A stretch of DNA of 64,000 bases. It comes from Pycnococcus provasolii. Taxonomy: Eukaryota > Chlorophyta > Pseudoscourfieldiophyceae > Pseudoscourfieldiales > Pycnococcaceae. The notes under the pieces are model-generated. The model was not told the DNA's origin and ran no database searches. It was given only the letters and a program-made list of their open reading frames with translations. Below are positions 1-64,000 of the stretch, piece by piece. The translations under genes were made by a program, and so were the position numbers. The stretch spans positions 682,001 to 746,000 of the forward strand of contig OW568875.1 in NCBI GenBank assembly GCA_938743325.2. The letters are read 5' to 3'. Numbering within the stretch: position 1 is the stretch's first letter; every line of letters begins with the position of its first letter.

Positions 1-495
1 TTGCTACTAACGATGCTTGCTTAATGTGATGGGAAGGCGAGTTTCAAGGAGCAATGGGCCAGGTCTCACCAGTGGGGTGGGCCCGCGAGATTAGTCAAAC
101 AGTCAACACGGTCAAACTTAGCTCTTCTAATGGAGTTGCCCGGGCCCTCCCCCCGCCCAATCAATGCCCAATGCCCAAGGGAGGCGTCCCCCTTGCAAGG
201 TGCCTATCGTAGGGGCAACGAACGGCAAGGAATTCCACCTTGCCCCACCAAATACGGAAATACTGAAATACTGTACGGTAGCAACGTCCTAGTCCCTACC
301 GGCCTACCCCTTCCTACTGCCCTCTCTACCTCTACTTCTTAGGGGGAACGGAACGCCGCGGGGCATTAGCTCCTTCTGAGGTTCTGGGCAGTCTTGACCC
401 CTTGCCAGTTGGTTCGGGGTTTGGGTTCGGGGTTCGGGGTTTCAGTTTAGGGGTTTCAGTTTAGGGGTTCGGGTTCGGGCTCGGGGTACAATTGT
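1..495. other. Gene-free left edge and promoter region
   Basis: I see no convincing gene here; the only open frame is short and proline-rich. The last 85 bases (about 411-478) are a degenerate G/T repeat: TTCGGGGTTT-type units followed by two GTTTCAGTTTAGGGG-like units that resemble plant telomere repeats. They lie directly upstream of the first gene on the plus strand and probably belong to its promoter. Confidence 0.5.
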
Positions 496-1161
496 ATGCT
501 GAGCTGGCACGCCCCTCATCCCTTGTTACATACTTGTCTTGAACCCGTCATAGTTATCATGTCCGTGCGACGTGTCCCCTGGGTGACTTTTTGCCATAGG
601 CCTACTATGGTTCGAGGTCACGCTCGTCGTCAGCTTGGCCGGCTTCACACGCGCACACGCATGGGATCAGACGGCGACTTCGTGCCCTCGTTTGCGGGCG
701 GAATCTCACCCGAACGCTTCGCCGCCAACTCCCTCAAGAGGATGATCACGCACGCCGCGGCGCGCATCGTCCTGAAGCAAATGGAAGGAATCGCGCCGCA
801 AACGGGCATCGGAAAGTCAGCAGACCCAGGCGCGGCGGACGTCAACGCACCACACCACCACACCGACGCCGAGCGAAACGTCGCAAACATCGCAAACAGA
901 CAGAAACTTCTACAAGACATGCTCACGGACGTGCCCATGGGAGCGGATCCCAACGAGTGGTTGCTTGAACTCGCAAGAAAAGATGGCCTGCTCGCCGTTC
1001 GCGTAGCGGAGGCTAGGAAGGGATACTGCCAAGACGGATTCGGGTGGGACGACGTCAGAAGACTGTGTTCTGAAGATGTCGATACAGATAACCAAACACT
1101 TCTGCAAGCCATCATGCAAGAGCAGTACGGAGGGTCAGATAAACAACAAAGCGCACAGTAG
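496..1161 (+). CDS. Small hypothetical protein, probably organelle-targeted
   Basis: I do not recognise this protein (221 aa from the first ATG). In-frame ATGs lie at 496, 559, 607 and 661. The stretch after 559 (MSVRRVPWVTFCHRPTMVRG) is rich in Arg and aliphatic residues and lacks acidic ones, like a mitochondrial or plastid presequence, so 559 (200 aa) is a good alternative start. The C-terminal 100 residues are helical and charged, with DPNEWLLELARKDGLLAVRV and a conserved-looking GFGWDDVRRL stretch. The gene converges on the pentein gene with only 135 bp between the stops. Codon use in the second half resembles that of its neighbours, which is why I accept it. Function unknown. Confidence 0.55.
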   Translation: MLSWHAPHPLLHTCLEPVIVIMSVRRVPWVTFCHRPTMVRGHARRQLGRLHTRTRMGSDGDFVPSFAGGISPERFAANSLKRMITHAAARIVLKQMEGIAPQTGIGKSADPGAADVNAPHHHTDAERNVANIANRQKLLQDMLTDVPMGADPNEWLLELARKDGLLAVRVAEARKGYCQDGFGWDDVRRLCSEDVDTDNQTLLQAIMQEQYGGSDKQQSAQ

Positions 1162-1296
1162 CCAACTTCTCTTTTTTCCTGGTAAAATAAAACGAAACGG
1201 CTATGCCCTTTGTTCTTTTCTTACAAAGCTACGTTTGTGTATGTTTGTGCGTTTTTCTGTTTCAAACAGCCAGTCCTCCTCAACAACTATACTGTA

Positions 1297-3045
1297 TCAC
1301 TCCACCACATCCTCCTCACAAAAAAGCTCAGCAATCGTACACCTCACACTGCCACCGCCAAGCGTCTCAAGCGTGCGAATGTCAGCGTGCGCAATGCCCG
1401 CGACGTGGCGCTCAAGCACACTCACCTGGTCCGCGTCGAGGCTCTCGCGCGCCTGCGTCGACATGATCACGTACGGAACGCCGTACAGGCCGTGCTGCAG
1501 CTCGAGCGCGTTGCCCGCCATGCACGCCATCTGCTCCTTCGTGATCGCCACAACCTCCTTGCCGTCAGCCGCGAGCTGATTCTCCACCGCCGATCGCTCC
1601 GCCATGTCGTGGATAGCCTCCAGGCAAACAATCGCGTACGTGGACCCAACCATCATCATGACATTCGTGTGGTAAATCAGACCGCCGGAGCTGTCGAAGC
1701 TCTTGAACGGAACCACGCGACGGACGATTTCCGTGCGCGCCGCCTTGTTCACTGCATCACGCCACTGATTCGCGAGTCCCGCGTCCGCGCGCTTGCTTAG
1801 ACTCACGTAGGCGACACCGGCGCCACGATCCATGACGATGCTCCCTGTGCCCTCGAGGAAGGGAAGGCCCTCCTGCGGCGCGGCTGCAAAGCACGCGCCA
1901 TCCTCTGGCCAGCTCATCTTGCGCACGTCCACAAGTTTCGCGTCAGGCCCGCAGAGCCGCTTGACGTGGTTGAGCATGTCAGTGCGCACCTCGCGTCTGC
2001 GGTTCGGGCACTTCATCGGGTACAACGCAATCACGCCGTTGCCATTTTCGTCAAGCGGAAGGTGCGTGGAGAACCAGTTGTTCGGGAACACGGCGTCGGG
2101 CGTTCCGTGGTATCCGTCGTGCGTGAACAGCTCGACGTCCACGCACAGCTCGTTTGTGATGACGTTGTGAAGCCGCGAGAACTCGCGAAGCACGGTGTCC
2201 TTGATTTCATCCGTCGCGACACCATCCTTGGGCATGAAGGTGTTATCCGCGCTCGCCTCGGCATTCACCTGAAAGCACGTCGGCGCCACCATGAGCACGC
2301 GGTCGGTGCTCGCGGCGTGCACGGGCGCAGACATAGGCTCGTTCGGCTGTGTGGGCGTGATGAGCTTCATGCGTACGTCGGGGCTGTGCTGCATGAGCAC
2401 GTCGACGAGCGAGAGCGGCGTTGCGTCGACGTCAAAGTCGACGGATTCGGACGATCCTTGCTGCCTTTCAGCTATGGTGACTTCCGTCGCCAGAAGCGTC
2501 GTCTCTGGACGAAACAGGCTGGGACAGACGTGAAGCGTGTTTGTGAGTTCGTCGAGTTGGACGAGAGCTTCGAGGTTCGGCATGCCGTACGCGTGGTCGC
2601 GCCTGAAGGGTGCTGACACGATGGCCACCTTGGTGCCAGGCGCAGCCATGCCTCCACCTGAGATATTTTCCACAGCCTCTGCATCCGCGAGGATTCGGCT
2701 GATTTTGTCCGCCTTCATGGCCATGGGCGGCTGCGAGAATCGTCGGTTGGGCAGGACGATCGTGAGCGGGTTTCGGTTCTCGTCGAACGGCAAGCGAAGG
2801 TGCTGAGCGTCCGCGGCGTCGACGTGGCACTCTCCGAGCGAGTGCGGCACTTTCGGAACTCTGCTTTGGAGGGAAGTCTCCGGCTCACCGGCGGCAGCAG
2901 ATGCTGCCGATGAGAAGAATCGCGCGTGATGGTTTCCGCTTGTTGTGACGGCGGCTAGAACAGCCGAGCTCCGAGAAAGAGAAAGCGCTGAGCATGAAAG
3001 AGAGAGAGAGACAGAGGAGAGCAGGGAGGGGAGAGCAGTCGTCAT
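1297..3045 (-). CDS. CtlX-like pentein-superfamily hydrolase (arginine deiminase/amidinotransferase-related)
   Basis: This is a 582-aa protein. The C-terminal two thirds (about residues 240-575) match the bacterial CtlX/COG4874 family of pentein-fold guanidine-modifying enzymes. Visible signatures are TPDAVFPNNWFSTH near residue 320 (substrate-binding Asp/Asn), FLEGTGSIVMDR, FDSSGGLIYHTN near 460 (the catalytic His), and GGGSVRC near 567, where the Cys would be the nucleophile. Penteins hydrolyse or transfer amidino groups of arginine, citrulline or related compounds; the exact substrate here is unknown. The start at 3045 is the first ATG; upstream in-frame sequence has only non-ATG starts. 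The first 45 residues (many Ser, Leu, Ala; ARFFSSAAS) look like a mitochondrial presequence. Residues 60-230 are a family-atypical N-terminal extension. It diverges from carB across about 1 kb. Confidence 0.85.
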   Translation of the reverse strand: MTTALPSLLSSVSLSLSCSALSLSRSSAVLAAVTTSGNHHARFFSSAASAAAGEPETSLQSRVPKVPHSLGECHVDAADAQHLRLPFDENRNPLTIVLPNRRFSQPPMAMKADKISRILADAEAVENISGGGMAAPGTKVAIVSAPFRRDHAYGMPNLEALVQLDELTNTLHVCPSLFRPETTLLATEVTIAERQQGSSESVDFDVDATPLSLVDVLMQHSPDVRMKLITPTQPNEPMSAPVHAASTDRVLMVAPTCFQVNAEASADNTFMPKDGVATDEIKDTVLREFSRLHNVITNELCVDVELFTHDGYHGTPDAVFPNNWFSTHLPLDENGNGVIALYPMKCPNRRREVRTDMLNHVKRLCGPDAKLVDVRKMSWPEDGACFAAAPQEGLPFLEGTGSIVMDRGAGVAYVSLSKRADAGLANQWRDAVNKAARTEIVRRVVPFKSFDSSGGLIYHTNVMMMVGSTYAIVCLEAIHDMAERSAVENQLAADGKEVVAITKEQMACMAGNALELQHGLYGVPYVIMSTQARESLDADQVSVLERHVAGIAHADIRTLETLGGGSVRCTIAELFCEEDVVE

Positions 3046-4053
3046 AAGGAAGCGCAGTCGTGCGTCCGGGAGAGCAACAGCAGAGGACGAAAGAAAGATA
3101 CGTAGAGCCGGTAGAGGTATGGCGCCCCCCCGTAATAAAGGGGAGTGGCGTGGACCGAAAGAGATAATAAAAATGATCCGGTGGGGGATTTTAATCGCCA
3201 ACCGCCAACCGGATGGAGGGAGGGAGGGAAGGTGATGAATATCGGGGTTCGAGGAACTCTCACATGTCAGGCATTTCACGAACCCCGAAGTAAGTAACTC
3301 TCCTCCAGGCTGGCTGGCTTTGGGAAGAACCTTTTGGGAAATGGGCCTTGTCTGGTCCGCCGTGTCTGCTGGTGGGTGGTCTGTTGGGACGTGCCCTATT
3401 CCTGGTAGCCTGCGTGCTCGTTGCTGAGGCTCGTTCTCTTGCCTCTTGGATTGTATGGCCGGCCTATGTACTTCCTAGTCTAGCTACCTTTAGGGGACGA
3501 ATCCCACCTCTTTTTGGGCCGCCTTTTTGCGCCTTTTCGCAACGGCAAAGAACGGCAAGAATCACCTGAAATGGCGGCACAACGATACCTATTTCGCTTT
3601 AGCTTGGCGGCAGCTTACCTGGCTCCGGCACAAGCTGGTGAATGTGAACGTGAGTCGTCCCACTCAGGTGTCCCACTCCCACATGCACATGACCACTGCG
3701 TGCGACCACTCTTTTTCTCTCTGCAAGCTCCCTGATGAGAGAAGAAAAAAGGACAAGGTCAAGGCGGCCACTTGCAGTTGCAGAGGAGGAGAGAATGCCT
3801 ACGATAATAATATGAAGACGAAGCACGGGGGGGACTGAACTGAAGTCTCTCTCTCTCTCCACGTACGACGAGGTTGGTAGAAAAAAAACAAGGTTTCGAA
3901 ACCCCAACTCCGAAAAAAAAACCCGCCTGCTTGGCTTTGTTGAAGTTCTTCTTCTGAGGGGCCGCCACCTCCCTCCCCGTTCGCCGCCACCTTCATTTCC
4001 CTCCTGGAACCGCCTCCATTCTCAACTCTCCCGAACGAGAAGCTTGGACAATA
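3046..4053. other. Divergent promoter region between the pentein gene and carB
   Basis: I find no supported gene in this 1 kb. It holds purine-rich low-complexity sequence near 2990-3040 and 3200-3235, a perfect 10-bp inverted repeat (TCGGGGTTCG at 3242-3251 and its complement at 3279-3288), short A runs near 3880-3930, and a 12-bp palindrome GGTTTCGAAACC near 3892. Short open frames here have no domain signature and atypical composition. Confidence 0.5.
3242..3288. repeat. Perfect 10-bp inverted repeat
   Basis: TCGGGGTTCG (3242-3251) and CGAACCCCGA (3279-3288) can pair across a 27-nt loop. Both arms contain the TCGGGGTT core that recurs in other promoters of the window. It lies about 200-240 bp upstream of the pentein start codon. 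Confidence 0.6.
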
Positions 4054-4253
4054 ATGTCTGGGAAGATGACCAACATGGCGCACAGTACTGCCTCCTCCAC
4101 CTCTTGTAGGCTTGGGTCCTCATGTAGGCGTAGCTCTCTCGTCTCTCGTCGGTCTCTTGTGAGAGCATCTGCAGCATCAACTTCTTCAAGCGAAGTGAAG
4201 AAAAGGACGGGTACGTTGGTTGGGTCATGTTTCGTTTTTTGTTGACAGATGTG

Positions 4254-4287
<34 letters not shown>

Positions 4288-7200
4288 AGTTTGGTTGACG
4301 TCCCGGCTCCCCCCCGGTTGGCTTATAAGGCTTGTGTGTGGTGATATGTTACGTGACGTGGTTTCGCATGGATTGGCGTTTGCGTGAGTTTGGGGCGTTC
4401 CTTTTTCCACAAAGGAAGAATGCGTGCGTGTGCACTTTCCGGCCTTTCGCTGCTGCGGGCGTGTGTGGGCGTAGAACGACATCCGCGTGCGAAATTGGCT
4501 GCACGTCACAAACATGTACTCACGCACAAACAACAACACAAACAACGTTTGCTTGCACCAACGTTCCAAACAAACAGACATTAAGAAAATCATGATCCTA
4601 GGCGCTGGTCCCATCGTCATCGGACAGGCTTGCGAGTTTGACTACAGCGGCACGCAGGCGTGCAAGTCCCTGAAAGCGGAGGGATACGAGGTTGTGCTCA
4701 TCAACAGCAACCCTGCAACCATCATGACGGACCCGGGAACCGCGGACCGAACTTACGTGTGCCCGATGAACCCGGAGCTCGTCGAGACCATCATCGCCAA
4801 GGAAAAGCCAGACGCCATCCTGCCCACCATGGGTGGTCAGACGGCGCTGAACCTTGCCAAGGCACTCGCGGAGAATGGCGCACTCGAGAGGCAAAACGTC
4901 GAGCTCATTGGTGCCAAGCTCGAGGCTATCAACAAGGCGGAGGATCGGCAGCTTTTCAAGGAAGCGATGCAGCGCATCGGGTGCAAGACGCCACCGTCGC
5001 AGACAGTCAACACGGTCGAGGAAGCTCTCGAGTTTGCCAAGACGAACCCATTCCCTCTCATCCTTCGACCAGCATTCACGTGCGGAGGTGCGGGAGGTGG
5101 CATCGCGTACAACCAGGAGGAGTTTATCGAGATCATGGGACGAGGTATCGAGGCGTCGACGACGTCGCAGGTGCTCGTCGAGCGATCTCTGCTAGGATGG
5201 AAGGAGTTTGAGCTCGAGGTGATGCGCGACTTGGCGGACAACGTCGTCATCGTGTGCAGCATCGAGAACGTGGACCCTATGGGCGTGCACACCGGCGACT
5301 CGATCACCATCGCACCGTCGCAGACACTCACCGACAAGGAGTACCAGCGCATGCGCGATCAAGCTGTGGACATCATTCGCGAGATTGGCGTCGAGTGCGG
5401 AGGATCGAACGTGCAGTTCACCATCAACCCCGAGGATGGCGAGCTGATGGTGATTGAGATGAACCCGCGCGTGTCGCGCTCGTCCGCGCTCGCATCCAAG
5501 GCGACGGGCTTTCCCATCGCGAAGATCGCCGCGAAGCTCGCTGTTGGGTACACGCTCGACGAGGTGGCGAACGACATCACCGAGAAAACGCCGGCGTCGT
5601 TCGAGCCTTCGATCGATTACGTCGTCACAAAGATCCCCCGCTTCGCATTCGAGAAGTTCCCCGGAACGTCCAGCGTACTCACGACGCAGATGAAGAGCGT
5701 GGGCGAGGCGATGTCGATGGGACGCACGTTCCAGGAGTCGTTCCAGAAGGCGATGCGAAGCCTGGAGACGGGGCTGAACGGCTTCTCGCCGTCAGACGAG
5801 ATTCGCAAGGATGCCGCGGATATGTCCGACTCGCAGCTTGCCACCAAGCTTCGGGTGCCAACACCCGAGCGCATGCTCTACGTCAAGGCGGCGCTTGAGA
5901 CGAAGCGATTCACCGAGGAGAAAATTCACGAGCTGACGGCGATCGACCCGTGGTTCCTCAACCAGTGGTCAGGGATGTGCGACGTCGAGGATTTCGTCGA
6001 CGGCAAGTCGTCGCTGTCCGACCTGACAGACGACGAACTGCTGCAGGTGAAGCAGCGCGGGTTCTCTGATCTCCAGATTGCCCGCCTGCTAAAATGCGGC
6101 GAGATTGAGGTGCGGCAGCGCCGCTACGACAGCGGCATCGAGCCGATGTACAGAAGGGTGGACACGTGCGCGGCGGAGTTTGAGGCGTACACGCCGTACA
6201 TGTACGGCACGTACCGTGGTGCGAAAAATGCGACGGTCGCGCCGCCCGCGTGGGGTGAGAACAGCCCCAGCAGCGAGGCGGCTCCCACGACTGCGCCGAA
6301 GGTGGTGATCCTCGGCGGTGGACCGAACCGCATTGGGCAGGGCATTGAATTTGACTACTGCTGCTGCCACGCTTCGTATGCGCTGCGCGCCGCCGGCTTC
6401 GAGACGATCATGGTCAACTCGAACCCAGAGACGGTGTCGACGGACTACGACACGTCGAACCGCCTCTACTTTGAGCCTCTTACCGTTGAGGATGTGATGA
6501 GCATCATCCGCATCGAGAGACCGAACGGCATCATTGTGCAGTTTGGAGGCCAGACGCCGCTCAAGCTCGCCGAGCCACTGGAGGCGGAGCTGAAGCGCAA
6601 TCCGATCCCCGCCGCGAACGGCAACGGCAACGTGCGCATCTGGGGCACATCCCCCGCGTCCATCGCTCTTGCGGAGGACAGGCAGCAGTGGCTCGACACG
6701 CTCACAGAGCTGAACATCGCGCAGCCATCTGGCGGCGTGGCGTCGAGCACGGCGGATGCTGCGAAGATCGCCGATCGCGTCGGATTTCCGGTCATGGTTC
6801 GTCCGAGCTTTGTGCTCGGTGGACGTGCCATGGAAGTCGTGTACTCGCCGGAGGACCTTGCGGGCTTCGTCGAGTACGCGATGACCGTCAACCCCGACGA
6901 TGCGACGGTTCTCGTCGACAAGTACCTCGCGAATGCGACGGAGCTGGACGTGGACGCCCTCAGCGACGTCGAGGGCAACGTGACGATATCGGGCATCATG
7001 GAGCACGTCGAGCAGGCTGGTGTTCACAGCGGCGACTCGGCATGCTTCCTGCCCCCTCAGACGGTGTCCAACGAGTGCCTGGACATCATCCGCGATCAGG
7101 TTCCTCGCCTTGCGCGCAAGCTCAAGGTGGTGGGTCTCATCAACCTGCAGTACGCCGTGCTTCCCGCCTCGGTGCCCGACCCGGCGAGCGACAACGGCAA

Positions 7201-8008
7201 GCTGATTGACCTTAAGCCTGAGGAGCGCGTGTTCCTGATTGAGGCGAACCCTCGTGCGAGCCGCACGGTTCCGTTCGTCGCGAAGGCTGTCGGCCACCCG
7301 ATTGCGACGTACGCCAGCCTTCTCATGAGCGAGACGACGACGCTGCCCAAGCTCGGCTTCACGGAGGAGCCTACAAAATCGCTCACGCATGTCGCGGTGA
7401 AGGAGGCTGTGCTTCCCTTCGACAAGTTCCCCGGCGCGGACACTCTGCTTGGCCCAGAGATGCGATCGACTGGCGAGGTGATGGGCATCGATGTATCTGC
7501 TGACGTCGCGTACGCGAAGGCGCAGCTCGCCGCAGGACAGGTGCTTCCCGCGCTGAAGGGCGGCTCGAAGAAACTCTTCATCAGTATGAATGAGGTTTCG
7601 AAGGAAGCTTTTCTTCCCATTGCAAAGTCGCTCCAGGATCTCGAGCTGAATCTCGTGGCAACCGCCGGCACGGCGAACTTCCTCGGCGAAAATGGCGTGA
7701 AGTGCGAGACGGTGTTCAAGGTGCACGAGGGACGCCCTCACGCCCAGGACATGGTGACAAATGGCGAGATTGCGATGATGATGATAACGCCGAACCCGAG
7801 CGATCCTGCGGACTCCAAGGATGGTCGCGAGCTTCGCCGCTCGGCGCTCGCGTACAAGGTGCCAATGGTGACAACGATAGCAGGATGCAAGGCGACCGTC
7901 GAGGCGATTAAGAGCACGGAGAATGAGCTTATCGCCCAGCCTCTGCAGGACTTCTTCCCGAGCGTGACGTCACCGGCGGAGGCGGCGAAAACCTGCTCTA
8001 AACCCTAG
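4054..8008 (+). CDS. carB: Carbamoyl-phosphate synthase large chain, plastid-targeted; two exons
   Basis: CarB makes carbamoyl phosphate from glutamine-derived ammonia, bicarbonate and 2 ATP, for arginine and pyrimidine synthesis. Exon 1 (4054-4210) encodes a Ser/Arg-rich plastid transit peptide ending near VRASAAS. Exon 2 (4578-8008) carries the enzyme. Splicing GTACGT (4211) to CAG (4577) joins phase-1 codons to read [17 protein letters not shown], the family's usual N terminus, and gives 1195 aa. Both ATP-grasp halves are present: [10 protein letters not shown] near residue 230, [11 protein letters not shown], the second-half start [20 protein letters not shown] near residue 630, and [14 protein letters not shown]-terminal MGS-type allosteric domain follows (about 1045-1185, KLFISMNEV to TTIAGC). 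E. coli CarB is 1073 aa, so the length fits once the transit peptide and small insertions are counted. No frame breaks are seen. Confidence 0.93.
4211..4577 (+). other. Intron of carB (inferred)
   Basis: A 367-nt intron inferred from a GTACGT donor and an AACAG acceptor. It restores reading frame and the conserved KRTDIK N terminus of CarB. It contains a 32-bp TG microsatellite at 4255-4286. Open reading through its 3' part exists but uses only a GTG start and encodes an Asn/Thr-rich peptide unlike any transit peptide. Confidence 0.8.
4255..4286 (+). repeat. TG dinucleotide microsatellite
   Basis: Sixteen consecutive TG units, inside the inferred carB intron. Confidence 0.95.
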
Positions 8009-8516
8009 GGGCCTGCTGCTCGATTGCTGATTGTTGTTGTTAGTCTTGTCTTGTCTTGTTGATTCCTTGGGTGATGCATATTTTTAATTTCCTGGTGATT
8101 TTTACAGTAATTAAAAAATAGCCGGTAACACATATAAAGCAAAAAAAAAAGCAAAAAAACCAATTCACAAAATACACAGCGGTACTTGAAAAGGTAAGTT
8201 GTCGCGACGTTCATCTTGGCGAACTCATTCGCGTCCTGCATTGAGGCGTACTGTACTTGGCTCAACTGTCAGGGTGATCGTCGTCGGATGAGCTGAGATG
8301 AGCTGCTTGAAACTGTGACGATTAGGGGAGAGAGAGTTTTTCCAGCCAGGTGTATGTTTCCAATTATTCGGGGTTTCCTTCGAAGGGGAACGTTCGAGAA
8401 GAGAAGAAACGCCCAATCTTATCTTGATCTTGTGACGTCCCCATTATTCCCATTTCCGCCGAATATTCCATTCCCCAACGCAACGCAACGCGCTGCTTGT
8501 TCTGTTTGTTCTATAG
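8009..8516. other. Spacer between carB and the MORN-filamin gene
   Basis: No supported gene. The left part is AT-rich 3' flank of carB (TTTTTAATTT, AATTAAAAAATAG). The right part is the promoter of the next gene, with ATTCGGGGTTT at 8366-8376, about 140 nt before its ATG. The bases just before that ATG (TTGTTCTATAG) look like a splice acceptor, so a 5' UTR intron is possible. Confidence 0.5.
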
Positions 8517-11204
8517 ATGGTGCAGCTCGAGGAACTAGTAGTACCTGCTGCAGCTTCATCGGCGGCATCTTCGCCAGCTTCGGCGTCGGAGAACCATGAT
8601 GAGGAGATCCTGGCGTCTATGAGGTCCGAACTGGCTGCCATGAAGTCGGAAATAAAGGCGCGTACCGACGGCTCGTACTACTTCCCTGACGGGGAAGGGG
8701 TGGATGCGTTCCTGGAGCGGGACGACGACGACGGTGGTGGTGGTGATGGGCAATCCGGGGAGGAGGAGGATCTGACGGATGCGGACATCGAGTCCGCCGT
8801 CAAGTACCGCGCAGAAGCCGACGACCTGGACTTGGACGAGTCGTCGGCGCCGTACCACACGCATGACGGGAGATTCGCGCTGCCCGTGTTCCACACGCGA
8901 CTGACGTTCACGAACGGAGATACGTACGAAGGCGAAGTCGTCGCGGGAAACAGAAGGCACGGGAAAGGCGTGCACCGGTGCAGCACGGGCGACTTCTACG
9001 ACGGCGAGTGGAAAAATAACAAGCGACACGGACGCGGCACGATGGCGTACGTGCGCGGACTGCGCTACGAGGGCGAGTGGCGGGATGACAAGACGCACGG
9101 GGAGGGCATGTGCGTGTATGAGAACGGGGACAGGTACATAGGAGACTGGCAGCACGACAAGCGGTGGGGATGGGGCCTGTACGAGCTTGCGAGCGGCGAC
9201 GTCTACGAAGGCGAGTGGTTTGACGACATGATGGAGGGGCGAGGCGAGTACAACTTTGAACCCAAGAACGGAGGGGGAAAGTTCTCGGGAGAGTACGGCA
9301 ACGGCCAGCGCGTCAAGGGACGGTACGTGAACGGCGACGGCACCGTGGAATACGTGGGCGAGTGGAAAAATGGTGGACGACACGGGTATGGAACGTACTT
9401 CCATGCCGGGCTCTTCAAGTACAAGGGAACGTGGAAGGATGACGGACGCAGTGGGCACGGCGAGTGCGTGTATGCCGACGGAAGCTGCCACGTCGGATCG
9501 TGGAAAGATGACAAGCGGCACGGCCGAGGTCGATTCGTCGGCGTTCCCACCTCGTTAACCTCGGACGACGCCATGTCTCGCGTCGCCAATGCCGCCAACG
9601 ACGATCGGCCGTCGAATGTCACGGAAGTGTACGACGGAGACTGGGTCGATGACAAGCGCCACGGCATGGGCGTGGCGGTGTACGAGGATGGCACGCAGTA
9701 CAAAGGTTCGTTCGAGAAGGACGTTCGCGCAGGAAGGGGCAAGTGCGTGTTTGGCACGACCGGCGAGAAGTACGACGGCGAGTTCCTGAACGACGTGAGG
9801 CACGGGCGAGGAATCTGCCTGTACCGCGACGGCGGAATCTACAGAGGCGAGTGGCAAAACAACCAACGCCACGGGTACGGCGTGATGCGGTACGCGGACG
9901 GCACAAAGTTCCGAGGCAGCTGGGAAGACGACGGGTGGGTGCAGAGCACCGCGGAACCAAGCCGCTGCCACGTCTTTGGCCCCGGCATCAGCCGTGCGAT
10001 TGCGGGAGACGAGGCTGTGTTTGGCATCGAAGCGCGCGACGAGGATGGCAACGCGCGCTTGAGCGGCGGCGACGCATTTCACCTCCGCCTGGTGCCAGCC
10101 GCGGGTGGAGCAGACTGCATAGGTTCGTTGGCAGACAACGAGGATGGTACGTACGTCGCGCGGTACACTGCCGAAAAGGCGGGGCGCTACCTGCTGCACG
10201 CCACGCTGGGCGATGGCGAGGAAGTCTGCGACTCCCCGTACCCGGTGCTCGTCCTGCCGACGTGGCCGATGCCGCGCAGCTTCACGCTCGCGGGTGAGGG
10301 ATGTCGCCGCGGCGTACGTCACGAGACGTGCACATTTGTCGTCGAGTGCCGCGACCGATTTGGCAACCACCTCGATGCAAGCTGCTCGGATCCAAACAAG
10401 GTTCCCGCGGCGGCGGCGAAATCGTCGCGAGGCAGCGCAGCCGCCGCCAGGCGTGCGAACGAGGCTTTGGCAATTGCGCGAACGTCGTCCACACCGCAGC
10501 AGCAGTACGTCGAGCTCGACGCGCGACTTGAGCTCGCCGGCGGGTCGGGAAGTGACGTGCACCTCACGTGCGGTGTCGAGGATCTTCTCGATGGCACGTA
10601 CCTGTGCACGTACACGCCGCCCGCCGCGGGATTCTACAGACTGGTCGTTCGCGAGCTGCGCAGCGGCGCTCTCGTCGGCGAATCTCCGTACTCCGTCGCT
10701 GTGCGAGAGGCGCCGATGCTGACGAGCGCCGTCGATGCCGCGATGGAGCAGTCGGCACCACCCGTGGATCTCGTGAGGCAGTGGGGCGCGGTGGCTTACT
10801 CGGAATTCATCGCGCTGAATCATAGTGAAAACAGGGAGAGGGCGATGAAAGAAGCCTCCAAGGCAAAAGTGTCGCCTGTGTCGGCGACGCCTAAGGGTGG
10901 CGTTGACGCACTCACTGGCGCGCTCGCCAACCTGCCCCCTGCCGACGAAGGGTGGGACAGCGACGTGAGTGAGGAGGAGACGGACACGGACAAGTACATT
11001 CGCGAGCACCCGGATGTGGCTGTGGTGGATAATCTCGAGGATATCTGGCGCGTGGGTCGTTTGCAGCGTGAGAAGAAATCTAAGGAGAGGGCTGCGAAGG
11101 AGAAGCGCCTCGGGGAGCTGCGTGACAGGCTTGAAAGAGAAAACGAGTACAATGGGACGGGAGACGACAACCACGTCGTGCCACCCATTGCACAGCTTGA
11201 CTGA
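8517..11204 (+). CDS. MORN-repeat protein with two filamin-type domains
   Basis: The protein has 895 aa. After an acidic N-terminal region, residues about 130-475 hold at least a dozen MORN repeats (YEGEW-x-N/D-x-K/R-HGxG pattern: YDGEWKNNKRHGRG, YKGSFEKD and so on). Residues about 478-585 and 588-735 form two filamin/ABP280-like immunoglobulin domains, each with the RDxxGN core and the DGTYxxxYTxxxAGxYxL strand signature. The last 120 residues are charged and predicted coiled coil (RLQREKKSKERAAKEKRL). MORN repeats bind membranes or serve as scaffolds, and filamin repeats are actin- or partner-binding spacers, so a scaffold at the cortex or flagellum is plausible but inferred. The ATG at 8517 is the first in frame. 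TGTAA sits 8 nt after the stop. The gene converges on the GATA-AP2 gene, with 178 bp between them. Confidence 0.88.
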   Translation: MVQLEELVVPAAASSAASSPASASENHDEEILASMRSELAAMKSEIKARTDGSYYFPDGEGVDAFLERDDDDGGGGDGQSGEEEDLTDADIESAVKYRAEADDLDLDESSAPYHTHDGRFALPVFHTRLTFTNGDTYEGEVVAGNRRHGKGVHRCSTGDFYDGEWKNNKRHGRGTMAYVRGLRYEGEWRDDKTHGEGMCVYENGDRYIGDWQHDKRWGWGLYELASGDVYEGEWFDDMMEGRGEYNFEPKNGGGKFSGEYGNGQRVKGRYVNGDGTVEYVGEWKNGGRHGYGTYFHAGLFKYKGTWKDDGRSGHGECVYADGSCHVGSWKDDKRHGRGRFVGVPTSLTSDDAMSRVANAANDDRPSNVTEVYDGDWVDDKRHGMGVAVYEDGTQYKGSFEKDVRAGRGKCVFGTTGEKYDGEFLNDVRHGRGICLYRDGGIYRGEWQNNQRHGYGVMRYADGTKFRGSWEDDGWVQSTAEPSRCHVFGPGISRAIAGDEAVFGIEARDEDGNARLSGGDAFHLRLVPAAGGADCIGSLADNEDGTYVARYTAEKAGRYLLHATLGDGEEVCDSPYPVLVLPTWPMPRSFTLAGEGCRRGVRHETCTFVVECRDRFGNHLDASCSDPNKVPAAAAKSSRGSAAAARRANEALAIARTSSTPQQQYVELDARLELAGGSGSDVHLTCGVEDLLDGTYLCTYTPPAAGFYRLVVRELRSGALVGESPYSVAVREAPMLTSAVDAAMEQSAPPVDLVRQWGAVAYSEFIALNHSENRERAMKEASKAKVSPVSATPKGGVDALTGALANLPPADEGWDSDVSEEETDTDKYIREHPDVAVVDNLEDIWRVGRLQREKKSKERAAKEKRLGELRDRLERENEYNGTGDDNHVVPPIAQLD

Positions 11205-11211
11205 CAACTTC

Positions 11212-11216
11212 TGTAA
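11212..11216 (+). terminator. TGTAA poly(A) signal of the MORN-filamin gene
   Basis: TGTAA lies 8 nt after the stop codon. TGTAA is the usual poly(A) signal in chlorophyte algae. Confidence 0.55.
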
Positions 11217-11382
11217 AGTAAATTGATTGGATTGTTTTTGTTTTTTTCCTTGCTTGTTTGTTTGTTTCCTACATAACAAAAAACTTTTGAACAAAAAAAT
11301 TTGGGAAACGGTCAAAAAAGTTGTCATTTTCCTTTTCTGCCCTTTTCTTTCATCTAACCTATATTGTGTTTTTCGTAACCTA

Positions 11383-13569
11383 CTAACCTTTCTTGTCGCC
11401 GGGGGGTGGAGGATTGTGAGGGTTGTATGCAGCTGCAGCACCGCCTCCAGCTGACATCATGTATGCCCAGTACGTCATCTGCATCTGCATCGCCTGCATT
11501 TGCATCATTGCCATCTGTCGCTGGCTTTCGTCATTTGCCGTGAGTGCAATAGACATTTGCATCGCCGCGTCGGCAGATGGTGTGTTGAATGCGCCGGCGA
11601 ATGCATTGTGCCTCCCCGGCATTGCCGGATGCTGTGCAGCGGCAGCGGCTGCGGCTGCTGCAGCCGCGAAGTGTTGGTGTTGATACGCCGTGTATGCAGA
11701 TGCCGTTGTCGGTTGTGCCACCGTCGTCGTCGTCGTCGTCGTCGTCCCTGCTGCTGCTGCTGCAACTGCTGCTGCTGCGCTGGCCGCGGCCGCCGTGCTG
11801 GTGGCTGGAGGAGGTGGAGGAGGTGGCGCCCCCGGTGGCGGCGGTGGAGGTGGAGGTCCTGGTGGAGGAGGTGGTGGTGGAAGGCCATCGGCAGCCTGCT
11901 GCCGTTGTGGCTGCTGATGCTGTAAGCTACTGCTCGTGCCTCCAACGCCAGCCGCGATATGTGCCACCGCGCCTGTGCCATCTGACGTCGTGGTTGTGGT
12001 TGTGGTCGCCGCTCCGCCGCCAACCGCCGGTGGTCGCCTTCGCCTGTACTTCGCCGCCAAATCCACGAGAGGTGTATTTTCGAGCTCCTCGAGTTCATCC
12101 TCGTAGTCCGAGAGAGGGAAATTTAGCACGGCATTGCGGCCGTGCACCACAATGGCAGCTCGGTCAAATGCGCGCGCAGCCTCCTCCTGTGTGCCGTGCA
12201 TGCCAAGATGAACGTAGCTTCGTTCGCGTCCGCCGCATCCAGGTCCTGTGATGCGAGCTTGCCACGCAGCCGATCGGCGATTCAGCGCGCACGTCACTCC
12301 AATGTACCTGCTCGTCGGTCGCTCTTGGGCATTGTTCGCTCCAGCTGCCGCACCGTTCTCGTGCTCGACACCTGGCGCGCCCGCCTCGTTGCCCGACTGC
12401 AGAGCCGCCTGCATCTGCATGTCAGCCTCAGCAACTTTCTTCGCCTTGCGAGCCTGCAGGCGCCTCGCCATGGCGATGTGCGCGGCATCTCCGTCGGAGC
12501 CAGCCTTGATCTGGATGAGAGAGGGTGGCGATGCGGGAGGAGGTGGCGGGGTGGGCGCGGCGAATCCGGCGAACGCGGCATCGTCAGCCTCCGCGGCGCA
12601 CGCCATGTCGACAAGTATGCTGAACGCCTCACCCAACGACGCGGGTGGCGGTGCGGCGTAGGCTGCTGCACCGCCGGCGGCGGTTGTGTAGGAGAGGCGT
12701 TGCCCCTTCGGAGGAGGAGGCGGTGGAGGTGGCATGCGATCGGACGACATGGGGTTGCTGTTTTTGCGCTTGTTGCCGCTGAGATGGCCCACCTGCTGCT
12801 TGCGGTTCGCGGCATGCGCGGGGTTTGGCGGCGTTCGCTCGCCGCCGAGCTGGCGCGTTCGCAGGAACCTCGTTCCGCACGCGTTGCACAGCGTGGGCTT
12901 GCCCGGCGGCCCCTTCCTCCACTGCGGCGAGTCGACGGCACCGCAGTGTCCGCACGGCCCACGAAGGCCCGTGGATGTTCGCGTCGGGAGCGGCTGCACG
13001 GATGACGTGGTGGTGATGATGGGTGATGCCGGTGTCGTGGGCACGGACACGCGCAGGTGAGCCGGCTTTGCGGAGCGTCGCTGCTTGGACGACCAGCCAC
13101 TTGGCGGTGCCGGCTTGGTGGGTGAGAGGAGCGCCTCCTCCTCGTCATGTGGTTGTTTCGTTTTGTCGGACGTGTTGTCCAAAGGTGCCGTCGTGTCCTC
13201 CGCGGAAAGTGGCGACGTTTCGCGTGCGAGCCTTGAGGTGGTGGAGTGCTTGAGAACACTCGCGAGAAGCCACTGCTTGTCCTTGATTGTCGTTTGGACG
13301 CCAACCTTGGAGAGCTCCGCCTGAAGTTCGCGCACGCTCATGGTTGCATACTGGTGTTTCATGAGTTCGATGGACTCCGAGTCCGTGTTGGAGTCCACCC
13401 CCTTCATGTTGTTTGTGTTTGGGTCGTTTTTCAGCGTGACGATGTCCGAGAGCGTTTGCTGGTTGTTGTTGTTGTTGTTGTTGTGGCTTTTGGTGGCGGT
13501 GGTCGTTTCCATGTTGTTGTTATTGTTGCTGTCGTAGTTGTGCAGCAGTTGTGCATTGGCGTTCGCCAT
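11383..13569 (-). CDS. Transcription factor with a GATA zinc finger and an AP2/ERF domain
   Basis: This 728-aa protein starts with Asn/Thr-rich sequence. A helical stretch at about 77-107 ([20 protein letters not shown]) resembles a SAP-like element. A GATA zinc finger lies at about 205-231: CGHC, 18 residues, CNAC, with SPQWRKGP between them, which is the plant GATA type. A single AP2/ERF domain follows at about 418-485, containing [33 protein letters not shown] and NAVLNFP. The C-terminal third has polyproline/glycine and polyalanine tracts and a Met/Gln-rich tail, typical of activation regions. Both DNA-binding domains look intact. I do not know this combination as a standard family. It reads as one uninterrupted frame from the ATG at 13569, so the two domains share one polypeptide. 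Target genes are unknown. Confidence 0.88.
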
Positions 13570-14999
13570 TGTACTGGTTGGGGTGAATGCACTGCTCTGC
13601 TCTGCACTGGCTGGGGTTGAATGCTTGTTTTTTCAAGCAGAGGAGAGATCCGCACACACAAAAACACAGCACGATGAATGTTAAACCGAATGGAAAAACA
13701 AGAACAAGAATGTGGGCGCTGGATCACCAAAAAAGACGAGGAGAGAATTAAGCACAAATGTGCGAATCTTTCTTTCTTTGAGACGAGCACAAAAAGAGCC
13801 GAAAAGAAAGGAAGCTGGTGAAAGCTACGAAGCGTACGAAGCGTACGAGACGAGAAGACACACACGCACACGCACGAGCCAATGCGAATGCGAATGCAAG
13901 TGCAGTGAGTGAGATAGGGAGAAACAAGTGCTACAGAGTGCTACGCGTCTGCACCGGAGGGGGGCGGGGAGGAAAGGGCAGAGGCGGTGGTTTATCCACT
14001 TCTCTCTCCTCTCGGGGAGGGAGTCTACGTGTTAGGTGGGGGCCGCCCTTTTGTTGTGTCCTACGCGCTCCCTGCCCCCAGTCGTCCTAGCTAGTCGGGA
14101 AAAACACACGCAACACAAGCAAGCACTCACCCAATGCACTCCAAGGCACAAGGCCTCCTCCCTTTCCCTTTGCTGTGCAGTGTGCTCTTCTTTTCTTTTT
14201 CTGCTTTCGTCTTCCTCTGTATTCACCTCGTTCTCCCTCCCTTGGTTGGAACCTCGGACAATTCCACCCCATTAACTTTTCAACGAAACTGTCCTGGCGC
14301 TTTTTCCACCACTAATGCCCCTCCACGTCAGATGCCCTGTCCCTGTCCCCCCCTTCCCCCTCGCACCTCGGACCACGCACCTCGGGGGAGGGAGGCTCTC
14401 CCCTCGGAAAGAAGGCTCCCAGGACTCCGCCTTTCCCTTCCCAATTCCCATCCTCGGGCCGGGTCTGGTGCTTTGGCACGTAACTGCCTGCCTTGCTCTT
14501 GCTTTTCCACCCTGGGCCTGGGGTTTCCCTTTTGTCCTCCTCCTCCTTTCCTTTCTGGCCACAGGGTGCTGTGCTACAGTATTGCACAGGTGCATTCACC
14601 TCCCTCGTCGTGGCGGCCTCGTTTCTGCGCTTGGCCCCCCCTCCACGTCCTCCCTCACCGCGTCCTCGTAAAAAGATCGACAAGAACAACTCTCGCCCTT
14701 ATCCACAGTCCCGCTCAACAAGTCAACAAGGCCCGCTCCCAACAAGTCAACAAGGCCCGCTCCTCCCGCCGAACGCGGACGTGCCTCCTTCCGACTATGT
14801 TTTCAGGGTTCAGACGCCTTACACCTTTTTAAAAAGGTACTACTGTGTTGCTGTTGTTGTTGTGCTCAACTGCTCACTCCACTCGGCGGCGGCGGCGCCC
14901 ATATTTTGAAAAGTTGGAAAAACAAAGCAAAACACAAGACTGACTGTCACTCTCACTCTCTCTCTGTATGATAAAACTCGCCCAAATAATAGTTGAAAA
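13570..14999. other. 1.4-kb spacer without a supported gene
   Basis: This stretch is the promoter and 5' UTR of the GATA-AP2 gene (right side of that minus-strand gene) plus the 3' flank of the PC-esterase gene. It is pyrimidine-rich from about 14190 to 14680. A 24-bp direct tandem duplication containing AACAAGTCAACAAGGCCCGC lies at about 14716-14762. The open frames here are proline-rich, overlap each other on both strands and show no domain; I do not call them. Confidence 0.5.
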
Positions 15000-16214
15000 C
15001 TACGTTACAGTACACACACCACCACCGTTGTTGTCGTCGTTGTCGTCGTCGACGTCCACGCTACGACGCCTCGCCGCCTTGACGTTGACGAGCAGCTCTT
15101 CCAACGCTGCTAGTAAAGCATGCGCGGCGGCGTCGTACAGGTAAGGAGCGAGGTGAACGCCGTCCGTCAAGCAACGCTTCGTTCCATGCACGGAAACAGC
15201 CGCGCCTGGTCGGCAGCCGTGCACGTAGGCAACCCTCCTCAAAGAAAGGCGCACGACGGCTGGGTCGTCATCACCCACCCGTCGCAGCGAGTACGCGTGT
15301 GACGCCTGCCGCGTGAAACGAACTCGCTTCAGCGAAGCGGCTGTTGCGTTCGCGCGAACCTGCGTGCCATTCGGAACCGGCGGCTCGAGCCACAGCGCGA
15401 GCGAGCGCTGCGGGCGCGACGCACGCGCGTACGTCGCAAGCTCCCTCAAAACGCCGGCACGCACTCGCGCAAACTTTGGCGCGTCGTGCACGTACAGCAT
15501 GTGCCACAGCCCGACGCCGGCGACGACCGCCGCAGGTGGACGTCGCAGCTTCGAAGCGCGGTGCACAACCTGCTCGACATCCTTCGAGAACTGCCGCGAG
15601 AGGAACGCGGCGCCAGCTCCGCAAGGGAGCGTTCCTATATTTAGAACCGGCGAGCTGGCGGAGACGTTGTCACCTCTCCTTAACTGCTCGGCGAACGATC
15701 TGACGTGGCTCGGACCGACGGCGAGGTCGCGCTTGCCAACGACGTCTTCCGGCTTTGCAAACTTCGCGTTCGTCCTCGTCCGGTCCTGCGGCGGCACAGC
15801 GGCAAATAACAGTCGCACGAGTGCCCGAAACGTCTCTCTCACTTGACTGTCTCCCACAAAAAGCACCCACTCGTCAGCAAGCGCCCTCGCGGCGCGATCG
15901 GGCGGCAAGCTCTGCCAAGCACATGCCCTGCTCCCGAGGTTACTGGTATGGTTCCTCGTGGCATCGTCGTATGTGATCGCTGGCGACGCGTCGTCGTCTC
16001 CTCCTCGCCCTGCTCGCGCGATCCACCTGACACGCTCGAGCGTGTGCAGGCAAACGCGCGGTCGTCGAGCGGTGGTGGTGGCGACCAGCGCTGTGTGAGC
16101 GACTGCGAGAGTCAGCAAGAAGGAGCAGATGGCGCGTTTTCCTCCTGCTCCTGCTCCTGCCCCTCCTCTCCTTCTTCTTCTGCGACCAGGAGGACGACAC
16201 CAAAACACGGACAT
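15000..16214 (-). CDS. Membrane-anchored SGNH/PC-esterase (CAS1/TBL-like)
   Basis: This 404-aa protein starts at the first ATG (16214); the longer frame uses GTG. A basic N terminus (GRRRRRRGG) is followed by a hydrophobic signal anchor (about 32-50, AICSFLLTLAVAHTALVATT), giving a type II Golgi topology. The SGNH motif GDSQVRE is at about residue 118 and the paired DGVH catalytic motif is near 350. A strand with ALWLEPPVPN lies between them. The set matches PC-esterases that acetylate glycans (plant TBL proteins and the N-terminal domain of CASD1, the sialate O-acetyltransferase). The acceptor here is unknown; the nearby GT29 and sialidase-like genes make a sialic-acid-like sugar worth considering. 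A TTAGGG-type array and a TATATA element lie just upstream. Confidence 0.75.
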   Translation of the reverse strand: MSVFWCRPPGRRRRRRGGAGAGAGGKRAICSFLLTLAVAHTALVATTTARRPRVCLHTLERVRWIARAGRGGDDDASPAITYDDATRNHTSNLGSRACAWQSLPPDRAARALADEWVLFVGDSQVRETFRALVRLLFAAVPPQDRTRTNAKFAKPEDVVGKRDLAVGPSHVRSFAEQLRRGDNVSASSPVLNIGTLPCGAGAAFLSRQFSKDVEQVVHRASKLRRPPAAVVAGVGLWHMLYVHDAPKFARVRAGVLRELATYARASRPQRSLALWLEPPVPNGTQVRANATAASLKRVRFTRQASHAYSLRRVGDDDPAVVRLSLRRVAYVHGCRPGAAVSVHGTKRCLTDGVHLAPYLYDAAAHALLAALEELLVNVKAARRRSVDVDDDNDDNNGGGVCTVT

Positions 16215-16267
16215 GGGAGGTGAGGTCGTTAAGGGAAGGGAAAAGACGCGGGGAACTGGGAGGGAGT

Positions 16268-16310
16268 CCCTAACCCTAACCCTAACCACTCTCCCCTATA
16301 TACCCTAACC
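16268..16310 (-). promoter_or_regulatory. Telomere-like repeats and TATA element upstream of the PC-esterase gene
   Basis: Three perfect CCCTAA units (16268-16285) plus a separate CCCTAACC (16303-16310) flank a TATATA element near 16296-16301. Read in the direction of the gene they are GGTTAGGG, TATATA, then TTAGGG x3, ending 54 nt before the ATG. This is not a chromosome end, since genes continue on both sides. Confidence 0.8.
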
Positions 16311-16348
16311 AGCCCGCGTGATTGGTGCGGCGTGCGTGCTGTTTTGTG

Positions 16349-16353
16349 TTACA
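16349..16353 (-). terminator. TGTAA signal overlapping the stop codon of the canopy gene
   Basis: On the minus strand the sequence reads GAC TTG TAA; the TAA stop is the end of a TGTAA pentamer. Confidence 0.5.
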
Positions 16354-16972
16354 AGTCCTCTTTCGACGTCGGAGGCACGCCGGTGCTGCTTCCACCGCCG
16401 CCCTTGCTCTGCTTCTTGCGCCGGCGGTCCTCGCCCTTGCAGTCGTCCGTGAGCGTGCGGCACAGCACCGTGCGCATGCTCCCCTCACCCTCGATCGACG
16501 CCTCGAAGTCGTCGCTCTGGATGAGCTCTGTCAGGTCCTCCTCGTGCTCCTCAATAATGCGCGCGCAGTAGCCCTGGATCTCCTTCTTCAGCGCCTTCAT
16601 CGTCGATCCGATCGGCACTTTGGTTTTGAGCCACTCGGGTCGCTTGAAGTCCTTCCCGCCCTTGTATCGGTGCCAGGCGCCCTCTATGTACACGTAGTCA
16701 TCAACGTTCTCGCAGAAGTCGTCGAACAGGTCTGTGATGAACTGCTCCGACTTGTGGTAGTTCACCACCTTCCCCAGTCGGTTTCCCTTGCTGTCGAGCC
16801 GACCTCGAAAGTCGAGCGGTTTTTTCACCTTCGTCATCTCTTCCTTGAGTGTCGCCTCGAGGTCCGACGCGATGGCTTCGCACGCGCTGCACTTCGCCTC
16901 GATGGCGAAGACTGCGTTTGGCTGCAGTACGACGGCCCACAGCACTAAGGCGAGCGTTCGACGCACCGCCAT
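16349..16972 (-). CDS. Canopy / MIR-interacting saposin-like ER protein
   Basis: This 207-aa protein has a cleavable signal peptide (AVRRTLALVLWAVVLQPNAV, ending near residue 23). The mature part has the six-cysteine saposin-like pattern of canopy (DUF3456) proteins: KCSAC near 28-31, DDFCENV, GYCARI, VLCRTL and DDCKG. The family also shows the RLDSKG motif followed by Y-x-K-SE, seen here as VVNYHKSE. Canopy proteins are ER-resident cochaperones for receptors and surface proteins. The C terminus is KEDL, a KDEL-like retrieval signal, which supports ER residence. The last four bases before the end form TTGTAA, so the stop codon lies within a TGTAA poly(A)-type pentamer. The gene is divergent from the NlpC/P60 gene, with 380 bp between the starts. 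Confidence 0.85.
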   Translation of the reverse strand: MAVRRTLALVLWAVVLQPNAVFAIEAKCSACEAIASDLEATLKEEMTKVKKPLDFRGRLDSKGNRLGKVVNYHKSEQFITDLFDDFCENVDDYVYIEGAWHRYKGGKDFKRPEWLKTKVPIGSTMKALKKEIQGYCARIIEEHEEDLTELIQSDDFEASIEGEGSMRTVLCRTLTDDCKGEDRRRKKQSKGGGGSSTGVPPTSKEDL

Positions 16973-17352
16973 CGCTCAAGCCAGATCACTCTTACTCACA
17001 CACGCGCAACGCACACGCACACACACACACACACACAAAGTCAAGAGGCCGAGCGCAACCAGCCTGCGAGACAAACTCGTCGGCCGTAACCCCGCCAACG
17101 AGCGGATGGGAGCAATTTTTTCCACCGATGGGCGCTGGATCACAAGCCGCTCCGACTTTTATAAAGCCTTCCAGAAATCAGGCGGAAAAAAAAGTTTGTT
17201 CCAAATGGGGATCCCGGATCCCGCTTTCGCTCTTCTCTCCTTCTTTTTAATGCTCCACGACGGATCCCCAAAAATAACCCCTACCTGTTTTTTCTCCTCG
17301 CGTCCGAGCACCTGACCTTAAGGCTATCCTTCCCTTTGTGCTGGCTGGCGCG
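16973..17352. other. Divergent promoter, canopy / NlpC-P60
   Basis: No gene seen. Contains a CA microsatellite (about 17010-17038) close to the canopy start, an A-rich segment near 17190, and GGATCC-rich sequence near 17210-17270. Confidence 0.5.
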
Positions 17353-18234
17353 ATGCCCACGTGTGTGGCGGTGCTCGACGGATGCGTGCTCCCCGTGTAC
17401 GAAACGCACGTCGGACCGAAATCGGGACTCGCGACGCAGGCGTTCGCGGGGAGACGCCTCGCGATGCACGTGGAGGAGCAGCCTTCGCCATCTGCCTCGG
17501 CGTCGGAGTTCGTCAAGGTGACTCTCCACGAAGACTGCTACGAAGGATACGCAAGCGCACAGGACCTCTCACGTCTCACGTCCGCCGACTCGGCGACTCC
17601 GTCGAACACGCCGGCCGCCACAGAAGGACGCAGCAACGCCGCCTCGTCAGCCACGGACTACGCACTCCAACTTGCACGCGCGTGTAAGGGATACCTGTGG
17701 GGAGGATGCGCGTCGGCAGAGCTCGGACTCGACTGCTCAGGACTCGTGCAGCTGGCGTACGCCAAAGGCGCGGGGTGGTGGATACCCCGTGACGCCTGGA
17801 TGCAAGAAAAGTACTGCACACCCGTGGCAAGGAAAGACGTGCAACGTGGCGACCTTGTATTTTTTGGGAGCAAGGAACGCGCAACGCACGTCGCATTCGT
17901 CGTGAGTTGCGAAGATGCTGCTAGCTTAAGCCTCCCCACAAACGACGCGGCGGCGTTGTATTACCTCCACTGCTCCGGCTATGACATGGGAAGAGGGGGG
18001 TGTGGCGTTGACCTCCTGCTCTTCGACGAAAACGGCGGCAGTTCGACAACCACCACACCACCCGTGGGCGCTTCGTTGGGAAGCCTAGGCATTGGAAAGC
18101 CTGGATGGAGTCGCAGTGACGCCACCGCGCACTCGGACGACAGCCTAGGCGGCGTCGCGCAGCGATATGCACGCGTGTGGCGCGGCTTTGGAAGAATTGA
18201 GAAACGTCTTCCGCCAAACACGCGTCTTTGGTGA
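17353..18234 (+). CDS. NlpC/P60-family cysteine peptidase with SH3b-like N terminus
   Basis: This 293-aa protein starts at the first ATG. Residues about 105-215 form an NlpC/P60 domain: LWGGCASAELGLDCSGLVQ with the catalytic Cys at about 128, PRDAWMQ, RGDLVFFG, and THVAFVV with the catalytic His at about 179; a further His in YYLHCSG may complete the triad. The N-terminal 80 residues resemble the bacterial SH3 domain of gamma-D-glutamyl-diamino-acid endopeptidases (YEGYASAQDL). In bacteria these enzymes cut peptidoglycan stem peptides. No signal peptide is evident, so a cytosolic or digestive role is possible. The family is mainly bacterial, so ancient lateral transfer is likely, though codon use and GC match the host. 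The stop lies 48 bp from the convergent GT61 gene. Confidence 0.85.
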   Translation: MPTCVAVLDGCVLPVYETHVGPKSGLATQAFAGRRLAMHVEEQPSPSASASEFVKVTLHEDCYEGYASAQDLSRLTSADSATPSNTPAATEGRSNAASSATDYALQLARACKGYLWGGCASAELGLDCSGLVQLAYAKGAGWWIPRDAWMQEKYCTPVARKDVQRGDLVFFGSKERATHVAFVVSCEDAASLSLPTNDAAALYYLHCSGYDMGRGGCGVDLLLFDENGGSSTTTTPPVGASLGSLGIGKPGWSRSDATAHSDDSLGGVAQRYARVWRGFGRIEKRLPPNTRLW

Positions 18235-18282
18235 TGAGTGTATGGTCCTGTTACTCTATTACTGTATTATTTAAAAAGTAAT

Positions 18283-20673
18283 TCACCATCTCACTGACGC
18301 ACATTCCTCGTCGTCTGCGGTGGATGATGTCTCGTACTTCTCGCGCAGGTGCTTCAAGTGCGCACTTCCATCGCCCGTGCCACGCAGGGCGCGCCATCCC
18401 AGCACAAGGGCCGGGGCGCGTGCACCAGCAGCCGAGAGAGCCACGCTCTTGCCCACGCTCAAGTCGTCGTCGCTCGACAGGCTTGCACCCATCGGGTCGT
18501 GCGGCGAGCGAGGTCGGATCTGAAGATTTCCTGCAGAGGAAAGTAGTGAGGGAGCGCCGTACCTCAGCACAACGTGCGTGTGCGAGGCGACACCTCCTAG
18601 CTTGCTAATGCCTCGGCTAGCAACCTCGAACATCAAGGCGTCGGCAAACTTCACCGCAAGATGCGGCGAGCTCACGTACAGCTGGCTAGCTGGCGGCGCA
18701 ATGCCAGACCCGATGAGCAGGCGGTGTCTGCCGTAGATGCGTTGAACGCCTTTCCCCACACCTCTCATGCGGTGCGCGCTGACGCCGAGAGTCATCGCGT
18801 CCTCGAAGGAGTACGTCGCATTTAAGATTTCGCCGTCTGGCAAGGCGGCATGCACGCTTCCCTGCACCAGAACGTCCGCGGGATCGAGAGCAATCACAAC
18901 CGTGGAGGGCTGAATGTCGGGTGGCAGCTCCGCCGCCAAGGCTGCAAGTTGGCGCGCTGCGGCAAGCGCCACCAGAGGTGCCGTACGCATCTGATCAGCT
19001 GCGGACATGCGCCCGAACGCCGCCCCAACGTCGCCCTCAAGCTCGACAGCTGAGATGCGCGACTTTGCCGGCCCACATAGCATGCTCGATTTGCCTGCTT
19101 TGTCGAGCAGGCTACCCAGCCGCGCTTCCCCGGCGTCCGGTGGAACGATAACGAGAACGTGCCAGGACGATGGCGCGAGTGACAGAGATGCCAAAAATGC
19201 CGACCATTCGCTCGCGTCGACGTCGGCATCCACAAGCGCGTTTGCAACCAGCAACGTCGTCGTCGTCGTCGTGCTGCTCCCCAGAACGTCGTCTGCGATG
19301 GACACGATTCGATTCAACGGCACGATGTGTCGTTGTCGACGCCTCGCGCGTCCTCCTCCTCCTCCTCCTCCTCCTCTGCGAAGCCTGTCGTTAGTGGCCC
19401 ACGCATTTTCCACCGAGCCGCCAATCGCGCGAGCAAGCTCCACTGGGATGGCTACAGATGCCGGTGGTGGCACGAAGCGCAGCACGAATGCATCCTTGTC
19501 TCCCCAAAGAAAGCGGCATCCAATGGGCGTGCGTCCAAGCCAGCGTGTACCCTTGGATCCGTTCCACGTCATGTCCTCGGGGCACGCGGCACCAAACCTG
19601 CGCGCGGTATTCACGACGAGAAGGTTGACCGCGCGCATGGCGGCGGCAATGTCGTGCGGTGCAAAGGCGTGGTCCGCGTGCCGGAACTCGTGCGGGTTGG
19701 CGACGCGCCACGCATCCTCCGCCTGCACGACGAAGTAGTGCACGCCAACCGCCTTGGCAATGTTGCGATATCCCGCGTCGAGCCACCCGTACGGCGCAAT
19801 CTCCACGACGGCTGCTTCCGGCCTGAGGAACATGGTGTATGCGAAAGCGGAGCCGTGCACGCCGACGAGGACGTCGGCCGCTTGCAGCAGCTTAAGGCGC
19901 TGCTTCATGGGCAGGTTAACGAGCTTCGTGACAGACACACGGCACGCGGAGTGCTCTCTCACCGTTTCGAGAAGCTTGTTCGCGTTCACCGCACGCCTGC
20001 GTCCTTCTCGGTGCACGAAGAGCAGCACACACCCGCCTCGTCTCTTGCTTGCGGGTGGCAGCTCCCGTTTACCGAGCACGGCGTCCACGGTGGCTCTTGC
20101 GATGACGCGCACCCAAGCAAGTCGTGTCCACGCCTCCTCCGCCGCCAACGGGTCTTTAGCCGCCACCTCGTAGTGCAAGCTCCACCTTCCGTTCGGCGCG
20201 TAGTTCCACGGAAGCGGCATCGTGTCAAACCTCTTCGTTGAGCACCTCAGCTCGCACGCGCTTTGCCTCCCTTCGACGTGCTTCCCGTTGTGGTAGATGC
20301 GCGTGACGGCGCCCGCGCCGTCGTACACGGCATCCTCCTGTTCCGGCCCGTGCCCATCGTTGAACACGACCGCCCAGTTGCTGAGGGGCAGATTCCGTGC
20401 GTCCTCCTGCTCTTTGATGTGCAAGAGAGGGTGTGCGTCGCGTTCGCCGCCGTGTGCTTCTCTGTAGATTTCTCTGAGAGCGACGCCGAGGTCTGCGAAC
20501 ATCGTGTGGTACAAGTTCGGGTGCTGCGGCATGAATCTGTTAATGTAGAGGCACGACTCCGCGACGCACGCCGCATTTGCGTTTCCCGTGAAGAGCAGCG
20601 CGGACACGTGAGTGAGCGTGACGGCCGCAAGCGTGCACGTCACGCGCAACGCGCGAGCACTCATGCGAGGCAT
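18283..20673 (-). CDS. GT61-family glycosyltransferase with a second C-terminal domain
   Basis: This 796-aa protein has an N-terminal signal peptide or anchor (ALRVTCTLAAVTLTHVSALL). Residues about 150-330 carry the GT61 (DUF563) signature: LLFVHREGRRRAVN, LPMKQRLKLLQAADVLVGVH, GSAFAYTMFLRPEAAVVEIA and YRNIAKAVGVHYFVV. GT61 includes plant xylosyl/arabinosyltransferases and EOGT, acting in the Golgi or ER. Residues about 460-690 look like a second, GT-A-like region: TVVIALDPADVLVQG resembles a strand followed by a degenerate DxD site, and LLIGSGIAPP a later active-site loop. The second part is inference; a single long protein is certain from the uninterrupted frame. A second ATG is at 20664. 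ATCGGGGTTC sits 33-42 nt upstream of the start on the sense strand. Confidence 0.8.
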   Translation of the reverse strand: MPRMSARALRVTCTLAAVTLTHVSALLFTGNANAACVAESCLYINRFMPQHPNLYHTMFADLGVALREIYREAHGGERDAHPLLHIKEQEDARNLPLSNWAVVFNDGHGPEQEDAVYDGAGAVTRIYHNGKHVEGRQSACELRCSTKRFDTMPLPWNYAPNGRWSLHYEVAAKDPLAAEEAWTRLAWVRVIARATVDAVLGKRELPPASKRRGGCVLLFVHREGRRRAVNANKLLETVREHSACRVSVTKLVNLPMKQRLKLLQAADVLVGVHGSAFAYTMFLRPEAAVVEIAPYGWLDAGYRNIAKAVGVHYFVVQAEDAWRVANPHEFRHADHAFAPHDIAAAMRAVNLLVVNTARRFGAACPEDMTWNGSKGTRWLGRTPIGCRFLWGDKDAFVLRFVPPPASVAIPVELARAIGGSVENAWATNDRLRRGGGGGGGGRARRRQRHIVPLNRIVSIADDVLGSSTTTTTTLLVANALVDADVDASEWSAFLASLSLAPSSWHVLVIVPPDAGEARLGSLLDKAGKSSMLCGPAKSRISAVELEGDVGAAFGRMSAADQMRTAPLVALAAARQLAALAAELPPDIQPSTVVIALDPADVLVQGSVHAALPDGEILNATYSFEDAMTLGVSAHRMRGVGKGVQRIYGRHRLLIGSGIAPPASQLYVSSPHLAVKFADALMFEVASRGISKLGGVASHTHVVLRYGAPSLLSSAGNLQIRPRSPHDPMGASLSSDDDLSVGKSVALSAAGARAPALVLGWRALRGTGDGSAHLKHLREKYETSSTADDEECASVRW

Positions 20674-20864
20674 TGAGATGGGGTGAAACGTGGCCGGTTT
20701 TCTGAGAACCCCGATTACACCTTAGGCCGAAGAAGCTTCACTTCCTTCCTGCTTCCTTCCGTTACCGCGGCTGCCGGAGGGCCTCCAGGGGCCCGGGCCC
20801 GAGGGGGGGCGGAATCTTAGCATCTTGCCCGTGGCGCCGGACGGCCGTCAGTGGCGAGGCTGGG

Positions 20865-21516
20865 TCATGGCGGGCGCCGCCAGGTGCATAGCACATGTTT
20901 GTGTCGTGAGTGTGTGTGTGTGCGGTGCTGGGCAGTTTGCGTTTTGGCAGCGTCGTTGAAGGTGTTGCGTATGAAGTTCTCCTCTAGGTCCGTGATCGTA
21001 GTCGGTTCGCTACTTACCCGCTTTCTCTACGACGAGGTAAGCTCGCATAGATAGCTTCTACTTCCATACGTTCGACCGCGTCAAGTAGGAAGGCTTCCTC
21101 CGCAAGATTCGGTTTAGCACTTTAGCGGCTTTGCGTCAAAAATATGGCGCTTCAACCGAGAAGGCCAATGAATGTCCAAAAAAGAAAAGACGCACCTCTT
21201 TCCACTCCTTCAACCCCTCGTCACTGCCCACCGCCGCGCGGTAGTACGCGTCATAGGCGCGCTCCTCCTCAAGCCGCGCCTCTTTCGCGCTGGACCAATC
21301 CCACACCTCCTTAACAACGCGCGCCTGTGAGATACGCGCGGCGTCGGCACTCCTCTTTTGACGAGGAGGCGGCGGAGGAGGCGGAAGCGCGCTGGGCGGA
21401 GGCACCTTTGGCGGCGGCGGCGGCGGCGGCGGCGGCGGAGTTGCGTGCGCCTCCGGAGGCGACTTTGCGCCGTTCGACATAAGGGAAAGCCTAAGTCGAC
21501 AAAGTTTGGACGCCAT
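20865..21516 (-). CDS. Small proline-rich hypothetical protein, two exons (inferred)
   Basis: I do not recognise the family. Exon 1 (21516-21196) begins with MASKLCRLRLSLMSNG, a possible mitochondrial presequence, then two polyproline tracts, then a helical charged part (VKEVWDWSSAKEARLEEERA, YDAYYRAAV, LKEWKE). A GTGCGT donor follows at 21195 in phase 0. A TCGTAG acceptor at 21027 would open exon 2 (21026-20865), giving RKRVSSEPTTITDLEENFIR and continuing NTFNDAAKT, which is protein-like and stays in frame to a TGA. The spliced product is 160 aa. Without splicing, exon 1 runs to a stop near 21136 through a Phe-rich tail. The exon 2 tail is His/Thr-rich because of a CA repeat, so the true 3' end may differ. 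It is divergent from the RWP-RK gene. Confidence 0.42.
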
Positions 21517-22212
21517 CTCTCGGAACTCGTTCAGCAGTTGCGTTCCAGAGCGTATCCCGGGCCCCCCGAGGACTAAGAAGGCGGAAAAGTGCGGGACACG
21601 AAAGTGTGACACGCGCCCCTTGCTTGTTTGCGTGGATGAGAAAGGACGTTTTTAATTAATGAATCCGGAAGGGGGAGGGGAGGGGGAAGGGAATTCATTT
21701 CCTTCCGACGTCACACGTGGACTTGCCCTTGATTGGAAAAGCAAAGGCGAAGGCCAAGGCAAAAAAGCGCACGCACAGTACAGGATTCCGGAGTCAGATA
21801 TTCCCTCCCTTTTGTTTTTCCCTCCCTCTTCATCACGTCCCATCCCATCACGTCCCATCACATCACACGTCGCCTTCACCTTCACCTTCTTGGCTTGGCT
21901 TGTGATCCTCCCTCGTTCATTCACTCATCCGTTTCGGCATCACCTTCTCCTTCTCTTAAGGTCTTAAGCTCGTTCCTCCTTCTTCTGCTTCTTGTTGTTG
22001 TTAAGGGACCTCGTCTTAAGCGGTGTGTGTGTGTGTGTGTGTGTGTGTGCTCTGGATTTTCTGGATTTTCTGGATTTTCTCTTGTCAGATTGTCCTCTCA
22101 GTCACCTTGTCACCTTGTCACCTTGTCACCTGGTTGGCTGTTGCGTCTTGCTTGTTGGCTCTTTTGGGCGGGCTTGTTGGTATTGTTCGTTGGGGCCGTG
22201 TGCTTGTGCTTG
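21517..22212. other. Divergent promoter region upstream of the RWP-RK gene
   Basis: No supported gene. Holds a chain of short tandem repeats on the RWP-RK side: CATCACGTCCCATC-type units (about 21830-21870), a GT microsatellite (22023-22049), three copies of a CTGGATTTT nonamer (about 22051-22080) and three to four copies of CACCTTGT (22102-22130). Upstream in-frame extension of the RWP-RK frame through these repeats uses only a TTG start. Confidence 0.55.
22023..22130 (+). repeat. Cluster of three simple tandem repeats
   Basis: GT dinucleotides at 22023-22049, then three CTGGATTTT units, then repeated CACCTTGT units to 22130. They lie 80-190 bp upstream of the RWP-RK start codon, probably in its 5' UTR or promoter. 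Confidence 0.9.
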
Positions 22213-23820
22213 ATGATGGCGGCGACTGGAACAAGGATCAACCTTGGAGGTGACGAGGAGGAGGCACGTCGTGATGAACATGACGACGTCCTTCTCCCCA
22301 CCCTTCCAGCAGAAGCGGAACCGCCACCGCCTCCGTCACTCGGAGGGCCTCCGACGACGATGACGACGACGACGACGACGATGGCGGCGCTAAGGACGAC
22401 CGGCCTCGCTGGAGCGTCAGCGGAGACTCCACTCGCGCTCGTGGGGGGACTCGCGCCTGACGACGCCTCCGTCTCGCCGTACGCGAGCGTGTTCGTCGTT
22501 GAGACGGACCAACGAACGGCGCAGCTTTTTCAATCAAGCGTGTCCTTCGAACTCAGGGCGATCGCTGACCTCGGAATCCGAGACGCGAACTCATCAGTGC
22601 AAGAATGTGCCAAGCCAGGCGTGACGGGACTCGTGCTGTATGAAAGGACGGGAAACAACCTTCTGGGAGTCTGGGAGAGCGACGGCGCGTTCGTGCGTGA
22701 GAAAGCCACGTCGCACATACGATTCCGCCTCACGCTCAGAGCACCAAAAATCACGCCACCCGAGGCGATCAGGGTACGACTGCAGCAGCAGCACGAACTA
22801 CCTCTACGACTTGATAAGAACGACAGCCGTCGCGTGATGGAGCCGCTGTTCCGTGCAGCTTGGATGGAAACGCTAACAAGCCTATTCGTACACAATCTCG
22901 AGGAGGCGGCGCAACGTCTGCGCATGAGTGTGACGTCGCTCAAGCGAGTGTGCCGCGAGAACGGAATACCGCGCTGGCCGTCGCGTACCATAAAGAAACA
23001 ACAGCGAGCTCAGCAGCAGCAGCCGCAGCCGCAGCACCACCACCACCATAATCCCCACCATAACCAACAACAGCATCAACATCAACAGCAGCGGGATCCT
23101 CTCAGCACCACGCTTGCATTAAATTGGACGAAGACGCGAGCGCGAACATTGACATCTCGAGCTCGTCGAAGCGCGAGTTCTATCATGAAAGCTTTCTTCG
23201 TGTGCACAACGGCGCTCACGGATAATGATGAGGAGGATGCACTGCAAGCACGCGCACATCGAACTCAGAACGACGAAGCCAGCGGCGGCGACGGCAATGT
23301 TGGTGGCACCTCATCTGGCAAACCTAAAGGTGCAACAGTTCATAACAATGCTTTTCTTGCCAACATGGAATCGAGCGAGCAGCACGGACAGCTGGTACAT
23401 GTGCCAAACGACATGGCGGCTGCTGCTGCTTTCGTAGCCCCGACGACGACGACGACGACAACGCCGCCAATGGCAGCAAGGGCATTCTATGGCGACATGA
23501 CAGCAGGAGCAGATACGGTGACTGAAACGCCGAACCCGCAGAAAGCTTCTGCAGCCCTAAACATGTTCAAAAGCAAAGAAGCTGTCGATGGCACCACACC
23601 TGCCGCGACCGTGACGGAGAGTCCGCTGAGACGACGCGCGGCACTGCAACTGCTTGCAATTAGCGGCTCGCCAGTCGTGCCACCAGTCTCCCCGCTTGGA
23701 GTGGAAACGTCGTCGCCGCTGCTCCCGCCGCACAAGAGGAGGCGCGCAAGGCAACTGGGCGTGTACGACGACACCAACGATGACGGCATCGATACGGACA
23801 CGGTCGCGAACGAATCTTGA
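22213..23820 (+). CDS. RWP-RK domain transcription factor
   Basis: This 535-aa protein starts at the first of two adjacent ATGs (22213, 22216). Residues about 222-261 form an RWP-RK domain: LFVHNLEEAAQRLRMSVTSL, KRVCRENGIPRWPSR and TIKK. The family consensus ends RWPxRK; here the last position is Thr, so it reads RWPSRT. RWP-RK proteins bind DNA and control nitrogen responses or gamete/egg-cell fate in green plants and algae. The region before it (about 75-215) has a beta-rich pattern (VTGLVLYERTGNNLLGVWES) as in other NLP/RKD proteins of unknown role. After it come Gln/His-rich, Asp/Thr-rich and basic (PHKRRRARQ) tracts, the last a possible nuclear signal. The gene ends 67 bp from the convergent APC1 gene. 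Confidence 0.85.
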   Translation: MMAATGTRINLGGDEEEARRDEHDDVLLPTLPAEAEPPPPPSLGGPPTTMTTTTTTMAALRTTGLAGASAETPLALVGGLAPDDASVSPYASVFVVETDQRTAQLFQSSVSFELRAIADLGIRDANSSVQECAKPGVTGLVLYERTGNNLLGVWESDGAFVREKATSHIRFRLTLRAPKITPPEAIRVRLQQQHELPLRLDKNDSRRVMEPLFRAAWMETLTSLFVHNLEEAAQRLRMSVTSLKRVCRENGIPRWPSRTIKKQQRAQQQQPQPQHHHHHNPHHNQQQHQHQQQRDPLSTTLALNWTKTRARTLTSRARRSASSIMKAFFVCTTALTDNDEEDALQARAHRTQNDEASGGDGNVGGTSSGKPKGATVHNNAFLANMESSEQHGQLVHVPNDMAAAAAFVAPTTTTTTTPPMAARAFYGDMTAGADTVTETPNPQKASAALNMFKSKEAVDGTTPAATVTESPLRRRAALQLLAISGSPVVPPVSPLGVETSSPLLPPHKRRRARQLGVYDDTNDDGIDTDTVANES

Positions 23821-23874
23821 ACTTATTCTTTTTGTTGCTCAAATTTATTTCATTCTTTTTTTGTTGAACTTTTG

Positions 23875-23879
23875 TTACA
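23875..23879 (-). terminator. TGTAA poly(A) signal of APC1
   Basis: TGTAA on the minus strand, 8 nt after the APC1 stop codon, in the 67-bp gap to the RWP-RK gene. Confidence 0.55.
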
Positions 23880-23887
23880 AAATTAAT

Positions 23888-26800
23888 TCATACCGCCAAC
23901 ATGGCGAGCAAACCTTCCGGCTCCGTTTCGGGGAACGTGCGTAGCAGTTGCAGCGGATCGCCTCCGGAGGAACGTTTCGCGGCGGCAATCTCGGCCGTGC
24001 TCGGTAATCGACACACGCTCGCAAATGCACCCGCGAGTGCAGCAGCCGCGCTATCCGCAGCCGAGCTGGCTGACGAAGCGTGCGGAGTTGCGCCTCGCTC
24101 GAAGCTGACGTGCCAGAGCGCCTGCAGAGCTTCCGCGGGCAATAGTGGCACCAACAGCGGACTGTTGGCGTCATCCAGCAATTGGGAGTGCCTCTGCCAT
24201 GCCGCGGCGAGCGGTCCGGAGTACAGAGATCGCACTGCTGCAAGCATCCACATGCCAAGGGCCAGACTACCTCCACTCGTGTCTGCACGAGCACCGCCGC
24301 CGATTTTAGCCGACATTGCCGCCTCAGCCGCCTCGCGCGCATGCGAAAAAAGAGATAGCGCGGGAAGTATGGCAGCCGGAACGCCGAGGCGAACGCTGCG
24401 CCGAAGCAAGCAGCGGTGTAGGGCAGCCATGTGGCGCATCTCCCCCGCGAGTGCATCGCCACCGCTGCCACGTGCAGCCAAGAGCATGCGCGAGAATGGG
24501 AGCGCGCCGTCAAAGACATCGTCGCCGCACAAAAGGCGCGACATTGCAGACACCTCAGGATCATCGCCGAGAAAGGGGGCTAACTCGTCCGCGAGCATGG
24601 AATCTGACGCCTTGGAATGCGACGACGACGGCGACGTGGACATTTTATCGCCCACGGTAGCACGTGCGTCTGCCCAGCCAAGAACCGCGGGGGCAAGTCC
24701 AAGGCTTGGCAGAACGCGAGAGGATGCTGCGCGAACGCCAAGCGGATCCTCCTCGAAGCCGCACTGCCCCGGCGCTTTCTTCACCACCACCACGCGGGGT
24801 GCCTGGGCAAAGCAAGCAGCCGCTGCAGCCTGCGTAGACGGCCGCAGCGTCCGCGCGAGATGCCGCGGACCATTCACGCGCAGCTCCACGAGGTGCTCTG
24901 GAAGAAGGCACGGGGCCAGCAGGCGAGTGCGCGTGTAAGTGACGCCACCGTCATCAGATGGCTTGCCACTGGTGACACTCACAGCCTCCATCTGCGCCAT
25001 GCACGGCTGACCCGAAGCGGCGTCCTTCGCCTCCACACCACGCGGCTGGCTCGCAAGCACGTACATGTGTCGTAGCGCCTGCAAATGGTATCGATTGTCC
25101 CCACTGTGCTGGGGAAGACGCGGGTACAAAGCGACGAGCAAGCTTGCCGTGCACATATCCGTCGTGCCAAACGCCCACATGCCACCTCCAAGGAAGAGGA
25201 ATCCAATCGCGGTATTCACCGCGAGGTGTGAGCCGTATCCCATCGTCGCTCCGGTGGGCGAAGCTAAGGTTGGCGCCTCAGAGCGAGCCTCCGACGCCGA
25301 CGCAAGGACGCTGCCCGTGGGAAGAAGCGTATGCGCGGCGTAGTCCGTGGGCAGCTTGGAGGAGACTGCCGCCGATCCCTTCGTCGCCGTCGAATTGCCG
25401 CGGCCCATCGCGTGCGATGAGCGCAGCTGCCCAAGAATGGCGGCAGCCTCTGCGGCACCGCCAGCATGGTCGCGCGAGCGCAGCGCACGAAGCAACCGGA
25501 GTGCACGAAGGTCGCCCGTCCCAGAAAGGATCGCACCAAGCGCGAGGCAGCAGCAGTCCACCGCCTCCTCTAGACTGCGTGCATCGGGAAGTCCGAGCGC
25601 GCTCGCGAGCGCCTCGCCACGTGCGGTGCATCCTGCGTGGCGTCGCAGTTTGGCCCTCGAGGCATGCGCACGCTGGCTGAAGGTGAGGAGCGCGAACAGG
25701 ACACGCTCCACCGCGGCTGCCGGTTCAGGGAGAGCCGTGCCCGCGAATCGGATGCCCAAGCAAAGCGCGTTGCCAGCAAGGCTTGCCACCTCCGCCGCAC
25801 AGCAAGCCTCCCGATCGACGCCACGAATTTCAGCGTCGTCGAGCCTAGCATCGCTGCCCCATGTCGCGTGCGTTGGCACACCCGTCTCAGAGTAGAAGTC
25901 CTCATCGGGAGGCGGCTTGGTGCTGAGAGGATCTCTCAAGACGCAGGCGTGGAGTGACCCGCGTGCAATCGCGGGAACCTGCTCATGGACCCAGCGCAAC
26001 GTGGGCGAAACGCCATGCCAGTCGACAAGTCCTCTGCACAGTGCACGGAGCAAAATTGCATTTGGACGAAGCTGGGTAAGGTCGTGGTGCGATTCCGGGG
26101 CGCGAAGGACGTGAAGCACACGAGCATCCGCCGTCTTCAGGAACGCGAGTGTGATGGCCACTACGCAGCCCGGGATCAATTCAGGGCTGGGGCCCGTTGC
26201 CATCTCCAGGCGAAGTCCAGATGCGGAAAACGCTGCGCCAGGGTGAGCTCCAGCATGGCTAGCGACGCCACCCGCCGACGCAGAAGCGCTAGAACCCGCG
26301 CCATGCGAATCGCTCGCCACGCCCATGGGAGTTGCGGCATCGGCGGGATCTGAGTGGCTTAGCACGTGAGTGCCATCGGCACCAAAGTCACCGTCAAAGT
26401 CTCCGCGGCGCGCTGCGGCACCGAGTGCCGCCACGGATGCGATGGATGCCAGGCCCGCGCCATTGAGACCTCCACCCGCGCCGCCCAGACCGGCGGCACC
26501 TCCACCCGCGCCGGCGCCAGCACCAGCTGTGATCGTAGACATGAGAGTTGCGCTTCCGCTCGTGCTTGAATAGGCTGAGTAGAGTCCACCCGCTGCATTA
26601 TTTCCGGGTCGGAGCACGCCCTTGCCGCCGTAGGCGCCCACAGCCGCTGCGGCGCCGCCGAGACGACCGGAATCCGGGCTTCCGCATGCGGCGAAGAGCA
26701 TTTGGTCCAGCCCGAGATGCCTCAAGCCTCCCGCGGCATTGCCCTTGCCCAGCACAACGAGGCCAAGTGCGAAGCCCGCGCATAGGCTGCGCCCCTCTCG

Positions 26801-29800
26801 CCCACTGCCGTCGCCTCCACCACCGAGCGCGCCGCTGCTAGCCGCCGCGGCAGCGGCGGCGCCGGGACCACCGCCACCTCCACTGCCCAGTCCGCCAGCC
26901 ATGGTGCCCATGATCGCGGCGTCGGGGTGGCGTAGCAGCTCGCCGAGCAGCGTCTCGCATACCAGGTGGTGGCCGGTACCCAGGCAGACGAGGCCAAGGC
27001 CGAAGAGCGCGGCACACTGCGTGGCGCTTGCGAGCTCGAGATCGGGGTACTTCCCAGCTCCGGCACTGCCGCCCCCGCCGGCGGCGGCTGGATTGTGTGG
27101 GATGTGCAAGTGCAGCCACCGGCTGACGTCGCGGTCCATCGTCCCTCGCTTGCTTGCACTCACGCCGAGAAGCAGGCCCGCTGCCGTCACGTCGTGTTCC
27201 ATCTGCAGGTACCTGTAAGCCTCGGCGCCGCACACGTCGCCAAGCGCGTCTCTCAGGCCCAACGCAAAAAGCAAACCTGCATGTGCGGCATTCGGCTCCT
27301 TGGGCCGATGGTACGTCACCCAGCCCTTGAGCGCGCTCTGAAATGCAGGTGGCTGTCCACCTGCCGCCGCTGCGGCATTGCTCTGCTCAGCCACGTGATC
27401 CGCAAGGCGCAAGCCTGTGGCAACCCCGTTGTGAAATTCAGGCCACTTCAGCAGCTCGAGCGCCGTGACGCCAGATGGCGCTCCCGCGGCAGCCGCCGTC
27501 GCTGGTGCCGTGACACCAGCCAACGCCGCCGCAGTTGCTGTGGCGATTGCGGATCCCGTCGCCGTCGCCGCTGCGGATGCAGCTGCCGCCTGCTGAGCCG
27601 GCGCCGTGCCTGGCGCAATCTGCGAGGCGCCGATATCCAGGCTGATGGTCGCTCCCTGCTGACGGGACAGCTTGCCCGCAACATTCAGTGGAGGTACCTG
27701 TAGCGGCTCGGAGCCGTCGACGCCCGCGGTAGCTAGAACGAATGCGCCGCGACCAATAGGAGCGGCGCAAGTACGCGCGCACAGGCGCCACAGGCGCCTC
27801 TGCTGCCTGAACGACGGATCGTTCGCCGAGGCACCTTGCGCGGCACCATCCTCGCCGCCGTCGTCGCCGCCATCATCGCCGCCGTCGCCATCCTCGTCCT
27901 CGCCAGCTCCTCTTCCGCCACCCCGCATCTCATCGAGAATCTGCGGACGTGCGGTGCAGAGCAGGCGTCGCACCTCGTCAACGCGCCGATCGAAGCAGAA
28001 ACGAAGACCACTGGCAACGTCGTGAATGCCATCTGCGCCATCGCGCGAGGGGAGACTATCGTCGTCGCACACTGCACGTGCCATCGAATGACGAGCAGTG
28101 TGGCTAGCATCCGCCATGCCCATGCTGTTCACAGCGTTGCGATTTGTTGCGCCACGATACAATCGGCCACCGCTTTTACGAGTGAGGAGTGCCAGTTCCC
28201 ACGGATGATAGCCAGCCACGACAAGCACTTCGCCAGAACGAGCGCCGCCATCATGCGCCTCTGATGGGTTGGCGGCGTCGTAAGTGACATCTGAATCGCG
28301 GCTTTCGAATTCGCTTGGGCTCATTTCGAGGTCTTCACGACCGATCGTCGCCGTCAGCCGTGCAAACCATGCAGGCGACACGTCGACATGCGCCGCGCGC
28401 AACCAGCTTACCCAATTTGCGCGGCGCGGCGGCGAGGATTGCAGAATGCGCAGCGCCTCAAGCACCGCAAACTGGAAGCCCGATGGCAGTCGCGCGATTG
28501 CCATACGTGGTTCTAGCTCCGACGACGGCTCGGCGAGCACCAGTGCCAATGCAGCTGCAGCCGCCATCGGCGCGGATGGCGTCTTCGTACCCTTATCGTC
28601 TTGTGCGAGTGGCGAGACAATGCCACGAAACATACGGTATACTCGCCAACTCCATTGGTAGTCCGCGTCGTCATCCACGGAACGCGAAGGCGGCGCGAGG
28701 GCGTGCTCAAGCTCTGCCGTTCGCTTGGCTAATTTGCGGTGCCTCGCAACGTGCTTGCGCAGTGACGCCGCAACACACGGTGGAGGCCAGAGATCTTTCT
28801 TCGAGCCATCTTTGGATGTCGACGTTGAACCACGTTCTATCCAAGAGCGTACCGCGGATGCATCGAGGCGTCCGGAAAGGAGGCGCGCCAAGCTTGCGAT
28901 GGCATCCACGGGTCCTTCCTCGGGCTCGTCGACTGTAGGTTTCGTGGTTGTTGCGGGTGGCAGCTCAACGGCACCTGCCCACTCGCGTTGGTACCGCTCC
29001 ACGTAAGTTGTCCAATGAAGGCTAACGAAGAGCGGATAGAGGAGGTTTGTCACGAGGTTGCGCAGAATGCCCCACTGTGCTGCATCCAATCGAAGGCCCT
29101 CGTACACCGCATGCATGCGATTCGCGAAAGCTGCACGCGCGCGTGCGTCTGGAAACAATGACGACGACGGCGGCGGCGGCGGCGGCTGCGACAGCGAGAT
29201 GGACATTGAGGAGGTGGTTGCAGATAGATTTCGAGTTGGAGATGTGTGGTCATCGAAGAGGCTGTGAAGGGCATCGGAACGTGCCGCAGACGCCTGAAAT
29301 ACTTCCCAGTCTGCATCTGAGGCTTCTGCTGTGCTGAGGATTTCCGAGACGTTGGTCATATCGTCATCCTTGTCGCCCACCATGCTCATGCGATTGCCGC
29401 CGTAGAACCATTCGCTAAGCACGGCTGGCACAACCACCTTATCGAAGAGCTGATCGTCACCAAAGCCGTCGGCGCGTGCGCTCGACGAAGCCGCTGCAAT
29501 CTTGCCCATGACGGTCGCCACCGCAGCTTCCGACATGAATCCCAGCAAAGACATTCTCCTCAGCACGGCGAATGTCGCGGCACTACGCGCATCGGTCGGC
29601 AGTGCGAGTTGTGCAAGGCTGATGCTTTCCTGCGTTTTATTTTCAAGCGACGAACTAGCCAACATCTCTAGGGTGATGGAAGCGTTTGAGGCTTGGGTGA
29701 TACCCACGGCGATGCCCGGCAGCGGCAGCGTGACGTGCATGGACATGTGGCTTGTTCCTTGGTGCACCGCGAGCGTTCCTGCTGTAAGTACGACGATGTC

Positions 29801-30613
29801 CTGCGCACGACGACGCAAGCATCGCACCGCAATCGCATCGTCGCACGGTATTGCAAACTCTTCCGATGCGACGGAGGGGGAAAGCCGAAGGCTGTGCAGG
29901 ACGCAAGAAGCCTCGTTGTGGTCCGACGTCATGGCATTTTGAGGGGTGAGGCGACAGAGCAAGGCTATTCCATCCCATGCATGTGCCAAAAAGGCGCGTC
30001 GTGCCTGCGCTTCGTTCGTCTCCGAGCGCCACGCGAGGTGCGCGGTGACGTCGCCGCGTCGTCGCAGCGTGTACACAGCGTGTGTCCGGTCCGTCGCACG
30101 CCACGTCATGAGGATTGCGTTGCTTGCACCTGCCCACACGATAACTTCGTTGGTTGGCAGGTGGTCGACTGTACACGGCGGTGCAAGCGGCGCGGTGAGT
30201 ATGTAGTGCGCCCTCAAAGGCTGCTGCGAGGTTACGTCAGCGGTGACGATCGGTCCGAAGGGTGTGGCGAAGATCTTCCAGGACGACGCCGTGATTGTTT
30301 GGTCGGCGGACGTGTGTGTGGGCAAGTCTGTCGTTTGGAAGGATCCGTGTGGCGGGTACGTTTCCATGGTCGGCGGGTTGTTCAAGAGTATGCACAGCGC
30401 CGGTTTGCTGCTGTTCGTCGTCTGCGCGCCGTCGTCGTCCCACGTGTGTCCGGCGAACACGGCGTCTTTGATCGCCTTATGCGTCTTGACGACGCGGTCG
30501 ACGTGTCCTTGCGCGAAGACGGTAACTTGGTGCGTGTCAATCCGCATCTCGCCTTCTTCTTTCAGGTTGGCAGTGGCGTGCGCGGTGGCGCACGGCGTAA
30601 GCGGCGCAGGCAT
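23888..30613 (-). CDS. APC1: Anaphase-promoting complex subunit 1 (APC1/TSG24)
   Basis: This 2241-aa, single-exon protein is the largest scaffold subunit of the APC/C ubiquitin ligase, which drives exit from mitosis. The ATG at 30613 is the first; the frame extends 18 codons further only with TTG. The N-terminal part (1-700) reads as the APC1 beta-propeller (VIVWAGASNAILMTWRATD). The C-terminal half has the proteasome/cyclosome (PC) repeats: WPEFHNGVATGLRL, AHAGLLFALGLRDALGD, VTAAGLLLGVSASKRGTMD, HIPHNP, QCAALFGLGLVCLGTGHHL and GYGSHLAVNTAIGFLFLGGG. Long Ala/Gly-rich and acidic insertions separate the PC repeats, explaining the length against about 1944 aa in human. ATTCGGGGGTT lies 100-110 nt upstream. 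No frame break is visible. Confidence 0.9.
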   Translation of the reverse strand: MPAPLTPCATAHATANLKEEGEMRIDTHQVTVFAQGHVDRVVKTHKAIKDAVFAGHTWDDDGAQTTNSSKPALCILLNNPPTMETYPPHGSFQTTDLPTHTSADQTITASSWKIFATPFGPIVTADVTSQQPLRAHYILTAPLAPPCTVDHLPTNEVIVWAGASNAILMTWRATDRTHAVYTLRRRGDVTAHLAWRSETNEAQARRAFLAHAWDGIALLCRLTPQNAMTSDHNEASCVLHSLRLSPSVASEEFAIPCDDAIAVRCLRRRAQDIVVLTAGTLAVHQGTSHMSMHVTLPLPGIAVGITQASNASITLEMLASSSLENKTQESISLAQLALPTDARSAATFAVLRRMSLLGFMSEAAVATVMGKIAAASSSARADGFGDDQLFDKVVVPAVLSEWFYGGNRMSMVGDKDDDMTNVSEILSTAEASDADWEVFQASAARSDALHSLFDDHTSPTRNLSATTSSMSISLSQPPPPPPSSSLFPDARARAAFANRMHAVYEGLRLDAAQWGILRNLVTNLLYPLFVSLHWTTYVERYQREWAGAVELPPATTTKPTVDEPEEGPVDAIASLARLLSGRLDASAVRSWIERGSTSTSKDGSKKDLWPPPCVAASLRKHVARHRKLAKRTAELEHALAPPSRSVDDDADYQWSWRVYRMFRGIVSPLAQDDKGTKTPSAPMAAAAALALVLAEPSSELEPRMAIARLPSGFQFAVLEALRILQSSPPRRANWVSWLRAAHVDVSPAWFARLTATIGREDLEMSPSEFESRDSDVTYDAANPSEAHDGGARSGEVLVVAGYHPWELALLTRKSGGRLYRGATNRNAVNSMGMADASHTARHSMARAVCDDDSLPSRDGADGIHDVASGLRFCFDRRVDEVRRLLCTARPQILDEMRGGGRGAGEDEDGDGGDDGGDDGGEDGAAQGASANDPSFRQQRRLWRLCARTCAAPIGRGAFVLATAGVDGSEPLQVPPLNVAGKLSRQQGATISLDIGASQIAPGTAPAQQAAAASAAATATGSAIATATAAALAGVTAPATAAAAGAPSGVTALELLKWPEFHNGVATGLRLADHVAEQSNAAAAAGGQPPAFQSALKGWVTYHRPKEPNAAHAGLLFALGLRDALGDVCGAEAYRYLQMEHDVTAAGLLLGVSASKRGTMDRDVSRWLHLHIPHNPAAAGGGGSAGAGKYPDLELASATQCAALFGLGLVCLGTGHHLVCETLLGELLRHPDAAIMGTMAGGLGSGGGGGPGAAAAAAASSGALGGGGDGSGREGRSLCAGFALGLVVLGKGNAAGGLRHLGLDQMLFAACGSPDSGRLGGAAAAVGAYGGKGVLRPGNNAAGGLYSAYSSTSGSATLMSTITAGAGAGAGGGAAGLGGAGGGLNGAGLASIASVAALGAAARRGDFDGDFGADGTHVLSHSDPADAATPMGVASDSHGAGSSASASAGGVASHAGAHPGAAFSASGLRLEMATGPSPELIPGCVVAITLAFLKTADARVLHVLRAPESHHDLTQLRPNAILLRALCRGLVDWHGVSPTLRWVHEQVPAIARGSLHACVLRDPLSTKPPPDEDFYSETGVPTHATWGSDARLDDAEIRGVDREACCAAEVASLAGNALCLGIRFAGTALPEPAAAVERVLFALLTFSQRAHASRAKLRRHAGCTARGEALASALGLPDARSLEEAVDCCCLALGAILSGTGDLRALRLLRALRSRDHAGGAAEAAAILGQLRSSHAMGRGNSTATKGSAAVSSKLPTDYAAHTLLPTGSVLASASEARSEAPTLASPTGATMGYGSHLAVNTAIGFLFLGGGMWAFGTTDMCTASLLVALYPRLPQHSGDNRYHLQALRHMYVLASQPRGVEAKDAASGQPCMAQMEAVSVTSGKPSDDGGVTYTRTRLLAPCLLPEHLVELRVNGPRHLARTLRPSTQAAAAACFAQAPRVVVVKKAPGQCGFEEDPLGVRAASSRVLPSLGLAPAVLGWADARATVGDKMSTSPSSSHSKASDSMLADELAPFLGDDPEVSAMSRLLCGDDVFDGALPFSRMLLAARGSGGDALAGEMRHMAALHRCLLRRSVRLGVPAAILPALSLFSHAREAAEAAMSAKIGGGARADTSGGSLALGMWMLAAVRSLYSGPLAAAWQRHSQLLDDANSPLLVPLLPAEALQALWHVSFERGATPHASSASSAADSAAAALAGAFASVCRLPSTAEIAAAKRSSGGDPLQLLRTFPETEPEGLLAMLAV

Positions 30614-31121
30614 GGCCACTGCGAGGGAACGAGGAGAGGGCGGGAAATATGAAGAGGCGAGCTGCAACCCTAAAGCAGAGGCCGAAGGAGGAGGCCCCTT
30701 TTGAAGCCAACCAACCCCCGAATAATAAGAGTCCGAAGGATGACATTGATTGGGGGTTAGTTTGGTAAGGTGGTAAGGCTTAGTACCGCTTCGGGGACCG
30801 GCACTTCCCTACTTCCCTGTACGTCTCTCCCTTTCCGCCCCAGTTTCAGCGGAAGCGTGACCGTACCGTAGGCCTGCTACTTGTCTCCTGTCCTGTCACA
30901 ACCTTACAGTAGTAGTCTAGGCATGGTAAGTACTCTTGTGGGATGACAGGGATGGACAGCAAGTGTCGGTTCGGCATTCGGGTCCACACTTGCTGTACAC
31001 TTGCACTTGCGGTGATGCTATCTTAAATATGAACTCGTGCTCATGCTCTTCCCTGGGCACGCCTTAAGTTTGCTTTTCAGGTAAGGTTTTTTTTTTTTTT
31101 TTCATTTGCGCGCCCTGAAGT
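30614..31121. other. Promoter of APC1 and region before a small ORF
   Basis: No supported gene. Contains ATTCGGGGGTT (sense to APC1, 30713-30723), and TTTTCAGGTAAGG at about 31075-31086 that reads both as a splice acceptor and a donor, followed by a run of T. A 5' UTR intron of the next plus-strand ORF is possible but not shown. Confidence 0.45.
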
Positions 31122-31436
31122 ATGACGCACGGCCGCGGCGGAAACCCGTGGAGGGGAGCGCGGTACCTCGCGTGGGCCGCGAACGAAGAAGATGACAGTG
31201 ACCTGGAACGCGACGACAACGAACGGACGCAGGATATGGTGCTGGAGGTGGAACGACGAAACTTGCACCTTCAACGTGCGCGTACACGTCGTGCAGGAAG
31301 CTTCCTAGCACAGCCGTTCTACGTGCAAAACATCGAGGATGACGATGCCCCTTCGTTCAGGAGGTTCGTTCGAGGTGCCGACTCATGTGCTTGCATCAAC
31401 CCAATATCTGCTCGCGGGGGACCTCGCACGACGTGA
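31122..31436 (+). CDS. Small hypothetical ORF upstream of dispersed repeat copy A
   Basis: A 104-aa ORF with an ATG start. It is not recognised. It has an acidic helix (ANEEDDSDLERDDNERTQD), a basic stretch (RNLHLQRARTRRAG) and FYVQNIEDDDAPSFRRFV. It may be the last or only exon of a small gene, or a remnant. Its stop is followed after 58 bp by the dispersed repeat, the same arrangement as in three clear genes, which mildly supports it being a real 3' end. Confidence 0.4.
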   Translation: MTHGRGGNPWRGARYLAWAANEEDDSDLERDDNERTQDMVLEVERRNLHLQRARTRRAGSFLAQPFYVQNIEDDDAPSFRRFVRGADSCACINPISARGGPRTT

Positions 31437-31494
31437 GAAAGAATCCCGCGCTCACGCTCGTCTTTTGTGCACCATCTGAAGGAAAAAAAAAAGA

Positions 31495-31601
31495 ATCCCT
31501 CATTCAGTAATGAAGTTGCACTTTAGTTTGTCCAAAGGCCGTCCATTCACACCATTTCCCTTTCACCACTCAACTCATTCAACGGTGCCATTCACTGCGC
31601 C
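31495..31601 (+). repeat. Dispersed 3'-flank repeat, copy A (short)
   Basis: About 107 bp, starting ATCCCTCATTCAGTAATGAA and running through the CCATTCA-rich segment. It matches the stop-proximal end of copies B, C and D and then ends; the rest is missing. It lies 58 bp after the small ORF, in that ORF's orientation, and 45 bp from the convergent MYND gene. Confidence 0.85.
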
Positions 31602-31646
31602 AAACAGAATTTTAAAAAAAAACGAAACTCATAAGATAACAAAGCA

Positions 31647-33761
31647 TTAGTCGAGGTCATACAAACCTTGCTCTGAAGGTGGTGGCGACGGTGGCGCCGG
31701 TGGCGTGAGTGCCACAGACTCCTTCGTCTGTTCCTCCGTCGGCGTTGGCGTCGGCAAAGATGGTGCCGGCGCACTCGCGACCCCTGTAGCATCTTCCGCC
31801 TCCTTCTCCTCTTTTTTTTCCCCACACTCCTTCGCGTGCCCGTCACGCCAGTGCGTGCGCTGACAGTGCTGACTGCAGTAGAAGGTTGCACGGCATCGCG
31901 CGCAGCGCTTGAATGGAAGCGGACTCACCGCCTCGCGCACCAAGCACGTCGGATTGCTGCACTTACGGCCCAAGTTTTGCAACTCGCCAACATCAGGATT
32001 GCGCGCAACGCCAGGTGCATCCATCGCCGCGACGCCGCGACGGCTTGCCTCCTCCTCCGGGGTTTCTTCTGCACGCTTCGCGCCAGAGAGTCCCTTCGCA
32101 AAGTCGAATTTGCTTGACTTGCCTTCCGACGATGAAGGCGACGATGCGGCAATCGCGGACATGTCCACATCTCGCGACAGCTCGCTTAGAGGAGCACGAG
32201 AAATTTCCTCGTACGCCATGGGCTTCGTAGACGCACGTCCGCGGTTCGCGGCATCCTCTGCGGACCCTGCGATGAAAAATCTGTCGTACTGCGCCACCGC
32301 CGCATCGTCGTCGTACTCAGCCGCGGACGCGCCGTCGCCCTCTGCATTCTCCGGCGACGGCGCAATCACGAGAAGCTCGACGTCTCCAGCCTCTGTCCCG
32401 GCGACGGCGAAGCGGCCATGCTCACGTGGCGAAAAAAGGCTCGTTACGGCGTGATTCAGCGTGACAGAGTGCACGACTGTGCCATCAGCACGCAGAGCCT
32501 TCACCGAGCCGTTTGCACAGCCGGCGAAAACGCGCACCGGCGCACTGGCATCGTCAATCACGCGAAGGGAACCCACCGCGCCACGGAACGCCACCTTCCA
32601 CCGTTGCCAGGAGGATGCTTTCCCGGAACTCGAGGTTGACGACGTAGTTGCCGCGGCGGCTGCCAAGCCGGCGGCAGCCGCATCCGATGCCGTCTCCGAC
32701 TTCTCCAACGCGGCGTCGGGGTTGTGAAATCCGTACAGAGATCCTTGCGCGTCGCCAAAGACGAGCACGTCCACAGATCCGTCAAATGCGCATGGATCGC
32801 ACTCCATGCCCTTGCCGCCGTCCACGAGTGGCACGCCACCTCCGTTCCCTCCCACGACGTCCAGGAGTTGCACCGCACACTGACCACCTCCCCAGTGCGC
32901 GGCAACAAGCGCATTCGCACCAACAAGCCTTGCGTACCTGAGCGGCAGCTTGGTGACTGAACTGTGATTCCAGCATCCGAGTATCTTGCCGTCAGCAAGG
33001 CTCCACGTCACGAACGTGGTCTTGCTCGGAGAGTGCGCGACGACGACCGTGCCACTTACCGCGACGTGGCGCACGGGAGTGGCGTCGACCCAAAGAGGCT
33101 GCATGAGCCGTTCGTATGCAGACGCTTCGACTTGATCGCCGCTGGCTTCACCGAGCGACTCTTTGTCCACCCGCCTCCAGACGTGCACGTGGCCAGATCC
33201 CGTGGCAACAGCCACCTCGCGCGCGGTGAAATCGAGCGCGGTGATCGTGGTTGACGCCTCGGCGATTGCCGCCTTACCGCCCGTCTGCCTGAGCTCCGCG
33301 AGGATCCCGGCGTCGTGCAGCAGTTCGTTCCTCCACACCTGCTGAAACCCTCTCCCTGGCTCGCTCGCGTCATGTCGGAAGACAGTCAGGCACCCGCGCG
33401 GGTGCGCGTCCGCCGCCGCGAACCACCCACCCTCCGCGGCGGCGACGAACGGGTGCCTGCTGCGCGGCGTATCTTCCTCGCCCTCGCGCGCGTAGTCGAG
33501 CGCCGGGCGGAGCAAGTTCACCTCGCCGCCGTGCGCGGCCGCCTCCTCCTTGCCAGCGATCTCGATCGCCTCGTCGGTGGGCACCCACCCGCGCAGTCGC
33601 GGCGCGAGTCCGGCAACGGCGACCGCGGGTGGAAAGACGTCCGAGCACGTGGCTGCTGAGACGGCCGCCTCGAGCGCGTGGAATCGCAGCGGCGACGCGA
33701 GCACGCGTAGCATACTACTCGCGTTGTGCGTGCTGTGTTCGTTCGCCGTGGTGTTCGCCAT
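31647..33761 (-). CDS. Beta-propeller-like protein with C-terminal MYND zinc finger
   Basis: This 704-aa protein has an ATG start at 33761. Residues about 90-480 carry WD40-like blades: VAVATGSGHVHVWRRVD, VLVFGDAQGSLYGFHNPD, VFAGCANGSVKALRADGTVV and FAVAGTEAGDVELLVIA. The blades lack most canonical WD ends, so the propeller is divergent. Residues about 600-642 are a zf-MYND domain with the full Cys/His series: CSNPTC, CARC, FYCSQHCQ, HWRDGHAKEC. MYND fingers bind proline-rich partners in transcription and chromatin control. The tail is Pro/Thr/Glu-rich. I infer a nuclear or cytosolic adaptor; the precise role is unknown. It is divergent from the thioesterase gene with 177 bp between starts. 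Confidence 0.75.
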   Translation of the reverse strand: MANTTANEHSTHNASSMLRVLASPLRFHALEAAVSAATCSDVFPPAVAVAGLAPRLRGWVPTDEAIEIAGKEEAAAHGGEVNLLRPALDYAREGEEDTPRSRHPFVAAAEGGWFAAADAHPRGCLTVFRHDASEPGRGFQQVWRNELLHDAGILAELRQTGGKAAIAEASTTITALDFTAREVAVATGSGHVHVWRRVDKESLGEASGDQVEASAYERLMQPLWVDATPVRHVAVSGTVVVAHSPSKTTFVTWSLADGKILGCWNHSSVTKLPLRYARLVGANALVAAHWGGGQCAVQLLDVVGGNGGGVPLVDGGKGMECDPCAFDGSVDVLVFGDAQGSLYGFHNPDAALEKSETASDAAAAGLAAAAATTSSTSSSGKASSWQRWKVAFRGAVGSLRVIDDASAPVRVFAGCANGSVKALRADGTVVHSVTLNHAVTSLFSPREHGRFAVAGTEAGDVELLVIAPSPENAEGDGASAAEYDDDAAVAQYDRFFIAGSAEDAANRGRASTKPMAYEEISRAPLSELSRDVDMSAIAASSPSSSEGKSSKFDFAKGLSGAKRAEETPEEEASRRGVAAMDAPGVARNPDVGELQNLGRKCSNPTCLVREAVSPLPFKRCARCRATFYCSQHCQRTHWRDGHAKECGEKKEEKEAEDATGVASAPAPSLPTPTPTEEQTKESVALTPPAPPSPPPSEQGLYDLD

Positions 33762-33938
33762 TTGGTGTTGCGTGTTGTTGTGTGTGCTAGCTGGCTAGCG
33801 CGAGGTCAACGCAAAAGGAGGTCGCAAGAGGTGGGTCTTCGGAGCGGGAGGGGGCGGGGGACTCTGGACAGATAAGGGGGATCCATTGTTACACGGAGAA
33901 GTTGTTCCTGTTCGGTTTTTGCTTCTCTATTTTTTCTT

Positions 33939-34640
33939 ATGATGGTCACATCCATCCATCACTCACTCACTTCCGGCGCCGCATGCCCCCAGGTGGATGC
34001 TGTGCCGGGCGCGATTCTCAAGTACAGGAAGAAGCTCATTAACCTATTGCCTAGCGCAGGCGCGCCTCTGACCATGAGCAGCAGCAACACAGCCGCGCCG
34101 CTCGCGCACGCCACCATGCTGCCAGACGTGGAGTCCAACCGCGCGCGCAGGGCATACTCGATCGCACTCAGACCCGCGCACTTCCCGCACATCACCTCTC
34201 CGTTTCAGGTGAGGTGGAATGACCAAGACGCGTACAGCCACGCGAACAACACGGCGTACGTGGAGTGGTGCGACCACGCGATTAACGCGTACCTGAACTC
34301 GTCGACGGGGTTCGCGCCGCCAGACGGCGTCGACGGGCAGGTGGGACTCGCGGTGGAAGTGAGGACGATCTTCCTGGGGCAGGTGAGCTTTCCGGAGGAG
34401 GTGCAGGTTGGCGTCGGCGTCGCGAAGCTAGGCAGGTCCGCCGTAACATACCGCTGCGGCGTGTTTGCCGCGTCCGACGTGCGTTCGCCCGACGGGGGCG
34501 TCACCGCCGTTCCCAAGGCGGTGGTGGACTTCACGCACGCGTTTGTGTCGAGCTCGGACCGCGTGACTGTGACTCCGATAGGCGACAGGCTGAGGCGCGC
34601 CTTCATGGGTATCCAGCTACGTGGCGAGAGTAGTCTGTAA
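33939..34640 (+). CDS. Hotdog-fold acyl-CoA/acyl-ACP thioesterase (4HBT, YbgC/FatB-like)
   Basis: The protein has 233 aa from ATG 33939, or 188 aa from the in-frame ATG at 34074, which fits the usual family size better. The sequence between the two starts (basic, Leu-rich, few acidic residues) could be a targeting peptide or untranslated. The domain spans roughly the last 160 residues: FQVRWNDQDAYSHANNTAYV is the catalytic Asp-x-x-x-His-x-Asn-Asn motif of 4HBT thioesterases, followed by VEVRTIFLGQVSFPEEVQVG and VDFTHAFVS strands. These enzymes hydrolyse acyl-CoA or aromatic-CoA thioesters. The stop codon is inside CTGTAA, so a TGTAA pentamer overlaps the stop. Confidence 0.8.
   Translation: MMVTSIHHSLTSGAACPQVDAVPGAILKYRKKLINLLPSAGAPLTMSSSNTAAPLAHATMLPDVESNRARRAYSIALRPAHFPHITSPFQVRWNDQDAYSHANNTAYVEWCDHAINAYLNSSTGFAPPDGVDGQVGLAVEVRTIFLGQVSFPEEVQVGVGVAKLGRSAVTYRCGVFAASDVRSPDGGVTAVPKAVVDFTHAFVSSSDRVTVTPIGDRLRRAFMGIQLRGESSL
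34636..34640 (+). terminator. TGTAA signal overlapping the stop codon of the thioesterase gene
   Basis: The coding end reads AGT CTG TAA; the stop forms the last three bases of TGTAA. Confidence 0.5.
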
Positions 34641-34846
34641 CGTTATTAGGTGGTCAAGTGCATCCCTCGGTGCGTCCTTCCCTTCCCTGACCTGGGTCCT
34701 GGGATCGATCCCTGAGGAGGGCTGAGGTGGTACGTAGGGTTAGGAGGGGGCACCTGGGACGCGGGGCCCTCCTCTCCCCTCCCCTTCCCTTCTCCCTCCC
34801 CCACGGGACCCTGACTCGCCTTCCAGCACTCTCCCACCTCAACCGC

Positions 34847-36823
34847 ATGTCCGCGCCGGCCCGGCCCTCACGACTCGTCGTGCTGCTCGCCGTCCTCGCG
34901 CTCTTAACGGTCACAAACTACGTCGTCGTGCACTTCCACATACTCAACAGACACCAGGCGGGCGCGCAACTCGACGTCGACGTACTTGACGCACTGCTCG
35001 ACGCACACGACGACGTGGAGAAGCGCAGCGTTCAAGCTGACGCGGACGCGGACGGATCGGGGTCCTTCTCCGCGACGATCAGCTTGCCTCCTCCTCCTCC
35101 GTCGCCGTTGCCCGCCTGCGTGTACCACGCCGGACGCGTCTTTCGCAAGCCGCACGCAGAAAGCAAAGGTTGGGTGTACGAAACGAACGTGAGCTTCGGC
35201 GTGCACACGGCTACGACAGTAGAGGCGGTGCTGACGTCAAAGCAGGCGGCGAGTGCGAGGCCCACGCCCCGCCTCGTCGTCGCGTGGCAGGCGAGCTATC
35301 GCATCGCGGGTGACGACGCGCAGCGCGTGCTCGTCAGCTACTCCGACGACCTTGGGGCGACGTGGGCCAAACCAAGCGAGGCGCCGACGCGCGATCACGA
35401 TCACGGGCGGGGGGCGGGAGTTCCGTGGCACCCCGTGCTCTTCCGCCCGCCGCGAGAGGCGTCCAGGCTCATGCTCATGTACGCCGAGAGCAGGCAGTGC
35501 TGGTGGTGTCCGAGCGAGGCGTGCAAGGCGAGGCAGCGACGCGCGCCGCGACTCTGGCGCCCAGGTGCGAATATCATGGGTGCGCGGCAGCGGCAGCGGA
35601 GAAGGCGCCTGCTGGCAACGCCCATGACCAACCTGCACCGCACGTTCGTCTACTCGCACGACGGCGTGAAGTACATGTCGTCCGCCCGCGCCGCTCCCGC
35701 GCTGACGGATGCGCAGTATCGGCGCATTCGTCGAAAGGGCGGGACGATCGTCTCCGGCGAATTTGAGCAGGCTCGCGGGCCGGACGCGCCACGCTGGAGC
35801 CGAGGGGGCGACGTGCGTGCGATGGCGCTGGATTTGGCATCCGGCGACGACATGGGCTCTTGGAGCGACAGCTGGAATGTGCTTCCCGAGGAGGAACCTC
35901 TTGGCGACGGCACGGATATCGTCACGCCAAAGCTGCTGGCGGGCCCACCCGTGGCTCTCGTGCCTCAGCGAGGCAGCCTTTCGATGCGCTTGCAATCCGA
36001 CGAGACTTGGGTGCTTCCCTTCTGGGCGGAGGCGCCTCGAGGTCGGGCGATGTGCACAGACACGCCGTCACGATTATCCTCCGCACCTCCGATGTCACGC
36101 CGCGCCATCGAACGTCTGCAGCCTCCACCTCGAATCTTTTCCGGAACGATCGTAAGCCGCGACGGCGGGCATCACTGGGCACGAAGTCCACGAATGGCGG
36201 GAACCGATCTGTATGACACCGTCGTCCTGCCCGTCCCGAATCTAAAGCAGCGCAGGCAAGTCGGCGATGACGTACGACAGGAGCCTCCAGTTTTGCACAT
36301 GCTTTCCCGCGACGCGTCGGGAGCGACCGTTGCGAGCAAGAGCGCGGATGGAATTGCTTGGGCACAGCCTGAGATCTGGTCGTCGCTTCCCAACGGCGGC
36401 AGCCGCCTGTCCATTCTAAGGCTGACACATAGCCCTACCGCCGGAGGCGTTGACGTGCTGCTTGCGGCTGTCAATCACCACCAGCCGCCGTCTTCAAGAT
36501 CGCCTTCACCTTCGCGTGGAAATCTCACAGTGCTAAGTTCGGATAACGAAGGTCGCACATGGCACGTGGAGACTCACGTCGCGTCACCAGTTCGCGCGGG
36601 TGAAACGTACGATGCACCTAGCCTGAAGCAGGTGGGATGTTTCGTTGTTATGACGTACGCCGTGAATGTTCGTCGAGATGTTGAGGAACTGGAGCAGCTG
36701 CAGCAGCAGGCGACGACGCTAACAAAGAAGCATCCCTTAGCGACCACCTCCGGCGTGCGCGCTGTTCGATGGCGTCTCAGGGGAGAGTATTGCGGCGAGT
36801 CATCGAAGGATTGCCTGAATTGA
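34847..36823 (+). CDS. Type II membrane sialidase-like (BNR/Asp-box) protein
   Basis: This 658-aa protein starts at the first ATG (34847); the upstream frame has only a GTG start. A short basic tail and a hydrophobic anchor (RLVVLLAVLALLTVTNYVVV) give a Golgi or surface type II topology. Three or more Asp-box motifs mark a six-bladed sialidase propeller: YSDDLGATW near 165, SRDGGHHW near 438 and SSDNEGRTW near 564. VAWQASYR and GSRLSILRLTHS fit the inter-blade strands. The sialidase superfamily cleaves sialic or Kdn-type acids, but members without activity exist, and I cannot verify the arginine triad. GTAGGGTTAGG lies about 105 nt upstream. TGTAA follows the stop by 23 nt. It converges with the ABCG gene. 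Confidence 0.72.
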   Translation: MSAPARPSRLVVLLAVLALLTVTNYVVVHFHILNRHQAGAQLDVDVLDALLDAHDDVEKRSVQADADADGSGSFSATISLPPPPPSPLPACVYHAGRVFRKPHAESKGWVYETNVSFGVHTATTVEAVLTSKQAASARPTPRLVVAWQASYRIAGDDAQRVLVSYSDDLGATWAKPSEAPTRDHDHGRGAGVPWHPVLFRPPREASRLMLMYAESRQCWWCPSEACKARQRRAPRLWRPGANIMGARQRQRRRRLLATPMTNLHRTFVYSHDGVKYMSSARAAPALTDAQYRRIRRKGGTIVSGEFEQARGPDAPRWSRGGDVRAMALDLASGDDMGSWSDSWNVLPEEEPLGDGTDIVTPKLLAGPPVALVPQRGSLSMRLQSDETWVLPFWAEAPRGRAMCTDTPSRLSSAPPMSRRAIERLQPPPRIFSGTIVSRDGGHHWARSPRMAGTDLYDTVVLPVPNLKQRRQVGDDVRQEPPVLHMLSRDASGATVASKSADGIAWAQPEIWSSLPNGGSRLSILRLTHSPTAGGVDVLLAAVNHHQPPSSRSPSPSRGNLTVLSSDNEGRTWHVETHVASPVRAGETYDAPSLKQVGCFVVMTYAVNVRRDVEELEQLQQQATTLTKKHPLATTSGVRAVRWRLRGEYCGESSKDCLN

Positions 36824-36846
36824 AGACGGCATTTCTACTAGTATTT

Positions 36847-36851
36847 TGTAA
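36847..36851 (+). terminator. TGTAA poly(A) signal of the sialidase-like gene
   Basis: TGTAA in an AT-rich context 23 nt after the stop codon and inside the 72-bp convergent gap. Confidence 0.55.
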
Positions 36852-36895
36852 ACTTGAACTATCGAATCAATAATTAGTACTACAAATAGGATACT

Positions 36896-39688
36896 TTAGT
36901 AGTTGCGTATGAGCGCGATAAACGCCATGCCCCTGCAGACGAGTTGATACACCACAAGGATAGCCAGACATGCTCCCACGGTTGGTTTCCCAATTGGCCA
37001 GCTTTCTTCATGCATGTACATACTTCGAACGACGTCGTCGCCATACGCTATCGTGCACTCCAGCTCACCTGGCATGCGACACAGTGCAGATGAGATACCA
37101 ACGCGGTCCACGTCCAAATCAACAGTACTCACAGAATCACATTTCGGAAGACAGTGGGAAAATTCTCTATTGCCAAACTCATTCAGTACCATGGCAGTAA
37201 ACGAGTACCGGGCAAAGCTAAGCCACGAAAGCCAACGAACGAACGTGGGAAGATTGTCGTACGATAGATAGAAACCACCGAGGATAAGTATGCTAAGCGT
37301 TATCTGCGGGGCAAGGATTAAACTCATTTGAACGTTGGGGAAGATGGCTGAAAAGAGCAACCTGCAGCATGTTTAGTGTGTTTAAAAATGTTTAGTGCAT
37401 GTCGTTTGTTGCGTCGTGGGTGGTTCAAAGAAAAACTTACCCAACGCTCTGCGCAACCTGGATGGAAAGCCTGTTTTATTTTAGTGTGTTAAGATGTTAG
37501 TGTTTGTTGTTTGTGCGCCGTGGCTGGTTAGAGGGTGGACGTACACGAATGTGGCGATGAAGCTGAAGAAGTAGTATCCATCACCGTCACGGCGAAGGTT
37601 GCACGCAAAGTACACAATCACGGCATAGAAGAGAGGCATAATCAAGATATTCATGCCATCGCTCAGCGTCTTTGCGATGAAATAAGTGGAAGTCCGGTAG
37701 AGGCCCTTTGCCTTATCTCGCGTCAGGATGACTCTTTCGCTCGCGAATGCGTTCACGGAAGCAATGACAATGGCATTTGCCTGGGAGATGAGCATGAAGA
37801 AGAGCAAAGATCTTCGCTCAAATAGCTTTGCCGTCGTCTGACCATCCAGATTGAACCAGAAGCACGCCGACCACAGCGTTGCGAACGCTGTGCTGACGAG
37901 GTTAGCAAACGTCAGGCTCGTCCCGCGCTGCTGAATCAGCGCTCTGCGAAACAGGAGCCCCATCTCAACGACAGCCGTGACTGTGGCATTGACAGCGCTC
38001 TTCGGTGACGACGCGTGTTTCGCTTCCATCGCCTCGACAACGACATCGTCGTCGTCGATGGGCCCAGCCACTTCCGCTAAATTATCCATGCTATCCTTTG
38101 CCTTTGTGCGTCGCCAAGCCGCCGCTGCATTTACGCCGTCCTCGTCATTCGTTAGCACGTCCATTAGCCAGTCGGCTGTGTTCGTACGAGGCGGGATTGT
38201 TTTTGCAAGAGCGAATTCTAGCTGAGATACGACATCCGAACTTTCGCCGTCAAAGCACACCTCACCTCCGTGCATGAGGATTAGGTGGTGTGTGAGCTCG
38301 AAGGATGTCGTTCGAGGCTGATGGATGCTTGCAATGACGGTGTGGCCATCGGACGTCAATCGACGCAGCACCTGCATCAAGCTGAGAGCCGACGCGGAGT
38401 CGAGGCCTGTGGTTGGCTCGTCCATGAGAAGCAGGGGTGGTGGATAGAGCCCACACAGCTCCATGCCAACCGCCAACCGCTTTCGTTCGCCTCCGCTCAC
38501 GCCTCGAAGGCGTGCATCCCCGACGCGACTATCGGCGACGTGTGTGAGCCCAAGTTGCTCGAGGGTGGTGTCTACTTTGTTCGACGCGTGCTGTTTGAGA
38601 TCATCACTCCATCCTTGAGCACGCAAAATTTTCAGCTGCGACACAAACATGAGCGTTTCCCGGACGCTTAGATTCCCAAACATCACGTCGTCTTGGAACA
38701 CGAAACCCATCTGCATACGAGGCAGCGCATTCAGTCGCTTCTGCTGTTTCCTCGAACTGCCCGTATCGCCGCGCACGAATGCAACGCATCCGGTGATGGC
38801 GGCGCTTGCGGGTGTCATGCCCGCGCCAACAGTCAGCAAGCTTGTCTTGCCAGAACCGGAAGGGCCCATCAACGCCGTTAGCTGAGCCGCCGGAGCACGC
38901 GCGCACACGTCGCGCAGCACCTGCTTTCCAGATCTCCCGGCTGGGAAGTAACTCAGCTGCTCAAACCGAACGCCGACGGACGTGCTTTTTGCAGTGCCGA
39001 GCAGTCGCACGTCATCCTTTTCAAGCAAACGCAGCCTTTCGGGAATGAGGTACCACCACGCGTCGATGACGCCCCGTCTCGTGGGTTGGAAGCCGAGCCT
39101 TGATCGCTGTCGCGCAACCTTGGCGAACGCAAGTTGCCTTTTCGCCTCGCTTTCGCCGCCTGCTTCCGACGCATCCTTCTTCAAGCCTGACGTGAGCACT
39201 GCGATGGTCCAGCGTCCAGCCATCCACTCGAGGAGCGTCTTAACGACACGCACGCCAACGTCGTTCGACCTGTGTTTGTGCTGCAGGTCGAGCATGCCAA
39301 GATGCACGAAACCTCCCTTCGACGCGTTCGCACGTTCGCGTTCGCTCAGCCCGTCCACTTCGCTTTGCTGCAGAGACCCGTCTTCGTGGCATATTCCCCT
39401 GGCCACTGTGGCGAGCAGACTGCTGAACTCGTTGTCTACGGCAATCGAGGCGGTTGCCTGAGCGCAAGCGTCGTAGAAAGATTGTCGCGCATCTGCGAGT
39501 CGGCCACGGTCGACGAGCTGGCCGTGCAGCGTCCCCACGACCGTCTGGTCCTGCGCCGTCACGACCTCAGCTCGTATCGCGGTGACGCCGTGCCGCACGA
39601 CGGTCGGCGTGACTCTGAGCTCGAACGCGGTCGCAGGTATCAGCAGAGTCGCGTGCGGCACCGTGTCATTGTCCGTCTCCGCCGCCAT
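36896..39688 (-). CDS. ABCG half-transporter with GNAT-like N-terminal domain; three exons
   Basis: Exons 39688-37545, 37470-37441 (30 nt) and 37361-36896 join to 879 aa (933 aa if ATG 39850 is used). The join reads FIATFV-LSIQVAQSVG-LLFSAIFPNVQ, the usual ABCG membrane sequence, with frame kept. The nucleotide-binding domain (about 250-480) has Walker A GPSGSGKTS, signature VSGGERKRL, Walker B LLLMDEPTTGLDS and H-loop ASIHQPR. Six or so membrane segments follow residue 560. Residues about 15-235 read like a GNAT acetyltransferase fold: GFVHLGMLDLQHKHRSNDVG with a following helix, then ARQRSRLGFQPTRRG and AWWYLIP. ABCG half-transporters dimerise to export lipids or sterols. The GNAT-like part is inference. 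Confidence 0.83.
37362..37440 (-). other. Intron 2 of the ABCG gene (inferred)
   Basis: 79 nt, donor GTAAGT, acceptor TGCAG, with two CACTAAAC motifs before the acceptor. Confidence 0.8.
37441..37470 (-). other. 30-nt microexon of the ABCG gene (inferred)
   Basis: It contributes LSIQVAQSVG plus split codons at both ends. Needed to keep the ABCG frame and the conserved QxxGLLxSA stretch. Confidence 0.8.
37471..37544 (-). other. Intron 1 of the ABCG gene (inferred)
   Basis: 74 nt, donor GTACGT, acceptor AAACAG, with a CACTAAAA branch-point-like motif about 15 nt before the acceptor. Confidence 0.8.
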
Positions 39689-39965
39689 CGATAACAGGTC
39701 CCAGTCCGGATAGGGAACGGCTGACGAAGCCCCTCGGACCCAGGCAATCCCCTTCCTCCCATGGGCCGCGAACTCGGTGCGTCCCGTGACGTCATGTTCC
39801 CTGTGCGCGCCCTGCCCGCCCCCCTGCAAGGCTGGATTTTCGAGGTACATAATGGCGAAGTTTTACTTTCCCCCTCGTTACGCGCTTTAGGTCCCCCTTT
39901 TTAGGCTGCGCTTTTTCTCCCCGGCCCCGGCGACTGGCTTGCACAACCACGCAAAACGCCCTGCC

Positions 39966-40637
39966 ATGGTGGCGGAAGGTGGGTGTCGTGTGACCGTTCT
40001 GGCTCTGCCCGACCCGTCGAAGAGGCAGAGGGGCGACCACGTGCCAGCGCACACAGCCAGGCGGAGACCAACCGCTCTTGCACTCACCGAAAAGCAGCGT
40101 ACGCGTCGCCAGCCTGCCGACGCGTGCTACTACCTACCTCCAATCTCAAGAGTGAAGGCGTTGGACAACGGCTTGCAACTCGTACCGCGGAGGTGGCGGC
40201 GCAGAGCGAGTCAAGACTCGGAAGGAGATTATGGAGAGGAAGAGCCTTTTGGATTTCTTCGTGGACAGGCACGACCAACAATACATAGGACGCCCGCGCA
40301 AGTGCTGAGCGACCTCGCGTTTGTTCGTGTCGTCGACGCTGAAGTCGACGTGCTACGTGTTGACGGCAGTGCGACGGATCGCGTACCGCGTCCGTCACTT
40401 GAGCGAGAAAGAGAAAGACGATCGGAAGCACCTTTCACTGAGCGCAAACACTACCTCGCTTCGCCCGACTCGGTGCTCCTTCCTCGCCTCGTCAAGGCGA
40501 AGAAGGCTAACGAAGCCATGGCGAGTACGAAAAAGGAGGAGACTGCGAACCTGAAGAACGCCTTGCATTTCGTGGCAAGTGAAGGCATCACTGGCTGGGA
40601 AGTTGGCAGTCCAGGAGACGACTTTCGACTGTTTTGA
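39966..40637 (+). CDS. Hypothetical basic protein
   Basis: This 223-aa ORF starts at the first ATG (the longer frame uses TTG). I do not recognise it. It has a basic N terminus (PSKRQRGDHV, TARRRPT), a middle with YYLPPISRVKALDNGLQLVP and LSDLAFVRVVDAEVDVLRVD that looks like folded protein, Arg/Glu-rich low complexity (LERERERRSE), and a C terminus TANLKNALHFVASEGITGWE ending DDFRLF. It sits between the ABCG and panC genes, in the opposite orientation to both. The length of open frame and the protein-like segments support a gene; nothing indicates a function. Confidence 0.5.
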   Translation: MVAEGGCRVTVLALPDPSKRQRGDHVPAHTARRRPTALALTEKQRTRRQPADACYYLPPISRVKALDNGLQLVPRRWRRRASQDSEGDYGEEEPFGFLRGQARPTIHRTPAQVLSDLAFVRVVDAEVDVLRVDGSATDRVPRPSLERERERRSEAPFTERKHYLASPDSVLLPRLVKAKKANEAMASTKKEETANLKNALHFVASEGITGWEVGSPGDDFRLF

Positions 40638-40885
40638 GCGAGCATTCTCTCACAATCATCCGCTGCAGCGCAGCACGCGCAGCACGTCGTCGCGTGCACG
40701 CATACGCGCACGCGTCAGTGGCGCCACCGCACTATTTCTCGACGACACGTCGTACGATGCGACCGCTCCTCTAGCAGGCAGGTGCGGGACTCTTGGAAAG
40801 CGAGGCGGAGACGGACGTTTTCCACGCGCGTGTCATCAGTGATTGGAGTGAAGACGCTGACGAGGACTTTTTTGAAAATAACTCG

Positions 40886-41267
40886 TAGGAGTTTGTGTGT
40901 ACATTGTTTGTAAATACATGATTGCAGTCTCAACTCCAAGACAGCTCCTTTTCCCACACGTTGGACTCCTTTAGATACTACTCTAGCCGCAGGTAGAGTA
41001 GTAAGTGTGACCCTTGAGTCATCGTGTTGATGCACGGTTGGTGGCGCTGGCGACGACATCAACGAAAACAAGTCACAACCGGAGACCTCACTGAGCCAAC
41101 GAAAGCGCCCTGATAGAGTGATACAACCTTCGAAATCACCTGCGCAATGTACAAAAACGCGAAGTGAATGGCACCGGTGAATGTGCTGAATGGTGAAAGT
41201 GAATGGTGTGAATGGACAACCGCTGGATAGAGCAAAGTACACTTCGTTACTGAATGAGGGATCTCAG
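40886..41267 (-). repeat. Dispersed 3'-flank repeat, copy C (full length)
   Basis: About 380 bp. In the direction of panC it begins CTGAGATCCCTCATTCAG six bases after the TAG stop and ends near AACTCCTA. It aligns over its full length with copy D, by eye well above 80 percent identical, with one 15-bp difference near 40980-41000. It contains five or so CCATTCA-type units and a TCATT-CAGT-AATGA hairpin at the stop-proximal end. Confidence 0.9.
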
Positions 41268-41272
41268 GTTCA

Positions 41273-42430
41273 CTACAATGCCACGTTGTCAAGCAACCTC
41301 ACACCGCCGTACACCACCGCCGCGCACATTCTCGCGCCTTCAGGAAGAGCGCGAGTCCAGCCGTCGGGCAATTCTATGTCCGCACTACAGCCCTTCACGC
41401 TACCAATCGGCTGCAGCGTCTCGCGGTCCACGGCGGTGACATAGTCCACCTCACCGCCAGCCTCCGAACACGCTTTCGCAATACGTGCCTCCAAGCAGGA
41501 AGCAACCTCCCACGTCGGTGGCGGTGGCGGCGCGTCTGCAGGCAATGTCAGCGCGCGATCCGCCTCAGCGGCGGCGGAGACGCTCAACATGGAAACTGGA
41601 AGGCTGCTTGACGCCGCAAGTCTCGCATCTTCGGAGAGGCCTCGGTTGCGGCTGCTCAGAGCGAGCAGGTCGTCGTCGCGCACGAGAGGTGCGGACTCGA
41701 CGCGCACGGGAACGTCGAGGTGCCTTGCCATAGCGCGCACGATGCACAGCTGCTGGAAGTCCTTCTCGCCGAACACCGCGACATCCGCCGAGGTGACGTT
41801 GAATAGCTTGAGAACTACCGTGCACACACCGCCGAAGAAGTGCGGCCGACTCTCCGCGCAAAGGCCCGCGGCAAGCGAGCCGCAGGGAACTACGTGCGTC
41901 TTAAGTGTGCTTGGCATCGCCGAGTCAGCTTCTCTCTCAGCCGCCAGCCTTGCACTTGGTTGGACGTTGTCGTCATCTTCCTCCTCGTCCGCGTACATGT
42001 CCTGTGGTGCAAATACGGCGAGGTGCTCCGTCGCTTTCGTCTCTGCGATGAGCCTGACGTCGTCGTCTAGGTTCCGCGGGTATGTGTCAAAGTCCTCGTG
42101 CGGTGCAAACTGTGCAGGATTGACGTAGACGCTGACGACGATTGCGTCCCCTTCGTTCGCGCACACGCTTGCTGCGTGGTCGATGAGCGAGAGGTGTCCG
42201 GCGTGCAGCCCGCCCATGGTGGGTACGAGTATGACGCGCGCACCCCGCGCGTGCTGCTCCGCCGCCCACTTCCTCATGTCTTTTTTGGTGCGAAGCATGG
42301 TTGGCGTTGCAACCGCGGCGGCTGCTACCCGCTGCCGCTGCCTTGTGCCAACACGCGCAGGCGCTCGTTTGCGGTTGAGTGCGAGCGCGTTCGTCGCGTT
42401 CGCTGCGCGAGTCGGCGCCCCCGTCGTCAT
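41273..42430 (-). CDS. panC: Pantothenate synthetase (pantoate-beta-alanine ligase)
   Basis: This 385-aa enzyme joins pantoate and beta-alanine with ATP to make pantothenate, the precursor of CoA. Motifs are complete: VPTMGGLHAGHLSLI (the HIGH-like nucleotide site, about 69-83), VNPAQFAPHEDFDTYPR, HFFGGVCTVVLKLFNVT, VFGEKDFQQL and ALSSRNRGLS. The C-terminal domain (VDYVTAVDRETLQP) is also present. An Ala/Arg-rich N terminus of about 44 residues (NRKRAPARVGTRQRQRVAAA) could be an organelle presequence. An acidic insertion (YADEEEDDDNVQ) is unusual for the family. It is divergent from the cysteinyl-tRNA synthetase gene with 216 bp between starts. The stop is followed directly by dispersed repeat copy C. 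Confidence 0.93.
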   Translation of the reverse strand: MTTGAPTRAANATNALALNRKRAPARVGTRQRQRVAAAAVATPTMLRTKKDMRKWAAEQHARGARVILVPTMGGLHAGHLSLIDHAASVCANEGDAIVVSVYVNPAQFAPHEDFDTYPRNLDDDVRLIAETKATEHLAVFAPQDMYADEEEDDDNVQPSARLAAEREADSAMPSTLKTHVVPCGSLAAGLCAESRPHFFGGVCTVVLKLFNVTSADVAVFGEKDFQQLCIVRAMARHLDVPVRVESAPLVRDDDLLALSSRNRGLSEDARLAASSSLPVSMLSVSAAAEADRALTLPADAPPPPPTWEVASCLEARIAKACSEAGGEVDYVTAVDRETLQPIGSVKGCSADIELPDGWTRALPEGARMCAAVVYGGVRLLDNVAL

Positions 42431-42646
42431 GGTGGCGGAGGGGGTGTGGTGTGGTGAGGTGGAGGAGGGCGGGGAGTGGATGATCGGGGTTTGGGAATCG
42501 CAGGGGGAATAGGGTGGGGAAACCGGGGGAGGAATATGTGTAATACCTTATGCACCGCCGCCAATGTTAACCCTTTCCTCCCCTCCCCTCCCCTCCCCTC
42601 CCTCGTCCCTCCGCCCAGAGCTCACAGCGCCACACCAAGCGTGACC

Positions 42647-45124
42647 ATGGCAAACACGCAGCGCATAGGCGACGCGCTATTCAGCGGAGCGTGCATGTGC
42701 AGCACCGCGCTCAAGTTCGTGCCCACAGACGCGAGCAAGGCGGACGCGGCGATGTTCGCCCAGCCGTGTAGACTCAACGGACACCCTGCGTGGTGCCAGC
42801 CAACCGCGGGAAGAGCGACGGGGCTTAAAGTGAACAACACGCTCACGGGCGAGCCTGTGCCTTTTGTGCCAAGATCAGGGAACGCCGTCACGTGGTACAC
42901 GTGCGGACCTACCGTCTACGACGTCGCACACATGGGACATGCGCGTGCGTACCTTTCGTTTGACATTCTGCGCAGAATCATGGAGGACTACTTTCACTAC
43001 GACGTCCTGTTCCAGGTGAACATCACGGACATTGACGACAAGATCATTCTGCGAGCGAGGAGAAACAAGCTGTTCGAGGACTACCGCCAAACCATGGCTG
43101 GGAATGTCGACGGCATATGCGACGATGCCGTGTCGGCGGCGACAAATGTGCGCGACAAGTCTCACAAAAAACTCCAGCAGCTCCGTGAACCTCTTCCACC
43201 GACCGCCGGTGGGCGCGAGGCGGCGGAGCAGGAAACAGCCATCAAGGAGCAGGAACTCAAGACGCGCCAGGCGGAGGAGCAGCTTGCGGCGACGGGAGCT
43301 GCCGCCGCGGCGGCGCGAGCTGAGCGCACGGACGCGTCGCGCGACGCGCTGCTCGACGCGGCGCGCGACGCGATCATGGATAAGCTCGACACGGAGCTCG
43401 GTGACACCGTGACGGATCAGTCGGTGTTCATGGACCACGCAAGGCACTACGAAGGTCTCTTCTTTGACGACATGGCGGCGCTTGGCGTACGCCCGTTTGA
43501 CTGCGTCACGCGCGTGTCGGAGTACGTTCCGGAGTGCGTGTCGTTCATCGAGACGCTCATCTCGCGTGGGCGCGCGTACGAGGCGAACGGGTCGGTGTAC
43601 TTCGACACGCGACGCCACATGGCGGCAGGCCACGAGTATCCGAAGCTCGTTCCGAGCGCAGGTGCGGGTGCCACGGCGCGCGAGATGGCGGAGGGTGAAG
43701 GTGCTCTGAGCGGCGGCGACTTCACGGGCGAAAAGCGATCTGCGAGCGACTTCGCGCTGTGGAAGGGCAGCAAGCGCGGCGAGCCGGCATGGGACAGCCC
43801 GTGGGGAGCGGGTAGACCAGGATGGCACATCGAATGCAGTGTGATGGCGAGCGACGTTATCGGGGGCAACATGGACATTCACGCGGGCGGCAGCGACCTC
43901 TGCTTTCCGCACCACGACAACGAGATTGCGCAGTCCGAGGCGTACTGGGACAACGGCCAGTGGGTCAACTACTTCCTTCACGCCGGGCACCTGCACATCC
44001 AGGGTCTCAAAATGTCCAAGTCGCTCAAGAACTTCATTACCATCAAACAGGCGCTTGAGGTGCACGGCGCGAAGCGGCTGAGAATGCTCTTCCTGCTGCA
44101 GCACTGGGACAAGCCGATGCAATTCTCCGACGCCGAGGTGGAGAACGCGAAGAAGAAGGAGGGTGTGATCAAGAGCTTCGTCACGGGCGTCGCGGCGCGG
44201 ATGCGTGAGGTTGCCTCAACTGGACAAACCGCGCCGAAACGCTGGGGTGAGCCAGAGAAGGCGCTGGCCGCTCACTTACTTGCTTGCCAGGGTGAGGTGG
44301 ATCGAAGCCTGAAGGACAACTTCAATACGCCGAGCGCCATTGCCGCGCTTCTCGACCTCGTCGCCGAGGGCAACCGGTACACGAAGGATGCGGGCGACGA
44401 TCGTGTAGACGTTGACGTCCTTCGTCGCTGTGCGGCATTTGTCAGCCGTACCATGCGCATTTTTGGCATGTACGACGGTCTTGATGCCGTCGCGGAAGAC
44501 GAGGAGCGAGGAGAGGGCGGTGCCGGCGGCGGCGGGGACGGCGCGATTGATGCCGCGGTTGGCTTCCGTGACGAGGTGCGGTCACTCTGCAAGGGTGGCG
44601 CTGACTCGGCAAAAACGCTGGCGTCGTCGTTGCTCGATGCATGCGACCGATTCCGCGACGAGTCTATGGTCAAGCTTGGCGTGCGCGTGGAGGATCGTGC
44701 GAGCGGTAAGAGCATGTGGAAGCGGGAGAATCCCGAGGATCTGCAGCGTGAGGTGGAAGAGAAGCGCGCAGCCGAACGCGAGCGTGCGATGGCCAAGGCG
44801 AAGGCTGCTCAGGACAAGGCTGGTGCTGAGCTGGACAAGTTTGCACCAGCACACGCGTTGGATGCCATGACTATGTTCCGCGACGGCGCATCGTATGCCG
44901 GCAAGTACTCCGACTTCGATGAGCGCGGAGTGCCAACGAAGCTCGTGGATGGTGAGGAAATCCCGAAGAGTCAGAAAAAGTCTCTGGAGAAGGAATTGAC
45001 GCGTGTTCTCAAGCTGAAGGATGATCTCACCACCAGGGCATCCAAGGCGCATCCGGATGCCACGGACGCCGCGGAGGCCATAACACGCTACCTTGCCGAG
45101 CTGACATTGGCTGCGGGAAGGTAA
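42647..45124 (+). CDS. Cysteinyl-tRNA synthetase, eukaryotic cytosolic type
   Basis: This 825-aa class I synthetase charges tRNA-Cys. The start at 42647 is chosen because the upstream in-frame sequence is low complexity and the context CACCAAGCGTGACCATGG is favourable; an ATG at 42536 is also in frame. Motifs: YTCGPTVYDVAHMGHAR (HIGH and first zinc Cys, about 85-100), VNITDIDDKIILRAR, GRPGWHIECS (zinc Cys), GSDLCFPHHDNEIAQSEA (zinc His) and LKMSKSLKNFITI (KMSKS, about 455). A charged coiled-coil insertion follows the first active-site part, as in animal and fungal cytosolic CysRS. The C terminus (EEIPKSQKKSLEKE) matches the eukaryotic tail. The stop is 35 bp from the FIST gene stop. Confidence 0.93.
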   Translation: MANTQRIGDALFSGACMCSTALKFVPTDASKADAAMFAQPCRLNGHPAWCQPTAGRATGLKVNNTLTGEPVPFVPRSGNAVTWYTCGPTVYDVAHMGHARAYLSFDILRRIMEDYFHYDVLFQVNITDIDDKIILRARRNKLFEDYRQTMAGNVDGICDDAVSAATNVRDKSHKKLQQLREPLPPTAGGREAAEQETAIKEQELKTRQAEEQLAATGAAAAAARAERTDASRDALLDAARDAIMDKLDTELGDTVTDQSVFMDHARHYEGLFFDDMAALGVRPFDCVTRVSEYVPECVSFIETLISRGRAYEANGSVYFDTRRHMAAGHEYPKLVPSAGAGATAREMAEGEGALSGGDFTGEKRSASDFALWKGSKRGEPAWDSPWGAGRPGWHIECSVMASDVIGGNMDIHAGGSDLCFPHHDNEIAQSEAYWDNGQWVNYFLHAGHLHIQGLKMSKSLKNFITIKQALEVHGAKRLRMLFLLQHWDKPMQFSDAEVENAKKKEGVIKSFVTGVAARMREVASTGQTAPKRWGEPEKALAAHLLACQGEVDRSLKDNFNTPSAIAALLDLVAEGNRYTKDAGDDRVDVDVLRRCAAFVSRTMRIFGMYDGLDAVAEDEERGEGGAGGGGDGAIDAAVGFRDEVRSLCKGGADSAKTLASSLLDACDRFRDESMVKLGVRVEDRASGKSMWKRENPEDLQREVEEKRAAERERAMAKAKAAQDKAGAELDKFAPAHALDAMTMFRDGASYAGKYSDFDERGVPTKLVDGEEIPKSQKKSLEKELTRVLKLKDDLTTRASKAHPDATDAAEAITRYLAELTLAAGR

Positions 45125-45159
45125 AAAAACAAACAGTAAAAAAGAAGAAGAAGAATTTG

Positions 45160-45164
45160 TTACA
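45160..45164 (-). terminator. TGTAA signal overlapping the stop codon of the FIST gene
   Basis: The coding end reads AGA ATG TAA on the minus strand; TAA is the end of TGTAA. It also sits 35 bp from the stop of the converging CysRS gene. Confidence 0.5.
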
Positions 45165-46740
45165 TTCTGAGCAACGCGAGAGCGCAGCTGTACGCGTGCA
45201 TGCGCCCGCGGCCGGGCGCCGTCTCATGGTGCTCACGCGCATTAGCAACCTCTCCACTGAACAATCCAGCCTGCACAGCATCGGGAGGTAGTCGCTTCCG
45301 AAGTAGGCGAGCAGTCTCAAGCGCGTGAGGTGCGCCCCAGCATCCGAAGAGAAACGCGGCGGCGCCGTCGTCGCCAAGCTCTGAGACGCACACGTCTGCA
45401 GCGTTCGTTGCGGCAACTTCGTCGCGCGTCATGAGCTGTGCAAATCCTCCCACGCGTGCGCCACTTGCACCAGTGACTTCTAGTGCACCATCACCACTGC
45501 CCGGTGGCGCGGCGAAGGAAGGCGCCGCCGACGGATTGCGCCTTCCACCTCTGCGGTGCTTTGGTGCACCCGCGGCGTCTCCCGCAGCACCACGACTCCC
45601 GTCCGCGGTCGGGGGTGTCGGCAGCTGTCTGCCAATAAACGACGATCCAATGAGTGCGCGCCGTCGTGTGCTGGGGAAGAATTCGCACGGAACCAGCATG
45701 TCATCTTTGTCATCTGCAATGCCAAGCACAACGCCGCCGAACGTTTGGTCCTTCGACCCACCCGTGCGCGACGAAGCCACGCACTCCATAAGCGATTCGT
45801 GGACGGCTGCGGCAGCTGGCTTATGATCGAGGCTCTCAAGCAGCAGCACCTTAGCATCAGACTCGTAACCGTCGATGTCCGCCGGCTCGACCGAGACATC
45901 CGTAACACGCATGCGACGTCCAATGGGACGATATCCAGGGAGGCACCGCGAATCAAACTGAGGCGCTGAGCTGCTCGTCGCGCGGGCGTCGTGGGGAGGA
46001 AGCAGCACGATGCCGCACGCTTGCGGAAGACTTTGACGCTGGGATGTCGAGGTATGGTCATCATCGTCGCGGACGTTTGAAGTTGCACGCTCCGTCGCGG
46101 GTAACCAGCACACCTCGTCGCTCATTCCCCCCGCGGCACCACCAACGACGTACGAGTGGGGCAGTGCGCCGTGTAGTCTGCTGAGTAGCGCCTCTGTCTT
46201 ATCAGGGTCGTTCGCGTGTGTGGCGTTGCAGACATAAAATGCACCTCCGCCACGACCAAGCAGCGTATCTGTGGCCGCAGTCTTAGCGACGTGCGTGGCA
46301 ACGGAGGCTGGCAGAGCACTGCTCGCGGCTGAAAATCCCAGAACCGTGTAACCTGGTGCGTGTGCGAGTGCGACGCTCACGCCCGGTGCCGCGCTGAAAT
46401 CATCCCCAGCAGCGACAGAAGAGGGGAAAATTCCATGAACGGTAGCGCCCAGCGTGCCATGTGCCGGCGAGGCGCACTCGTTGACGATGGATGCCGCATG
46501 TTCCAAGGTACGCTCCGGTTGACTGCAGGTCAAAAGAGTTGCAAACGACACTGGCGGCGGAGATTTGGCGTTGTCGGTGGCGTCGTCCAACGGGAACGGA
46601 GACGACGCCGCAGCAGCACCGTTGCCGCCGTCGGCACTCCGCGCTGCGAGGACGTTGAGCGCTTGCTTCGTTGCCTGCCTGACAGCCTCGGCGTACGGCG
46701 TGAGTCGCGAGTATCCGACACCAACGCGAAGCGCGGGCAT
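45160..46740 (-). CDS. FIST-domain protein (FBXO22-like sensory/signal domain)
   Basis: This 526-aa protein starts at the first ATG (46740); the frame continues upstream only from TTG. FIST_N spans about residues 1-260 (VGVGYSRLTPYAEAVRQATK, HGIFPSS, PHSYVVGGAAGG). FIST_C covers about 270-520 (GYRPIGRRMRVTDVSVEPAD, ALIGSSFIGRQLP, DGAAAFLFGCWGA, LFSGEVANAREH). FIST domains are thought to sense small ligands and occur in bacterial signal proteins and in F-box proteins such as FBXO22; here there is no visible F-box. An unstructured Gly/Arg/Pro insertion sits around 400-440. TTCGGGGTTT lies 111-120 nt upstream on the sense strand, and the TAA stop is within TGTAA. Confidence 0.72.
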   Translation of the reverse strand: MPALRVGVGYSRLTPYAEAVRQATKQALNVLAARSADGGNGAAAASSPFPLDDATDNAKSPPPVSFATLLTCSQPERTLEHAASIVNECASPAHGTLGATVHGIFPSSVAAGDDFSAAPGVSVALAHAPGYTVLGFSAASSALPASVATHVAKTAATDTLLGRGGGAFYVCNATHANDPDKTEALLSRLHGALPHSYVVGGAAGGMSDEVCWLPATERATSNVRDDDDHTSTSQRQSLPQACGIVLLPPHDARATSSSAPQFDSRCLPGYRPIGRRMRVTDVSVEPADIDGYESDAKVLLLESLDHKPAAAAVHESLMECVASSRTGGSKDQTFGGVVLGIADDKDDMLVPCEFFPSTRRRALIGSSFIGRQLPTPPTADGSRGAAGDAAGAPKHRRGGRRNPSAAPSFAAPPGSGDGALEVTGASGARVGGFAQLMTRDEVAATNAADVCVSELGDDGAAAFLFGCWGAPHALETARLLRKRLPPDAVQAGLFSGEVANAREHHETAPGRGRMHAYSCALALLRM

Positions 46741-47121
46741 CTTTGCCGGCTGGATAACGCGACGAGGAGAGGAAGGAGGAGGGACGGAGGGCTGCCGCCT
46801 GCCGGGCAGGGGGGCTTGCAAAAACCCACCTAAAAACCCGAGTCCGTGGGAAACCCCGAATGGGCGAAAATACGGCGGTGCTTCACTAATGTAACTTATG
46901 GTGGATCCCTATGGCCTATGAACTCTTCAGCCTTAACTTTCGCGGCTGGCCGCTGAAACATCGCGTTGATTGAGGAGGTGAAGAGACCAGCCAGCCCATG
47001 GGCCCACCTGAGAGAGTGCACTCGCGGCCGGGCTGCCAAGTGCCAACCACATACATGCGCACCGGGCACCGGGTTGGAAGTAAAGGTAGTCACAAAATGT
47101 TGTAGTATCACAAACTGTATG
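46741..47121. other. Spacer: FIST promoter and 3' flank of the GT77-like gene
   Basis: No gene seen. Contains TTCGGGGTTT (46851-46860, sense to FIST) and a G/C palindromic CCTGCCGGGCAGG near 46797. Confidence 0.5.
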
Positions 47122-48537
47122 TCACACGTCTGCGCGCCCTTCCGACGACTCGGTCGAGTCTGCGCCGACTCCTGTGCGGCCGCTCAGCATTGAGCGTGGA
47201 CGCCGTCTTCTGCGCCGCTGTTGGCGCAAAGCTGCGGAATTCTTCCACGACCAAGCACGTTGGCGCGGCGAGAAGCTAGAGCGAGGCTTCGGCTTGGGCT
47301 TGTGATATGAGAGAGACTTGAGCACCTCCTCTCGTTTCTCACGAAAAATGTCGCGGCATCGTCGGTGCAGTGTCACGCACTGCTCTGGCTTCGGATCGCC
47401 GTGGCAGTGAACGGCGAAAAACCTGTTCGAGTAGCGTTGGCAAGCCTTTTCCACACCCCATTTCCATTCGTAGAAGTCGGGCCATGACACAAAAGGCCCG
47501 TGCACGCCACTTGCAAGGATGCGATATTCGCCGTCGGCTGACACGCAGAGCTGAGGTGAAACATATCCTTCACCCTGATCGAACTGCATCTCCCACTCCT
47601 CCTTCTTGAAATCCTCGCACGTTGCGCCGTGCACCATTCTCGACTCGTCGTTTCGCTCCATTGAGAGAGCGTCTGGAAAGCTCCCTGGCACCGCCTCATT
47701 CGCAACACGTCGCGCCGACCACTCCTTTCGCGGCTTGACACGCTCCGCTTCAAGCATGCTATGAAGCACGTCGAGCATGACGTCTTGATCAAACCCTGTC
47801 GCATCTTTGAGTCGTTTTGACTTTGTCGATGGAATGATCTTGCGAAACTCCTCCGGTATGGCAAAAGGGTCAGTTCTGACGAGCTTCATTTCCTCGTGCG
47901 CCATTTCCATCGCCTTTCGCATCTTCTCCGACGCGCGCATGTAGTACAGACCTGCGCACAGCCCGTCAAGCGACAACAGGTTCGGTTCCGGTTGGCGGAA
48001 GGTTGCCTGCACAACCATGTCCACGTTCGCCTCCTCCATCATCTCCACGAGGTGCCTCAGAGGTCGCGTGAGCCTGACATCCGCGTCCATCATGAGCACG
48101 TTCTTTCCAGCGTCGAGTGCGACGTCAGCGACCCAAAACCGTTCTGTCCATATGCGCTCGGTACGCGGGTCTATCGTGAACGTTTTTGCGTAGTCGACGA
48201 CATAGCACGGCGCGTTCAACTCTGTGCGAACACGTTCGCACGTTGATGCACGCGTACTGTGATAGACGGGAGCAGTGCTTCTTTCGTCGAGGAGCAGATT
48301 CATGTTTTCCGCCACCGTTTCCATAGTGAGCGGGTTGAGCTCCCAGAAGACATCTTCGATACACAGGACGACGACCGTGGCAACGTGCATGCCTTGGAAC
48401 TCAGCCTTAAGTTGTTCGCGCGTGAGTCCCGGGTCGTCTGGGGCATCCTTTTCAGCAGCCGCGCGCCAGCAGCACGCGTTTAATAGTACTAAGCTAGCAA
48501 GGAGGTGGAGCAGGAGTGCTTTTGTGCGCGAAGCCAT
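47122..48537 (-). CDS. GT77-like nucleotide-diphospho-sugar transferase
   Basis: This 471-aa protein starts at the first ATG, with an N-terminal signal peptide or anchor (TKALLLHLLASLVLLNACC). Residues about 50-330 fit the nucleotide-diphospho-sugar transferase (DUF271, GT77) fold: ERIWTERFWVADVALDAGKN leads to VLMMDADVRLTRPLRHL, with a DxD-type metal site (DADV, near 148); then LLSLDGLCAGLYYMRAS and TGFDQDVMLDVLHSM. GT77 enzymes of plants and algae add arabinose, xylose or galactose to wall glycans or glycoproteins in the Golgi. The C-terminal part is Cys-containing (VHCHGDPKPEQCVTLHRRCR) then strongly basic (RQQRRRRRRP). The acceptor cannot be predicted. It is divergent from the RCC1-type gene. 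Confidence 0.72.
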   Translation of the reverse strand: MASRTKALLLHLLASLVLLNACCWRAAAEKDAPDDPGLTREQLKAEFQGMHVATVVVLCIEDVFWELNPLTMETVAENMNLLLDERSTAPVYHSTRASTCERVRTELNAPCYVVDYAKTFTIDPRTERIWTERFWVADVALDAGKNVLMMDADVRLTRPLRHLVEMMEEANVDMVVQATFRQPEPNLLSLDGLCAGLYYMRASEKMRKAMEMAHEEMKLVRTDPFAIPEEFRKIIPSTKSKRLKDATGFDQDVMLDVLHSMLEAERVKPRKEWSARRVANEAVPGSFPDALSMERNDESRMVHGATCEDFKKEEWEMQFDQGEGYVSPQLCVSADGEYRILASGVHGPFVSWPDFYEWKWGVEKACQRYSNRFFAVHCHGDPKPEQCVTLHRRCRDIFREKREEVLKSLSYHKPKPKPRSSFSPRQRAWSWKNSAALRQQRRRRRRPRSMLSGRTGVGADSTESSEGRADV

Positions 48538-48971
48538 TCCTCGCTTGCGAAGCAACTTACCAAACAACGTGCTGTGATATATAAGATCGCAGAGGGCAGC
48601 GGAGGTGAGGTGGTGGGATTCCTGGACCCTGCCCCGATGGCGAGCAAGGCCGGCGCACAGTGATTGCGTGCGGGTGGCCTTGGCTCTGGCATCTGGCGTG
48701 TGCTACGATAGAGAGATTGGTTTTGACCACTTCGAGCATGGGGGTGGAAGTCGAGCTATGCAACAACAACTGGGCGTCGTGGTCTCCGGCACCATGGTTT
48801 AGGTGGTCAGGTGTCAGGTCCTCCCTGCTAGGCGCCCTATCCCCTAGTTTTAGATTTGGATTTGGAGCGCGCCCTCCGAACTCCGACGCGGCGAACGAAC
48901 TCCCTCGGCGCTCGAAACGCTCTCCCTTTTTCAATCCAAACAGCACACGTGGCGCCAGCGTACAGTACACC
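48538..48971. other. Divergent promoter, GT77-like / RCC1 genes
   Basis: No separate gene seen. The RCC1 frame is open upstream to an ATG at 48738, so the 5' end of that coding region could lie here; that extension has no RCC1 repeats. A TATA-like GATATATAAG occurs near 48578-48587, about 40 nt upstream of the GT77-like ATG. Confidence 0.5.
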
Positions 48972-50402
48972 ATGCCGCCCGCGTGCTCGTCCAGCGTGCT
49001 CGTGCTCTGGGGACTCAACGAAGCAGGGCAGTGCGGATGCGAAGATTTCGCGGAGAACGTACTGCGCGTGCCCACGCCAGTGCAACTACCCGCTGACGCA
49101 GCACAGCCTCTTTTGGTGAGCTGCGGGGAGGAGCACACCGCGTGCGTCGACTCGGCGGGGGCACTGTACACGTGGGGGAAGAACGACTCTGGTCAGCTGG
49201 GCAACGGGCGAGACGACGACACGAATCCGTGCCGTAAGCCGAGACGCGTCAAGGCTGGACTCCCGCCACGGGGAAAGGTGACGGCGCTGAGCTGCGGCGC
49301 TCGCAGCACCGCGGTGATTGTCGAAGAGGCGGCGAGTGACGACGGCGTGACAACTACGACCATTTATTCGTTTGGACGGTACCAGTACAGCAACCAACCT
49401 CACGCACTTAACCCGTTGAACCACCCGTTCGCGAATGCAATAATTACGCACATCTCTTGCGGCTGCGACCACGGCGCTGCCATTGACGACGCTGGACGAG
49501 TACTGACGTGGGGGTACAACGAGAGAGGTCAGTTGGGAAGAGGCTCAGCTTCTGAGGGGAAACAGCCTCCTGCGTTAATTGAACTGTGGGACTGGGACGG
49601 CGCCGCGGACTTTGCGCCTGGTGCCAGACCATTCGCGACACACATTGCGTGTGGATATCACCACACACTAATCGCGGCGAAAAACGAGACATTCACGTGC
49701 GGCTATGGAGAACACGGCCAACTTGGTCACTTGACACGAAAGGGGACAGCACTTCCCAGCGAAGACGGAGGCGAAGGGCCTTCAAGCAACGCTCGAAGAA
49801 GCGCCGTCGTACCGCACTACTTCGAAAGTACGGCTCGCCGTGTGAGCGTAATTTCTGGAGTGGAAATTGCGCAAGTAAACGCTGGGCAGGGCATTTCTGC
49901 CGCGCACACGTCATCTGGTTCACTCTATGTGTGGGGCGACGGTCGATGCGGCAGCCTTGGCTTAGGTGACCAAAGCTCTAGAAAAACTCCCGTGCTCATG
50001 CTTCGGAGTGGAGCGGTGCTGACGGCCCAAGGGCCTTGTCATTCACTTACAGTTGCGTCCGACGGATGTGCGTATGGGTGGGGATACTCGGCGTACGCGC
50101 AGGCGTGTGGATCTGGAAGACTCCACAACGGAAGCCGTGGATTCCGCTTCGCACCCACTGGAGTGCTCGGCCTCGCGGGCGGCGAAGTGATGTGCCTTGC
50201 TGCCGGAGGAGGGCACAGCGCGGCAATCTTGCGCACGGATGCGCTGCTTCTTGCAGCCGAAGCGGCACTCGCCAAGCAGCTCCGTTGCCATCTTTTGTCG
50301 TATACTCCATCCGATGGGCGTGACATGGCGCTGCGTGTTGCAAATGCGCGCGGTGTTCCGCTACGCATCTCACGGCTCGCCGAGGCGCTCGTCAAGGCCT
50401 AA
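48972..50402 (+). CDS. RCC1-repeat beta-propeller protein
   Basis: This 476-aa protein starts at ATG 48972, where the RCC1 fold begins; an in-frame ATG at 48738 would add 78 residues without repeats. Six or seven RCC1 repeats are visible by their W/F/C-G-xN-xxGQLG pattern: LVLWGLNEAGQCG, LYTWGKNDSGQLGNG, YSFGRYQYSNQ, VLTWGYNERGQLGRG, TFTCGYGEHGQLG, LYVWGDGRCGSLGLG and AYGWGYSAYAQACG, each with a following strand such as SCGEEHTACVD or ACGYHHTLIA. RCC1-like propellers act as Ran exchange factors, in UV-B sensing (UVR8) or as scaffolds; the Trp pattern alone cannot tell. The last 60 residues are helical. Repeat copy B begins 6 bp after the stop. Confidence 0.85.
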   Translation: MPPACSSSVLVLWGLNEAGQCGCEDFAENVLRVPTPVQLPADAAQPLLVSCGEEHTACVDSAGALYTWGKNDSGQLGNGRDDDTNPCRKPRRVKAGLPPRGKVTALSCGARSTAVIVEEAASDDGVTTTTIYSFGRYQYSNQPHALNPLNHPFANAIITHISCGCDHGAAIDDAGRVLTWGYNERGQLGRGSASEGKQPPALIELWDWDGAADFAPGARPFATHIACGYHHTLIAAKNETFTCGYGEHGQLGHLTRKGTALPSEDGGEGPSSNARRSAVVPHYFESTARRVSVISGVEIAQVNAGQGISAAHTSSGSLYVWGDGRCGSLGLGDQSSRKTPVLMLRSGAVLTAQGPCHSLTVASDGCAYGWGYSAYAQACGSGRLHNGSRGFRFAPTGVLGLAGGEVMCLAAGGGHSAAILRTDALLLAAEAALAKQLRCHLLSYTPSDGRDMALRVANARGVPLRISRLAEALVKA

Positions 50403-50408
50403 AATCTT

Positions 50409-50672
50409 AGATCCCTCATTCAGTAATGAAGTGCACTTAAGTTTGTCCAACGGTCGTCCATTCACACCATTTTCTTTCACCATTCAGCCCATTCACCGGT
50501 GCGATTCAGCAGCGCGTTTTTGTACATGGCGCATGTGATTTCGAAGGCTGTATCACTCTATCAGGGCGCTTTCGTTGGCGCAGTGAGGGCTCCACTCGCG
50601 TTTCATGTCGCTGTTGTCGTCGACATCGCCACCAACCGTGCATCGACACGATGGCTCAAGGGTCACATCTAT
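50409..50672 (+). repeat. Dispersed 3'-flank repeat, copy B (about 260 bp)
   Basis: It starts AGATCCCTCATTCAGTAATG six bases after the RCC1 stop and follows the copy C/D sequence to about GGCTCAAGGGTCACA, then diverges. The last third of the full element is missing. It lies in the convergent gap to the repeat surface protein gene, in RCC1 orientation. Confidence 0.88.
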
Positions 50673-50865
50673 CTGCTGCCCTACCTACCACTAGATGTCA
50701 TTACTACGATGAAATTGTCGAATTACGTATCTTATATTACTATGAATCTACGACTATTCCGTGTCAACTTCTTCCCAATGTTCACACTCGAACATTTCGT
50801 CAAAATACTTGCCTCCATGCTGCTCAATTGAACACTTCTCATCCCCCTCCCATACCAGGCATCCT

Positions 50866-50870
50866 TTACA
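50866..50870 (-). terminator. TGTAA signal overlapping the stop codon of the surface-protein gene
   Basis: The coding end reads GTG GTG TAA on the minus strand. Confidence 0.5.
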
Positions 50871-52707
50871 CCACCACGTGGAGGAGGACGCCAGTCGTCG
50901 CCGCCGCAACGAACATAGTGGAAGCAGCACACGTGCCACCCGAGGTCTCCGGCGACACCTTGGTCGTCTTCGCAGCCTTGGCCGGCGGTGCCGCGGTCGT
51001 CGTCGCAGCCTTGGCTGGCGGTGCCGCGGTCGTCTTCGCAGCCTTGGCTGGCGGTGCCGCGGTCGTCTTCGGGGGCGGACACTTTCCGCCAGGGCACATC
51101 ATCGACGGCGGCGCAGAGCCGAATTTGATTTTTATGTCCTTGAACGCCGGCCTCTTGGCAAAGGCGGCACCGAAGCTGCCGTCGTCACGCGCAGCCGCAA
51201 GCTTCTCGAACACGTCGTAGCTCAAGGTCTCGTTCACCTTAATGCGGAAGGAGACATTGAAGGATGCCGCCGTCGAAAGCAAGCGGCGGCCGGCGGCGGC
51301 GCCGCCGCTGCTGCCACCTCCCGCCGCCGGCTCGGTGCCCGCACCTCCCGCCGCCGGCTCGGTGCCCGCACCTCCCGCCGCCGGCTCGGTGCCCGCACCT
51401 CCCGCCGCCGGCTCGGTGCCCGCACCTCCCGCAGCCGGCTCGGTGCCCGCACCTCCCGCAGCCGGCTCGGTGCCCGCACCTCCCGCAGCCGGAGCCGTGG
51501 TGGTCGTGGTCGTTTCATTGCCACCTCCCGCCGCCGGCTCGGTGCCCGCACCTCCCGCAGCCGGAGCCGTGGTGGTCGTGGTCGTTTCATTGCCACCTCC
51601 CGCCGCCGGCTCGGTGCCCGCACCTCCCGCAGCCGGAGCCGTGGTGGTCGTGGTCGTTTCATTGCCACCTCCCGCCGCCGGCTCGGTGCCCGCACCTCCC
51701 GCAGCCGGAGCCGTGGTGGTCGTGGTCGTTTCATTGCCACCTCCCGCCGCCGGCTCGGTGCCCGTACCTCCCGCAGCCGGAGCCGTGGTGGTCGTGGTCG
51801 TATCAGTGCTCGCGGTCACGGTCACTTGCACGTTTTCAGCCGGAACATCCGCCACCTCCGCCACCGTTTCCTGCGTAGCCGCGGCAACTTCGGTAGCGTC
51901 AGCCTCGGTTTCTACCGTGAATTCGTCAGACACATACACCATGCCCTCCTCCGTTGGCGCATCCGGAGCCGTGGTGGTCGTTTCATTGCCACCTCCCGCC
52001 GCCGGCTCGGTGCCCGCACCTCCCGCAGCCGGAGCCGTGGTGGTCGTTTCATTGCCACCTCCCGCCGCCGGCTCGGTGCCCGCACCTCCCGCAGCCGGAG
52101 CCGTGGTGGTCGTGGTCGTTTCATTGCCACCTCCCGCCGCCGGCTCGGTGCCCGCACCTCCCGCAGCCGGAGCCGTGGTGGTCGTGGTCGTTTCATTGCC
52201 ACCTCCCGCCGCCGGCTCGGTGCCCGCACCTCCCGCAGCCGGAGCCGTGGTGGTCGTGGTCGTTTCATTGCCACCTCCCGCCGCCGGCTCGGTGCCCGTA
52301 CCTCCCGCAGCCGGAGCCGTGGTGGTCGTGGTCGTTTCATTGCCACCTCCCGCCGCCGGCTCGGTGCCCGCACCTCCCGCAGCCGGAGCCGTGGTGGTCG
52401 TGGTCGTTTCAGTATCAGCCGCAATGGCAGCGGTGTCCGTTCCACCTGCGGCCCCTGATGAGTTAGTTGCACCAGGTTCTGAGGGATTTGCACCAGGTTG
52501 TGTTGGAGTTGCACCAGGTTCTGAGGGAGTTGCACCAGGTTCTGAGGGAGTTGCAACACCAGGTCCTGATGACGAAGGGGAGCCGCCCTGCGCAAATACC
52601 CCCGACGAAGCGCTTAAGAGTATGCCAACAAGAACGAGCATGGCCGTTGGGAAGGCAACGCGGCCTAGGGCCATCCGCCCAAACCTCTTAGCTCCACGAG
52701 ACATCAT
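50866..52707 (-). CDS. Thr/Ala/Gly-repeat surface protein, possibly GPI-anchored
   Basis: This 613-aa protein has a signal peptide (AFPTAMLVLVGILLSASSGV, ending FAQGG). A PSEPGAT-type repeat follows, then about six 22-24-residue units of the form NETTTTTTAPAAGGAGTEPA-AGGG, then a unique segment (FTVETEADATEVAAATQETV ... VPAENVQVTVTAS), then about five more units and six short GAGTEPAAG units, then a second unique segment (GRRLLSTAASFNVSFRIKVN ... FKDIKIKFG). The two unique segments look like the two halves of one small beta-alpha domain found in algal surface proteins, split by an expanded repeat. Next come three PPAKAAKTTAA repeats and a hydrophobic C terminus (STMFVAAATTGVLLHVVV) fitting a GPI signal or membrane end. 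Function unknown; likely cell wall or surface. The stop overlaps TGTAA. Confidence 0.75.
   Translation of the reverse strand: MMSRGAKRFGRMALGRVAFPTAMLVLVGILLSASSGVFAQGGSPSSSGPGVATPSEPGATPSEPGATPTQPGANPSEPGATNSSGAAGGTDTAAIAADTETTTTTTAPAAGGAGTEPAAGGGNETTTTTTAPAAGGTGTEPAAGGGNETTTTTTAPAAGGAGTEPAAGGGNETTTTTTAPAAGGAGTEPAAGGGNETTTTTTAPAAGGAGTEPAAGGGNETTTTAPAAGGAGTEPAAGGGNETTTTAPDAPTEEGMVYVSDEFTVETEADATEVAAATQETVAEVADVPAENVQVTVTASTDTTTTTTAPAAGGTGTEPAAGGGNETTTTTTAPAAGGAGTEPAAGGGNETTTTTTAPAAGGAGTEPAAGGGNETTTTTTAPAAGGAGTEPAAGGGNETTTTTTAPAAGGAGTEPAAGGAGTEPAAGGAGTEPAAGGAGTEPAAGGAGTEPAAGGAGTEPAAGGGSSGGAAAGRRLLSTAASFNVSFRIKVNETLSYDVFEKLAAARDDGSFGAAFAKRPAFKDIKIKFGSAPPSMMCPGGKCPPPKTTAAPPAKAAKTTAAPPAKAATTTAAPPAKAAKTTKVSPETSGGTCAASTMFVAAATTGVLLHVVV
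51310..52430 (-). repeat. In-frame 66/72-bp coding tandem repeats
   Basis: Two arrays of nearly identical 66- or 72-bp units, one on each side of the unique segment at about 51800-51970, plus a run of 27-bp units (51315-51490). Units are almost identical to each other, so the arrays are recently homogenised. Because of the repeat, the other strand and other frames are also open for over 500 codons. Confidence 0.95.
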
Positions 52708-53543
52708 GACGGGCAGAACGTGCAGCCCTGACGTCGCGGAACTTGGAGGGGGAGGGGGCGAGGGCGAGGCAGAACGCGAACACGCCCACGCCGTTGACTG
52801 GGGAGGTTGAGCGGGAAAGGGACCTCTGGGGCGGCGAAGGGTCCAGGGCGCGTCGCCGGATCGGGGGGCGGGCACATTCCTTGGCCGTCGCGTGTTCGCG
52901 TTCGAGCAACGGGATGGTGCCGGATTGGGAACGAGACGTCAAACGAGATTCACGAGATCGCGTGATGCATGCAGTTGGCCCTGATATTAGACTACCAACC
53001 TATGTTTCCGGACGTATTGTAGCAAACGAACGGGGAGGGGAGTTCCCCGACCTAGGAAAGCGATCATCGATGGGGGAACGCCTTGTTGATCGCTTGATCG
53101 CGACGAGGCCGAGGAGTTGAAAGTTGAAAGTTCAAGTTCGGTCGATGGGCAGATGGGAGGGTATGTAAGTTCGCAACGGCGAATCCCCACCCAGATTTCC
53201 GACCTACAGCTGACCTACAGCAATTCTCTATCCGTCTTGGGGATCCGCCGGGCTTCAGGCTTGGTGTTAGTGTGTTACATTTACGACCAAATGGGTGGTA
53301 ATTCGCACAGCGCGCCGTTGTAACTTTTGGTTATGCGATTTTCCACACAGCACCGTTGTTAAGGCCCGTTGTTCAGGAGCTCCAGGGAGGTGGTGAACAA
53401 CGGCCAGTTGTAAGTTGTTCGCCACCAAGGCCACCATCACAATTCACAAACGCCATCGCGCCCATCATCGGCAGCCTCGCTGCGCCGACCTTAACTCTTA
53501 AGCTCATTGGCCCCGCCTCGTTGCGCCGCACTTAACACGCTGA
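52708..53543. other. Spacer upstream of the surface-protein gene
   Basis: No supported gene. Short open frames on the plus strand (for example 52743-53120) have no domain. An 8-bp inverted repeat GTTGTTCA / TGAACAAC occurs at 53368-53375 and 53394-53401. The right end abuts repeat copy D. Confidence 0.5.
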
Positions 53544-53919
53544 TAGGAGTTTGTGTGTACAATGTTTTGTAAATACATGATCGCAGTCTCAACTCCAAGA
53601 CAGTCCCCTTTCTTTCCCACATGTTGAACTCCTTTAGCTACTGTAGAGTAATAAGTGTGACCCTTGAGTCATCGTGTTGATGCACGGTTGGTGGCGCTGG
53701 CAACGACATCAACGAAAACAAGTCGCAACCGGAGACCTCCCTACGCCAACGAAAGCGCCCTGATCGAGCAATACACAACCTTCAAAATCACCTCAGCCAT
53801 GTACAAAAACGCGCAGTGAATGGCAACGGTGAATGGGCTGAATGGTGAAAGCGAATGGTGTGAATGGACGACCGTTGGACAAATGAAGTGCAACTTCATT
53901 ACTGAATGAGGGATCTCAG
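53544..53919 (-). repeat. Dispersed 3'-flank repeat, copy D (full length), overlapping a stop codon
   Basis: About 376 bp. In the direction of the RSPH10B-like gene it starts CTGAGATCCCTCATTC; the TGA in that start is the stop codon of the gene. It runs to AACTCCTA at the far end, as in copy C. CCATTCA-type units lie in the first 100 bp. Confidence 0.9.
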
Positions 53920-56525
53920 CTTAATTCCTCTTGCTCATTGTCCTCAGCCACGACGAGACTCTCCGCTCGCACCTCGAGCTCGTTCAAGTAGAACTGCAGC
54001 TGGATGTCAAGCGGTGCTTCCTCACGACCAACGATGCCCTTCGCGGTATGCCGCGCGATGCGGCAAAGCGCTTCGACAAATTCTGCGTAAGTCATCTCCG
54101 AATGCGTAAGCGAAACCACATCTGGGATTGCATTCGCAGCCACCCGCGCGTTCGCGGTCTTTTCGACAGCCGTGCGTGCCTCGGCAGCCGCTCGCTTCGC
54201 CAACTCCTCCTCGTCCAGCTCCTCCTCCTCCTCCGGCGCCGCTTCCTTCGTCGATCGAGGTGTTTGAGGCTTACTGCGCGGCGTCTTCCCACCTTCACTC
54301 TTTGCTGCCGCCTCTGCCTCTTCAGCCGCAGCTTTGGCTGCCGCCTCAGCCTTTGCCGCCGCTACGGCGGCAGCCTTTGCATCCTCGATCATCTGGATCG
54401 ACGCCGCAATTTCCTCGGCGGAGGGCTTAGACATGAGCGCTGCCGCCGCGCTCTTCAGTGCTGTGAACGAAGTAACGGCGTACTCATCCTCGTCTTCATC
54501 CTCCACCTCCACCTTCAGCAACTTGCACTCACTCAGCACCTCAATCATGTGATTCACGGTCGTCAGCTGCCACTTCGCGCCGGTTCCCGTTTCCTTCGTC
54601 TTATTCTTCCTCACAGCCACGTCAAACAGCTTAAGAAGAAGCTCTTGAAATTCTACTAGGCACTGCACTTCCATCATCTCAGCGCGAAACGTGTCGTCTG
54701 GCATCTTCGACGCCTTCGGGAGTATGTCATTCTGCAGAAGCATCATCAGGCGCTCGTGCAGCGATTGGCACTGCTCGTGGTACCTCGCCTGAGCCAGACG
54801 CACAATAACCTCGAGAAAGTCGCGGTAGAGTAGGTCGTGATCAGGGTTCTGCGGGTCCAGCATTCGCCTGTCTTTGATTGTCAGGCCACCTAGTATTTTC
54901 TCATCTTCAATCAACGACGCGGCCGCTGCCTCTGGCGAATCGGCCGTCATCAACTCGTTTTCGTCGCTCAGCGAAGACGACGAATCCGATGGAGACTCGC
55001 TCGAACCGACAACATCTTCGCTGCCTTCGCTTCCACCGGCCGCGCCTTCCGCCACATCATCCTGCGCCACAGATTGTCTTGTCACCGGCCTTGAGTAGAC
55101 CCTACTCACCTCTTTGTCAAGAATTTCCCAAGACAGTTCGGCCGCTGGGAGTTCAGCAAAGCTGCCGGTGTTGGGGACATGTTCCGGTCTTACTGGATGC
55201 AGCTTCCAAAGCGGTGCACTCGTGCAAGTGCGCTCGATGTGCGCAGCTATGCGGTTGGCGCGCGCGAGAGTCAGCGATGGATTCAGCATCTCGCAGTCAT
55301 GCAGCATTCGCCGAAATTGCTTTCCGGAGATGGCGAACGTCTTCCCGCGTCGGATTCCCTCCACGGTTCGATCGTTCGACCTCCCGCCGCCTGGAATCCA
55401 GACGCAGGGGAGGAACGAGTAGTGTCTGTAGACGACACGCAGGTCGCTCATGTAGCGCATCAGCACGGCGCTCGTGCGACGGAGCTGCTCGTGTGGATTG
55501 CGCTCTTCCGCGACGATGTCTTCGATGTCCATGATTTCGTGGCTCGTCTCCGTCTCCTCAACGGCATGGTTGTCCGCAAATCGCCCGGTGTACTTCGTGC
55601 CATCCTCGTACGTGAAGGTACCAGCACCGTGCTTGACGCCCATTTCCCAGTTCCCTTCGTACCGCGAACCGGTGGCGTAGTGGAAGATGCCAAATTTGTG
55701 CCTGAATCCATTTCGAAACGAACCTTCGTAACGATTCTTCATCTGGTGCTGCTCGCTTTCTCCGATGAGTTCCCACGTCTGCTCGCCAACGCCGTTCGGC
55801 TTGCCGTGCTCCCACTCGCCCTCGTACGTCTCCACGCCGAGTTCTGTCATCCACGTCATAACACCGTACCCGCACTTCTGGTCAGCTTTCCAGCAGCCGG
55901 TGTACACAGAACCGCTTCGGTAGTGCATCGTGCCCTCGCCGCACTTCTGGTCGTTCTCCCACGCACCCTCGTAGCGCTCCTTACCGTTCGGCCCGTCGAA
56001 CGTGATGACGCCGTAACCGTGCCGCTTTCCGTTGACCCACTCGCCAACGTACCTGGCGTCGTTGTCCTCGAAGTACATGGTTCCCTTGCCGTGGCGCAGG
56101 CCGTCGCGGACGTCGCCTTCGTAGATCCCTCCCGTTGGCCAACGGTACGTCCCCTTTCCCTGCGCCTTTCCTTGCACAAAGTCGCCCTTGTACTCGACGC
56201 CGTCCACCCACGTGTACGTTCCGCGGCCGTGCATGCGGCCACCCACCCACGTTCCGGTGTAAGTGTGGCCATACCTGAAATTTGCCGTTCCGTGCCCGTG
56301 CGGCAGCGTTGTATTCTGATACATGTTCCCCTCGTAGTTGGACACGACGACCTCGAGCACGCCTGGCTCGAAGTAGTCGTGAGGCACGCGCGAGTACTTG
56401 GTGCTCGTCTGCGTTTTGACGACGTGTTGTTCGTCCTCCTCCGGCGCCGGTGGCTCAGCCGCTGCGGCCGCTGCGTCTGCCGTCTCCTCCGGAATCGGAG
56501 GAGTCTGCTCGAGTGCGTCGGCCAT
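53916..56525 (-). CDS. Radial spoke head protein 10 homolog (RSPH10B-like, MORN repeats)
   Basis: This 869-aa protein has nearly the length of human RSPH10B (870 aa). The start is the first ATG (56525); the upstream frame is low complexity with only GTG. Residues about 75-330 hold ten or so MORN repeats (YTGTWVGGRMHGRGTYTW, YVGEWVNGKRHGYGVITF, YEGNWEMGVKHGAGTFTYED). The middle region (DLRVVYRHYSFLPCVW, FRRMLHDCEMLNPSLTLARA) matches the RSPH10B-specific part in which IQ/EF-like helices occur, and FLEVIVRLAQARYHEQCQSL and YAEFVEALCRIARHT fit the paired helical repeats. An acidic/Ala-rich low-complexity insertion lies near 690-800. Radial spoke heads control dynein in 9+2 flagella, so this organism should form a motile flagellum at some stage. 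The stop codon lies inside repeat copy D. Confidence 0.82.
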   Translation of the reverse strand: MADALEQTPPIPEETADAAAAAAEPPAPEEDEQHVVKTQTSTKYSRVPHDYFEPGVLEVVVSNYEGNMYQNTTLPHGHGTANFRYGHTYTGTWVGGRMHGRGTYTWVDGVEYKGDFVQGKAQGKGTYRWPTGGIYEGDVRDGLRHGKGTMYFEDNDARYVGEWVNGKRHGYGVITFDGPNGKERYEGAWENDQKCGEGTMHYRSGSVYTGCWKADQKCGYGVMTWMTELGVETYEGEWEHGKPNGVGEQTWELIGESEQHQMKNRYEGSFRNGFRHKFGIFHYATGSRYEGNWEMGVKHGAGTFTYEDGTKYTGRFADNHAVEETETSHEIMDIEDIVAEERNPHEQLRRTSAVLMRYMSDLRVVYRHYSFLPCVWIPGGGRSNDRTVEGIRRGKTFAISGKQFRRMLHDCEMLNPSLTLARANRIAAHIERTCTSAPLWKLHPVRPEHVPNTGSFAELPAAELSWEILDKEVSRVYSRPVTRQSVAQDDVAEGAAGGSEGSEDVVGSSESPSDSSSSLSDENELMTADSPEAAAASLIEDEKILGGLTIKDRRMLDPQNPDHDLLYRDFLEVIVRLAQARYHEQCQSLHERLMMLLQNDILPKASKMPDDTFRAEMMEVQCLVEFQELLLKLFDVAVRKNKTKETGTGAKWQLTTVNHMIEVLSECKLLKVEVEDEDEDEYAVTSFTALKSAAAALMSKPSAEEIAASIQMIEDAKAAAVAAAKAEAAAKAAAEEAEAAAKSEGGKTPRSKPQTPRSTKEAAPEEEEELDEEELAKRAAAEARTAVEKTANARVAANAIPDVVSLTHSEMTYAEFVEALCRIARHTAKGIVGREEAPLDIQLQFYLNELEVRAESLVVAEDNEQEELS

Positions 56526-56986
56526 GGCTGCGAGCAAGCGGGCAGGTTGGTTTGAGAGAGAGGAGAGGAGGGGAAGGGGAGAGGAGAGGAGGAGGAGGGG
56601 AAGGGTCGGCCGTCCTGGTCCTCTCCACCCTCCCCTTCCCTTGAGTAGTCTCTTGAAAGGGTCCCCCACTCCCCCGTGCCAGGTATTGGGCGCATCCTCG
56701 TTGGCAGCCTTCCCTTCCCTTCCTCGCCAAACCGCCTGAGACCTTGTCCGCCCCTCCCCCTTTTCTCTCCGTCTATGGCATCAGATGGATGCCGCGGTCC
56801 ACGAGAGACGACGACGCCGAGTTTCACTGCAAGACCGCACCGTTGGATGTGGGAACACCTACAAAAAGGCGACTGTTAGGGTACATAAGAAGTTAGGGTA
56901 AGGCCTAAGGTTAGGGTTAGGGTTAGGGTTAGGGTTAGTAGGGGCCACGAAATAGGGGCCACGAGTTGCCATCACGGCATTCAAAC
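56526..56986. other. Divergent promoter, RSPH10B-like / AFG1 genes
   Basis: No gene seen. It has purine/pyrimidine-skewed stretches near 56560-56640 and the TTAGGG array on the AFG1 side. Confidence 0.5.
56893..56938 (+). promoter_or_regulatory. Telomere-like TTAGGG array upstream of the AFG1 gene
   Basis: One TTAGGG at 56893-56898, then four perfect tandem TTAGGG units (56911-56934) plus TTAG. They read TTAGGG on the sense strand and end 52 nt before the ATG at 56987. Confidence 0.85.
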
Positions 56987-58477
56987 ATGGCGGGAACGGA
57001 TGTGGCGGTGGGGGCATTGGCAGCGTGGATGGTGCGCGCAGTGCCACCCCACCGCGTCGGCGCGTGGCTTGGTCGAAGGTGCGCATCCGCGGTCGCGACG
57101 TCAGTGAACGGACCAGTGTTGTGCGAGTACAACACACTCGTAAAAAGTAAAGTCATCCTGGACGACGACGCGCAGAGACGAGCTGCGGCGAAGCTCGACG
57201 GCGTCTTGACGCAACAAAGCCACCAGCGTGGTTGTTACCTTCATGGCTCTGTGGGTGGAGGCAAGACGATGCTCATGGACATGTTTTATCGCAACCTAGA
57301 ACTGCCAGAAGTGGCTTGGGTCAGCGGTGCCGATGCTGACGTCGAGAAACAGAGAGGAAAATTCAGGACACACTTTCACTCGTTTATGAGTGACGTGCAT
57401 ATCCGATTGCACGAATTTCATTTGAGCAGACCTCGGCGCATCGCCATTACACCGGAAGGGCTGCGCATACATAGACATGGTGGCCCAGCTCACGGACCTT
57501 CTACGATGGAACCACTGGAATCACGCGAGCACGAACAGGAGGAGGAGGTGAAGGTGGCGGAGGAGGAGGAGGAGATATACAAGCACCCGGTGGATGCTGC
57601 GGCAGAGGTGCTTGCTTCGCAGGTTGTCGTGCTATGCTTGGACGAAGTGCAGGTTCATGACGTTGCAGATGCACTCATACTCAACCGCCTCTTCGACACA
57701 CTATGGAAGCACGACGTCAAGACGATATTTACGTCCAACGTGGCGCCAGGAGCTCTCTACGAAAAAGGATTGAGTTATCGATACTTCCTTCCGTTCGTCG
57801 CAAACTTGCATGAAACGTGCGAAATTGTGGAGGTCGCCACCTCAGCTGGTGGTTTGTGCAACGACGATGCCAATCTCGACTACCGGCGCACTGAGGAAGC
57901 TGCTGGTCGCCTGGATGGTGTTATCTCCACATATGCGAGCGCGTACTACTATGGAACGAATGCAAGCGAACGCCTGAACGCCGCGTGGAACGAAGCCACC
58001 GCATCGCTCGACGTAATTGAAGAACGAACGGATGTCTCGTTTGGGAGGGCATTGCGAGCTTCTCAAGTGGCGCGCGGAAAGAGCGGGGCCGTCACACGAT
58101 TTCACTTCGATGATATCTGCGGATGGAGAAAAGGTGACGCGCTATCTGCTGCGGATTACGTCGTGCTCGCCAAATCATACAACGCCATCTTCGTAGAAGA
58201 ATGTCCCATATTCCGGAAAATTGATCGCGAGGCGGCAGCACGATTTGTTCGTCTCGTTGACGCCATTTACGACGGCGGGTCAACGGCACTCGTCGTAAGC
58301 GCGCACGGATCTCCAGACGCGATTTTCCAACAAGTCGTCGAATGGCCTGCGGATGATGACGACGACGGCAGAGGCAGAGACGACGATGACCCACCGCCCA
58401 CTCAGGAGGAGAGAACGTCATACCGACGCGCAGCAAGTCGCCTCGTAGAACTCGGCAGAGGGAGCAAGGTGTTGTAG
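56987..58477 (+). CDS. AFG1/LACE1-family mitochondrial AAA+ ATPase
   Basis: This 496-aa protein starts at the first ATG. The N terminus (Ala, Arg-rich; HRVGAWLGRRCASAVATS) fits a mitochondrial presequence. The AFG1 domain spans the rest: GCYLHGSVGGGKTMLMDMFY (Walker A, about 80-100), HSFMSDVHIRLHE, VVLCLDEVQVHDVADALILN (Walker B with DE), LWKHDVKTIFTSNVAPGALY (sensor 1) and YRYFLPFVANL. In yeast and animals AFG1 helps clear or assemble respiratory-chain proteins at the inner membrane. Acidic insertions (EQEEEVKVAEEEEE) and a C-terminal acidic tail are the only oddities. It converges with the first GT29 gene, 115 bp away, with a TG microsatellite in the gap. Confidence 0.9.
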   Translation: MAGTDVAVGALAAWMVRAVPPHRVGAWLGRRCASAVATSVNGPVLCEYNTLVKSKVILDDDAQRRAAAKLDGVLTQQSHQRGCYLHGSVGGGKTMLMDMFYRNLELPEVAWVSGADADVEKQRGKFRTHFHSFMSDVHIRLHEFHLSRPRRIAITPEGLRIHRHGGPAHGPSTMEPLESREHEQEEEVKVAEEEEEIYKHPVDAAAEVLASQVVVLCLDEVQVHDVADALILNRLFDTLWKHDVKTIFTSNVAPGALYEKGLSYRYFLPFVANLHETCEIVEVATSAGGLCNDDANLDYRRTEEAAGRLDGVISTYASAYYYGTNASERLNAAWNEATASLDVIEERTDVSFGRALRASQVARGKSGAVTRFHFDDICGWRKGDALSAADYVVLAKSYNAIFVEECPIFRKIDREAAARFVRLVDAIYDGGSTALVVSAHGSPDAIFQQVVEWPADDDDDGRGRDDDDPPPTQEERTSYRRAASRLVELGRGSKVL

Positions 58478-58543
58478 ATTTCCATTGAATTGTATTGAAT
58501 TTGAAGTTTTCCATCTCCTACGCCCCAACCCTTTTGAACCAGT

Positions 58544-58549
<6 letters not shown>

Positions 58550-58576
<27 letters not shown>
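58550..58576 (+). repeat. TG dinucleotide microsatellite
   Basis: About 13 GT units in the 115-bp gap between the stops of the AFG1 and GT29 genes. Confidence 0.95.
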
Positions 58577-58592
58577 GAGATAACATCATATG

Positions 58593-58597
58593 TTACA
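58593..58597 (-). terminator. TGTAA signal overlapping the stop codon of GT29 gene 1
   Basis: The coding end reads TCA ATG TAA on the minus strand. Confidence 0.5.
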
Positions 58598-60008
58598 TTG
58601 AACAGATAGCACCACGGCCTGAGGCATGCAGCATACGCCACGCAATCGACTCTCCCGACCAGTCGTGCCACTCCTGACCACTCATTGTTTTCTGCGCGCG
58701 TCCTTTGTACTGGTCAGGCCCACGCTTGCTTTGAGGGAACGTCGTAAAGCCGTACAAGCTTACGCTCTCACACATGTTGACCATGGCTAGAATTGCGTGA
58801 CCGCCACTCGTTAGCTGTCTCCAGCTGCCGAATGGTCCCAGACCAAACTTGCGCGCATTATTTCTCATTGACTTCATCGTGCGAACCTGTGAAGAAATCA
58901 TGCGCCGCGACAAGAACGTGAGCTTATTTCCTGGATATTTTGATCGACACTTGCTGCGCATTTCCGCGCGGTTTGCGGGAAACCACATGATCATTGCAAT
59001 GCCTTTCGAGTCCGACGCGGGAAGTTTCCCCTCGCAGCATGCGCTCACGGACCGGCTGTTGTTGAGCACGCGTGCGGACGTCTTCGAGCCAACGTTTGCG
59101 CGATACTCAGGACCAATTGGAGCGGTGTTAAACCTCAGCACGACGTCGTGGTTGTCGATATACTTGCCGTACTTCTTTTTGACCAGGTGTCCAGCGTTGC
59201 CCACGAGCGCGCATGATCGTAGTGGTGGTGCACCACCGCCACGCCCACGAAGCTTCGTCGGCGGACTCTTAGTTGCCGTCGTTGCCGTAGCGGGAGCGCC
59301 GACGAGTCCGTGGGGCGTCCATTCGCCGCCACCACCGCTGCTGTCGTCTTCAGACTCCTCTCCTCCACGAACGTCGCTTTCTTCACCGGTGCGCCTCTCC
59401 GTCGGCCTCATGCGTGGGAACATTCCAACCACGCGAGGGATAGTCGAGAGGTCTCTCAGCCACGGCAGTGCGCTCGCCGTCTCGTAGGCAGCCGTGTTGC
59501 AGAACTTTATGTCGCGTAGGCACTTGTCCAGCGCCTTATCACCAGGCGTGTTCACAGCCTTGGTTCCAAACCGGCTTCCGCCCACTCCATCGTTCTCGTG
59601 CTGTACCTTCATCCTCTTTCTCAGGCCGCATCCGACGCGCTTCCACGTCCAACGCAGCAGCTTGCGTCCAGACGAGCTCCGTTCCGCCTGCAGCGACGTG
59701 GTGTTTCCCGTGCAGTCGTCGATGTCGTTGTCACCGGTCGCAAGCAGCGCCCTTCTCCGCGCGAGCGTCACTCTCGCTCCTTGCACGTACCCCAAGTCGT
59801 AAGGCGATCCTTGGATCTTGAACGGCAGCATGTTCTTCGGCGCGCCTCCGCATATGGGAACCTCGCGCGGCCGCGGCTCGTGCTGCTGTGCGAGTGCCTG
59901 CTGACATTGGCATACGTGCAGAAAGGCGACGCAGAGCAGAGTCGCGTGGAGCGTCACCGCACGCAGCCCGTGTTCTCTTGCTCGGCAGCCATCGGCGTGC
60001 GCCGGCAT
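58593..60008 (-). CDS. GT29 sialyltransferase-like glycosyltransferase 1
   Basis: This 471-aa type II protein uses ATG 60008, directly before the signal anchor (AVTLHATLLCVAFLHVCQ, about 20-37); a longer in-frame ATG at 60176 would overlap the divergent neighbour's start. The sialyl motifs are all present: motif L (SCALVGNAGHLVKKKYGKYI to VVLRFNTAP and VGSKTSARVLN, about 266-318), motif S (LTSGGHAILAMVNMCESVSL-YGF, about 400-422), and the His-x4-Glu of motif VS (HDWSGE, about 445-450). GT29 enzymes transfer CMP-activated nonulosonic or Kdo-type acids; in plants GT29 members act on pectin or pollen-tube glycans. Substrate here is unknown. It is head to head with a second GT29 gene. The stop lies in ATGTAA (TGTAA). 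Confidence 0.87.
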   Translation of the reverse strand: MPAHADGCRAREHGLRAVTLHATLLCVAFLHVCQCQQALAQQHEPRPREVPICGGAPKNMLPFKIQGSPYDLGYVQGARVTLARRRALLATGDNDIDDCTGNTTSLQAERSSSGRKLLRWTWKRVGCGLRKRMKVQHENDGVGGSRFGTKAVNTPGDKALDKCLRDIKFCNTAAYETASALPWLRDLSTIPRVVGMFPRMRPTERRTGEESDVRGGEESEDDSSGGGGEWTPHGLVGAPATATTATKSPPTKLRGRGGGAPPLRSCALVGNAGHLVKKKYGKYIDNHDVVLRFNTAPIGPEYRANVGSKTSARVLNNSRSVSACCEGKLPASDSKGIAMIMWFPANRAEMRSKCRSKYPGNKLTFLSRRMISSQVRTMKSMRNNARKFGLGPFGSWRQLTSGGHAILAMVNMCESVSLYGFTTFPQSKRGPDQYKGRAQKTMSGQEWHDWSGESIAWRMLHASGRGAICSM

Positions 60009-60170
60009 CGGGCGGGGAGAATCGAGCAGGGATCGAGGGGCAAGCTCAAGCCCGTGACGGAGTGTCTTGCACCAAGAGGGTCCCCACCCCCACGGCCAGG
60101 TCCCACGGCCCATCGCCTTGCCGCGCCCCTCCAGACGCCCCTCCTCCCTCCCTCCTCGTGCAAGACTCTC
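60009..60170. promoter_or_regulatory. Shared divergent promoter of the two GT29 genes
   Basis: Only 162 bp separate the two start codons. The segment is C/G-rich without a clear TATA element. If the longer ATG of gene 1 (60176) is used instead, the two coding regions overlap by 6 bp head to head. Confidence 0.6.
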
Positions 60171-62105
60171 ATGCATGTGCGCGCCACCGCCGCCACGACG
60201 GGTGCCTCAAGCGTGCGGCCTCTGCGCAAGCCGCCCAGGTACAGGCGCAGCGCCGCGAACACGCACAGACTCGTGCTCATAGCCTTGCTAGCGCTTGCCG
60301 CCTTGGGACTGCTGGCGCTGCGACCCACGCCGCGTATCGACGTGGATGATAGCGCAGACGAGGTGGATGCAGCGCAGACGCAGCACGCCGACCACCCGGG
60401 ACTAGAAAACGTCGCCAAGGCGCCTGCATACAACTCTCGCGTTGAGCTGACGCCGCGCATAAAGGAGCAGGTGCAGGAGAAGGAAGAGCAGGAGCAGGAG
60501 CAGGAGCAGGACGCAGCCGTCCCAAAGATGCATGAAACCTTGCCAGCGCAGGTGCACGCGCCTGTGAACACGAAGCGTGCGCCGAGATCTCAACCGCCGG
60601 TGGCTCGTACGGTTGACGAGTTTGGACTTTCGTGGAAGCCGAGCGCGCCGGGACGCAAGACAGTTCCTGTGGACGTGGAGGAGCTTATCGCCACCGCGCA
60701 GGGCATCGCCAACGACACGCGCTATCGTTACGATCCTGCGCGCATGATTCTCACAAAGACGAACCACCTCAAGCTGCGTCCAAGCGACCGCATACACGAC
60801 ATGAGGTGCCTCCCGGATACCAACCCGTTTGAACAGCCTTCGGCGCAGGTGGACGAGCTGCGCCGCAGGAGAAGGAGAGATGTGAAAGCTGAGTCAGAGG
60901 ATGTTGGCGACGGCGTTGTGGCGAAACCACTGCACAAGACCTGCGCGATTGTTGGCAACGCGGGTTCATCGCTCACCGTTCACTGGGGAAGTGCCATCGA
61001 CGCGGCAGAGGCGGTCATACGTATTAATCAAGGTCCCACCAAGGGCTACGAGCCTTTTGTCGGCAGCCGCACGACGTACAGGCTCATAAATAAGAAGTGG
61101 GCGGCGGTGTACACTGCCAAGGACGATGGACGCCAGATTTTGCTGCCCAGCGAGGCGCAGAATGCAACCTACGTGGTGACGCGTGGCTCGACGTGGCAAC
61201 TGGAGAGGCTCTTTCACGTCGTACGGCGTCTACGGCCCGACATTCGAGTGTACTTTCTTGCCAACGGCCCACTGGGGCGCGCGCGCTGGATGCTTCAGCG
61301 CTTTCGCGACGTCGCAAACAGCGCGGCGACGAAGCGCGGAAGCCCTCAGTACGAGGGTGGGGATTCGCCAAGCAGCGGTGCGATTGCGCTATACTTTGCA
61401 CTGCAGGTGTGTGAAAAGGTCAGCGTGTTTGGCCTAGGCCAGGCGGCGCCGGATACGCCCGCCAGGGTGGCGAAGCGGTTTGCGATGATGTGGCTTGATC
61501 TGCGACGTAAGTATTTGGCACAACACCCTGAGCAGTCGAAAAGTTGGGCGTCTGCGCCATCGAATGTGGGATTTTCCGTGGACTACAATCCAATCAGCTG
61601 CAGACCCGTTGCCGGTGGGCCACCTGTTAGCCGCCAAGGGCGTGGTCGCGCACCCGTTATTCCGGTGCATCCGCTGCCGTATCACTACTTTCTTCATTGG
61701 CCAGATTCCTACCAGCTACGAGCTCATCCACATCATGCGTTTGATCTCGAAAACGACTTTTTCCACGCGCTTTCCGAGGCATCGCAGCGAACGCACGGCG
61801 GCGGTGGTAGCGGCGGCATTGGTGGTGGCGATTACCGCTATCGCACGTGGGATATGTCGTTCTGCGAAACACCGCTGCCATGCAACGATGAAGCTCGCTG
61901 CAAGTCGCAGCTGAATCGCATGAGTCAGGGTGGAATGATGGGCAGTGGAGCTTCACAATATGGCGGCAACGCTGCGCTTTCGGTCATGCTTCAGCGAACC
62001 GCGAGCGAGCGCACGGGGCAGTACGGAGTGCAAAAAGGCCGAGGAAATGACGGCAAGTTTGTAGAAGCATCTCACTACGACAAGCGCCGTGAAGGTACGG
62101 GATGA
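60171..62105 (+). CDS. GT29 sialyltransferase-like glycosyltransferase 2
   Basis: This 644-aa protein starts at the first ATG compatible with a type II anchor (HRLVLIALLALAALGLLALR, about 32-51); the frame is open far upstream but without a better start. A Glu/Gln-rich stem (EQVQEKEEQEQEQEQD) follows. Motif L is KTCAIVGNAGSSLTVHWGSA with AVIRINQGPT and VGSRTTYRLIN (about 256-307); motif S is PSSGAIALYFALQVCEKVSV (about 400-423); the motif VS His-x4-Glu is HAFDLE (about 522-527). Catalytic features therefore look intact. The motif S/VS gap is long (about 100 residues) with an insertion including YHYFLHWPDSY. The Gly-rich C-terminal tail with CETPLPCNDEARC is not part of the family core. Two TGTAA pentamers follow the stop by 49-63 nt. 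Confidence 0.87.
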   Translation: MHVRATAATTGASSVRPLRKPPRYRRSAANTHRLVLIALLALAALGLLALRPTPRIDVDDSADEVDAAQTQHADHPGLENVAKAPAYNSRVELTPRIKEQVQEKEEQEQEQEQDAAVPKMHETLPAQVHAPVNTKRAPRSQPPVARTVDEFGLSWKPSAPGRKTVPVDVEELIATAQGIANDTRYRYDPARMILTKTNHLKLRPSDRIHDMRCLPDTNPFEQPSAQVDELRRRRRRDVKAESEDVGDGVVAKPLHKTCAIVGNAGSSLTVHWGSAIDAAEAVIRINQGPTKGYEPFVGSRTTYRLINKKWAAVYTAKDDGRQILLPSEAQNATYVVTRGSTWQLERLFHVVRRLRPDIRVYFLANGPLGRARWMLQRFRDVANSAATKRGSPQYEGGDSPSSGAIALYFALQVCEKVSVFGLGQAAPDTPARVAKRFAMMWLDLRRKYLAQHPEQSKSWASAPSNVGFSVDYNPISCRPVAGGPPVSRQGRGRAPVIPVHPLPYHYFLHWPDSYQLRAHPHHAFDLENDFFHALSEASQRTHGGGGSGGIGGGDYRYRTWDMSFCETPLPCNDEARCKSQLNRMSQGGMMGSGASQYGGNAALSVMLQRTASERTGQYGVQKGRGNDGKFVEASHYDKRREGTG

Positions 62106-62153
62106 GTGGAACATCAGCAGTGCGGCGGTCGTATCTTGTATTTTTGTTTTTTG

Positions 62154-62168
62154 TGTAATATTTTGTAA
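62154..62168 (+). terminator. Two TGTAA poly(A) signals after GT29 gene 2
   Basis: TGTAA at 62154-62158 and 62164-62168 in an AT-rich 95-bp convergent gap. Confidence 0.55.
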
Positions 62169-62200
62169 TTCATAAGAAAGAGACTTTGACACAGCTATTA

Positions 62201-62205
62201 TTACA
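62201..62205 (-). terminator. TGTAA signal overlapping the stop codon of the SRCR-LamG gene
   Basis: The coding end reads GGA TTG TAA on the minus strand. Confidence 0.5.
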
Positions 62206-64000
62206 ATCCGCGAAATCCGTAGAAAACATCTGTCGCGGGCAACCCGTAGAACGTTGACGCAACATCGTTCGGCTGCGTAGCTTGCGAGGGCGCCGTAGCC
62301 GCAAAGCTGACAAGGCGTGGTGTCGTGTAAGCGCGCATGGTCTCGCGTGAATCAGCGAAATGTGCAGGACACGCGCTCCTGTCCGTGCCAACAGAATACG
62401 GCAGGTAGTTCTCAGGGATGATGGATCCACATGACTCCACTTCAAGCATCGTCTGCAAATCCTGCTCGAAAATGCCACGCGCCACTGTATTGTTCACTAA
62501 ACCTCCATCCTCCACGACCAAATCTTCCGGCGCATTAGGCATGGCCTCGCGTGGCGTTGGTATCATATTGACGCACAGCCCTTCATCAACAAACGGCACT
62601 TCCGCAAAATTCTCGGCGCCTGCAACATGTACATTCCACGAATGTTGTTCCGAGTTTGCGCGCTCAACGTCCACTTGGTCCATGTCATGTGATCGCATCC
62701 AGGACAGTCGCCAGCTAGGCAGCTCCTCGATATCTGAGGCAAGGCTGCGAATCGGCGCGAGGCTGGCAACGGAAACATTGCGCCAGGCATTGGGGCGAGC
62801 GTTGGCGACGTCGTCAAAGTTGACGTACAACCAAGCCCAGCGCATGTACGGATGGTGGTATGGCACCGAGGGGTAGCCAACATTGCGGAAAAAGGCAATG
62901 GTCGGGCGCGACAGGCGAGCACGCCAGATGCGCACTTCCTCGAGGCTTCCCGTAAATGCGTCGCCATTCAAGCCTTGCCCCAGAACAAGATCGCTGGGCG
63001 GGGCGTGCCGGCCCGCGAACAGAGCTGCTAGAGGTAAGTCCGCAATACACTCGGACTCCCCTACTGCACGCCCTTCGTGTTCGTAAGCCTCTTCAACGCT
63101 ACGCTCGTCTGTTGTTCCTGACGTGCGTGCGCCAGATGATTGTACCTCAACACCATCGCGATACACGTGCAGAACACCCGCGGCGTAGGAGATGGACCAA
63201 TGACGCCACTGCAGTGCATCGTGCGGGAATGCGTCCACTTCCAAATCGTCTCGTCGGCAGTACGTTGTTCGCAGCCCACTTGAGCGCTCTTTATTCCACA
63301 GTGCATACGGTGCGTGCTTTCGCAACATGGTTGGTTCCAACGAGGGTGGCGGCGACGTTGTCGGTGAAGGAGGCGAGGTGAGGCCTAGCGCAATCCCATA
63401 AAAGGCAAATGATGCATCGTCAACAAGCGTTGAAGGCAAATTCGTTTCAAGGCCTTGCAGTCCATAGAATGAAGTATCGAGAGAATCCCGGTGTTTCGCG
63501 CGTGGTGGCACAACACTCGGTGGTGGCGTCAAACACCTTACATAAACGCGCTCGGTTGCATTCACGCAGTCCGCAAAGCCAATACCGTACGCGCCTGTCG
63601 ACGTCCGAGCGCAGTCCAGAAGAGCGTGCTCACTTCCACGGCATGCAAGATCGTCGAGAGCAAAAAACGATGTTGGTAGCGGCGTTGCCGGTAAAGGCGA
63701 GGGCACGGCTTGAACACCCGCGCCGAATCCGAGCTGTCTGCAGGCGACGACGGCATCGAGCGTGTCAAAGTGATCATCGCACACTGCACCCCATCCTGCA
63801 AAGGGACTTTTCGCGCTTTCCGCGACGTACATTTCCAAGTAACCTTCGGCAGCCATGCCGTTCGTGTCGCTGCCATCTACGGCCACAAGTCGCAGCGTGC
63901 CTTGCTTCGGATGTGGTGCTTGTGGTGGCGGCGTTGGCGGCGGCGCAGGCTTGCTAATGAGACCGTAGAAAACAGCAGGAAGCGGTCTTGGGCGAAGGCG
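62201..64000 (-). CDS. SRCR and LamG-like extracellular protein, 5' end beyond the window
   Basis: The frame is open from the right edge (64000) to the TAA at 62201, giving 599 residues of a longer protein; the start lies outside the window. In order: FYGL-containing proline-rich linker, an SRCR domain at about 38-155 of the visible part (AGWGAVCDDHFDTLDAVVAC, RQLGFGAG, LDDLACRGSEHALLDCAR), a second FYG linker, then a LamG/ConA-like lectin domain (WRHWSISYAAGVLHVYRDGV, DAFTGSLEEVRIWRARLSRP). Five FYG(L/I/F) motifs punctuate linkers and C terminus (the last is VFYGFRGL). SRCR and LamG are extracellular adhesion or recognition modules, so a surface or secreted role is inferred. The stop overlaps TGTAA. 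It converges with GT29 gene 2. Confidence 0.83.
   Translation of the reverse strand, partial: RLRPRPLPAVFYGLISKPAPPPTPPPQAPHPKQGTLRLVAVDGSDTNGMAAEGYLEMYVAESAKSPFAGWGAVCDDHFDTLDAVVACRQLGFGAGVQAVPSPLPATPLPTSFFALDDLACRGSEHALLDCARTSTGAYGIGFADCVNATERVYVRCLTPPPSVVPPRAKHRDSLDTSFYGLQGLETNLPSTLVDDASFAFYGIALGLTSPPSPTTSPPPSLEPTMLRKHAPYALWNKERSSGLRTTYCRRDDLEVDAFPHDALQWRHWSISYAAGVLHVYRDGVEVQSSGARTSGTTDERSVEEAYEHEGRAVGESECIADLPLAALFAGRHAPPSDLVLGQGLNGDAFTGSLEEVRIWRARLSRPTIAFFRNVGYPSVPYHHPYMRWAWLYVNFDDVANARPNAWRNVSVASLAPIRSLASDIEELPSWRLSWMRSHDMDQVDVERANSEQHSWNVHVAGAENFAEVPFVDEGLCVNMIPTPREAMPNAPEDLVVEDGGLVNNTVARGIFEQDLQTMLEVESCGSIIPENYLPYSVGTDRSACPAHFADSRETMRAYTTPRLVSFAATAPSQATQPNDVASTFYGLPATDVFYGFRGL

Follow-up and report, generated by a model that had tools for sequence, protein, structure and literature searches.

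SINEs are non-autonomous, dispersed repeats that are often truncated at one end and comparable in size to the repeat described here. Unlike them, this repeat lacks a tail, any tRNA-like or Rfam-like part and a convincing target duplication, and its B boxes do not exceed chance; the missing polymerase III or tRNA-like head, for its part, does not count against headless SINEs. It may act like a 3'-UTR SINE, which we propose as a candidate likeness only.

Retroposons in 3' UTRs (PMC2689281) and landing at fixed places in gene-dense genomes (PMC5391098) are both known kinds already, as the relevant parts of two reports describe. According to the first, the SIDERs of Leishmania resemble the present repeat in being short, degenerate and dispersed, many of them within 3' UTRs (PMC2689281). 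Those in 3' UTRs lie in sense, and the stretch between poly(A) and trans-splice sites is enriched in antisense ones, whereas the repeat reported here, read as a retroposon, would be antisense and begin at the stop codon. The hosts also differ, since introns are short in the genome studied here and its genes occupy both strands. In the second, a non-LTR retrotransposon, TRE5-A of Dictyostelium, is described as sparing the genes of a gene-dense genome by means of a fixed landing place that lies ~47 bp upstream of tRNA genes (PMC5391098). Here, in contrast, the landing place would be the stop of a protein gene, and the window, that is, the whole 64-kb stretch of DNA analysed, contains no tRNA gene according to ARAGORN run with the bacterial code. 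Landing directly past stop codons would be new and, on present evidence, is a possibility; among the literature matches listed, we found no description of the element or of a stop-codon landing rule. Exact matches were absent from viral contigs (three patterns) and prokaryote genomes (two patterns), and BLASTN of copy D against plasmids gave no match. These collections are not algal nuclear genomes, so a lack of relatives there says little.

Copies of the repeat and the genes they adjoin

A first-pass annotation had placed four copies of one element in the window, on given strands, and a BLASTN search with copy D as the query confirmed them (A at 86%, B at 85.5% and C at 89.6%; Table 1). The search returned no further convincing copy in the 64 kb, three extra rows of 17-22 bases (E 0.9-3.2) being discarded as chance. 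The common start sequence was borne out as well: the 20-mer ATCCCTCATTCAGTAATGAA occurs four times in the window at three or fewer mismatches, as opposed to zero in 100 shuffles. So was the division into two long copies (378 and 372 bp) and two stop-proximal ones (258 and 106 bp). Copies A and D have both ends in common, from GATCCC through CTCCTA, and B and C retain only the stop-proximal end, the distal part being missing in both. A and D also share the CTGA preceding GATCCC, which in D supplies the TGA stop of the gene. A longer copy B was considered and rejected, given that the sequence beyond 50667 matches neither the A nor the D tail beyond shuffles (43 and 418 of 500 shuffles do as well under strict scoring, respectively, and 142 and 190 of 500 under loose scoring).

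Table 1. Positions of the repeat copies, their neighbouring genes and other features in the 64-kb window
Feature	Position	Strand	Description	Support
Copy C	31495..31600	+	Stop-proximal 106 bp only	BLASTN 89.6% to D; alignments
Copy A	40886..41263	-	Full length, 378 bp; GATCCC end faces PanC gene stop	
Copy B	50410..50667	+	258 bp from the stop-proximal end; resembles A and D up to 50667	
Copy D	53544..53915	-	Full length, 372 bp; starts right after MORN gene TGA	
ORF before copy C	31122..31436	+	104 aa, doubtful gene	No Pfam match to E 1; weak coding score
MYND finger gene near copy C	31647..33761	-	Supported gene	Pfam PF01753, E 1.1e-8
PanC gene	41273..42430	-	Pantoate-beta-alanine ligase; stop before copy A	Pfam PF02569, E 4.5e-73
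RCC1-repeat protein gene	48660..50402	+	Stop before copy B	Pfam PF00415, E 3.3e-45
MORN-repeat protein gene	53916..56669	-	Stop before copy D	Pfam PF02493, E 3.7e-49
ORF in copy A	40715-41242	-		No Pfam match to E 1
Frame at far end of copy A	~40775-40888	+	Unsupported frame	
TTAGGG arrays	16268-16287; 56911-56934		3 and 4 exact units	
ABC transporter gene	36896-39850	-	Two introns	Introns by eye
Protein gene between copies B and D	50866-52705	-	Internal repeats	
22-bp repeat	53474-53536		Directly past copy D far end	
GT29 sialyltransferase-like genes	58593-60176; 59598-62105	-; +	Head to head	

Gap-free identity ranged over the copy pairs from 83 to 90% (A-D 334/372, A-B 227/264, D-B 223/264, B-C 93/106, D-C 89/106 and A-C 88/106). 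This similar divergence across all pairs makes the copies look old and independent, none of them being a recent duplicate of another. Their G+C content is 46-51%, compared with 60% for the window. Mismatches between A and D number 15, 11 and 11 by codon phase, and none of the six copy pairs shows a preferred phase. One sense frame of copy A crosses the element without a stop codon, but an open frame is also present in 117 of 4,000 shuffles of its sequence. A coding origin was rejected on these two grounds, and the copies drift as non-coding DNA. Nor are they pieces of duplicated genes, as the hosts PanC, RCC1 and MORN are unrelated. The four copies are one short dispersed repeat.

On the same strand, the distance from the stop of a Pfam-supported gene to GATCCC is 0 bases for D, 7 for B and 9 for A. 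Copy C, whose end reads ATCCC, lies 58 bases downstream of the stop of the unsupported 104-aa ORF, and its truncated end is 46 bases from the opposite-strand stop of the MYND finger gene; if the ORF is discounted, both supported neighbours of C lie on the opposite strand to it. The annotated start at 0-58 bp past a same-strand stop thus holds for three copies and depends on a doubtful ORF for the fourth. The same can be said of the claim that every copy takes the orientation of its gene, which stands for A, B and D with supported genes. In convergent gaps, moreover, that claim is true by construction, because there is always a same-strand stop upstream of an insert, whichever way it lies, and orientation is there uninformative. 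Distance, rather than orientation, is the informative part of the placement. The assignment of three copies to convergent gaps did not survive: only B lies in one with supported neighbours, while A and C require ORFs that have no Pfam match and weak coding scores. At the far end of copy A, an unsupported plus-strand frame ends ...SDWSEDADEDFFENNS, its TAG being formed by the first three bases of that far end.

Ends of the repeat and its route of spread

No 3' tail, either poly(A) or simple repeat, was found at the four junctions, and a homopolymer stands beside the shared end only in C. None of the four copies (0/4) has a convincing target duplication. Flank similarity was equalled in 30 (D), 281 (C), 427 (B) and 999 (A) of 1,000 shuffles, and in 121, 877, 2,630 and 2,941 of 3,000 random spaced pairs, respectively, so that the ~30-base similarity between the two sides of copy D is a lead only. 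The A-tracts on each side of copy C are likewise within chance. Target duplications could be hidden by age. Terminal inverted repeats do not exceed chance either (42 of 500 shuffles as good for A and 500 of 500 for D), in agreement with the annotation, which had reported neither duplications nor terminal repeats.

Several types of element were rejected. A solo LTR, MITE or Helitron lacks suitable ends here, by the inverted-repeat test and by inspection; the Helitron-type end motif is CTRR, and inspection of the element ends showed none. The shared end resembles a branch point followed by AG, as an antisense intron might, but the element lacks a start like GTACGT or GTAAGT, which are those of two introns of ~75-80 bp read by eye in one gene.

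Tentatively, we favour the reading that the copies are remnants of one old, non-autonomous, retroposon-like repeat of ~375 bp that came to rest at the 3' ends of genes in antisense, 5'-truncated form. Its own sense strand would be the one antisense to the abutting gene, which would make the GATCCC end its 3' end and B and C 5'-truncated. Its RNA would be copied by an enzyme encoded elsewhere, with reverse transcription primed at a nick in the gene's sense strand just past the stop codon. The resulting insert would run antisense to the gene, from a 3' end at the stop to a variable 5' end distal to it. Priming on that strand would be the simplest account of the constant end, the distal loss, the antisense lie and the nearness to stops.

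The annotation had already suggested an antisense, 5'-truncated SINE/LINE-like element, and its polarity, lack of terminal repeats and nearness to stops are retained here, but the expected tail, duplication and pair of polymerase III boxes are missing. B boxes in the copies carry two to four mismatches, a quality that random pieces also reach. An exact A box occurs on five of the eight strands of the copies, with no B box after any, and in 138 of 1,000 random 380-mers. In A, C and D, it occupies one homologous antisense place, so close to the presumed 3' end as to be unusable as a promoter. Also counting against a retroposon are the truncation of only two of the four copies and the position of C, which does not follow a supported stop.

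A dispersed repeat spread at the DNA level, such as a decayed MITE-like or Helitron-like element or a spacer propagated by ectopic repair, would need no RNA intermediate, its truncations being later deletions. We consider this rather unlikely, albeit with points in its favour: A and D have exactly the same two ends, a target duplication is not evident, and later deletion accounts equally well for B and C. However, the terminal inverted repeats and CTRR end that such elements would bring did not emerge from the searches above, and both truncations are on the same side, though in few copies.

Placement past stop codons and the 3'-UTR alternative

For uniform insertion into non-coding DNA, the probability that three of four copies fall within 9 bases after a correct-strand stop is 9e-6 (supported genes) to 1.7e-5 (other gene sets), values that rest on n=4 copies and gene starts chosen by eye, and that are post hoc because the distance threshold was picked after the data had been seen. 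Subject to the same limits, confining insertion to 200, 100, 60 or 30 bp past stops gives P values of 5.2e-4, 1.5e-3, 3.7e-3 and 1.7e-2, respectively, for supported genes, and up to 3.0e-2 for other gene sets and strand-forced versions. Nearness to stops is therefore well above uniform insertion and modestly above insertion limited to gene 3' ends. Some of it is expected anyway, given that convergent gaps are short (35-178 bases in the eight that hold no copy).

Random insertion followed by survival, in which only the bases past stops tolerate inserts of 100-400 bp and nothing is targeted, can explain much of the placement of these four copies. The nine convergent gaps of the supported gene set hold just 949 bases in total before insertion, and the 30-bp zone yields P 0.017 (0.029 with strand forced). 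As the full explanation, it is nonetheless unlikely: tandem and divergent gaps offer 9.2 kb of non-coding DNA, the 60-200 bp zones give P from 5e-4 to 8e-3 across three gene sets, strand-forced versions included, and copy D is flush with its stop although its gap spanned 838 bp prior to insertion. The retroposon-like repeat favoured above could thus have preferred gene 3' ends or have survived only there.

A stronger version, in which a retroposon family targets the first bases past stops by priming on the gene's sense strand, is quite doubtful; four copies in one 64-kb window are too few to prove that an element aims at gene ends. If true, such a family would spread among densely packed genes and leave their reading frames intact, and host genes would gain a new 3' flank. 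A genome-wide peak just past stops would make the system a natural test of mobile DNA survival and 3'-UTR rewriting in compact genomes. On present evidence, this is an old repeat family whose placement is suggestive.

Signals acting in the RNA were sought on both strands. Rfam gave no match for the whole window or for copy D, and neither strand of copy D folds better than shuffles; an RNA gene or structured UTR was rejected on these results. A 7-pair hairpin beside the GATCCC end, kept in the fourth copy too according to the alignment, has 21 of 21 cells paired in antisense and 17 of 21 in sense (A, B and D, with one varying site), which counts towards the retroposon-like reading. A central hairpin leans the other way (66 of 69 cells paired in sense RNA versus 48 of 69 in antisense), but in none of three copies does its stability exceed that of shuffles. 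Two-sided changes at predicted pairs number 0, 1 and 3 in three alignments, with covariation terms of +0.38, +1.12 and -0.32 kcal/mol. Up to 160 nt past the stops preceding A, B and D, there is no TGTAA or AATAAA, motifs found within that distance at 5 and 2, respectively, of 27 stops. On the antisense strand of A and D, ~25 bases from the gene-distal end, lies TGTAAATA, a possible poly(A) signal for a convergent gene.

The annotation's other proposal, a mobile or copied 3'-UTR or terminator module retained for a role in the adjoining gene's mRNA, is improbable and the least supported reading: its sense orientation close to three stops, the five or six CATTCA-like motifs that each copy carries within its first 110 bases and the sense bias of the central hairpin speak for it, but the missing Rfam match and TGTAA or AATAAA signals, folds within the range of shuffles for hairpin and whole element alike, scant covariation and the loss of much of the element from two copies leave little positive evidence.

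Genomic setting

The window is eukaryotic, with dense genes on both strands and few introns. Its genes include a separate bacterial-type carbamoyl phosphate synthase large chain, a BNR sialidase-like protein, a GATA protein with a sub-threshold AP2 match and the sialyltransferase-like pair listed in Table 1, a set that in our judgement fits a small alga. As far as the cited portions of two reports go, Chloropicon has 59 sialyltransferase and nine sialidase genes with ~0.5 intron per gene (PMC6731263), a G+C content of 57.4-60.5% and repeats amounting to 5.5-9.1% (PMC12301720). Its telomere repeat is given, in part of a source, as (TT)TTTAGG, whereas the window has TTAGGG arrays. Besides Chloropicon, Pycnococcus (PMC8209157) was considered as a candidate host. 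The TTAGGG 12-mer has five matches in the window, compared with a mean of 0.03 over 100 shuffles. Both arrays lie in spacers beside gene starts, the second with degenerate neighbours.

Three further features were noted. The two introns of the ABC transporter gene, ~75-80 bp each as read by eye, contain the branch-like motifs CACTAAC and CACTAAA. The 22-bp repeat next to copy D is present as two copies, 86% alike and 41 bases apart. The gene between copies B and D encodes a protein rich in T, A, P and G, with an apparent signal sequence and a hydrophobic C-end (by eye), and contains many near-identical repeats of 72 bp and 27 bp.
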